Origin: Lachnospiraceae bacterium
GTDB lineage: Bacteria > Bacillota > Clostridia > Lachnospirales > Lachnospiraceae
Length of the DNA stretch: 33,716 nt
Direction: 5' to 3'
Assembly: GCA_017962825.1 (NCBI GenBank)
Contig: JAGCUO010000074.1
Span: 1-33,716 of the forward strand
The notes under the pieces are model-generated. The model was not told the DNA's origin. It saw only the letters and a program-made list of their open reading frames with translations, and ran no database searches. The first letter of the stretch is position 1. Each line of letters starts with the position of its first letter. Below, one piece after another: positions 1 through 33,716 of this stretch. A program made the position numbers and the translations under genes.

Positions 1-168
1 ATCAAAAATCACAACTGCAACAGCTTTCCTCGGATAATGGATCTGATAATAATTTTCTATTATTTGTCCGCTGGGAAGAGCAACTCTGTCTGAATATAAA
101 CATACATGTCCGCTTTCATAGATAGTGGTTCTTGCGAGTCTCTTGGGCATATTGCTATCATTTTTCAT
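1..168 (-). CDS. NUDIX hydrolase, N-terminal fragment (cut by window start)
   Basis: I translated this stretch by hand. An ATG at 168 opens a frame that stays open for 56 codons to the window edge. It reads like the N-terminal strand region of ADP-ribose-pyrophosphatase-type NUDIX hydrolases: RTTIYESGHVCLYSDRV, then LPSGQIIENYYQIHYP, then AVAVVIFD. The NUDIX box itself would lie beyond the window, so the catalytic residues cannot be seen. The enzyme class hydrolyses nucleoside diphosphates linked to another group, in the cytoplasm. An AAGG lies about 12 bases upstream of the ATG, a modest ribosome binding site. The gene is co-directional with the lipoprotein gene behind it, 69 bp away. Family assignment rests on pattern memory from 56 residues only. 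Confidence 0.6.
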   Translation of the reverse strand, partial: MKNDSNMPKRLARTTIYESGHVCLYSDRVALPSGQIIENYYQIHYPRKAVAVVIFD

Positions 169-237
169 CTCTAAAACCTTTTCCTTACTTTTTAGGATTT
201 CACTTGGCACGATATTTTAAAAGATAATTCAAAATGC

Positions 238-1152
238 TTACCATCCGCGAGCTTCTTTTATAGCTTCATCAGCTATAATGAATTCTGCATACAGATCATA
301 TTCTTCATAATATCCGGAATCTGCTGTATCTCTGATTACCTTATGGATTCTATAATGGCCGTCAGGTACAGTTCCGTACATTGTTGACCAAAACGAAGCA
401 AGTTGAGTTGAAGTATTCAAATCTATATCATAAACCATATCATTCCACTCATTATCCTTGGTATATTCAACCAAAGACCACTCACCGTTTTCATCCATAA
501 TCTCCAGTTCCAAAAACGATCCTGTTGATAATTCTCCATGAACGGATCCACCGGTTTGGGTAAAAACAAGAGTTACTCCTAACGAATTTGGTCTGTCAAC
601 ATTCATGGTAAGGCCGATTGCATCAGCAGAAACCTGTCCTGTCTTCCACTCATCATAAGCTATCGTGTATCTGGGAAACACATCCGGGATCATTGACTTG
701 ATCAAAGGCTGAAATTGTTTGGCCTGGTCATAGGATATAGCCCACCATTTCGCATCTGGGGTTCGAATGTAACTGTTTCCAAAATGATTCAAGCTAAATG
801 TTTCTTCGTCGGTGACAATATCTATAATCCAGCCGCCCCCGGTATATTCATTCATTTCTTCATCTGTTTTAGATGTAGAATCTAACTCCAGCTTTGATAA
901 ATACTCCAATAAGCTTGCAATTTTATCACCATCAGTATATGAGAACTCTCCTTCCATCATTCCTGTTACAGTTATTTTTTTGATATTTTCAGGGAGATTG
1001 AGCAGCAACCTATCATGGTCAGAAATAATATATTGTGATTCTGAAGAATCTGGTATTGCACCATCAAAAGAACATGCTCCTAATATTGTACATACCAGTA
1101 TTGAGAGCAGTAAAAATATATAATGAGACCTTTTATCATTTGAATTATTCAT
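238..1152 (-). CDS. Lipoprotein with bacterial Ig-like C-terminal domain
   Basis: The 304-residue frame is started at the ATG at 1152 rather than the in-frame start 54 bases upstream. AGAGGG sits 7 bases before this ATG, and the start puts a charged N-region, a hydrophobic core and a lipobox (LGAC, Cys27) at the N-terminus. The product should be a membrane-anchored surface lipoprotein. Residues about 55-170 form an uncharacterised alpha/beta region rich in acidic residues. Residues about 185-300 (NSLGVTLVFTQ, then GEWSLVEY, then VPDGHYRIHKVI) match the pattern of the Ig-like fold found in many Firmicutes lipoproteins (Big_14-like, from memory). The gene is more AT-rich than the carbohydrate operons further right and lies on the recombinase side of the tRNA, so it may be element cargo. 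No enzymatic function can be inferred. Confidence 0.75.
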   Translation of the reverse strand: MNNSNDKRSHYIFLLLSILVCTILGACSFDGAIPDSSESQYIISDHDRLLLNLPENIKKITVTGMMEGEFSYTDGDKIASLLEYLSKLELDSTSKTDEEMNEYTGGGWIIDIVTDEETFSLNHFGNSYIRTPDAKWWAISYDQAKQFQPLIKSMIPDVFPRYTIAYDEWKTGQVSADAIGLTMNVDRPNSLGVTLVFTQTGGSVHGELSTGSFLELEIMDENGEWSLVEYTKDNEWNDMVYDIDLNTSTQLASFWSTMYGTVPDGHYRIHKVIRDTADSGYYEEYDLYAEFIIADEAIKEARGW

Positions 1153-1251
1153 GATTATCCCTCTAAATACCTCAAACCAGTCATGCGCTTCGTTAACAAA
1201 TTCCAAGATATTTGTTATTGCGAATTCTTACTCTCTATCAGACCTAATCCA

Positions 1252-1270
1252 ATATGATTATATATCATAT
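1252..1270. promoter_or_regulatory. 19-bp perfect palindrome, operator candidate
   Basis: Arms ATATGAT and ATCATAT flank a 5-base centre (TATAT). It lies 100 bp upstream of the lipoprotein ATG and 320 bp upstream of the recombinase ATG, in the divergent region 1153-1591. It has no T-tract, so a protein-binding site is likelier than a terminator. The binding protein is unknown, and high AT content makes such palindromes easier to find by chance. Confidence 0.35.
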
Positions 1271-1342
1271 AGGCTCGCATTTATACCGGTTCCAGGAAGT
1301 TAACTGCTTCGGATTCTATAATTTCTAAAATGAGCAAGCATC

Positions 1343-1363
1343 GCCAAATGCTAGCATTTTGGC
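1343..1363. repeat. Near-perfect palindrome centred on AATGCTAGCATT
   Basis: The 12-bp core AATGCTAGCATT is a perfect palindrome. GCCA on the left and TTTGGC on the right extend it, with one base missing from the left arm. It is followed by A-rich then T-rich runs around 1364-1380. It could be a cruciform or operator, or a core-type recombinase site. No transcript direction gives a clean U-tract. Confidence 0.4.
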
Positions 1364-1386
1364 AAAAAATCCCTTTTTGGCCCCCC

Positions 1387-1441
1387 TGTCCCCAAATCAT
1401 CTGAAATTGATTTTGTCCATCAAATGTCCGCGCTTGTCCAT
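1387..1441. repeat. Four direct TGTCC repeats upstream of the recombinase
   Basis: TGTCC occurs at 1387, 1414, 1425 and 1435. The longer form TTGTCCAT is at 1413-1420 and again at 1434-1441, spaced 21 bp, which is two helical turns. Same-face direct repeats beside a tyrosine recombinase gene are what arm-type recombinase sites or regulator sites look like. That role is inference. Confidence 0.35.
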
Positions 1442-1495
1442 TTACCCTTATAAAAAGGCATGATATTCTTATACTGCGCTTTGAGAGTAAATATA

Positions 1496-1539
1496 AGCCT
1501 CGAAGTCCTCAGGATCACATCCAAAAGGACATCGGGGCT
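1496..1539 (+). promoter_or_regulatory. Leader hairpin before the recombinase, attenuator-like
   Basis: Bases 1496-1509 pair with 1526-1539 at 13 of 14 positions (one A-A mismatch, one G-U). The 16-base loop contains a further GGAT/ATCC stem. TTGTTATTT follows, an imperfect U-tract. A possible -10 (TATACT, 1470-1475) lies just upstream, giving a leader of roughly 110 bases before the ATG at 1592. The structure could end transcription early or simply insulate the recombinase gene. Confidence 0.5.
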
Positions 1540-1591
1540 TTGTTATTTGCAGACTTATTTTGAACCTATTGAATCCGAGAAAGGAGGCATT

Positions 1592-2824
1592 ATGATAACT
1601 GAATACAGATGTAATGTCTCCCTTATTGATTCTTTGACGGAAGCCATCAAAAAAGATATTATGAGCGAGGATGAGCGTGCACAAATGCACGCAATGAAAA
1701 AAACGCTCATTGAAAATTTCATAAAAGAAAGACATAAAAATGCCATTAGCACATACCGGTCAGGTAAATACACCACCTATACCACACGTGTAGGAGGGGG
1801 TAAAAAGATCTCCGCTCAGTCATTGGATGCATTATATGAAAAGCTCTATTGTTTATATTCCGGCAAAACAATGAAGGAAACAGCCACCATGGAGAGTCTT
1901 TTCTCCGAAGCCCTAGAATGGCATTGCTCCGAAAACAGCAATACCCAAAAGACAAAGAGACGTCATAATGAACTCTTTGCAGCCCGCATATCCGGTTCTG
2001 AACTCGCTAAAAAACCCATTAAGGACGTTTCGGCACGTGATGTGAAGGTTTTCCTTAAATCTTTCAAAGACCGGGTTACAAGGACGACTCTGACGAATAT
2101 TAAAACGATCATCAATTTTGTATTCGAATATGCGTGTGAAGAACTTGAGATTGTCCCTTATAATGTTGCACTCGGAGTAAAGACCAACGATATCAAAGTA
2201 TTGCCTGAAAAGAATGTCTGTGACGATGCCTTCTCGGAATTTGAGATCCGTCGTCTGGTTACACATCTGATGCCATCTACCAATGTCTATGATGAGGCAA
2301 TCGTTCTCTCGGTATATTTAGGTTTAAGACCGTGCGAGTTAGAAGCTTTGGAATGGGGTGATATTCATGAAAATACTCTCATTCTCAAAAAAGCCAATAC
2401 AGAAAGCGGTAATCTCAAGACCGGAGATCATGCCAAAAGGCATAAGCACCTGTGCACTGATGCAATGTCTCTTTTACAGAGATATAGAGCAGAAAGACCG
2501 GACGCTGCTCTCATATTCCCCAATAAGGACGGAAAGTACATTGATGGCGATGTAATCAACAAACATCTTAAAAAGGCCTGTAAGGCCCTTTCCATCCCCT
2601 ACAGGTCATTATATAAGACCAGGGCATATGTGATTACTCAGATAGCCTCTACAGGCGATTATGAGGCATCCAGAAAGACTGCGGGACATAGTAATTCATA
2701 TATGCAGGATCATTATATAAACAGCAGTCTAACAGACATAAACAGATTAAACATTGAGAAAGCCCTGAATTTGGGCATTCAGACCGTTTCAGACCACTCT
2801 TTAAGCAAAGAAAAAACCTCGTAG
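1592..2824 (+). CDS. Tyrosine recombinase / integrase
   Basis: The 410-residue frame starts at the ATG at 1592, preceded by AAAGGAGG at 7-base spacing. The frame runs open upstream, but without a binding site. The order is an N-terminal arm/core-binding region (to about residue 205) and a C-terminal catalytic domain. Catalytic residues visible are Arg246 (LGLRPCELEALEWGD), Arg344, His366 (AGHSNSY) and the nucleophile Tyr375 (QDHYINS), nine residues after that His. The usual HxxR box reads YKTR, so Tyr341 stands in place of the first His. Enzymes of this family cut and rejoin DNA at attachment sites in integrative elements. The gene ends 27 bp from the 3' end of tRNA-Leu, a favoured integration target. 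It probably marks one end of an element extending left out of the window. Confidence 0.9.
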   Translation: MITEYRCNVSLIDSLTEAIKKDIMSEDERAQMHAMKKTLIENFIKERHKNAISTYRSGKYTTYTTRVGGGKKISAQSLDALYEKLYCLYSGKTMKETATMESLFSEALEWHCSENSNTQKTKRRHNELFAARISGSELAKKPIKDVSARDVKVFLKSFKDRVTRTTLTNIKTIINFVFEYACEELEIVPYNVALGVKTNDIKVLPEKNVCDDAFSEFEIRRLVTHLMPSTNVYDEAIVLSVYLGLRPCELEALEWGDIHENTLILKKANTESGNLKTGDHAKRHKHLCTDAMSLLQRYRAERPDAALIFPNKDGKYIDGDVINKHLKKACKALSIPYRSLYKTRAYVITQIASTGDYEASRKTAGHSNSYMQDHYINSSLTDINRLNIEKALNLGIQTVSDHSLSKEKTS

Positions 2825-2845
2825 ATGCGATATCTACGAGGTTTT
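2813..2845. terminator. Bidirectional terminator between recombinase and tRNA-Leu
   Basis: A perfect 14-bp stem (2813-2826 with 2832-2845) closes a 5-base loop. The stem ends in AAAA on one side and TTTT on the other, so it can stop transcription both ways. The recombinase stop codon (TAG, 2822-2824) lies inside the left arm. The tRNA transcript from the other strand runs into the same hairpin 6 bp after its 3' end. Confidence 0.85.
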
Positions 2846-2851
2846 AACCGA

Positions 2852-2935
2852 TGCGGAAGGCGGGACTTGAACCCGCACGACCGTGAAGCCACAAGAACCT
2901 TAATCTTGCTTGTCTACCAATTCCAACACTTCCGC
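2852..2935 (-). tRNA. tRNA-Leu (anticodon AAG)
   Basis: A class II tRNA of 84 bases. The acceptor GCGGAAG pairs fully with CTTCCGC, followed by discriminator A. The anticodon stem CAAGA/TCTTG encloses the loop TTAAGGT, placing AAG at positions 34-36 (reads CUU, and CUC if A34 is edited to inosine). A long variable arm and the T-arm GCGGG-TTCAAGT-CCCGC are present. CCA is not encoded. The 3' end faces the recombinase gene, the classic layout of a tRNA used as an attachment site. Confidence 0.95.
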
Positions 2936-2946
2936 GAACAAATGGT

Positions 2947-2975
2947 AATATACCAAAGATAAAACTTATTGTCAA
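2947..2975 (-). promoter_or_regulatory. Promoter of tRNA-Leu
   Basis: TTGACA (2970-2975), a 17-base spacer and TATATT (2947-2952) read on the minus strand, ending 11 bp before the first tRNA base. The -35 is a perfect sigma-A consensus. Confidence 0.85.
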
Positions 2976-3170
2976 TCATATTTTTCAACTTTTTTTAAAA
3001 TATTTTTTACCCCTTTGGAAGGCGCATGAATACTGGGTTTCATAAGACACATATATTTTATTTTTTTACGATGTTTATCAGAAATTTTTTTCTTCACTCT
3101 TATCATTTGCAAAACTTTTTTTCAACTGATAAATTATATATCGTTTATAAGTTAGTTAAGGAGAACTTTT

Positions 3171-4085
3171 ATGTGGTTATTTTTTACTCTCGCCACTACC
3201 CTCATATGGGGGCTGGCGGAACTGTTTTACAAAAAGGGAGCTCGTCCCGATGAGAAATATTCTCACCTTAAGATCACCGTTTGCGTCGGTGTCGTCATGG
3301 GTATACATGCAGTCTTCGTACTGTTAACGGAAGGGCTGGCATACGATCCCATAAATCTTTTGTACTACCTGCCAGTATCACTCTGTTATATCCTCTCCAT
3401 GGCTCTTTCATATTTCGGTATGCGTTATGTGGAGGAATCCATCTCTGATCCCATAGAGAATACCTCAGGCGCTCTATGTGCTCTCATGGCTGCAGTGATA
3501 TTACATGAATCCATCGGATTACCTTCAGTCATCGCAATACTGATAATCCTGGCCGGTATATTGGGTGTAGGATTCCTTGATACACACGGCGATACGGACC
3601 GTAGTAAAAAGCTCGGTAAGAAGATGGCATTTGTTGCATTCGCAATGCCCTTCTGCTACGCCGTTATAGACGCCGTAGGTTCCTTCCTGGATATTTACTG
3701 GCTCGATATGGAAACAACTTATCTAAAGGGTGTTACAGAGGAAAATATAGAGCTTATCGCCAACACTTCATATGAGTTTACATTCCTCATCGTTGCCGTC
3801 GTTCTTTTCATCTTTATGAAAATAAAGAAAGTAAAGTTCGAACTTCCTACTCAGCGCGATAAGATCCTTGCAGCCGTATTCGAAACCGCAGGTCAGTTCA
3901 CTTATGTATATGCAATGAGCGGAAACGGTGCCATAGCCGCTCCCATCATTTCATCAGTATGTGTGGTATCACTTGTGCTTTCCAGGATCTTCCTGAAGGA
4001 AAAACTTACAAAGAAGCAGTACTTCTTTATCTTCCTTGTTATCGTCGGAATTCTGATGCTTGCGGTAATAGAAGGTGATGCATAA
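3171..4085 (+). CDS. EamA/DMT-family transporter
   Basis: The 304-residue integral membrane protein starts at ATG 3171 behind AAGGAGAA. It shows the drug/metabolite-transporter layout of two similar halves with about ten hydrophobic segments. The first is WLFFTLATTLIWGLAELFYK and the last runs from about residue 279 to 298 (FFIFLVIVGILMLAVI). The conserved end-of-half helix appears as EYFEKL-like charged turns, here EESISDPIENTSG and SRIFLKEKLTKKQY. Family members export or import small metabolites across the cytoplasmic membrane. The substrate cannot be read from sequence. The gene is monocistronic, between the tRNA-Leu promoter region and a convergent terminator. Confidence 0.85.
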   Translation: MWLFFTLATTLIWGLAELFYKKGARPDEKYSHLKITVCVGVVMGIHAVFVLLTEGLAYDPINLLYYLPVSLCYILSMALSYFGMRYVEESISDPIENTSGALCALMAAVILHESIGLPSVIAILIILAGILGVGFLDTHGDTDRSKKLGKKMAFVAFAMPFCYAVIDAVGSFLDIYWLDMETTYLKGVTEENIELIANTSYEFTFLIVAVVLFIFMKIKKVKFELPTQRDKILAAVFETAGQFTYVYAMSGNGAIAAPIISSVCVVSLVLSRIFLKEKLTKKQYFFIFLVIVGILMLAVIEGDA

Positions 4086-4105
4086 TATTTTCACGCATTA
4101 TAAAA

Positions 4106-4127
4106 GGTCACTTCATACGAAGTGACC
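4106..4127. terminator. Bidirectional terminator
   Basis: The stem GGTCACTTC / GAAGTGACC has a 4-base loop (ATAC) and is flanked by AAAA and ATTTTT. It lies between the converging transporter (ends 4085) and membrane-protein operon (ends 4145), and serves both. Confidence 0.85.
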
Positions 4128-4144
4128 ATTTTTATAGACCCTTT

Positions 4145-4837
4145 TTATCCTGCAATAAATGTCATTCCCTTTGCCCACATGGCAGCAAAAAGAAGCAGCT
4201 CTGCCCATAGTATCATGGCCTGCGGAGCCCTGTCATCGGCTACCCTGAGCTTATTCCAGCAATCGGCGATTATGACTACCATGATGAGAGAAATGCCGTA
4301 TTTGAACAGATTAACGGTTCCCTCGAACACATACAGTAAAACGGCAAGTACAACGGCACTGATAAGAAGTATCTTATACCACTTGGGAAGCTTGTCATGG
4401 ACCGTAGCTCCCATCATAAGGATCATAATGGGAACAAGTATCCTCAGATACTCAGATACATCGGAAGTCCAAAGTGCCATGGCACCCTTCCACTTTCCGC
4501 TGAAGCTGTGATCCCTTAATCCGAATGTATACGAGAAATCGGAAAGTCTTGTAAGATATGTAAGCTTAAGGTGGGGCACAAATGCGATATAAAGGATCAT
4601 GAATCTTACGTAAGAACCCAGGCTTCTGGATCCTGCCAAATAAGCTACGCTGAAAGTAACTATCGCAAACAGTGCTACGCCCACAAGTCCGTTGGCCAGA
4701 TCAAAAGAATAAACATCATTTCCGAACTGATAAAACTTCAAAATGAAATTAAGCACCAGAACCGAATTGATGACAGGCGTCCAGAACTTGGCGAATATAT
4801 CCTTGGGTATTGTTTTGTCAAATGAAAAAACATTCAT
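4145..4837 (-). CDS. Membrane protein of unknown function, coupled to the DUF6056-like gene
   Basis: A 230-residue polytopic membrane protein with about six hydrophobic segments, not recognised as a known family. The ATG at 4837 overlaps the upstream stop (TGATG). A GTG three bases earlier is a possible alternative start. GGAG sits 7 bases before the ATG. Overlap implies translational coupling and a shared job with the upstream gene. It begins with a hydrophilic stretch (FSFDKTIPKDIFAKFW) and has no signal peptide, enzyme motif or clear repeat. It could represent the C-terminal half of a longer membrane protein that is split in this genome. Confidence 0.75.
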   Translation of the reverse strand: MNVFSFDKTIPKDIFAKFWTPVINSVLVLNFILKFYQFGNDVYSFDLANGLVGVALFAIVTFSVAYLAGSRSLGSYVRFMILYIAFVPHLKLTYLTRLSDFSYTFGLRDHSFSGKWKGAMALWTSDVSEYLRILVPIMILMMGATVHDKLPKWYKILLISAVVLAVLLYVFEGTVNLFKYGISLIMVVIIADCWNKLRVADDRAPQAMILWAELLLFAAMWAKGMTFIAG

Positions 4838-5931
4838 CACTCGACTCCAAGCTGTGATTCAAGTATTACAAACACATCATATAAAAGGGCGATCGAACAA
4901 AGTATGTATCCGTAGATACGATATCTTCCCACAATCTTATTAAGCGAATAAAAAAGAGAACAAAATGCGGTTATTCCGAGTATCACCGTGCAAAGGAGAG
5001 TTCCGTTGGGAGCTACCGGCAGTATAAATACGCATATTATGCACAGCATTACACTGCAGAGCATTGCGGAACACTTCAGATACTGTGAAGGTTTAAGCTC
5101 TCCCCCCATTCTCAGGAAGATAGCAAGAACAAGAAGTGCCAGAACAACCGAAGGATACACATCCGCATTTATGTAATCGGTAACAAATACGGAACCTTCC
5201 GTGTAATTACCGGGACATACAAGGTAGAGGATAACTCCGATAATGGAGAAAAACAAAGCAGTGACAAATCCGGTGTTCACAAGTTCTTTACTAACCTTGC
5301 TCCTGTAGAAGATAACGCTTCCCAGAATAAGCGAACACATTATTCCGTAAGAAGGTGACCATACACCGGCTACAAATCCCGCCGCACACAAAACAGCAGT
5401 ACGTACGGGGCCGAGAGTTTTGTAATCATCATTATTGTCCACAACCTTTGAGCATATATTCAAAAGCGAGAGCATTATAAGCGAAGGATAAAAGAAATTC
5501 ACCGCACCGAACTGTCTAAAATAAGAATTATTCCAGTCCACATTAAGAGCGATCAGAAGAAGGAAGGCGAATACACAGAAGAACATCCTCTGATGGGATC
5601 TTTTAACGGGTGCAAAAATAAGGAATGAACAAAGAAGCATTACAAGTATGTTGATCACATCCGCAACATACCCGCCGCATAACAGGATAACCTGAAGAAA
5701 AAATCCCGCAACAAGACTTCCGCCCTTCCAGAAAAAGATACATCCCAGACTGCGTGATATATCGTCAAAGCTCTGTAAAGGCTCGCCGGTTACAAGATTT
5801 TTGGCATACTCCAGATCCTCAAGCATAAAAGGCACCTTGAGCTGCTGGAGAAAGATTATAAGAACCATCGTGACAAAAGCTGCCAGGATCAGGATCTTTA
5901 TTATATTCGGTGTTTTTGTTTCTTCTTTCAT
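4837..5931 (-). CDS. DUF6056-like polytopic membrane protein
   Basis: A 364-residue protein with about ten to eleven hydrophobic segments. After the first helix comes a short extracytoplasmic stretch with MLEDLEYAKNLVTGEPLQSF followed by an aromatic-Gly segment (FFWKGGSLVAGFFLQ). That arrangement recalls DUF6056 / glucosyltransferase-like GT-C proteins, whose first loop carries acidic residues and a W-x-G-R element. Here the Arg of that element is missing (WKGGS). GT-C enzymes use lipid-linked sugars at the outer membrane face, but activity here is not supported by motifs. The Shine-Dalgarno sequence is weak. It is the first gene of a two-gene unit. Confidence 0.6.
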   Translation of the reverse strand: MKEETKTPNIIKILILAAFVTMVLIIFLQQLKVPFMLEDLEYAKNLVTGEPLQSFDDISRSLGCIFFWKGGSLVAGFFLQVILLCGGYVADVINILVMLLCSFLIFAPVKRSHQRMFFCVFAFLLLIALNVDWNNSYFRQFGAVNFFYPSLIMLSLLNICSKVVDNNDDYKTLGPVRTAVLCAAGFVAGVWSPSYGIMCSLILGSVIFYRSKVSKELVNTGFVTALFFSIIGVILYLVCPGNYTEGSVFVTDYINADVYPSVVLALLVLAIFLRMGGELKPSQYLKCSAMLCSVMLCIICVFILPVAPNGTLLCTVILGITAFCSLFYSLNKIVGRYRIYGYILCSIALLYDVFVILESQLGVE

Positions 5932-5948
5932 AATACAAAATCCATAAA

Positions 5949-5980
5949 ACAGGCTTGCCCGATCAATCGAACAAGCCTGT
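5949..5980 (-). terminator. Terminator after kdgK
   Basis: ACAGGCTTG (5949-5957) pairs with CAAGCCTGT (5972-5980) around a 14-base loop. On the minus strand it is followed by TTTTATGG. It closes the kdgK operon just before the DUF6056-like gene begins. Confidence 0.75.
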
Positions 5981-6044
5981 GAAAATTATATTTCCATTAT
6001 GAAAATATGTCAAATAAAACGCCTATTTTCCGAGGTTTGAGAAA

Positions 6045-7076
6045 TTATCTCTGAACTCTTCCTGATGCATCTCCGCCTGCAAGAGTCTCTACCTCTTTAC
6101 GGGTTACGAGATTGAAGTCACCGGGGATGGTGTGCTTAAGTGCGGATGCTGCGACACCATACTCAAGTGCAGCCTTGAAATCCTTGCCGTCAAGAAGTCC
6201 GCAGATAACACCGCCTGCAAATGAATCACCGCCGCCTACACGGTCAACGATGGGACGGATGGTGTACTCTTTGGAGTGATAGAACTCCTTGGTATCGCGT
6301 GAGTAGATGCATGCTGACCAGCCGTTGTCGGATGCGGAACGGCTGACTCTGAGTGATGATACGCAGTACTCGAAATTGTAATCTGCAACCATCTGCTCGA
6401 AGATGCTCTTGTATCCGGCAAGCTCAAGCTCACCGCTGGTTACGTCCGTATTTCCGGGCTTATATCCGAGAACAAGATTTGCATCCTCTTCGTTTCCGAT
6501 ACATACATCAACATACTGCATAAGGTTCTTCATAACCTTCTGAGCCTTCTCGGAAGACCAGAGCTTCTTACGGAAGTTGAGGTCACATGATACCTTTACG
6601 CCGTGCTTCTTGGCTGCCTTAAGAGCTTCCTCGGTAAGAACAGCAGCGCTGTCGGAGATAGCGGGAGTGATTCCGGTGAAGTGGAACCAGTCTGCACCTT
6701 CGAAGATCTTATCAAAATCAAAATCAGCAGCAGTTGCGGTGGAGATGGAAGAATGAGCTCTGTCGTATACGACTTTGGAAGGTCTCATTGCGCTTCCGCT
6801 CTCAAGATAGTAGATACCTACCCTCTCTCCGCATCTTGCGATATTGTCGGTTTTAACGCCGTACTTTCTGAGTGCTGCGATCGCACAGTCACCGATCTCA
6901 TTTTCGGGAAGTGCGGTTACATACTCGGCATCATGTCCGTAGTTAGCAAGTGATACGGCTACATTAGCCTCACCGCCGCCGTAATTGATGTCGAACTCAT
7001 CTGCCTGGATGAACTTTTCAAAGTTGGGTGTTGAAAGGCGGAGCATGATCTCGCCCATGGTTATAACTTTTGCCAT
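6045..7076 (-). CDS. kdgK: 2-dehydro-3-deoxygluconokinase (KDG kinase), PfkB family
   Basis: The 343-residue cytoplasmic kinase phosphorylates 2-keto-3-deoxygluconate with ATP to 2-keto-3-deoxy-6-phosphogluconate, the substrate of the aldolase encoded just upstream. The fold is PfkB: the N-terminal NYGGGEANVAVSLA (residues 31-44) binds sugar, and the C-terminal signature DRVGGGDSFAGG (277-288) holds the catalytic Asp283 and the anion hole. Length is slightly above the family's usual 310-340. The ATG at 7076 has AGAGAGG 8 bases upstream, and 14 bp separate it from the kdgA stop, so the genes share a transcript. It is the last gene, followed by a terminator. The C-terminal tail GGDASGRVQR looks like a short extension. 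Confidence 0.92.
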   Translation of the reverse strand: MAKVITMGEIMLRLSTPNFEKFIQADEFDINYGGGEANVAVSLANYGHDAEYVTALPENEIGDCAIAALRKYGVKTDNIARCGERVGIYYLESGSAMRPSKVVYDRAHSSISTATAADFDFDKIFEGADWFHFTGITPAISDSAAVLTEEALKAAKKHGVKVSCDLNFRKKLWSSEKAQKVMKNLMQYVDVCIGNEEDANLVLGYKPGNTDVTSGELELAGYKSIFEQMVADYNFEYCVSSLRVSRSASDNGWSACIYSRDTKEFYHSKEYTIRPIVDRVGGGDSFAGGVICGLLDGKDFKAALEYGVAASALKHTIPGDFNLVTRKEVETLAGGDASGRVQR

Positions 7077-7090
7077 TTTATTATCCTCTC

Positions 7091-8056
7091 TTATTTATTT
7101 ACGAGATGTACGGCAAATCCGCCGATCTCTTCTTTCATATAGATAGCTTTGAGCTTACCCTTTGCATCCTTCTTGGCGGTAGACTCATCAAACTCTACGC
7201 CGAGAACGGAGCTGAGATAGTTAACGGCTCTCTCAATGTAATTGGTTCTGATAGCAATGTGACCGTTGGTTCCGAGATAGGGAGCTTTCATGTACTCAAC
7301 GGCTCCGCCTGCAAATACGGAAGAGTTGCCGTTCTTAACGGGCATTCCGAATATAAAAGCAAATCTCTGAGCTGCCTTTAATGCTTCATCTTCGCTTCCC
7401 ATGTTTACGCCTACATGTGCAAGTTCGAATCCGAGCATGGTCTTTACTGCTTCTCTTGTAAGTTCTTCGATCTTATCAAAGTCACCGTTTGCAATAAGAT
7501 CTCCGGGAACCATCCATGATCCGCCGCAAGCGATTACCTTGGGGAAATCAAGATATGAATTGATGTTTCCGGCATTGATACCGCCGGTAGGCATAAACTT
7601 CATGTTAACGTAAGGAGCTGCCATTGCCTTGATCTTGGCAATACCGCCGCTCTGCTCAGCGGGGAAAAACTTAACAACTTCAAGTCCGAACTCGATAGCC
7701 GTCTCGATCTCTGAAGGAGAATTAACTCCGGGAGTGATGGGAATGTTTTTATCAACGCAGTACTTTACGATCTTGGGATTGAGTCCGGGGCTTACGATAA
7801 ACTTAGCGCCCGCTTCTACTGCCTTATCAACCTGCTCGGTAGTAAGAACGGTTCCTGCGCCAACGATCATGTCGGGATGAGTCTCGGTCATGATCTTGAT
7901 TGCCTCTGCTGCGGCACCTGTTCTGAAGGTTACTTCCGCACAGGGGATTCCGCCTTTGCAAAGAGCGTCTGCAAGAGGGGCTGCATCTTTAGCATCGTCA
8001 AGTTTTACAACAGGTACGATTCCAATTTTGCTGATTGTTTCAAGTATCGGTAACAT
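7091..8056 (-). CDS. kdgA: KHG/KDPG aldolase with C-terminal VOC-like domain
   Basis: Residues 1-212 are a class I KDPG/KHG aldolase, which cleaves 2-keto-3-deoxy-6-phosphogluconate to pyruvate and glyceraldehyde-3-phosphate. Visible are Glu41 in AEVTFRT, the strand GAGTV, and the Schiff-base Lys129 in VVKFFPAEQSGG. The loop PTGGIN binds phosphate. Residues 213-321 form a second domain with the beta-alpha-beta rhythm of the vicinal oxygen chelate (glyoxalase/bleomycin) fold: ELAHVGVNM, then GHIAIRTNYIERAVNYLSS, then GGFAVHLV. The usual aldolase is about 205-215 residues, so this is a fusion. AGGAG precedes the ATG. It sits between the SDR and kdgK genes in one operon. The VOC part may be structural or act on a ketoacid; this is unknown. 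Confidence 0.92.
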   Translation of the reverse strand: MLPILETISKIGIVPVVKLDDAKDAAPLADALCKGGIPCAEVTFRTGAAAEAIKIMTETHPDMIVGAGTVLTTEQVDKAVEAGAKFIVSPGLNPKIVKYCVDKNIPITPGVNSPSEIETAIEFGLEVVKFFPAEQSGGIAKIKAMAAPYVNMKFMPTGGINAGNINSYLDFPKVIACGGSWMVPGDLIANGDFDKIEELTREAVKTMLGFELAHVGVNMGSEDEALKAAQRFAFIFGMPVKNGNSSVFAGGAVEYMKAPYLGTNGHIAIRTNYIERAVNYLSSVLGVEFDESTAKKDAKGKLKAIYMKEEIGGFAVHLVNK

Positions 8057-8100
8057 CTTCTTTATCTCCTATATATTTGCCGCTTAATGCGGTATTAAAC

Positions 8101-8916
8101 TTAATCATTCTCCACCGGATCCTTGCCCATATAAGCGATAAGACCTCCGTCCGCATAAATGACCTGTCCGTTTATATAATCCGAGGACGGCGAAGCGAGG
8201 AAAATTGCAAGTCCCGTGATATCATCGGCCTTTCCCCAGCGCCCTGCGGGAGTTCTGGATATTATGAAGTTATCATAAGGATGACGGGATCCGTCTTTGC
8301 CTTTTCTTTTTAACGGCTCCGTGGCATCGCTTTCCAGATATCCGGGTCCGATGGCATTACACTGAATACCTTTTGTTCCGTATTCGGAACATATGCTTCT
8401 GGTCAGCATCTTAAGTCCGCCCTTAGCCGTAGCATATGCGGCCACCGTTTCCCTTCCAAGTTCGCTCATAACGGAAAGCATGTTTATGATCTTTCCGCCG
8501 CCTCTTTTGATCATTGAAGGAATAACAGCTTTGGAGCAGATAAAAGGTCCGGTAAGATCCGTGGAAACAACCGAATTCCACTGCTCAACACTCATCTCCG
8601 CAAGAGGAGCTCTCCTGATGATGGAGGCATTGTTTACCAGGATATCGATTGGACCGACTTTTTCTTCAACTCCTTTTACAAATGCGGCAACCTGTTTTTC
8701 GTTTGTTACATCGCAGGCTGCACCGTATACTTCAATACCGAGCTTTTTGTATTCCTCAAGTCCTTTTTTGACAAGATCTTTATTGATGTCATTAAAGACG
8801 ATCTTCGCTCCGGCTTCGTGATATGCTTTTGCGATTTCCAGTCCGAGTCCCGAAGAGGCTCCGGTGATCCAGGCAACCTTTCCGTCCAGTTTAAATCTGT
8901 CTAGAATTGAAGGCAT
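8101..8916 (-). CDS. Gluconate 5-dehydrogenase / KduD-type short-chain dehydrogenase
   Basis: The 271-residue NAD(P)-dependent SDR is started at ATG 8916, with AAGGAGGAG 4 bases upstream. An in-frame TTG 18 bases earlier overlaps that site and is less likely. The Rossmann motif TGASSGLG (18-25), NNAS, Ser148 and the Tyr161-x3-Lys165 pair are intact. The segment SELGRETVAAYATAKGGLKM and the DGSRHPYDNFI insert match the gluconate 5-dehydrogenase / DhuD group. In that group, enzymes in uronate clusters interconvert 2,5-diketo-3-deoxygluconate and KDG. Since kdgA and kdgK follow (44 and 14 bp gaps), the KDG-forming role used for unsaturated uronates is favoured over gluconate oxidation. The partner isomerase (KduI/DhuI) is not in the window. 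It is the first gene of the operon. Confidence 0.88.
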   Translation of the reverse strand: MPSILDRFKLDGKVAWITGASSGLGLEIAKAYHEAGAKIVFNDINKDLVKKGLEEYKKLGIEVYGAACDVTNEKQVAAFVKGVEEKVGPIDILVNNASIIRRAPLAEMSVEQWNSVVSTDLTGPFICSKAVIPSMIKRGGGKIINMLSVMSELGRETVAAYATAKGGLKMLTRSICSEYGTKGIQCNAIGPGYLESDATEPLKRKGKDGSRHPYDNFIISRTPAGRWGKADDITGLAIFLASPSSDYINGQVIYADGGLIAYMGKDPVEND

Positions 8917-8945
8917 TTTCTCCTCCTTACCCAAAACACAACATC

Positions 8946-8974
8946 ATAATAGCACAAGGTTTTAAATTATGAAA
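8946..8974 (-). promoter_or_regulatory. Promoter of the SDR-kdgA-kdgK operon
   Basis: On the minus strand the extended -10 TGCTATTAT (hexamer 8946-8951) lies 17 bases after TTTCAT (8969-8974). The -35 is weak, compensated by the TGn element. This suits a promoter needing activation or under repression. The ATG is 30 bp downstream. Confidence 0.6.
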
Positions 8975-9014
8975 GGGCTTACATGACTTATTTTTCGCCA
9001 TATGTGGTAACAGG

Positions 9015-9034
9015 GTAACAGTGGGAACTGTTAC
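9015..9034. promoter_or_regulatory. Palindrome GTAACAGT-4-ACTGTTAC upstream of the KDG operon
   Basis: Eight-base arms at 9015-9022 and 9027-9034 are perfect. A further half copy, GGTAACAG at 9007-9014, precedes it as a direct repeat. It centres about 50 bp upstream of the operon's -35 element, a typical activator position, and abuts the 3' end of the candidate small RNA. The T-run lies on the wrong side for a terminator. Confidence 0.5.
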
Positions 9035-9123
9035 AAAAAAATGCCGGCCGGAGCGTGTTCTCAGGGTTAATCTTTAGTATTCGCAACTGGACACCTCCGA
9101 TTACTTCCTCCCGGAACCGGCAC
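9035..9123 (-). ncRNA. Candidate structured small RNA with own promoter and terminator
   Basis: On the minus strand the start predicted from the promoter at 9128-9156 falls at about 9121-9123. There TGCCGG (9117-9122) pairs with CCGGCA (9042-9047), immediately followed by seven T (9035-9041). Within this long closing helix, extended by CCGG/CCGG, a TTCC-GGGA-GGAA hairpin with a GNRA-type loop and a GTGT/ACAC helix are visible. The whole is about 88 bases. It may be a free small RNA, a leader of the KDG operon ending in a terminator, or merely the histidine kinase's terminator with an unusually large loop. It matches no RNA family I know. Confidence 0.45.
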
Positions 9124-9127
9124 CTTT

Positions 9128-9156
9128 ACAATATGACCATGTTTCCCCGAGGTCAA
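9128..9156 (-). promoter_or_regulatory. Promoter overlapping the histidine kinase stop codon
   Basis: TTGACC (9151-9156), a 17-base spacer and TATTGT (9128-9133) on the minus strand. The -35 contains the kinase's TGA stop. It would start transcription exactly at the base of the structured element 9035-9123. Confidence 0.5.
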
Positions 9157-11438
9157 GTGATATTTGGAACGATAAGACCGGGAGAGATATTCTTCATTAC
9201 CGCTTCCTCAAGCTCCAGAGGATCCACCGGCTTGGACAGATATCCGTTAAAGCCGGCTTTCACATACATCTCCATGCTTCCCGATACGGCATTGGCTGTA
9301 AGAGCTATCTCCGGAGTATTTCTGTTGGGATTGTTCTCATCTTCCCTGATCATATGCAGAGTCTCTATACCGTCGGGAGAAGGCATCATGTGATCCATGA
9401 ATATTACATCGTATTTATTCTTAAGCGTAAGCTCAAGCGCCTGTTCCCCGCCGTATGCCTGGTCTATCATGACCTTTGTATCTTTGAGGAGGGATACGAA
9501 TACCGCAACATTCATTTCATTGTCATCGACTATCAGTATGCGGGCTGAAGGAGCGGTAAAGGATGCCACGTACCTTTTTCTTCTGACCTTCTGCGTTGTC
9601 TTATTGAACTTCACGGAACCGATAAATGTCGCATCACTGATCCTTTGAGGAATCCTTACCGTAAAAACAGAACCTTCACCATACCTGCTTGATACCTTGA
9701 TGGTGCCGCCCATGCCTTCGCACAGCTTCTTGGTAATGGCAAGTCCGAGACCCGTTCCTTCGATATTTCGATTCTTTTTAAGATCAACTCTGGTAAAGCT
9801 GTCAAAAATATGATCCAGACTTTCCGGACGTATTCCCATTCCCGTATCGCTTACGGATATTTCCAGGTCAAAGCCCTCATCCGTATAATCTCCGCTTACG
9901 GAAATCCTGATGTAACCTTCATTGGTATATTTAACTGCATTGGTAACAAGGTTCAAAAGGATCTGTTCAATCTTCCCAGCATCACCGATAAGGCCTGAGG
10001 GCATACCGGGATCCACATCAAGTGCGATCCTGAGATTTTTCTCGGACGCTCTCTTTTCCAGCATGATACCTGCAGTGTCCGCAAGTTCCTGAATGGAGTA
10101 TTCTTTTTCGTCAAGTTCGAAATTTCCCGCTTCTATCTTGGAGAAATCAAGAACGTCGTTGATCAGATTCAGAAGAATGTGCCCCGCTTTTTCCACATCC
10201 CTGGAATATCCGAGTATGACCAGATCTTTGGCTTCCCTTGAGATCATCTCGTTCATTCCGAGGATCGTATTTATGGGAGTTCTTATCTCATGGGACATTG
10301 CAGACAGGAAATCGCTCTTGGCATTGGAAGCTTCCAGAGCTCTTTTTTCCGCGGCCGCCAGCTTTTCGTTTTTCTCCTCGATGGATGCGATATACTCGTT
10401 GTCCTTGGTTACATCATTGAATTCGATCAGATATCCGTATACGGTGTTTCCCAGAAACTCAAGTGCTCTTTTTCTGCTGAGATATTTTACTTCGCTCTTT
10501 AATACTCTTCCCGACAGCTTCAGAGTCTCTTTGTAAGAAGCCTTTGTATCCTCCTCGTTTCCGGCATTCATTCTGTCGAATCTTTTAAGAAGATCGGTTA
10601 TCTCGGGAAGATTTCCGGATAATTTCCTGTCTATCTGCTGGTATTTTAAATTTTCGAAATACTGACGTGCCAGGGCATTGGAACCCAGGTAGTTTTTATT
10701 TTTATCAAAAACAATATAGGCGTATTCTTCCCTCTTCTCCCATGCACTCATGATGTTATAAGACATGTCATACATACTGACCCTTTTATAGATCACAAGA
10801 ATGGTCAGTTCGGTAATAAGATATGCTATGGCATTCAACTCAAAATGAATGTGAAGAAGTCTGTCTATAAAATAGATTATGACATTGGTGAAAAGAAAGA
10901 CCGAATAAAGGATCGTGGTCTTGTAGGATACAATGTTCCTTTTTTTGATTGCAATAGCCGTAATATAGCCGACTGCGATGATGTATATCGCCAGCATCGC
11001 ATAATAGGAATAATGCAAAGGACCGTATTCTTTTACCAACACGGTGAATCCTCCCGCATCCTCTAAGGCTACGCTCTTGTAATAAAGAGCCGACCTTCCG
11101 ACGGTAAAAGTACAGCCGATCACGAACGTTGAAACGCTGACAAGAAAGATATTAACTCTGTGGGGGACATTTATGCCGGTGAGATTTGCACCGATACTGA
11201 ATACAAAAAAGGGCAGATAACATCCGCCCAAATAGATCAAAGAATTACCTATGACAGCCGCATCCAAGCTCTTCGAAACAGCAACAGTCAAGTAGCCTCC
11301 GTTTGCAACTACGACGGAACTCATCAGAAGAACTGTGTAGATGTCGGGTCTGATGCCTGATTCGATCAGCAGTACAATGTTCAGCACTGCAAATACTAAA
11401 GCGATCAGATAAATGCAGGTGACAATGTTCAAAGTCAT
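9153..11438 (-). CDS. Hybrid sensor histidine kinase with 7-TM sensor and receiver domain
   Basis: The 761-residue protein has seven hydrophobic segments (about residues 1-220), a PAS-like linker (about 235-345), a coiled coil, HisKA, HATPase and a C-terminal receiver. His383 (MSHEIRTP) is the phosphorylation site. ATP-binding boxes are the N-box at 493-500 (LLNLVTNA), DTGMGI (531-536) and GTGLGL (561-566). In the receiver the acidic pair Asp638-Asp639, phospho-acceptor Asp682 (FMDHMMP) and Lys736 (SKP) are intact. The protein is therefore competent for autophosphorylation and internal phosphorelay, but no separate HPt or output regulator is encoded nearby. Its ATG overlaps the stop of the EAL gene by four bases (ATGA), so the two are translationally coupled and probably one pathway. 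The input signal is unknown. Confidence 0.93.
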   Translation of the reverse strand: MTLNIVTCIYLIALVFAVLNIVLLIESGIRPDIYTVLLMSSVVVANGGYLTVAVSKSLDAAVIGNSLIYLGGCYLPFFVFSIGANLTGINVPHRVNIFLVSVSTFVIGCTFTVGRSALYYKSVALEDAGGFTVLVKEYGPLHYSYYAMLAIYIIAVGYITAIAIKKRNIVSYKTTILYSVFLFTNVIIYFIDRLLHIHFELNAIAYLITELTILVIYKRVSMYDMSYNIMSAWEKREEYAYIVFDKNKNYLGSNALARQYFENLKYQQIDRKLSGNLPEITDLLKRFDRMNAGNEEDTKASYKETLKLSGRVLKSEVKYLSRKRALEFLGNTVYGYLIEFNDVTKDNEYIASIEEKNEKLAAAEKRALEASNAKSDFLSAMSHEIRTPINTILGMNEMISREAKDLVILGYSRDVEKAGHILLNLINDVLDFSKIEAGNFELDEKEYSIQELADTAGIMLEKRASEKNLRIALDVDPGMPSGLIGDAGKIEQILLNLVTNAVKYTNEGYIRISVSGDYTDEGFDLEISVSDTGMGIRPESLDHIFDSFTRVDLKKNRNIEGTGLGLAITKKLCEGMGGTIKVSSRYGEGSVFTVRIPQRISDATFIGSVKFNKTTQKVRRKRYVASFTAPSARILIVDDNEMNVAVFVSLLKDTKVMIDQAYGGEQALELTLKNKYDVIFMDHMMPSPDGIETLHMIREDENNPNRNTPEIALTANAVSGSMEMYVKAGFNGYLSKPVDPLELEEAVMKNISPGLIVPNIT

Positions 11439-13390
11439 TCAACCTTCATGAAATCGAGGTATTCTCGTTCAGTCATTGGTTTCGCATAATAGAATCCCTG
11501 GATGAAATCACAACCCTGTGCCTCAAACCAGTCGGATATCTCCTTTGATTCTACACCCTCAACGACGATTCGTGCACCCATACTTTTAATAAGTTTGATG
11601 GCTTCTTCAAGGATGCGTCTCTTTTCGGGATCCGCAGCCTCATCCGTAAGGGATTTGTCGAGTTTAATGACCTTGTAAGGGAATGACATGACTCTGTGAA
11701 GATTGGAATATCCCGAGCCGTAATCATCCAGTGAAAATCTGACTCCCTCGGCGGAGATCGCATTCATGGTCTCAAGAACCCTCTCATATGCTCCGTCTGC
11801 GGCAGTCTCTGTTATCTCAAAATTGATCCAGTTGGGGTCGATATTGTATTCGGCCATGTACTTCTTGATCTTGACCGCCATATCAGCCTGCATGCACTGA
11901 ATGATGGACAGGTTGACCTCAATGTAGTCGACACCGAGTTCTTCGGGCGAATGCTGTGATAAGAACCTGCATACATCCTTTATTACGAAATCGCCGATAT
12001 GTACGATCCTTCCGGTCTTTTCCGCAGCGGGGATAAATACGGAAGGAGAAATGGAACCGAATTCTTCGGAATTGAGTCTTATAAGTGCTTCCGCACATTT
12101 ATACGTCTTATCCTTCAGCGAATAAATGGGCTGGTAATACATCTCAAATCTGTTGTGTCTGATGGCGTCCTCAATAATGGAATCGATGGAATTGAGGATC
12201 ACGAATTCTCTGTCAAAAGAGATCTCCGAATACTGAACCGGCTTCCAGGGCTCGATAAGATTCTGAATACGCTCGGAGAATTTCATAAGTTCTTCTTTTT
12301 CCGAAATATCATCGGGGATAAGAACGGAGCAGATACACATATCCAGCTGTACATCATAACCCGCACCCGAATAGCCTTCCGAATATCTGTTTACGAGCTT
12401 ATCTATCTGCTTCCTGATAAGTGCACGGTCAAATCTTCCCTGTATGATATTTGCATACAGTCCGCCTCTTAAGTAATAAAAATCGGATGTGGAAAGAATG
12501 CCCCTGTATCTTTCTTTTACCAGGACATCGGCAATGGATCTGAGTATCTTTCTGTAAACCCTGATATCGGTAAGGCTTCTTATCTCGGAGTCATTGGATA
12601 TCTTACAGAAAATGACTATTGCTCTTCTGCCGCTTAAGATAAGGTTCTCGATATCATTTTCAAAGGGAATGAATGAAGAAAGACCGGTCTCAAGATCAAT
12701 GGATTCATCGGGTCTGAACACGAAGAATGCCAGCATAAGCACGGAAAGGGATGCTCCGAACATTCCGGTCATCAGCTGGGGATAAACATCCTGAACAATG
12801 ATTGCGATCACATTGACGGGATAGACGAGAAGCATTGCAAGAAACTTCTCGACACTGAGTCTTTTCCTGATCACAAAGAGCTGGATAAGACTGAATACCA
12901 TGAAATAGAAACCGAAGTAGTCATAAACGGACATAAGATCTCCGCGAACGTATGAAATACCTTCGGCTGTGAGTGTGTAATTAAATATCCTCTGATTGAA
13001 AAAGTTGGAATAGACTAAGATCAGATAACCCAACAGCGGGAAGAAGTAAAAGAAGCCTATCCTGAAGTCGGATTTAATACGGCTCCACGTACCGCTCATG
13101 ATACCGTAAAGCCTTATGAGAAACGGCATCTGAAGTGCTCTCAGGAAACAGAAAATATATCCCATTACGAACCTGAACACAACAGAAGAACCGATGGCTG
13201 TATCCTCGTTGTAGGGAAAGGCTCTGAGTATATCAAAAATACAGCTCAGGATCATAAGAATCGCAAGCTGTATAAATGCTCTGTTCAAACCTCCGCGGTA
13301 CATCTTACGCAGAAGAAGCGATACCAGGACCGCAAGTAAAACGAAGATGGAACAAATGTCAAAATAATTTACCCTGTCAATGATCTGCAA
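11435..13390 (-). CDS. 7-TM cyclic-di-GMP phosphodiesterase (degenerate GGDEF, EAL)
   Basis: The start is TTG at 13390 with GGGGGAG 8 bases upstream; the first ATG would cut into the first membrane helix. Seven hydrophobic segments (about residues 8-225) are followed by a GGDEF-shaped region (232-375) lacking the GGDEF signature; YLRGGLY sits where it should be. A complete EAL domain (400-651) follows. Catalytic residues are present: EAL at 434-436, Asn493, Glu525, DDYG at 555-558, Lys576 and Glu611 (EGVES), then QGFYYAKP. It should hydrolyse cyclic di-GMP at the membrane, with the degenerate domain regulatory. It is coupled to the hybrid kinase, whose sensor also has seven TM segments. A promoter with TATAAT stands upstream. 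Confidence 0.92.
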   Translation of the reverse strand: MQIIDRVNYFDICSIFVLLAVLVSLLLRKMYRGGLNRAFIQLAILMILSCIFDILRAFPYNEDTAIGSSVVFRFVMGYIFCFLRALQMPFLIRLYGIMSGTWSRIKSDFRIGFFYFFPLLGYLILVYSNFFNQRIFNYTLTAEGISYVRGDLMSVYDYFGFYFMVFSLIQLFVIRKRLSVEKFLAMLLVYPVNVIAIIVQDVYPQLMTGMFGASLSVLMLAFFVFRPDESIDLETGLSSFIPFENDIENLILSGRRAIVIFCKISNDSEIRSLTDIRVYRKILRSIADVLVKERYRGILSTSDFYYLRGGLYANIIQGRFDRALIRKQIDKLVNRYSEGYSGAGYDVQLDMCICSVLIPDDISEKEELMKFSERIQNLIEPWKPVQYSEISFDREFVILNSIDSIIEDAIRHNRFEMYYQPIYSLKDKTYKCAEALIRLNSEEFGSISPSVFIPAAEKTGRIVHIGDFVIKDVCRFLSQHSPEELGVDYIEVNLSIIQCMQADMAVKIKKYMAEYNIDPNWINFEITETAADGAYERVLETMNAISAEGVRFSLDDYGSGYSNLHRVMSFPYKVIKLDKSLTDEAADPEKRRILEEAIKLIKSMGARIVVEGVESKEISDWFEAQGCDFIQGFYYAKPMTEREYLDFMKVE

Positions 13391-13423
13391 CTATAGGACT
13401 CCCCCATCTAACCCATTGTGCAT

Positions 13424-13452
13424 ATTATACCTTTTCAGAGTAACTTAAACAA
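13424..13452 (-). promoter_or_regulatory. Promoter of the EAL / histidine kinase pair
   Basis: TTGTTT (13447-13452), 17-base spacer, TATAAT (13424-13429) on the minus strand, 33 bp before the TTG start. Only a weak GCTT/AAGC hairpin with T6 lies between the rSAM stop and this promoter. Readthrough from the upstream three genes is therefore possible. Confidence 0.7.
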
Positions 13453-13466
13453 CTTAAAAAAGCTTC

Positions 13467-14579
13467 TCAAAAAAGCACATCTTTGAGGCAGATTAATGGT
13501 TTATTGGCATCGTAATCCCAACTGTGATGCGCCCCTCCGGCACACCATTTCTCATATTCACACTCTTTACAGTCTTTGTTCATTTCCGAAAGATGTTTTC
13601 TGAATATTTCGAATCTGTTCATCCATGAATCCGTAAAAGAATCCGTGTTCACATTGCCGTATATGACTTCATCCCTGGGCATGATATCGAGGCATGCGGT
13701 GATATCGCCGTTTGCCCTTACAGAGGCGGTAAATACACCGGCATTGCACAAAAACATCTTATCCCTTACATTGCCTTCAAGATCGAATCCCAGGAAATGC
13801 GAACAGCCGTATTCCACGGGAAATCCTTCTCTTCTTTTCTCCAGTATAAAAGAAAACAGTCTTCTCTGATCGTCGGGAGTAAGGAGCATATCCGGGTACT
13901 CGAGAGCTCGTCCGATAGGCTCTATTCCAATTACTCTCCAGGAATCAACATCGATCCCGTCCACCACATTAAAGAGTTCGTCCAGCTCCGTGATATTCTT
14001 ATGATTTATTACGGTTGTAATCTGGATGGCATGGAAAAAGTCCTCATCGATGAGGTTTTGAATGCCTCTCATGGCGAGTTTATATCCGCCCTTAAGTCCC
14101 CTCTGTCTGTCGTGGGTTTCTTCAAGACCGTCAATGCTGACGGATATGGTAGCCATACCGCATTCTTTTAAACGATGTGCGGCTTCTTTTGTAATAAAGG
14201 TGGCATTGGAGGTCATTCCCCACACAAAGCCCTTTTCATGGATGTAAGAAACGATATCAAAAAAATCCGGACGGAGCATGGGCTCCCCTCCGGTAATACA
14301 TATCATGATCCTTTTTTTGTCAAAATTCTCCGCTACCTCATCCAGGACTTCCTTTATCTTCTCAAAAAAAAGCCCCGTAGGAATTCCGGGCTCGCATCTT
14401 GATCCGCAGTGGAAACATTTTTCATTACATGAAAGTGTCAGTTCGAAAAAAAGATGCCTGAGGTCAGGCTTTTCGTAAAGTTTTTCCCTGACCTCAGACC
14501 TTTTATCAAGAATAGTCTTCTTATACTCCATAACTTCCGGAGCTTCTGCGGAATATTCTTTGAATTCTTCAAGATTCAT
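13467..14579 (-). CDS. Radical SAM/SPASM peptide maturase
   Basis: A 370-residue enzyme started at ATG 14579 (GAGG 7 bases upstream; a GTG just before is the alternative). The radical SAM cluster is Cys51-x3-Cys55-x2-Cys58 in TLSCNEKCFHCGSRC, followed by the SAM-binding GGEP (97-100). The C-terminal SPASM-like part has Cys278-x12-Gly-x4-Cys296, Cys337-x2-Cys340-x5-Cys346 (WCAGG) and Cys364, enough for auxiliary iron-sulphur clusters. Such enzymes modify residues of ribosomally made peptides. The N-terminal stretch LRHLFFELTLSC resembles TIGR04133-type maturases paired with lipoproteins in Bacteroidetes (from memory). No PqqD-like recognition domain is present. It begins 11 bp after the VYGPP lipoprotein gene, the obvious substrate. 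Confidence 0.9.
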   Translation of the reverse strand: MNLEEFKEYSAEAPEVMEYKKTILDKRSEVREKLYEKPDLRHLFFELTLSCNEKCFHCGSRCEPGIPTGLFFEKIKEVLDEVAENFDKKRIMICITGGEPMLRPDFFDIVSYIHEKGFVWGMTSNATFITKEAAHRLKECGMATISVSIDGLEETHDRQRGLKGGYKLAMRGIQNLIDEDFFHAIQITTVINHKNITELDELFNVVDGIDVDSWRVIGIEPIGRALEYPDMLLTPDDQRRLFSFILEKRREGFPVEYGCSHFLGFDLEGNVRDKMFLCNAGVFTASVRANGDITACLDIMPRDEVIYGNVNTDSFTDSWMNRFEIFRKHLSEMNKDCKECEYEKWCAGGAHHSWDYDANKPLICLKDVLF

Positions 14580-14590
14580 CACTTACCTCT

Positions 14591-15025
14591 TCAGGGCTCG
14601 GGTGGTCCGTAGACTACTACCATGGGTTCTTCAAGAAAATCCTCGGGATCTGCTTCATCTTCATCCCCGGATTTATCGGCATCATCGGTTTCATCATCAT
14701 CCGGTGATTCGATGGAATCGTCATAAGTAAAATCTTCGGGAGGCCCATAGACCGTCACAATGGGATCGGTGATCTCATCGGGAGGAGGTCCGTAGACAGG
14801 TTCCGTAGGAACATCAACATTAAAGTCTTCGGGAGGCCCGTAGACTTCAACACCGGGATCATCGTAATCTTCCTCGTTTATAACAGGAGGTCCGTAGACA
14901 TCAGGCTGAGGAATCTCCGGATTACTGTACAGACTTACGTTAGTGGGGCATCCGGTGAGTCCGATCATCGCTCCCGCAGCCATAACCGAAGAAGCAAATG
15001 TAAGTTTTTTCCTGGTTTTTTTCAT
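14591..15025 (-). CDS. VYGPP-repeat lipoprotein, predicted substrate of the radical SAM enzyme
   Basis: A 144-residue protein with a lysine-rich N-terminus, a short hydrophobic stretch and lipobox LTGC (Cys26), so it should be exported and lipid-anchored. The mature part is almost all Asp, Glu, Pro and Ser, with five copies of VYGPP starting at residues 43, 61, 77, 92 and 138. Two continue as EDF. The last copy is two residues from the C-terminus (VYGPPEP). There is no predicted fold; it looks like a disordered display chain. AGAGG lies 7 bases upstream of the ATG, inside the end of the previous gene, and the radical SAM gene follows at 11 bp. Modification at or near the Tyr or Pro of each motif is inferred. 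I know no family with this repeat. Confidence 0.85.
   Translation of the reverse strand: MKKTRKKLTFASSVMAAGAMIGLTGCPTNVSLYSNPEIPQPDVYGPPVINEEDYDDPGVEVYGPPEDFNVDVPTEPVYGPPPDEITDPIVTVYGPPEDFTYDDSIESPDDDETDDADKSGDEDEADPEDFLEEPMVVVYGPPEP
14600..14899 (-). repeat. Five VYGPP codon repeats
   Basis: The copies lie at 14885-14899, 14831-14845, 14783-14797, 14738-14752 and 14600-14614. Spacing is 18, 16, 15 and 46 codons. Codons vary at third positions (GGA or GGC, CCT or CCC, TAC or TAT) while the peptide stays fixed. That points to selection on the protein rather than recent DNA duplication. Confidence 0.9.
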
Positions 15026-15028
15026 AGG

Positions 15029-16705
15029 CTATCCTCTGGCACCGTAATCAGGGTTATTGAGAACGTTTTCAAATTCATCCTTCGTAAGGGGCTTATCGAA
15101 ATAGTAGCCCTGCGCCCTTAAGCATCCGTACTTTTTCAGTATTTCTATCTGATCCTTGGTTTCAACACCTTCAGCAATGGTACTCATACCGAGGTCTTCC
15201 GCCATTGAGATTATGTGCTTCATCATAATCATGTCTCGGTCGCTTATGGAGTCACTGCTGATAAAGCTTCTGTCGATCTTGATCTCCGAAAAAGGAATAT
15301 CCTTGATCATGCTCATGGAAGAATATCCCACACCGAAGTCATCCACCGAAACATCAAATCCCGCTTTTCTGAATCCTGCAACGCATTCCGCAAGTCTTAA
15401 GAGATCTGCTTCCGTAGTAGTCTCGGTAAGCTCAATGACGATCAGAGAACGCGGGATCTTATATTCATCGACGATGTTTATGACTTCGTGTACAAAGTTA
15501 GGATTGCCGAGATGTTTTCTCGAAAAGTTGGTGGAGACTCTGACCGGGGTGATACCCTTATCCATCCAGCCCGCAATATCCTTGCATACGGATTCCAGCA
15601 TGTAATAATCCAGAGAGCAGATCCTGTTACTCTTCTCCAGGATCTCAATAAACGATCCGGGAGTAAGTATCTTCTTTCCCCTGTTCCATCTGCAAAGAGC
15701 CTCGGCACCGATCAGAAGATTGTTCTCCAGATTAACCTTGGGCTGATAGTATGCTACAAACTCACCTTTGACGATCGCATCCTTAAATCTGGATTCGATC
15801 TTCTTGGTATTGTTCACCAGCTTAACCATGGACTCATCGTAGAACTGAACATTTGCATGATTTGTATTCTTGGCGATCAGCATGGAAGCCTGTGCATAGT
15901 CGATACATTCGGAGAAATTCTTTTCTTTTCCGCTGCAATGATATACACCGCAATATGCGCTCATCCTTATGGTTTCCCAGAAGGATGTATCACCCGTCAT
16001 ATCGGTACCTTTAAGAATCTTCAGAAGATGCTCCGTATTCTCATGCCTGCAGGCGATTACAAAATTATCACCACCCATTCTGCACAGGCACTCCGGCGAT
16101 TCCAGAAAATCCGTCAGCATCGCACCGAACTTTTTGATCATTACATCGGCTTCCTGTCTGCCGATCATTGAATTGATACCGGATGTATTTACAAGATTAA
16201 AGAATATGATGGAATAATCGGACAGCCTGTCCAGCTTTTGAACCATTGACAAAGTTCTTCTCAGATAAAAGCCGTTGTAAAAACCCAGCTCACGCTCATG
16301 GAATGTGGCATACTCGATGAATTCCTTCATCCTGATACGGCTCTTAAGTGTGGATATTACCAGTAGAAATTCACTGACCAGTTGTCTCTCTTCCTCATTC
16401 CACGAATAACCTGCTATGGGAAAAATGCAGACTCTTACAACATTTCCGCTGGGCACAACAGTGCGGTTCATGACATAATCATCGTCATTGTAATCAGGTC
16501 CTTCATACCTGGTATTTATGACGCTGGGTTCATCGCGCAGTTCGGCACCCATGTCGGGATATTCATAGAAAACGATCCTGCCAACCTTAAGTATCTCTAC
16601 AAGTTCGGCAGTTGCGACGTTGTCCTTATCAGATTCATAGAGAACTATCGCCGCTTCTTCACAGAAAAGATCATGTAATTTTACTTTAATCTTATCAATA
16701 TCCAT
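15029..16705 (-). CDS. Soluble GGDEF-like/EAL cyclic-di-GMP phosphodiesterase
   Basis: The 558-residue cytoplasmic protein is started at ATG 16705 (GGAAAA upstream); a GTG 30 bases earlier is possible but has no binding site. Residues 1-125 look GAF-like, with no membrane segment. A GGDEF domain follows whose signature reads GGDNF (211-215), the Glu changed to Asn, so cyclase activity is doubtful. The EAL domain is complete: EAL at 335-337 (GAEALCRW), ELTE, DDFGVGYSS, KIDRSF, EGVET and AQGYYFDKP. The protein probably lowers cyclic di-GMP. It is the first gene of the unit leading into the VYGPP lipoprotein (3 bp gap) and radical SAM gene. That ties cyclic-di-GMP turnover to the modified lipoprotein. 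Confidence 0.9.
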   Translation of the reverse strand: MDIDKIKVKLHDLFCEEAAIVLYESDKDNVATAELVEILKVGRIVFYEYPDMGAELRDEPSVINTRYEGPDYNDDDYVMNRTVVPSGNVVRVCIFPIAGYSWNEEERQLVSEFLLVISTLKSRIRMKEFIEYATFHERELGFYNGFYLRRTLSMVQKLDRLSDYSIIFFNLVNTSGINSMIGRQEADVMIKKFGAMLTDFLESPECLCRMGGDNFVIACRHENTEHLLKILKGTDMTGDTSFWETIRMSAYCGVYHCSGKEKNFSECIDYAQASMLIAKNTNHANVQFYDESMVKLVNNTKKIESRFKDAIVKGEFVAYYQPKVNLENNLLIGAEALCRWNRGKKILTPGSFIEILEKSNRICSLDYYMLESVCKDIAGWMDKGITPVRVSTNFSRKHLGNPNFVHEVINIVDEYKIPRSLIVIELTETTTEADLLRLAECVAGFRKAGFDVSVDDFGVGYSSMSMIKDIPFSEIKIDRSFISSDSISDRDMIMMKHIISMAEDLGMSTIAEGVETKDQIEILKKYGCLRAQGYYFDKPLTKDEFENVLNNPDYGARG

Positions 16706-16747
16706 GGTTTTTCCGACTTTCTCAGAAATCTGCACATACTTTATGAA

Positions 16748-16776
16748 ATATTACCATTTTTTCGGCGATTTTACAA
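16748..16776 (-). promoter_or_regulatory. Promoter of the GGDEF/EAL - VYGPP - radical SAM unit
   Basis: TTGTAA (16771-16776), 17-base spacer, TAATAT (16748-16753) on the minus strand, about 43 bp before the chosen ATG. No riboswitch-like fold is evident in the leader. Confidence 0.7.
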
Positions 16777-16803
16777 AAATATTTGTACAGGTTTAATTAA
16801 ATT

Positions 16804-16840
16804 GAAAACAGGCTGCCCCTTTTGGGAACAACCTGTTTTC
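16804..16840 (-). terminator. Terminator after the GH3 gene
   Basis: GAAAACAGG pairs with CCTGTTTTC, with more pairing inside (GTTCCC with GGGGCA, some G-U) and a small A-rich loop. On the minus strand it ends TTTTCAATTT. It lies 34 bp past the GH3 stop. Confidence 0.8.
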
Positions 16841-16873
16841 TAAGGATTAGTATGTGATAAACATATTAAAAAC

Positions 16874-19006
16874 TCAGGGGAGTTCGATCTCTATGGCTGA
16901 GACCTTCCTGCCGAGGAGTTTTTCGCTTCTTGCATCGGGCTGCTGTCCGCCAACATATACTACAGCCTTGCCCTTTGAAATAACGAACTTGCCGTCCTTA
17001 TCGAAGAGTCCGAATGCATCCTTGGGAAGCTTTATCGATAAGCTCTTCTTTTCACCGGCTTTAAGCTCGACCTTCTTAAACGCTTTCAGCTGATAGTTGG
17101 GAGCATTCTCGAAATCACAGATTTTAACATATACCTGAACGGTTTCTCTTCCGTCCACCTTACCGGTATTTTCAACATCAAGACTTACGGTGACCACGTC
17201 ATCTCCGAGTACGGTCTTATCAGCTGATACATTCGAATATTCGTAAGTGGTATATGACAGTCCGTATCCGAAAGGATAAAGAGCATCCACTGTCATATAT
17301 CTGTAGGTTCTGCCCTTCATGGAGTAATCGGTGAAATCGGGAAGTTCCTCTGTACTCTCATAGAAAGTAACAGGGAGCTTTCCTTCGAAGTTTCTGTCTC
17401 CGAATACGGTCTCAGCGATGGCTCTTCCACCCATTGCACCGGGATACCAGCACTGGATTATGGCATTTATCTTATCCGCGTTCTTAACGGTGATTGCAGA
17501 TCCCACAAGTTGGAGAAGAACTACAGGTTTACCGCTGGCAATGGCAACATCCAGAACCTCCTGCTGAAGTCCGGGAAGACTTAAGTCAACCTTATCGCCG
17601 CTGGCAAACTCATTACCCGCATCGCCCTCTTCTCCCTCGATTCCTGCATCAAGTCCGAGAGCAACAAAGATAATATCGCTGTCCGCGCATACACTCTTAA
17701 CTTCGGAAATTCTGTCATCTCCGGTTGAAAGTCCGCTGATCCTGTCTTTGACAAGATGGCAGCCTTCTGAATATCTGAAATCCACGTCCTCACCGAGATA
17801 ATCCTCAAGACCTTCAAGGACGGTAACATATCTGGATGCGGTACCTTCATAGTTACCGACAAGTGCACGTCTGTTATCCGCATTGGGTCCGATCACGCCG
17901 ACGGTCTTTATCTTCTTCTTATCGAGAGGAAGGATACCGTCATTCTTGAGAAGAACAAGGCTCTTTGCGGATGTTTCAAGGTTAAGCTTTCTGTTTGCCT
18001 TGTTATCAACCTGATCCATTCCGATATTATCGAAGGCGGTCTTCTCACCATCAAACATACCCAGCTTCATTCTGGTAGTGAAAAGATTTACAAGAGCTTC
18101 ATCAAGTCTTTCCTCTTTTACCTTACCCTGTTCAACTGCATCCTTAAGATACGTGAAAAGATTTCCGCAGTTGAGATCACATCCGTTGTTCATGGCAAGA
18201 CTTACGGACTCTACTTCATCGGAAGTTACCATATGTCCGGTATGGAAATCCTTTATAGCCCAGCAGTCGGAAACAACATGTCCCTTGAATCCGTACTCAT
18301 CTCTTAAAATATCCTTGAGAAGAGTCTTGGATCCGCAGCAGGGCTCGCCGTTGGTACGGTTATAAGCACCCATTACGGTCTCTACATTAGCTTCCTGCAC
18401 ACATGCCTTAAATGCGGGAAGATAAGTCTCACGCATATCCTGAATGGAAGCTACAGCGTTAAATCTGTGTCTCTCGGGCTCGGGTCCTGAATGAACCGCA
18501 AAATGCTTGGCACATGCCGCTGCCTTTAAGTGGTCCTCATCATGTCCCTGAAGTCCTTCTACATATCTGACACCGAGCCTTGAGGTAAGATATGGGTCCT
18601 CTCCGTATTTCTCCTGACCTCTTCCCCATCTGGGATCGCGGAATATATTTACATTGGGTGCCCAGAAGGTAAGTCCTTTATAGATATCGGTATCCGAATA
18701 TTTCTGCTGCATATTGAACTTGGCACGTCCTTCCGTAGAAACGACGTCACCCAGTTCTTCCATAAGGTCCTCATCAAATGTTGCTGCAAGTCCGATAGCC
18801 TGAGGAAATACCGTAGCCGTGCCGGCTCTTGCAACACCGTGAAGTGCCTCATTCCACCAGTCGTATGCCTTGATGCCAAGACGTTCTATTGCAGGCGCAT
18901 GATTCAAAGTTTGAGAAACCTTTTCCTCAAGAGTCATCTTGGAAACAAGTTCTTCGGCTCTTTTACGGAATTCGCTTATTTTAGCCTCATTTTTTACAAG
19001 TTCCAT
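16874..19006 (-). CDS. GH3 beta-xylosidase / beta-glucosidase
   Basis: A 710-residue cytoplasmic glycosidase without signal peptide. Order: GH3 TIM-barrel domain (about 15-310), alpha/beta sandwich (about 350-580) and a fibronectin-III-like domain (about 615-700). The opening YDWWNEALHGVA, the FRDPRWGRGQEKYGEDPYLT stretch and KHFAVHSGPEPERH are those of the xylosidase-like GH3 branch. Asp247 in VVSDCWA is the nucleophile, and a Glu near 457-460 is the likely acid/base. It should release xylose or glucose from the non-reducing ends of imported oligosaccharides. GGGAGA sits 6 bases before the ATG. It is transcribed divergently from the AraC regulator next to it, the likely controller. Substrate choice between xylose, glucose and arabinose cannot be settled from sequence. 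Confidence 0.92.
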   Translation of the reverse strand: MELVKNEAKISEFRKRAEELVSKMTLEEKVSQTLNHAPAIERLGIKAYDWWNEALHGVARAGTATVFPQAIGLAATFDEDLMEELGDVVSTEGRAKFNMQQKYSDTDIYKGLTFWAPNVNIFRDPRWGRGQEKYGEDPYLTSRLGVRYVEGLQGHDEDHLKAAACAKHFAVHSGPEPERHRFNAVASIQDMRETYLPAFKACVQEANVETVMGAYNRTNGEPCCGSKTLLKDILRDEYGFKGHVVSDCWAIKDFHTGHMVTSDEVESVSLAMNNGCDLNCGNLFTYLKDAVEQGKVKEERLDEALVNLFTTRMKLGMFDGEKTAFDNIGMDQVDNKANRKLNLETSAKSLVLLKNDGILPLDKKKIKTVGVIGPNADNRRALVGNYEGTASRYVTVLEGLEDYLGEDVDFRYSEGCHLVKDRISGLSTGDDRISEVKSVCADSDIIFVALGLDAGIEGEEGDAGNEFASGDKVDLSLPGLQQEVLDVAIASGKPVVLLQLVGSAITVKNADKINAIIQCWYPGAMGGRAIAETVFGDRNFEGKLPVTFYESTEELPDFTDYSMKGRTYRYMTVDALYPFGYGLSYTTYEYSNVSADKTVLGDDVVTVSLDVENTGKVDGRETVQVYVKICDFENAPNYQLKAFKKVELKAGEKKSLSIKLPKDAFGLFDKDGKFVISKGKAVVYVGGQQPDARSEKLLGRKVSAIEIELP

Positions 19007-19088
19007 ATAATTCTCCCTGTTTATTTTGTTTATGGTTAATATGCCCCAAACACCCTAAATAATTCTATATTATTATCTTTTTGGCCTT

Positions 19089-19159
19089 CCTATGCTATTT
19101 TGCTCTTATCATTTCAGAATTTGCTTTTAATTTTCCGCAAAAAGCAATAAAATCATAGG
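19089..19159. promoter_or_regulatory. Imperfect inverted repeat in the GH3 / araC divergent region
   Basis: CCTATGCTATTTTGCT (19089-19104) faces AGCAATAAAATCATAGG (19143-19159). The outer CCTATG and inner TGCT are exact, the middle is not. The repeat sits in the 189-bp divergent region 19007-19195 and could be paired regulator half-sites. No other structure is obvious there. Confidence 0.3.
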
Positions 19160-19195
19160 TAGAAAGCACCGTCAAATTTGCTATGAGGAATATTT

Positions 19196-20122
19196 ATGCT
19201 TCCCGTACTTGAACATGGTCGTGAGACAGTTAAATACACCGAAATTCAGGGAGTAAGACTCTACCACAATGACCAGGCAGAGGATTATCCTCTTCACTGG
19301 CATACCGCAACGGAGATAATCGCGCCCACCGAGAACGACTACACCATCGAGATCGGTACCGAGAAGTACACCATCAGTCCCGGTGATATCGCGGTCATCA
19401 TGAGTGGTACCCTGCACAGACTCTACGCTCCCAAAAACGGAAAGAGGATCATCATCCTCTTCGACTACAGCCTTATCGGAAATGTAACATCCCTTAACTC
19501 TCTTCTCCATTCCCTTGGCGAATGTGTCATCATACGTCGCAAAGAAAACGAAGAACTTTCCGACAGACTCATGTATTACATCAATCAGACCGACAACGAA
19601 TATGCGACCCAAAAGCCTTATGCCGGTGCTGCCATCTATTCACTTCTGATCCGATTCATGGTGGATGTTGGTAGAAGCTGCATGGAAGAAAGAGTTCCCC
19701 AGCTCGGCAAATCATCAGCCAAAAACAAAGAATACATCGGCAGGTTCATGGATGTGTGTAACTATATTTCCGAACACTGTACCGAAGATATCGATATGGA
19801 TGCTCTTGCGGAAATGGCCGGATTTTCAAGATTCCATTTTGCAAGACTGTTCAAAGAATTCGCACATGTATCCTGCTATGAATATCTTACCCAGAAGAGG
19901 ATACTTCTTGCGGAGATGTATTTAAACCAGCCTGATCTTTCCATACTCGATGTCGCTCTACAGTCGGGATTCAAATCCCTTTCCACATTCAACAGAGTAT
20001 TTAAATCATACAAGAACTGCACTCCTTCGGAATACAGGAAGATGAATCGTCGTTACACACCGCCTCCGATCTTCGAAGAAAAAGCAGAATCCCCCACACC
20101 CGAGGATGCAGGGGATAATTAG
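19196..20122 (+). CDS. AraC-family transcription regulator with cupin sensor domain
   Basis: A 308-residue regulator; ATG 19196 is preceded by GAGG at 7 bases. Residues about 20-100 form a cupin-type sugar-sensing domain (DYPLHWHTATEII, then GDIAVIMSGTLHRLYAP). Residues about 183-282 hold the two helix-turn-helix units of AraC proteins: DMDALAEMAGFSRFHFARLF, then SILDVALQSGFKSLSTFNRVF, ending CTPSEYRKM. It binds DNA in the cytoplasm and usually activates neighbouring catabolic genes on sugar binding. It lies between the GH3 gene (divergent) and the GH2 gene (convergent), so both are candidate targets. The proline- and glutamate-rich tail is dispensable-looking. Confidence 0.92.
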   Translation: MLPVLEHGRETVKYTEIQGVRLYHNDQAEDYPLHWHTATEIIAPTENDYTIEIGTEKYTISPGDIAVIMSGTLHRLYAPKNGKRIIILFDYSLIGNVTSLNSLLHSLGECVIIRRKENEELSDRLMYYINQTDNEYATQKPYAGAAIYSLLIRFMVDVGRSCMEERVPQLGKSSAKNKEYIGRFMDVCNYISEHCTEDIDMDALAEMAGFSRFHFARLFKEFAHVSCYEYLTQKRILLAEMYLNQPDLSILDVALQSGFKSLSTFNRVFKSYKNCTPSEYRKMNRRYTPPPIFEEKAESPTPEDAGDN

Positions 20123-20124
20123 TA

Positions 20125-23100
20125 TCATTCGAATCGGAATGATCTCATATCAAAACAGCTTCCGGGCATGAAGACGAAAGAAACGTTCTTCATGCCTGTT
20201 TCTTTGTCTATATCAAAAGTTCTCTCGGTATAATCATCACTCTGAGTAAACTCGATGACATTCCTTGACTCGTGCCCGCTGTCATCAAAGAACCTTACGT
20301 GTATAGTGTTGGTTCCTTTGGGGGCTCTTCCGCATATCGTAACTTTTGAAGTGCCGCCTTCTCCGAAATCCATTCCCGAGAAGTTAATTGTCACGTTATT
20401 TCCGATACCTTCGACGCAGGGAGCATTTATCTTATAATCATCACCGTATATCTCATCCGCATCGGATGCATTCAGGTTCATAAACGCTCTCTCATACTTC
20501 GTAAAAGAAAAACCTTTCACATGAACCTTGTCATAGAATTCAAATGCAAGTGTATGTACACCCTTGAGTACGGTACCGATCTTCCAGGTATCTTCCTGAT
20601 ATACATTCCAGATCATCGGCTTTTGATACAACAGATCGGCGATAAGTTTTCCGCCCTTCGAAGGTATACCGTCATAGATCTTGAAAGGATGCTCATCCGA
20701 ATCAAGTGCAAATATCGGTATGGTTATCTCATCGCTTCCAGCCTGTCCGAAATCAATTTTATCGAATGCAATAAGAGACCTTTCACCCTTGGATGATGAG
20801 AATCCCATCTCATTACCCGTTCCCACTCCGCCTTCAAAATAGGAATAAGAACTTCCGTAGATAAAGCCATAGGGATCGGCAAACTTTGTTCCCACTCCTT
20901 CTACCGAAAATTCCAATTCGGATATAACCCTGACTGAGGACGAGCCTGACTTTGACATTGCTCTGAGTCTGAACGAGCCGTCGCCGAGAGCTTTTATGAG
21001 AGCCTCGCTTCCGCAGCCGTTAACTTCCGCAATATTAAGAGGAACACCCTTATCGGAAACTATGGCATATTCGATATCTTTATCCGTGGCATTTTCAGGA
21101 TATATTTTTACCACAGCCTTCACTTCCTGTTTATCCGGCGTGAGCTTTCTTTCATCGCAGATTATCTCAAGTTTTCTGACAGGAATGTCACTATCGGTAC
21201 CAAGATTTATTTTCCTGTCACCGCAGGATTCGTAAACATATTCAGCACCTTTATCAAAGGGTGAATCCTTCGTATCTACTCCCTGCATACACTCAATCTC
21301 GGCCTCACAGTCATTAAGCCCCTTTGCGCTTACCTTGATGTGAACTTTGCCGGGGTTTTCACCGGCTGCGATAACAGCGAGAAGCTTTCCGTTAAACATT
21401 CTTCTGCTCATGGCCTTGTAGGAATCGGTATCGGTACTGTCACCGTTATCAAGACCAACCAGTCTTCCGGCTCCCGTCACCTCTACGAAAACTCTGTCAC
21501 ATGCATTTTTTACGGGATTTCCGTCTTTATCAAGCGCGGTAATCTCCGCAAAAACAAGATCTTCGCTTCCTGCAGTCAGTGATCCGTATGTGATATCCAT
21601 CTTAAGGGAAACGGAATCTCCGAAGGATCTTTCCTCACATTCCGCAACAATCTTACCGTTATCATATGCAACCGCCTTAAGAACACCTCTTTCGTAAGGG
21701 GCTTTATAATTGGTGATTATATGATCCCCGCTTCCGGGTTTATGAGTAAGGTTTTGTTTTCCGAGACTTTTACCGTTTAAGAACAGCTCTACTTCATCTG
21801 CATTAGAGCAAACCCTTATGTCTATGATCTGTCCTGGATTAAAATCCCAATATGGGAATATATATACAAAGGGATCATCCTTCAGATCGGTCCAGGCCGA
21901 TTTGAACACATGATAATAGTCCTTGGCAAAGCCTGCGGTATCCAACATTCCGAAGTATGAATTCTTAGTATGATAAGGAGTAGGTTCTCCGATGTAGTCA
22001 AAACCTGTCCAGAGAAACTGTCCCGCAGAAAATTCCATATCCCTGTCATCACAGATACAGCTTTCTATGCTGTTTGCACCCCAGCTTGTATTGCAATTTC
22101 CAAGTGATGAACACTGCTCATCAACATCCGTAAGTTTGGTAACATCAAGAGGGAATTTGTACACGCCTCTGCTCTGTACAAGTGATGCGGTTTCACTTCC
22201 GTAAATCGTCCAGTCGGGATACTTCTCATGATGTTTTTTATAGATTCTCTCGGAATAATTGTATCCTACGAGTTTAAGTACATCTCCGCACTTCTGCGCG
22301 CCTTCCCAGGGCAGATAATTTGATGCAAAAGTACATACCGCATTTTTACATGGATCATATCTGTATACCACATCCATCAGATGTCTGACGGTATCGGGCG
22401 CAGATTCGTCGGCATGTGCATCATAGATCTCATTACCTATGCTCCACATTATGACGCTGGGGTGATCTCTGTCCTGTTTAACCCAGCTCTCCATATCCCT
22501 CTCATGCCAGTCCGCAAAGAAACGGGCATAATCATATTCGGTCTTGGGTCTGTACCACATATCGAAATTCTCTGTCATCACGAGAATTCCCATCTCATCA
22601 CACAGGTCCAGCACTTCGGGTGCAGGCATGTTGTGAGAAGTTCTGAGGGCATTTACTCCCATCTTCTTGAGAAGTACGAATTTCCTCCTCATGGCGGATG
22701 TATTGAAAGCCGCGCCGAGTGAGCCGAGGTCATGATGTTCGCATACCCCGTTTAATTTCACACGCTTTCCGTTCAGCAAAAATCCTTTATCAGGATCAAA
22801 TAAAATATCACGGATTCCAAAACGGACCACAGATTCATCCGTATCTTCTCCGTTTTTTCCGGGAGCGGTCATTACTGTTTTCAGCAAGTAGAGATATGCA
22901 TCATTAATATCCCAGAGATGAGGATTAACTATCTCATAATCCGTATCCGAGATCTTAATAAGTTCGGTCTCTTCTCCGTTCTGATCCGTAACCGTATATG
23001 TGATCACCGCATCGGATGCATTACTACCCAGAACTTCGGTCTCGATATGAAGTATTCTTTTACCGTTTTCCAAACGGTTTGATACATACACTCCGTCCCT

Positions 23101-23541
23101 TGCGATATATGTATCTCCTGTCTGTCTGATATATACATTTCTGTAAATACCTGCACCCGAATACCACCTGGTGTTGGGAGAACGGTATGTTGCACTCACT
23201 GCGATCCTGTTAGTGCCTTCATGAACATACTCCGTTATTTCACAGCCAAATGCAGAGTATCCGTATTTCCATTCGCATACCTTCACACCGTTTACATATA
23301 CTGCGCTGTCCATATAGACGGCATCAAATTCCAGAAAATACCTGCCTTTAACTTCATCCAAAGCAAGATCCCTTATGTACCAGCCTGTACCGTCACGGTA
23401 GAGATCCGTAGAATCATATATAAGCCAGTCATGAGGAAGCTGAACAGGTTTAAATTCCGCATCTCTCTCCATGGCTTCTTCCAAAGGTGTTCCTACTTTT
23501 GTTTCAAGAAATCTCCAGCCTTTATTAAACAGATATCTCAT
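20125..23541 (-). CDS. Large GH2 glycoside hydrolase with C-terminal Ig-like and CBM-like domains
   Basis: The 1138-residue protein is started at ATG 23541, behind GAGGGGA; an earlier in-frame start has no binding site. Order: sugar-binding jelly roll (about 1-170), Ig-like domain (170-250), TIM barrel (250-545), Ig-like modules (about 570-760 and 800-885), then two beta-sandwich regions (about 890-1025 and 1030-1138) resembling CBM6-type modules. Glu371 (SIGNE) is the acid/base and Glu450 (YGSETAS) the nucleophile. GH2 covers beta-galactosidase, beta-glucuronidase and beta-mannosidase; the barrel with its DUF4982-like follower favours beta-galactosidase or a related exo-enzyme. No signal peptide is present, unusual for an enzyme with binding modules. 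Its stop codon is 2 bp from the convergent araC stop. Confidence 0.9.
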   Translation of the reverse strand: MRYLFNKGWRFLETKVGTPLEEAMERDAEFKPVQLPHDWLIYDSTDLYRDGTGWYIRDLALDEVKGRYFLEFDAVYMDSAVYVNGVKVCEWKYGYSAFGCEITEYVHEGTNRIAVSATYRSPNTRWYSGAGIYRNVYIRQTGDTYIARDGVYVSNRLENGKRILHIETEVLGSNASDAVITYTVTDQNGEETELIKISDTDYEIVNPHLWDINDAYLYLLKTVMTAPGKNGEDTDESVVRFGIRDILFDPDKGFLLNGKRVKLNGVCEHHDLGSLGAAFNTSAMRRKFVLLKKMGVNALRTSHNMPAPEVLDLCDEMGILVMTENFDMWYRPKTEYDYARFFADWHERDMESWVKQDRDHPSVIMWSIGNEIYDAHADESAPDTVRHLMDVVYRYDPCKNAVCTFASNYLPWEGAQKCGDVLKLVGYNYSERIYKKHHEKYPDWTIYGSETASLVQSRGVYKFPLDVTKLTDVDEQCSSLGNCNTSWGANSIESCICDDRDMEFSAGQFLWTGFDYIGEPTPYHTKNSYFGMLDTAGFAKDYYHVFKSAWTDLKDDPFVYIFPYWDFNPGQIIDIRVCSNADEVELFLNGKSLGKQNLTHKPGSGDHIITNYKAPYERGVLKAVAYDNGKIVAECEERSFGDSVSLKMDITYGSLTAGSEDLVFAEITALDKDGNPVKNACDRVFVEVTGAGRLVGLDNGDSTDTDSYKAMSRRMFNGKLLAVIAAGENPGKVHIKVSAKGLNDCEAEIECMQGVDTKDSPFDKGAEYVYESCGDRKINLGTDSDIPVRKLEIICDERKLTPDKQEVKAVVKIYPENATDKDIEYAIVSDKGVPLNIAEVNGCGSEALIKALGDGSFRLRAMSKSGSSSVRVISELEFSVEGVGTKFADPYGFIYGSSYSYFEGGVGTGNEMGFSSSKGERSLIAFDKIDFGQAGSDEITIPIFALDSDEHPFKIYDGIPSKGGKLIADLLYQKPMIWNVYQEDTWKIGTVLKGVHTLAFEFYDKVHVKGFSFTKYERAFMNLNASDADEIYGDDYKINAPCVEGIGNNVTINFSGMDFGEGGTSKVTICGRAPKGTNTIHVRFFDDSGHESRNVIEFTQSDDYTERTFDIDKETGMKNVSFVFMPGSCFDMRSFRFE
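20162..20198 (+). terminator. araC terminator embedded in the GH2 coding sequence
   Basis: GGCATGAAGA (20165-20174) pairs with TCTTCATGCC (20187-20196) and is followed by TGTTTCTTT on the plus strand. It lies 43 bp past the araC stop, inside the last codons of the convergent GH2 gene. A smaller ATCATTC/GAATGAT repeat (20124-20143) straddles the GH2 stop. Confidence 0.65.
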
Positions 23542-23629
23542 ATTTTCCCCTCTTATTTTTTCCAAGGTCGGTTCAAAGTACACTTATATATAATCACAAC
23601 CGGCTGATTAAATATAGTTAAAAAATCGA

Positions 23630-23661
23630 CAGATATACCGCAATTCAATGCGATACATCTG
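23630..23661 (-). terminator. Terminator after the uxuA-uxuB-esterase operon
   Basis: CAGATATACCGCA pairs with TGCGATACATCTG with two mismatches. On the minus strand it is followed by TCGATTTTTTAAC. It separates the esterase gene from the GH2 gene. Confidence 0.8.
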
Positions 23662-23672
23662 CCGCCATACAT

Positions 23673-25664
23673 TTATACTTCCATCACAAAGGGACCTAAC
23701 AATTTGCAGGGAACCTTTTTGTTATTTTCGATACAGGAATTATAGATTATATCTCCGGTATAAGTATTGCTCTGGAGATACATTATCTTCTCGGGAAATG
23801 CAGGTGTTGCTATTCTGAGAAGGATGGTATTGTTATCTATAAGCTCCGCGATGGCAGGATAGATCTTTCCGTCTGCCTGAGCCGCGAAATCTTTGATCTT
23901 GCCCGCCTTTGCTTTATCAAGAGAATAAGCAACAAGCCCGTTTCCTATACCTTTGAATTTAAGTATTACTTCATAGCCCACGAAAGTTTTGTTGACTACG
24001 GTTTCTTTTATCTCGGGACCGGTGGAAGGAATGAATAGCTTTCCGGGATATTTAACATCAAGTGCGATATCCGCAAGTCTTCTTCCGACCAGCTCTTTAT
24101 TCATGGGATGCAGATCATTGTCTTCACCCGCATCGATCAAAACCGCCATGTGGGAATTGGGAACTTCTTCGGTGATACGTCTCTGAACTTCTCTGAACTC
24201 CCACCAGGAATCATAGGATTCACAGTCCGGATCTCCGCAGTCTATGGTGAAGTTGGGAAGCTGAGCAAATATAAAGGGAATATCCTCATCGCCCCAAAGC
24301 TTTCTGTATCCTTCGATCTGAATCTTACTCATCTTCAGATAATCATCAAAGTGTGAATCTGATTCTCCCTGATACCAGATAATTCCCTCAATGGGATATT
24401 TGGTGCAGGGTGCTGTCATGCAATTGAATAATCCGGTTGCTTTCCAGTCGATAAAATCAATATCGGGATAAGGAAGAACCGATGCAGCTCCGATGCGATA
24501 CTTCCACTCTCCGCTAAGATCGATGGCGCCTTCGGGAAGAACATTGCACCAGGCATCGGGCTTGCATGAATCATTAAAGATCATCATGCGCTTACCGGGA
24601 GTGATCCTTCCTGTTCCGTGATTGACAGTAATCCTGATAACTACGGTATTATTACCCTCGACTATAACGCCTTCGGGAATGGTATATTTTCTGGGAGGAT
24701 ATAAATATCCGATGGAACCCACAAGAGTTCCGTTAACATATACTTCATCGGAATCGGTAATGGTTCCGAGCCAGATCTTAGCTTCTTTTCCGGCAAATTC
24801 TTTGGAAGCGTTGAACTTCTTCTCAAACCAAACCACTCCGGAAAATCCGTCGAGAGCAGTGCCCTCGAAAAATCTGGGCATTTCCAGAGTATCTTTTACA
24901 TCCTTGGGAAGTCCGTTTTGCCAATTACCTTTTCTACCTTCGTCACCTTCATCGATGGGAGAAAACCATTCTGCGGAAAGCGTCTCATTACGCTTAATGC
25001 GTGACGCACGGTATTCGGGATCTGCGTATTTGGAAGCCTCTTCCAAAAGCTCAGGATAGTCTTCAAGCATCTCCTTACTCATCCATGAATAGATATGTGA
25101 TCCGCCAAGGCTTGCATGAACCATGCCTACGGGAAGTCCGGTCATCTCATGGAGACGCTTCGCAAAAAAATACGATGTTCCGGAAAAACCGTACATATTC
25201 TCGGGACATGCTTTTTTCCATGAACCTGTTCTGGTATCTTCCTGAGGACCTGAATATTCGGTCTCGGATACGATATCAAAACATCTGATCATATCATTTT
25301 CCGATGATGCGATGATCTCGGGATAATTGTCTCTCAGTCTGTCAAAAGTAAGATCCATGTTTGACTGACCTGATGCAAACCAAACAGCGCCGGTGATTGT
25401 ATCGTTCACTACCGCTTCTTCTCCGACAGCATCCCGTATTTTCACGGCAAAAACTCTTCCTGCTTCAAAAGCAGGAAGAGTTATACTAAAACGTCCGTTT
25501 TCATCCGCATTGCATTCAGCACTTGCAGCTACGGATCCGTCCGCATTTATAAGGCTGCACTCTACCTTAATACCGGCTTCATCAAAGCCCCATATATGAA
25601 TGGGCTTATCCTTCTGAAAAACCGCTCCGTCGGATAAAAGTCTGGGGAGCACAAGCTTACTCAT
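23673..25664 (-). CDS. Sialate O-acetylesterase-type SGNH esterase
   Basis: A 663-residue esterase with no signal peptide, so cytoplasmic. An N-terminal beta domain (1-90) precedes the catalytic part, which is split by an inserted jelly-roll like the GH2 sugar-binding domain (about 265-350). Ser101 in ASGQSNM is the nucleophile. WYQGESD (430-436) carries oxyanion-hole residues, and Asp517/His519 (DLHP) complete the triad. PF03629 enzymes remove O-acetyl groups from sialic acids, xylans or pectic oligomers. Beside uxuA/uxuB and xylanolytic-type glycosidases, an acetyl-xylan-oligosaccharide or pectin-oligosaccharide substrate is likelier than sialate, as no sialic acid catabolic gene is here. 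AGAGG precedes the ATG, 12 bp after uxuB. Confidence 0.88.
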   Translation of the reverse strand: MSKLVLPRLLSDGAVFQKDKPIHIWGFDEAGIKVECSLINADGSVAASAECNADENGRFSITLPAFEAGRVFAVKIRDAVGEEAVVNDTITGAVWFASGQSNMDLTFDRLRDNYPEIIASSENDMIRCFDIVSETEYSGPQEDTRTGSWKKACPENMYGFSGTSYFFAKRLHEMTGLPVGMVHASLGGSHIYSWMSKEMLEDYPELLEEASKYADPEYRASRIKRNETLSAEWFSPIDEGDEGRKGNWQNGLPKDVKDTLEMPRFFEGTALDGFSGVVWFEKKFNASKEFAGKEAKIWLGTITDSDEVYVNGTLVGSIGYLYPPRKYTIPEGVIVEGNNTVVIRITVNHGTGRITPGKRMMIFNDSCKPDAWCNVLPEGAIDLSGEWKYRIGAASVLPYPDIDFIDWKATGLFNCMTAPCTKYPIEGIIWYQGESDSHFDDYLKMSKIQIEGYRKLWGDEDIPFIFAQLPNFTIDCGDPDCESYDSWWEFREVQRRITEEVPNSHMAVLIDAGEDNDLHPMNKELVGRRLADIALDVKYPGKLFIPSTGPEIKETVVNKTFVGYEVILKFKGIGNGLVAYSLDKAKAGKIKDFAAQADGKIYPAIAELIDNNTILLRIATPAFPEKIMYLQSNTYTGDIIYNSCIENNKKVPCKLLGPFVMEV

Positions 25665-25676
25665 CTAAAACACCTC

Positions 25677-27296
25677 TTATAAAGCTTCGTGGAGAGTCTT
25701 TCTTACAGCTCCGGGAGCAGACATCTCCTTAACAAAATAATCAACTACCTTTTCAGCGATACCCGCTTTTTCAAGGTCAATCGCAAAGATCACTTCATCG
25801 GTAAGAATGGGGCGAAGAACCTCTGCAGTCTTGGAAGGATCCAGCTGAGTTCCGAACTCAAGGGATGAGATCATCTCCTGAACCTTGGAAAGCATGGGAT
25901 CGGGGCTGCATTCAAACTTCTCACCCTTATCATCGATTCCCTTTGCATATCTGAGCCATCCCGCAAGAACAAGAGGAATAGCGTTAAGATCTGCCGCATT
26001 ACGGTCAGGATCCGCAACATATGATTTAATGGTCTCACCGAATCTGATGGGGAGCTTCTGTGAAGTATCACACGCGATCCTCTGAGGAGTATCGGGCATG
26101 AAAGGATTGGGAAGTCTCTTACCTACAACAGTGTCGATGAAATCCTTGGGATTGATAACTCCGGGATCGGTAACAACGGGAAGGCCCTCTTTGTAGCCTA
26201 CGGTATCAATAAGCTTAAGGAGATCCTCATCCTTCATCTCTTCGGAGATTCTGGTATATCCGAGAAGGCATCCGTAAACCGCAAGTGAAGTATGAAGAGG
26301 ATTGAGGCATGTGGTAACCTTCATTCTCTCAACATTATTAACGGTATCGCGATCCGTAAAGATGACTCCTGCCTTTTCAAGGGCGGGTCTTCCGTTAGGG
26401 AAATCATCTTCTATGACAAGATACTCACTCTCCTCCGCATTTACGAAAGGAGCTACATATGTATGGAATCCGGTAACAACGGGCTCGGGATTTTCCACTC
26501 CGTCGGCGGCGATCATATCCTTAACGGAATCATCGGGTCTGGGAGTGATCTTATCGATCATTGACCAAGGGAAGGATACACTCTTTTTATCTTCGATATA
26601 ATCAAGGAATCCCTTGTCTGCTTTTCCGTTAGCAGCCCACTTTGCAGCGAATTCATAAATGGCATCGTGAAGCTTCTGTCCGTTGTGAGAACAGTTATCG
26701 GTACTTACCATAGCGATGGGATACTTGCCTGCCTGATATCTTGCATGGAGAAGAGAAACAACTTTTCCGATATAGCTTACGGGCTTTTCGGGACCGTTCT
26801 CCATATCCGCAGATACAGCCTTGGTATACTCTCCGTCATTTCCCTTAAGAGAATATCCCTTCTCGGTAATGGTGAAAGTTGCAAGCTGGAGTGATTTATT
26901 TTCAAATGCTTTTTTGAGATAAGCAAAATCATCCTTAACTTCGGTATCAAGCTTGACCGATGCGGTTACGGATGCGATGACGTTCTTATCAACCTTGCCG
27001 TCTGCCTTGAGGATCGCAAGGATGGAAAGATTATCATAGGGCTTGTATGCCTTGTCGATGATCTCGTAATCGAAACCTTCGGCAACAACGATACCGGTCT
27101 TCATAAGACCTTTCTCGATCAGTTCCTGAGCAAGTCTTGCATGATATGCCCTGAAAATATTACCTGCACCGAAATGAACCCACTGAGGAGCATTATCGGT
27201 ATTTGCCGTTACTTCGGCAATGTCATAAGCAGGGAGATGATATCCTGCCTTCTCCCAATCCGCCTTGTTTGCTATTCCGTTAAGTGAAAGCTTCAT
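25677..27296 (-). CDS. uxuB: Fructuronate reductase (D-mannonate oxidoreductase)
   Basis: The 539-residue cytoplasmic enzyme of the polyol/mannitol dehydrogenase family reduces D-fructuronate to D-mannonate with NADH. The N-terminal cofactor motif is QWVHFGAGNIFRAY (residues 38-51). The catalytic segment is MKVTTCLNPLHTSL, with the conserved Lys and the Asn/His pair, and STDNCSHNG is also typical of the UxuB branch. Length matches the family (480-545). Its ATG overlaps the uxuA stop by four bases (ATGA), so translation is coupled. The next step, dehydration of mannonate, is encoded immediately upstream. No uronate isomerase is in the window. Confidence 0.95.
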   Translation of the reverse strand: MKLSLNGIANKADWEKAGYHLPAYDIAEVTANTDNAPQWVHFGAGNIFRAYHARLAQELIEKGLMKTGIVVAEGFDYEIIDKAYKPYDNLSILAILKADGKVDKNVIASVTASVKLDTEVKDDFAYLKKAFENKSLQLATFTITEKGYSLKGNDGEYTKAVSADMENGPEKPVSYIGKVVSLLHARYQAGKYPIAMVSTDNCSHNGQKLHDAIYEFAAKWAANGKADKGFLDYIEDKKSVSFPWSMIDKITPRPDDSVKDMIAADGVENPEPVVTGFHTYVAPFVNAEESEYLVIEDDFPNGRPALEKAGVIFTDRDTVNNVERMKVTTCLNPLHTSLAVYGCLLGYTRISEEMKDEDLLKLIDTVGYKEGLPVVTDPGVINPKDFIDTVVGKRLPNPFMPDTPQRIACDTSQKLPIRFGETIKSYVADPDRNAADLNAIPLVLAGWLRYAKGIDDKGEKFECSPDPMLSKVQEMISSLEFGTQLDPSKTAEVLRPILTDEVIFAIDLEKAGIAEKVVDYFVKEMSAPGAVRKTLHEAL

Positions 27297-28429
27297 CTTA
27301 CGCCTCCGTGTATCTTATCTATTGCTTCCCAAAGTCCGTTGATATAAGCTGCGCCGAGCGCTCTGTCATAGAGACCGTATCCGGGCATTGCCTCTTCACC
27401 CCAGATCATTCTTCCGTGGTCGGGACGGATGGGTCCGTCAAATCCTGACTCATAAAGAGCCTTTACGATCTCATACATGTCAAAGCTTCCGTCTGCGGAA
27501 AGATGTGCAGCTTCCTCGAAATCAGGCTGACCTACGGGGATATCCTTGCCGGTCCATGCCTTTACGGCGCTTCCGTCCTCGCGGCAGAAAGAATTGAACT
27601 GAAGATTTCTTACATGTGCAAAATGAACTCTTCCGGCAAAAGATCTGATCATGTCGGGAAGATCGTTCTCGGGATTGGTTCCGAATGAGCCTGAGCAGAA
27701 AGTAAGTCCGTTGTGAACATTATCAACTGCCTTGAGCATCTTCTCGATATTAGCCTTATTGTTGATGATCCTGGGAAGTCCGAATACGCTCCAAGCGGGA
27801 TCATCGGGATGAATAGCCATATTGATATTGTACTTGTCACATACGGGCATGATTGCCTTAAGGAAGTAAACAAGATTATCGAAAAGCTTGTTCTCATCGA
27901 TATCTTTGTACATCTCGAAAAGCTCTTTGATCTTAGCGAGTCTTTCGGGCTCCCATCCGGGCATAACGGTTCCGTTCATCTGATCCTTGATGGAATCAAA
28001 CATATTAGCGGGATCGATGGCATCGATGGCTGCCTGAGAATATGCAAGTACGGTTGACTTGTCATGTCTTTCTCTTGCAAGCTCGGATCTGGTCCAGTCG
28101 AAAACAGGCATGAAGTTGTAGCATACCATATGAATGTCCTGTTTTCCGAGATTCTCAAGAGTCTTGATGTAGTTATCGATATGCTCATCTCTTAAAGGGC
28201 CGGCAGTCTTAATGTCATCGGAAATATTTACCGATTCGATTCCGGCGATGTGCATATTCTCGGAAGCAACATCATTCTTAAGAGAGATGATCTCATCTTC
28301 CGTCCAAAGCTCTCCGGCCTGCTTGTTATAAAGAGTGGTGATAACACCCTTCACACCGGGGATCTGTCTGATCTGCCATAATTTTACGGTATCATAAGCT
28401 TTACCGTACCATCTGAGGGTCATTTCCAT
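27293..28429 (-). CDS. uxuA: Mannonate dehydratase
   Basis: The 378-residue TIM-barrel enzyme dehydrates D-mannonate to 2-keto-3-deoxygluconate, feeding KdgK and KdgA encoded at 6045-8056. Family marks include TLRWYGKAYDTVKLWQIRQI near the start, the metal-ligand region AIHPDDPAWSVFGLPRI and the C-terminal RPDHGRMIWGE. AAGGAG lies 10 bases before the ATG at 28429; a second ATG two codons later is possible. It is the first gene of the uxuA-uxuB-esterase operon. Two palindromes built from TGAC/GTCA boxes lie in the 155 bp upstream and are probable operators. Confidence 0.96.
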   Translation of the reverse strand: MEMTLRWYGKAYDTVKLWQIRQIPGVKGVITTLYNKQAGELWTEDEIISLKNDVASENMHIAGIESVNISDDIKTAGPLRDEHIDNYIKTLENLGKQDIHMVCYNFMPVFDWTRSELARERHDKSTVLAYSQAAIDAIDPANMFDSIKDQMNGTVMPGWEPERLAKIKELFEMYKDIDENKLFDNLVYFLKAIMPVCDKYNINMAIHPDDPAWSVFGLPRIINNKANIEKMLKAVDNVHNGLTFCSGSFGTNPENDLPDMIRSFAGRVHFAHVRNLQFNSFCREDGSAVKAWTGKDIPVGQPDFEEAAHLSADGSFDMYEIVKALYESGFDGPIRPDHGRMIWGEEAMPGYGLYDRALGAAYINGLWEAIDKIHGGVR

Positions 28430-28457
28430 GATATTATGTCTCCTTAAATTGACCTAT

Positions 28458-28469
28458 AGTCATTTGACT
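28458..28469. promoter_or_regulatory. Palindrome AGTCATTTGACT before uxuA
   Basis: A dyad with five-base arms (AGTCA / TGACT), 29 bp upstream of the uxuA ATG and just before the ribosome binding site. Another TTGAC half-box is at 28449-28453. A repressor bound here would block transcription or elongation. Confidence 0.45.
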
Positions 28470-28543
28470 ACAACTGTATGTTCCGTTCAAATCCTTCGGC
28501 ACAAGTTCATACGCGCCGGTGGATTCAAAAACCCCTGATTATT

Positions 28544-28562
28544 TGTTGACATCATGTCAACA
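28544..28562. promoter_or_regulatory. 19-bp perfect palindrome upstream of uxuA
   Basis: TGTTGACATCATGTCAACA has perfect nine-base arms around a single central base. It lies 115 bp upstream of the uxuA ATG and 23 bp past the MscS stop codon. It has no T-tract, so it is not a terminator. It shares TTGAC boxes with the palindrome at 28458. A GntR-type uronate regulator is a reasonable guess; no such gene is in the window. Confidence 0.55.
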
Positions 28563-28584
28563 GTTTGAAGAAATATAAGTAAAT

Positions 28585-29343
28585 TCAGTCTTTGCTGATA
28601 GTTACCGTCTGATAAGGAATAGTGATTCCGTTAGCCTTAAACTCCGAAACCAGCTGCTTCCTGATATGTCCGCAGGCCACAAAATTCTCCGCAACATTGG
28701 CTGTCCAAACCGTGGTCTTGATAACCGGACCGTCCGCATCGAATCTGCAGACGAGAGGCTTGGTACAATCCAGAACCTTGGGAGCGGCTTTTACCGTCTT
28801 CTCTACAATATCAATTGCCAGATCAAGATCGTCGTCATAACCGACTGTTATCTCCAGGAAGTTTCCTACCCTGTCTCTTGAACTTACATTAATGATCATA
28901 CTCTCGTTCATGATACCGTTGGGAATGATGCACTCCTGTCCGTCGTAGGTCATCACAACCGTATGACGAAGTGTGATATCATTTACCGTACCCTCAGCAA
29001 TAATGGAGCTTCCGCTGAGCACCTTGATCTTGTCCCCGAGATTAAAAGGTCTGGAAAAAGAGATCGATATTCCTGATATGGTATTGTTGAGAGCTTTCTG
29101 AGCCGCAAATGAAAGGATGGCAAGGATAAGTCCTCCTCCTGTCAGAACGGCCGTTATAGCTTTATTGATATCCAGATATATATTAAGGATGGCAATCAGG
29201 CACGCCACTATGTTAAGTGTCTTTAAAAGATTGCAAACAAAGCGTACATGCAGCTTCTTCTGCTTTCGTGTTATGTAACGAAGAACAAGCCACAATGTAA
29301 GCCCTATCACGATAATAATTACTAATTTAATAGTATCATTCAT
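28585..29343 (-). CDS. MscS-family mechanosensitive channel
   Basis: A 252-residue small MscS homologue. Two hydrophobic helices (about 5-22 and 38-58) precede the pore-lining TM3 (GGGLILAILSFAAQKALNNT), then the beta domain (FNLGDKIKVLSG, then EGTVNDITLRHTVVMTYDGQ, IPNG) and the C-terminal alpha/beta domain. It opens under membrane tension to release solutes on osmotic downshift. The ATG at 29343 has no Shine-Dalgarno sequence, but a good promoter ends 7 bp before it, so the message may start at the ATG. It stands alone between the uxu promoter region and the exopolysaccharide genes. Confidence 0.93.
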   Translation of the reverse strand: MNDTIKLVIIIVIGLTLWLVLRYITRKQKKLHVRFVCNLLKTLNIVACLIAILNIYLDINKAITAVLTGGGLILAILSFAAQKALNNTISGISISFSRPFNLGDKIKVLSGSSIIAEGTVNDITLRHTVVMTYDGQECIIPNGIMNESMIINVSSRDRVGNFLEITVGYDDDLDLAIDIVEKTVKAAPKVLDCTKPLVCRFDADGPVIKTTVWTANVAENFVACGHIRKQLVSEFKANGITIPYQTVTISKD

Positions 29344-29350
29344 GCTGTTA

Positions 29351-29379
29351 ATTTTAGCATACTAGTATATCTGTTACAA
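29351..29379 (-). promoter_or_regulatory. Promoter of the MscS gene, probably giving a leaderless message
   Basis: TTGTAA (29374-29379), 17-base spacer, TAAAAT (29351-29356) on the minus strand. Only seven bases separate the -10 from the ATG, so the start point would fall on or within a base or two of the start codon. Confidence 0.6.
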
Positions 29380-29479
29380 GAATCGGTCAAAATTCTACCT
29401 ATTTTGACAAAAATTACCGATTATTCGGCAATAATTGATATGCCCGATCATACCTGAAGCAGGCAATATATGTAAGAAT

Positions 29480-29606
29480 TTTCATTTTAACGTAAAACCG
29501 CTTATAATGACTGTTATATGCAGTGCGGACTGCACTGTGCTTCCGCATACCCGGACAGATTTTTATGAAACTTTACATAGGAATTGTCTGATAAAAATAG
29601 TATAAT
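29480..29606 (+). promoter_or_regulatory. Candidate promoters of the exopolysaccharide genes
   Basis: Two -10 candidates face the sugar transferase: TATAAT at 29503-29508, 17 bases after TTTCAT (29480-29485), and TATAAT at 29601-29606 without a good -35. The first would give a 130-base leader containing the palindrome at 29519. The rest of the gap 29380-29642 shows nothing else I can name. Confidence 0.45.
29519..29534. promoter_or_regulatory. Palindrome TGCAGT-4-ACTGCA
   Basis: Six-base perfect arms around GCGG, 11 bp after the upstream -10 candidate for the exopolysaccharide genes. Either an operator or a leader hairpin. Confidence 0.35.
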
Positions 29607-29642
29607 CTTTAAAAATACGGTACATAATTTGGAGTATTGTTT

Positions 29643-31055
29643 ATGTACAAGAAGCAAAAAAGAAGTTGGCTTAAGCATCTGGACTTTACGATCCTGGATA
29701 TTCTCTGTTTTCAGATTGCTTATTCTCTCGCATATTTGATCAAATTCAGAAGTATGGAGCTCCCCTATGCCATCGGCAGTTACAAGGGACTTGCTATCAT
29801 AATGATACTTCTGCAGATTTGCGTTATCTTTTTTTCCGAGCCTTATAAAAATATATTAAGAAGAGACAGGGTCGAAGAATTCAAAAAAGTTCTTAACAGC
29901 TGCACCCTTGTATCCCTTTCCGTAGTCCTGTATATTTCCGCAAATAAACTGTGGGAAGCCTATTCACGTACCGTAATCGGTCTGAACTGGATACTCGCCA
30001 TTCCTATTTGCTACGTTGTGAGGATCGTTTGGAAATCCACCGTCAGGAAAACCATTCAGGGCCAGAAAAAGAACACCATCATGATACTGCTCACCAATGA
30101 CGAAGCTGTTGAAAGATGTATCATCAACTTTGAGCACGATCCCTACAGAACCTATGTTATAAAGGGAATCGTCATCATGGATAAAAACCGCAAGGGCGAT
30201 GTTATCCGTGAAGTTCCCGTTGTTGCAAACGCGGATGATTTCCTCGATTACATAAGAACAAATGTCGTAGATGAAGTCTTCATTAACGGAAACAATCTTA
30301 CCGATAATGAGCAGCTGGCGAGAGAGCTTCTTGAAATGGGCGTGACCATTCATTTCAAACTCCTGAGAAGTTCCGGTATCTCCGAAAATAAAGTAATCGA
30401 AACCTATGCCGGATATACCGTTCTTACTACCAGCATCAATATGGCTACACCCAGACAGATGTTTATCAAAAGAGTTATTGATATCATCGGTTCGCTTGTC
30501 GGTCTTATATTAATGTTGATCGCACTCATAATCTTCGGTCCCATCATCAAGTTCCAGTCTCCGGGCCCCATCTTCTTTAAACAGCCCAGAGTAGGCAGAA
30601 ACGGAAGAAGGTTCAACCTTTACAAATTCCGCTCCATGTATAAGGATGCCGAAGAACGGAAGAAAGAACTGATGGAGCAGAATAAGATCGAAGGAAATAT
30701 GTTCAAGCTGGATAACGATCCGAGAGTAACTCCCATCGGCCGTTTTATGAGAAAGTACTCAATAGACGAACTTCCTCAGTTCTGGAATGTATTAAAGGGT
30801 GAAATGAGTCTTGTGGGCACAAGACCTCCCACGGAAGATGAATTCGAACTGTATAAATCCCACCACAGAGCAAGACTGGGTATCAAGCCCGGCATAACAG
30901 GAATGTGGCAGGTAAGCGGACGAAGTGACATCACCAATTTCGAAGAAGTAGTGGCACTTGATACTCAATATATTACGAACTGGAACCTCAGTATGGATCT
31001 GAGGATCCTTCTCAAAACCATCATGGTAGTCATCAAAGGTCAGGGTGCATCATAA
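29643..31055 (+). CDS. Undecaprenyl-phosphate sugar-1-phosphate transferase (exopolysaccharide priming)
   Basis: The 470-residue protein is started at ATG 29643 with GGAG 8 bases upstream; a TTG two codons earlier is too close to it. Four N-terminal membrane helices (about 15-130), a CoA-binding-like/Rossmann region (145-250), another helix (about 280-300) and the PF02397 catalytic domain (275-468) follow the WbaP/CpsE layout. Motifs: KFRSMYKDAEERK, DPRVTPIGRFMRKYSIDELPQFWNVLKGEMSLVGTRPP (in pieces), GITGMWQVSGRS. The Asp-Glu pair of SIDELPQ is the catalytic nucleophile pair. The enzyme moves a sugar phosphate from a nucleotide sugar to the lipid carrier, starting a repeat unit. A GT2 gene follows two bases later. 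Confidence 0.93.
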   Translation: MYKKQKRSWLKHLDFTILDILCFQIAYSLAYLIKFRSMELPYAIGSYKGLAIIMILLQICVIFFSEPYKNILRRDRVEEFKKVLNSCTLVSLSVVLYISANKLWEAYSRTVIGLNWILAIPICYVVRIVWKSTVRKTIQGQKKNTIMILLTNDEAVERCIINFEHDPYRTYVIKGIVIMDKNRKGDVIREVPVVANADDFLDYIRTNVVDEVFINGNNLTDNEQLARELLEMGVTIHFKLLRSSGISENKVIETYAGYTVLTTSINMATPRQMFIKRVIDIIGSLVGLILMLIALIIFGPIIKFQSPGPIFFKQPRVGRNGRRFNLYKFRSMYKDAEERKKELMEQNKIEGNMFKLDNDPRVTPIGRFMRKYSIDELPQFWNVLKGEMSLVGTRPPTEDEFELYKSHHRARLGIKPGITGMWQVSGRSDITNFEEVVALDTQYITNWNLSMDLRILLKTIMVVIKGQGAS

Positions 31056-31057
31056 GG

Positions 31058-31810
31058 ATGAAGGATTTAACTGTTTCAATCGTAGCATTTAATGATGAAG
31101 AGGATGTGCTTAATGCGGTCTCATCGATTGAAGAGCACACCCCTTCTTTAATTGCAAAGACTATCTACATAATTGATAACAGTGACAGGGAAAATAACCT
31201 GAGGTCTTCTCTTTCCAAATTTGAAGATGTCGTATATTTAAAGCAGGAAAAAAACTGCGGATTCGGTGCTGGTCACAACAAGGTACTGGATCTCATTGAT
31301 TCCAAATATCACGCAATAGTCAATCCGGATATCATTCTTAAAGAAGACGCATTCACTCCTCTTCTGTCTTATATGGACAGGTACGATTGCGGAATGGTCG
31401 CTCCCAGGATACTTGATGAACAGGGAAATCTGTTAAGAGCATACAGGCTGGATCCCACTCCTTTTGACATGTTTATCAGAATGTTCCTGAAGGGAATGTT
31501 CAAAAAAAGAAAAGCACGCCATACCATGCAGGATATGGATTACGATAAGCCTTTTAAAGTTCCTTTTGTACAGGGAAGCTTTCTGGTAATAAGATCGAAT
31601 CTTTTCAAAAGATTAAACGGATTCGATGAAAGATTCTTTCTGTATATGGAAGATGCGGATCTTTGCAGAAGAGTAAACGCTGTATCAACTCTTATGTATT
31701 GTCCCGATGCATCCGTTGTCCATCTGTGGGGACGGGGCTCCCACAAAAGTCTCAAGCTGTTCAAAATGCATGTCACATCTATGATCAGATATTTCAGAAA
31801 GTGGAAATAA
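31058..31810 (+). CDS. GT2-family glycosyltransferase
   Basis: A 250-residue GT-A transferase, close to rhamnosyltransferase-like members. Start TVSIVAFNDEEDVLNAVSS, nucleotide-binding IDNSDRENN, GFGAGHNKVLD, the metal-binding NPD (VNPDIIL), and C-terminal GFDERFFLYMEDADLCRR. It should add a sugar to the lipid-linked unit started by the preceding transferase, at the cytoplasmic face of the membrane. It starts 2 bp after that gene's stop. AAGG abuts the ATG, so it relies on coupled translation. The donor and acceptor sugars cannot be told. A strong terminator ends the two-gene unit; no flippase or polymerase is present here. Confidence 0.92.
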   Translation: MKDLTVSIVAFNDEEDVLNAVSSIEEHTPSLIAKTIYIIDNSDRENNLRSSLSKFEDVVYLKQEKNCGFGAGHNKVLDLIDSKYHAIVNPDIILKEDAFTPLLSYMDRYDCGMVAPRILDEQGNLLRAYRLDPTPFDMFIRMFLKGMFKKRKARHTMQDMDYDKPFKVPFVQGSFLVIRSNLFKRLNGFDERFFLYMEDADLCRRVNAVSTLMYCPDASVVHLWGRGSHKSLKLFKMHVTSMIRYFRKWK

Positions 31811-31811
31811 A

Positions 31812-31843
31812 AAATGCCCCCGCTCATCAGAGCAGGGGCATTT
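31812..31843. terminator. Bidirectional terminator
   Basis: AAATGCCCC-CGCTC pairs with GAGC-A-GGGGCATTT around ATCA, GC-rich in the middle and A/T-rich at the ends. It stops the GT2 gene and the convergent flagellin-unit gene. Confidence 0.85.
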
Positions 31844-31846
31844 CAA

Positions 31847-32659
31847 TTATCTGGTAAGATTTACTTCAAATGCCGCATTTGAAGTATTATTATCTTCAAT
31901 GGTCTTTCCGTAAAGAGCATCCTGAACAGCTTCCCGTTCCTCTCTTGTCTCATAACCCGATCCGAATTCCTCACCGGTCACATTACGTCTCAGACTTTCA
32001 TTCGCTTCAAGTCCGACCTGTGCCTGAACCTCGGTAGCGCTGAGTTCAGCATTTTCCTGTTTTGAATCCTCGATCTTATCTTTACGGGAATCAATCTCCT
32101 GATTATATGCGTAACTCGATATCTGCCCGGTCAGATACATTCTTTCAAGTTCCGAATCAGACATGGATGTGTAACTGATCTGCGTCTGTGCTTTTCTGTC
32201 AGCTGCTCTGGTATCAGCATCCTTTTCCCTGATCTGATCCTGAAGAATTTCCTTGGCCTCATCGGCTCTTTCCTGAGCCTCGCGTATCTGTTCCCTGATC
32301 CTTTCCTCTTTACGTTCTTCTTGGACGGATGCGTTTTTCGCCGCCTGAGTTTTTGCCACGTTCTGTTCTCTTTCGAGAGACACTTTTGCTTCCTTATCGT
32401 CATCCGTACGTTCCGCTTCCTTTGTCTTGTTGAAAACAAAACCGTCGGATAATCTGTCGTAGCTCTCTGGTCTGGCCTGAACGGTATCTCCGTCATCGGA
32501 TACGGCGACAACATTTTCAAAAGCTGGAGAAACTTCGTTTTTGGTTTCAACGGGATTAACAGTCTGTCCTACATTTTCATGAATGGAGGACGGTTTGTTA
32601 ACCGGTGTGACAGGTTCAGCATCTACATAAATGGTTTTGGTTATATTAATCTCTGGCAT
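31847..32659 (-). CDS. Coiled-coil protein of unknown function next to flagellin
   Basis: A 270-residue soluble, highly charged protein. AAAGGAGG sits 8 bases before the ATG. Residues 1-85 are low-complexity with many Pro, Val and Asn. Residues about 85-165 form a long Arg/Glu/Ala-rich coiled coil (EERKEERIREQIREAQERAD). Then comes a short globular-looking motif SELERMYLTGQISSYAYNQEI, a second helix and a disordered tail. No signal peptide or enzyme motif is visible. It is 20 bp behind the flagellin-like gene in the same transcript, so a flagellar role such as chaperone, length control or cap is possible. I do not recognise the family. Confidence 0.75.
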   Translation of the reverse strand: MPEINITKTIYVDAEPVTPVNKPSSIHENVGQTVNPVETKNEVSPAFENVVAVSDDGDTVQARPESYDRLSDGFVFNKTKEAERTDDDKEAKVSLEREQNVAKTQAAKNASVQEERKEERIREQIREAQERADEAKEILQDQIREKDADTRAADRKAQTQISYTSMSDSELERMYLTGQISSYAYNQEIDSRKDKIEDSKQENAELSATEVQAQVGLEANESLRRNVTGEEFGSGYETREEREAVQDALYGKTIEDNNTSNAAFEVNLTR

Positions 32660-32679
32660 ATCCGGTCCTCCTTTCTAAA

Positions 32680-33453
32680 TTATTGAAAAAGCCGGCCCAT
32701 TTTGTTTTCCTCTTCCTCTTCGCGTTTCTTCTGCATCATCACGGAGATGGTATCGAGGAGTCTTTGTTTATCAAGATTACCTACTGCTTTTGCTACATCA
32801 AGATCTTCAAGTCTTGATTGTGATGCGGTTACATTATATACACCGATCTGATTGATGTTATAGAGATGCTCGAGTGAATTCTGAGTTGCTCCCGCATCGC
32901 TTCTCATGGAAGATACTTTCTCAAGTGCTTTGTCGATGTCCTTAAGATCAAAATCACCGGTCACATCAAAGTCCTTGATGCCAAGAGCTTCGAGAGTTGA
33001 ATCCGCTCCTTTGATCTTAACGCTTCCACCGTTTCCGTCGGTAGCGATCTCCAGATCACCGGTACTACCGTCCAGGAGATTCTTCTCATTGTAAGTGGTG
33101 ACACTTGCAACATTCTGAATTCCTTCCTTAAGCTGATCGATCTCTTTTTGATAGATAGCCCTGTCCGAATCACCGACAGTAAAAGTATTTGAAGCCGCAA
33201 CCGCCAGTTCCTTGATCCTCTGGAGATAATCGGTAACTTCTCCGAGAGCACTGTCCTGAATCTTGATGGCATCTATTCCGGAGGAAACATTCTTAGATCC
33301 CTGCTCGAGACCGCGAACCTGAGAATTCATCTTCTCGGAAATGGCAAGTTCCGCTGCACCGTCCGCAGCAGTCTGAAGCTGTTTGCCGCTGGAGATCTTA
33401 CCGTAAAGTGACTGATATCCGCTGCCCTGACTTATTCCGCCGATAGAACTCAT
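32680..33453 (-). CDS. Atypical flagellin-family protein
   Basis: A 257-residue protein started at ATG 33453, with AAAGGAGG 5 bases upstream; the open frame upstream has no binding site. Flagellin N-domain: KISSGKQLQTAADGAAELAISEKM (in part), VRGLEQGSKNVSSGIDAIKIQDSALGEV. The small centre (about 120-190) replaces the usual surface domain. The C-domain (SLEHLYNINQIGVYNVTASQSRLEDLDVAK in part) is recognisable but ends in KKREEEEENKMGRLFQ instead of the usual LLR tail. The N-terminus, MSSIGGISQGSG, also lacks the typical IN-N-A-A start. It could be a minor filament or junction protein, or a flagellin-like regulator. A sigma-A-type rather than sigma-28 promoter precedes it. Confidence 0.82.
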   Translation of the reverse strand: MSSIGGISQGSGYQSLYGKISSGKQLQTAADGAAELAISEKMNSQVRGLEQGSKNVSSGIDAIKIQDSALGEVTDYLQRIKELAVAASNTFTVGDSDRAIYQKEIDQLKEGIQNVASVTTYNEKNLLDGSTGDLEIATDGNGGSVKIKGADSTLEALGIKDFDVTGDFDLKDIDKALEKVSSMRSDAGATQNSLEHLYNINQIGVYNVTASQSRLEDLDVAKAVGNLDKQRLLDTISVMMQKKREEEEENKMGRLFQ

Positions 33454-33524
33454 ACGTACCTCCTTTACCGATTTCAATACATCCCTGTACCTATTGCTTA
33501 TCTTCAGATTCTTATTCACTTTGA

Positions 33525-33553
33525 ATTATACAGCGCGCTATAAAAAATTACAA
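33525..33553 (-). promoter_or_regulatory. Promoter of the flagellin-like gene
   Basis: TTGTAA (33548-33553), 17-base spacer, TATAAT (33525-33530) on the minus strand. The spacer carries the palindrome AGCGCGCT. No sigma-28 element (TAAA...GCCGATAA) is seen. The leader is about 65 bases. Confidence 0.75.
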
Positions 33554-33561
33554 AACAAAAA

Positions 33562-33589
33562 ATCCCGAAGCCCATATGAGCTCCGGGAT
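33562..33589 (-). terminator. Terminator after the Lys/Ala-rich gene
   Basis: ATCCCG pairs with CGGGAT, with AGC/GCT pairs inside. On the minus strand it is followed by six T. It lies 26 bp past the stop at 33616. Confidence 0.8.
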
Positions 33590-33615
33590 CTTTATCAGTT
33601 CCGTTTTAAAAAGGA

Positions 33616-33716
33616 TTATTTGGTAGCCTTCTTAGCAGGTGCCTTCTTAGCGGTGGTAGCCTTCTTTGCTACTGCCTTCTTAGCGGTGGTAGCCTTCTTT
33701 GCTACTGCCTTCTTAG
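33616..33716 (-). CDS. Lys/Ala-rich histone-H1-like tail, partial
   Basis: I read this by hand: the stop TAA is at 33616-33618 and the frame is open to the window edge (33 codons and 2 bases). The visible C-terminus is made of KKA units: KKAVAKKATTA repeated, then KKAPAKKATK. Such tails occur in histone-H1-like proteins and in HU-type nucleoid proteins with extensions, where they bind DNA or RNA by charge. The N-terminal domain lies outside the window, so the exact protein cannot be named. A terminator follows. Confidence 0.8.
   Translation of the reverse strand, partial: KKAVAKKATTAKKAVAKKATTAKKAPAKKATK
33641..33716 (-). repeat. 33-bp tandem repeat in the Lys/Ala-rich tail
   Basis: Two identical 33-base units (33641-33673 and 33674-33706) and ten bases of a third. 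Each encodes the 11-residue unit KKAVAKKATTA. Identity at the DNA level, third positions included, points to recent expansion or slippage. Confidence 0.9.

Follow-up and report, generated by a model that had tools for sequence, protein, structure and literature searches.

A VYGPP-repeat lipoprotein and its radical SAM/SPASM enzyme in Lachnospiraceae: a probable splicease-like two-gene system

The locus and its two core genes

The window analysed here is the whole stretch of 33,716 nucleotides (contig JAGCUO010000074.1) from a Lachnospiraceae bacterium genome (GCA_017962825.1) that is 81 percent complete. The genes that concern us are the following:

15029..16735, minus strand: GGDEF/EAL gene, 3 bp upstream of the lipoprotein gene and in the same apparent operon
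14591..15025, minus strand: gene for the putative substrate, a 144-aa lipoprotein with the lipobox LTGC and an acidic, Pro-rich chain that holds five VYGPP and a probably decayed sixth site
13467..14582, minus strand: gene for a 371-aa radical SAM/SPASM enzyme with a GTG start and the signature CxxxCxxC-GS-xC
11435..13390, minus strand: downstream EAL gene, 76 bp past the enzyme gene and probably outside the core system
9153..11438, minus strand: hybrid histidine kinase gene, after the downstream EAL gene

An earlier note on this DNA had described a 144-residue lipobox protein with five VYGPP motifs beside an enzyme with CxxxCxxC and SPASM-type cysteines, and this description was confirmed, with both genes on the minus strand. 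Its gap of 11 bp between the two genes holds for an ATG start at 14579 (370 aa), which adjoins the GTG start (371 aa, gap of 8 bp); the two starts are equally possible.

The signal peptide of the lipoprotein ends in LTGC, and the protein had no match in NCBIfam at E values up to 1 and none over the cut-off in Pfam. The five VYGPP repeats are not due to chance, as two or more VYGPP occurred in none of 100,000 shuffles of the mature chain. Their codons show synonymous differences between repeats and between orthologues, indicating that the constraint acts on the protein. At a sixth aligned position, close to the mature N terminus, the window lipoprotein reads SLYSNP where the related locus L005 has DVYGPP. 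This site is kept as VYGPP in L005, L006 and L007 and is missing in L008, and in the window it is probably a decayed sixth site.

The enzyme carries C52xxxC56xxC59 (the GTG codon being residue 1) together with SPASM cysteines, and its Pfam matches over the cut-off are Radical_SAM (PF04055, 1.1e-20) and SPASM (PF13186, 1.4e-6), which places it among the radical SAM/SPASM modifiers of peptides or proteins. Across 22 window-type rows, C279 and C297 are present in all, C338, C341 and C347 in 95 percent and C365 in 77 percent. An AlphaFold2 model built from 23 sequences (pLDDT 79.6, pTM 0.83) has the fold of SPASM enzymes, and the solved folds nearest to it are SkfB, CteB, BlsE, SuiB and anSME.

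The GGDEF/EAL and EAL genes were found at these places only in loci of the window genus, where synteny of the EAL-lipoprotein-enzyme-EAL block holds in every locus of sufficient length; many of the other loci span only about 1.5 kb on each side. The whole arrangement (9153-16735), with an EAL gene on each side of the pair and then a hybrid histidine kinase, was found only in loci of this genus. This context suggests a genus-specific link with c-di-GMP, and a general link was ruled out, the EAL neighbours being limited to window-genus loci (again with flanks of about 1.5 kb in many loci). A carbohydrate-degradation cluster adjoins the system at 16874-25664; it encodes GH3, an AraC-type regulator, a GH2 that carries CBM6, and an esterase of the SASA type. 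As for a phage origin, viral contigs gave no close relative in a search that detects close relatives only.

Pairing of the enzyme with YG proteins

Relatives of the enzyme are patchy. In a sample of 398 genomes from the whole phylum, only 2 had one, and the genome of the window is one of these two. They were detected in 19 of 397 genomes of the window family (E up to 1e-60), in 15 of 31 genomes of the window genus and in 52 of 98 genomes from the family to which a Ruminococcaceae relative belongs (E up to 1e-55); genome contigs yielded 25 loci. Lachnospiraceae bacterium P6A3 (L005), whose partner has six sites, and the Ruminococcaceae bacteria YAD3003 and AB4001 are presumably isolates, as their records carry no MAG label. 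After removal of identical genes, the non-redundant set comprised 90 enzymes, and 84 of these had an adjacent gene with YG(x)P, with one to seven motifs per partner, in a count from which 23 spurious frames, listed by hand, were excluded (four of these lay in duplicate loci). The pair can therefore be called dedicated, as the earlier note had supposed, and the number of motifs varies while the motif itself stays fixed beside the same enzyme. The pairing extends, without the EAL neighbours, across Lachnospiraceae and the Saccharofermentans/Ruminococcaceae group.

In these loci the motif clusters near the enzyme gene. In open frames of at least 60 aa on the same strand, the 110,484 aa lying no more than 800 bp from one of the 90 enzyme genes contained VYGPP 270 times, and the 68,781 aa farther away did not contain it once; six permuted pentamers gave no occurrence near or far. 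When the genus was searched with the lipoprotein, it was found in 13 of the 31 genomes, all of them among the 15 that are enzyme-positive and none among the 16 that are enzyme-negative; lipoprotein homologues without the enzyme, which had been named as the case that would speak against the pair, were thus absent from these 31 genomes (13 of 13 lipoprotein genomes being enzyme-positive). The hypergeometric value is 5e-7 with relatedness ignored, and because the sampled genomes are related, values of this kind overstate the evidence. A zinc-ribbon partner with YG behaves in the same way: it was found in 5 of 397 family genomes, all five among the 19 enzyme-positive ones (apparently the same genome draw; 1.5e-7, relatedness ignored), and in two of the five its gene lies on a different contig from the enzyme gene. 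Four enzyme-positive genomes of the genus hold extra, unlinked lipoproteins, in which two or three YGPP sites precede a C-terminal domain with DxDGDGEDEY. Three of them measure about 280-290 aa (L084 838-1713, L087 1498-2376, L092 892-1725), a fourth is interrupted by a stop (L090 847-1695), and the two that were scanned had no Pfam match over the cut-off. Since partners encoded away from the enzyme gene accompany the enzyme in such genomes, a single enzyme probably acts on several proteins.

The six enzymes without an adjacent partner comprise one at a contig edge, two whose partner lies elsewhere and three broken enzymes. In L029 the enzyme sits at the contig edge, where a fragment reads DVYGPPPTDEE (L184); a zinc-ribbon partner (L180) is encoded at another place in the genome. 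Intact enzymes are found in L037, whose genome (G120) encodes, away from the enzyme gene, a DUF805 membrane protein with three sites as well as a zinc ribbon, and in L072, whose genome (G811) encodes a two-site VYGPP lipoprotein elsewhere. Among the broken ones, the enzyme frame of L044 is split in two and the neighbouring lipoprotein carries LYAPPP, with YA for YG; in L147 (genome G876) the C-terminal SPASM part is out of frame, and the two VYGPP pattern matches in the genome look like chance. The window-type enzyme of L046/L098 (genome G041) lacks CxxxCxxC and has no adjacent YG partner. The VYGPP pattern had no match in G041. In G248 and G092, where the partners carry IYGP, it found nothing either, so that the blank in G041 says little about loss of the substrate. 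Two further enzyme matches, L047 and L105, contain an internal TAA.

Within the partners, conservation is centred on Tyr and Gly. Among pentamers with at most one mismatch from VYGPP in 89 partner proteins, 268 were exact, and deviations fell on V (11), the first P (2) and the second P (17), with none on Y or G. The choice of partners by YG(x)P raises the apparent conservation of Y and G at a single site in each protein, while further repeats are free to vary; one of the 89 proteins, the second frame of L135, was reduced to three residues by start picking. The residue before YG varies among V, D, L, I, M, Y, A, E and T, and the residues after it among P, A, S, V, C and D. The scaffolds themselves are unrelated, and lipoprotein linkers, DUF805 tails, zinc ribbons and small YYGCP lipoproteins have only the YG(x)P core in common; many window-type partners carry CVYGPP. 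DUF805 membrane proteins carry their YG(x)P sites in a C-terminal tail (L038 2607-3329, L179 1380-2138). Zinc-ribbon-like proteins with a YGP-like site occur in L187 (1348-1671), L180 (388-738), L192, L039, L041 and L045 (a Pfam scan covered those of L045, L187 and L180), and in their layout CVYGPPP or a variant lies between two zinc-binding halves. The partner of L027 has no lipobox; the lipobox pattern matched 43 of the 89 partners but missed plain cases such as LNAC and VEGC. A lipoprotein was ruled out as the defining feature, because DUF805, zinc-ribbon and lipobox-less partners carry the motif too. The earlier proposal of a modified-lipoprotein system thus stands in that the lipoprotein is a dedicated partner, but the conserved target is YG, and it is found in other kinds of protein as well. 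We also observed two small lipoproteins in L047/L100, each with YYGCPNS followed by a basic tail, one on each side of a divergent enzyme gene; the enzyme match there has an internal TAA and an open frame of 526 aa.

Relatives of the enzyme and known systems

The best NCBIfam match of the enzyme is TIGR04133, with 262.9 bits against a cut-off of 425 over positions 4-344 of 350, followed by TIGR04545 (148.7), TIGR03962 (139.1), TIGR04053 (131.1) and TIGR04103 (129.8, against a cut-off of 725). In none of the 20 genomes searched was the TIGR04133 cut-off exceeded. We take TIGR04103 to be the NCBIfam counterpart of IPR026482, the entry that appears below for PlpX.

An unrooted tree of 50 enzymes was built from 22 window rows, 3 TIGR04133, 7 TIGR04103-like, 2 TIGR03913 and 16 others, the last including MftC, NirJ, TIGR04053, TIGR04347 and AhbD-like enzymes (five added, one over the AhbD cut-off). 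Left out were L023, L002, L003, L004, L151, one row of L154 and L149, and seven further rows were thinned. The 34 rows of the first four groups were separated from the 16 other radical SAM enzymes by a branch with support 100/99, which indicates, as far as an unrooted tree can, common descent with TIGR04103 to the exclusion of the other sampled enzymes. The window clade has support 98/91. Its sister relation with TIGR04133 is not firm, because the support was 92/82 in the 50-enzyme tree and 66/19 in a smaller one. The 34 rows also have a common cluster signature: Gly-Ser follows the third cluster Cys (CxxxCxxC-GS) in 34 of 34, and Gly is found there in 0 of the 16 others. C63 and C260 covary in the 34 rows, both being Cys in 29 and neither in 5. 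The Cys of CX3C is present in the TIGR04103 (1.0) and TIGR03913 rows and absent from the window (0) and TIGR04133 rows; in the outgroup, as aligned, its frequency is 0.12.

Among the closest known systems are the PlpXY spliceases. As described in PMC10533398 and PMC11002830, PlpX excises tyramine at XYG, with X free; these sources and PMC10373908 add that several sites per precursor are possible and that the leader is not required. The splice tags of PlpA contain LYGLP (PMC10533398), and PlpX is assigned to IPR026482 in PMC11002830. According to PMC10533398, the survey by Scott et al. 2022 covers 27 spliceases that were characterised and 939 that were predicted, a list that possibly already contains the window family. 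Spliceases resemble the window system in being radical SAM/SPASM enzymes with an XYG target that often precedes P (LYGLP) and with the possibility of several sites per substrate, and the PlpXY/TIGR04103 enzymes lie on the same side of the 100/99 branch and have the same CxxxCxxC-GS signature. They differ in that the window enzyme lacks the CX3C Cys and reaches only 129.8 bits where TIGR04103 requires 725, and in that neither a Nif11/NHLP leader nor a PlpY-type RRE neighbour was found at the window locus, where the operon gaps, of 3, 8 and 76 bp, are too short to hold a PlpY-like gene (about 70 codons). Unlike PlpX systems, window-type enzymes are paired with a lipoprotein, or elsewhere with a zinc-ribbon or DUF805 protein; the sites number up to seven, and partners also occur in trans.

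In a TIGR04103 locus of Nostoc, whose enzyme scores 853 bits (cut-off 725), a Nif11 precursor ends in ALYGLPPELF, in which the LYGLP of the PlpA splice tags recurs, and the enzyme is followed by a 71-aa protein. Among 291 genomes, 8 had clostridial TIGR04103-like enzymes, all of which stayed below the cut-off. Three of the eight loci showed a convincing YG partner, comprising two precursors with three xYGI each and one zinc-ribbon neighbour with MVYGGPDYF; none was seen in the other five.

The TIGR04133/TIGR04134 pairs of Bacteroidota and Treponema are the closest system by family match. The three loci sampled come from Parabacteroides and Treponema (both over the cut-off) and from Phocaeicola. 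Here, too, a lipoprotein gene adjoins the enzyme gene (it follows the enzyme gene in Phocaeicola L056 and precedes it in the other two loci), and the enzymes resemble those of the window in lacking the CX3C Cys and having C63/C260. Early in their mature chains the three lipoproteins have CEYGSP, SCYGMP and CEYGTP; in Treponema this motif coincides with the lipobox Cys, and in the other two it comes about ten residues later. The earlier suggestion of a relation with these families holds in so far as TIGR04133 is the best match and the partners have YGxP. Filing the pair as TIGR04133/TIGR04134 was ruled out, since the enzyme stays below the cut-off and the lipoprotein has no TIGR04134 match. TIGR04134-type lipoproteins have one site before a longer domain, whereas the window lipoprotein has many VYGPP in a linker. 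Our literature search found no paper naming TIGR04133/TIGR04134, VYGPP or TIGR04103.

The TIGR03913 enzymes with GDL/DUF1843 partners lie on the same side of the 100/99 branch, and their partners have LYAA, MYAA, PYGA, PYGP or MYMA near the N terminus. These systems differ from that of the window in having small DUF1843 partners, in allowing YA or YM, and in enzymes with the CX3C Cys and without C63/C260. Their chemistry is possibly related, with Gly dispensable. DUF1843/GDL peptides with YA, YG or YM near the N terminus lie in L060 (3174-3887) and L148 (1787-2242), and their TIGR03913 enzymes group next to TIGR04103.

Possible chemistry and alternatives

The earlier note named no specific chemistry. 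From the motif and the phylogeny, we consider it likely that the pair forms a two-gene splicease-like system that installs ketoamide units at each VYG. The combination of a strict YG, a free X, repeated sites, the same clade and the same cluster signature makes splicing the best explanation, and the YG target together with the phylogeny points to tyramine excision of the splicease type. We infer that a modification takes place at VYGPP and that it is this excision: the enzyme would probably cut most of each Tyr from the chain, rejoin the ends and leave reactive groups. In such a mechanism, the enzyme would recognise V-Y-G in an unfolded chain of low complexity, probably in the cytosol ahead of Sec export. 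Radical chemistry would then remove a tyramine equivalent (about 135 Da) per Tyr, with the remaining carbonyl joined to the preceding Val, to give up to five alpha-keto-beta-amino (ketoamide) units, each followed by Gly-Pro-Pro. The exported lipoprotein would be anchored via its lipidated Cys and display an electrophilic array. The use of this array in the reversible capture of serine or cysteine proteases or of other nucleophiles is a tentative idea that we do not favour strongly; splicing products are described as protease inhibitors in the literature, and a role in protease capture does not directly fit the zinc-ribbon partners.

Several findings weaken the splicease reading. These are the score of 129.8 against 725 bits, the lack of a Nif11/NHLP leader and of room for a PlpY-like gene, the higher scores of the window enzyme for TIGR04545, TIGR03962 and TIGR04053 than for TIGR04103, and the convincing YG partner in only three of the eight clostridial TIGR04103-like loci. 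Moreover, the splicease named in the literature consulted is PlpX, and the chemistry may have changed across the clade; the YA of the L044 partner and the YA, YG or YM of the GDL/DUF1843 partners imply that G is not absolute across the wider clade.

Such findings leave some weight, in our view clearly a minor share, for a dedicated YG modification other than tyramine excision, such as epimerisation of Tyr, oxidation or cleavage at Tyr or Gly, or a Tyr-centred ring in YGPP. The reactions of SPASM enzymes are diverse, the nearest folds include sactipeptide and ranthipeptide maturases as well as BlsE, SuiB and anSME, and the window branch is distinct from TIGR04103. The absence of the CX3C Cys from the window enzymes (0 versus 1.0) means that cluster ligation and chemistry may differ from those of TIGR04103. 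However, outside YG(x)P the partner scaffolds are unrelated and show no second fixed residue, a finding that speaks against side-chain crosslinks; the residues that flank YG vary as XYG chemistry predicts, and splicing is the only YG-dependent reaction found in the literature consulted.

That the pair is strictly a TIGR04133/TIGR04134 system, with whatever single-site function the Bacteroidota pairs have, appears improbable. TIGR04133 is by far the best NCBIfam match (262.9 bits over nearly the full length), the sister support reached 92/82, and CEYGSP, CEYGTP and SCYGMP resemble the CVYGPP of many window-type partners, but the resemblance is looser than it looks because in two of the three TIGR04133 loci the Cys of CEYG stands about ten residues past the lipobox Cys. 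The score below 425, the missing TIGR04134 match and the 66/19 of the smaller tree speak against this assignment, which in any case is not an alternative chemistry. Finally, it is hardly credible that no modification occurs, the two genes standing together by coincidence or through common regulation and VYGPP serving as a repeat for structure or binding. A Pro-rich lipoprotein of low complexity can simply be a spacer at the surface, and the EAL-flanked block is syntenic within the genus, but the pairing holds in Lachnospiraceae and the Saccharofermentans/Ruminococcaceae group without those neighbours, unrelated scaffolds have the motif alone in common, and unlinked partners co-occur with the enzyme.

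Returning to splicing as the preferred reading, its wider form is slightly more likely than not: clostridial enzymes would make multi-ketoamide proteins (lipoproteins with up to seven VYG, and DUF805 and zinc-ribbon proteins in trans), and the TIGR04133/TIGR04134 pairs would be single-site versions. If this is true, rumen and gut Clostridia apply Tyr backbone splicing repeatedly to proteins at the surface and elsewhere, beyond small RiPP precursors, and a direct test becomes possible of what the TIGR04133/TIGR04134 pairs, which have names but no explanation, are for. Leader-free substrates with multiple sites would also suit protein labelling at short tags.

Some further small genes were seen near TIGR04103-like enzymes. 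In L158 (404-706), a small zinc-ribbon protein with a YGP-like site accompanies such an enzyme, and L155 and L157 contain, on the downstream side, two related short frames (VQYGLEDLFCL... and TLYGPGALFCL...) that may be real YG peptides. On a plasmid of Agathobacter rectalis (L059, from 3743), a short peptide ending in NLFGPVMYGTGVRM precedes a radical SAM gene of the TIGR04103-like clade, an MFS transporter comes next, and this locus looks like a small spliceotide cluster.
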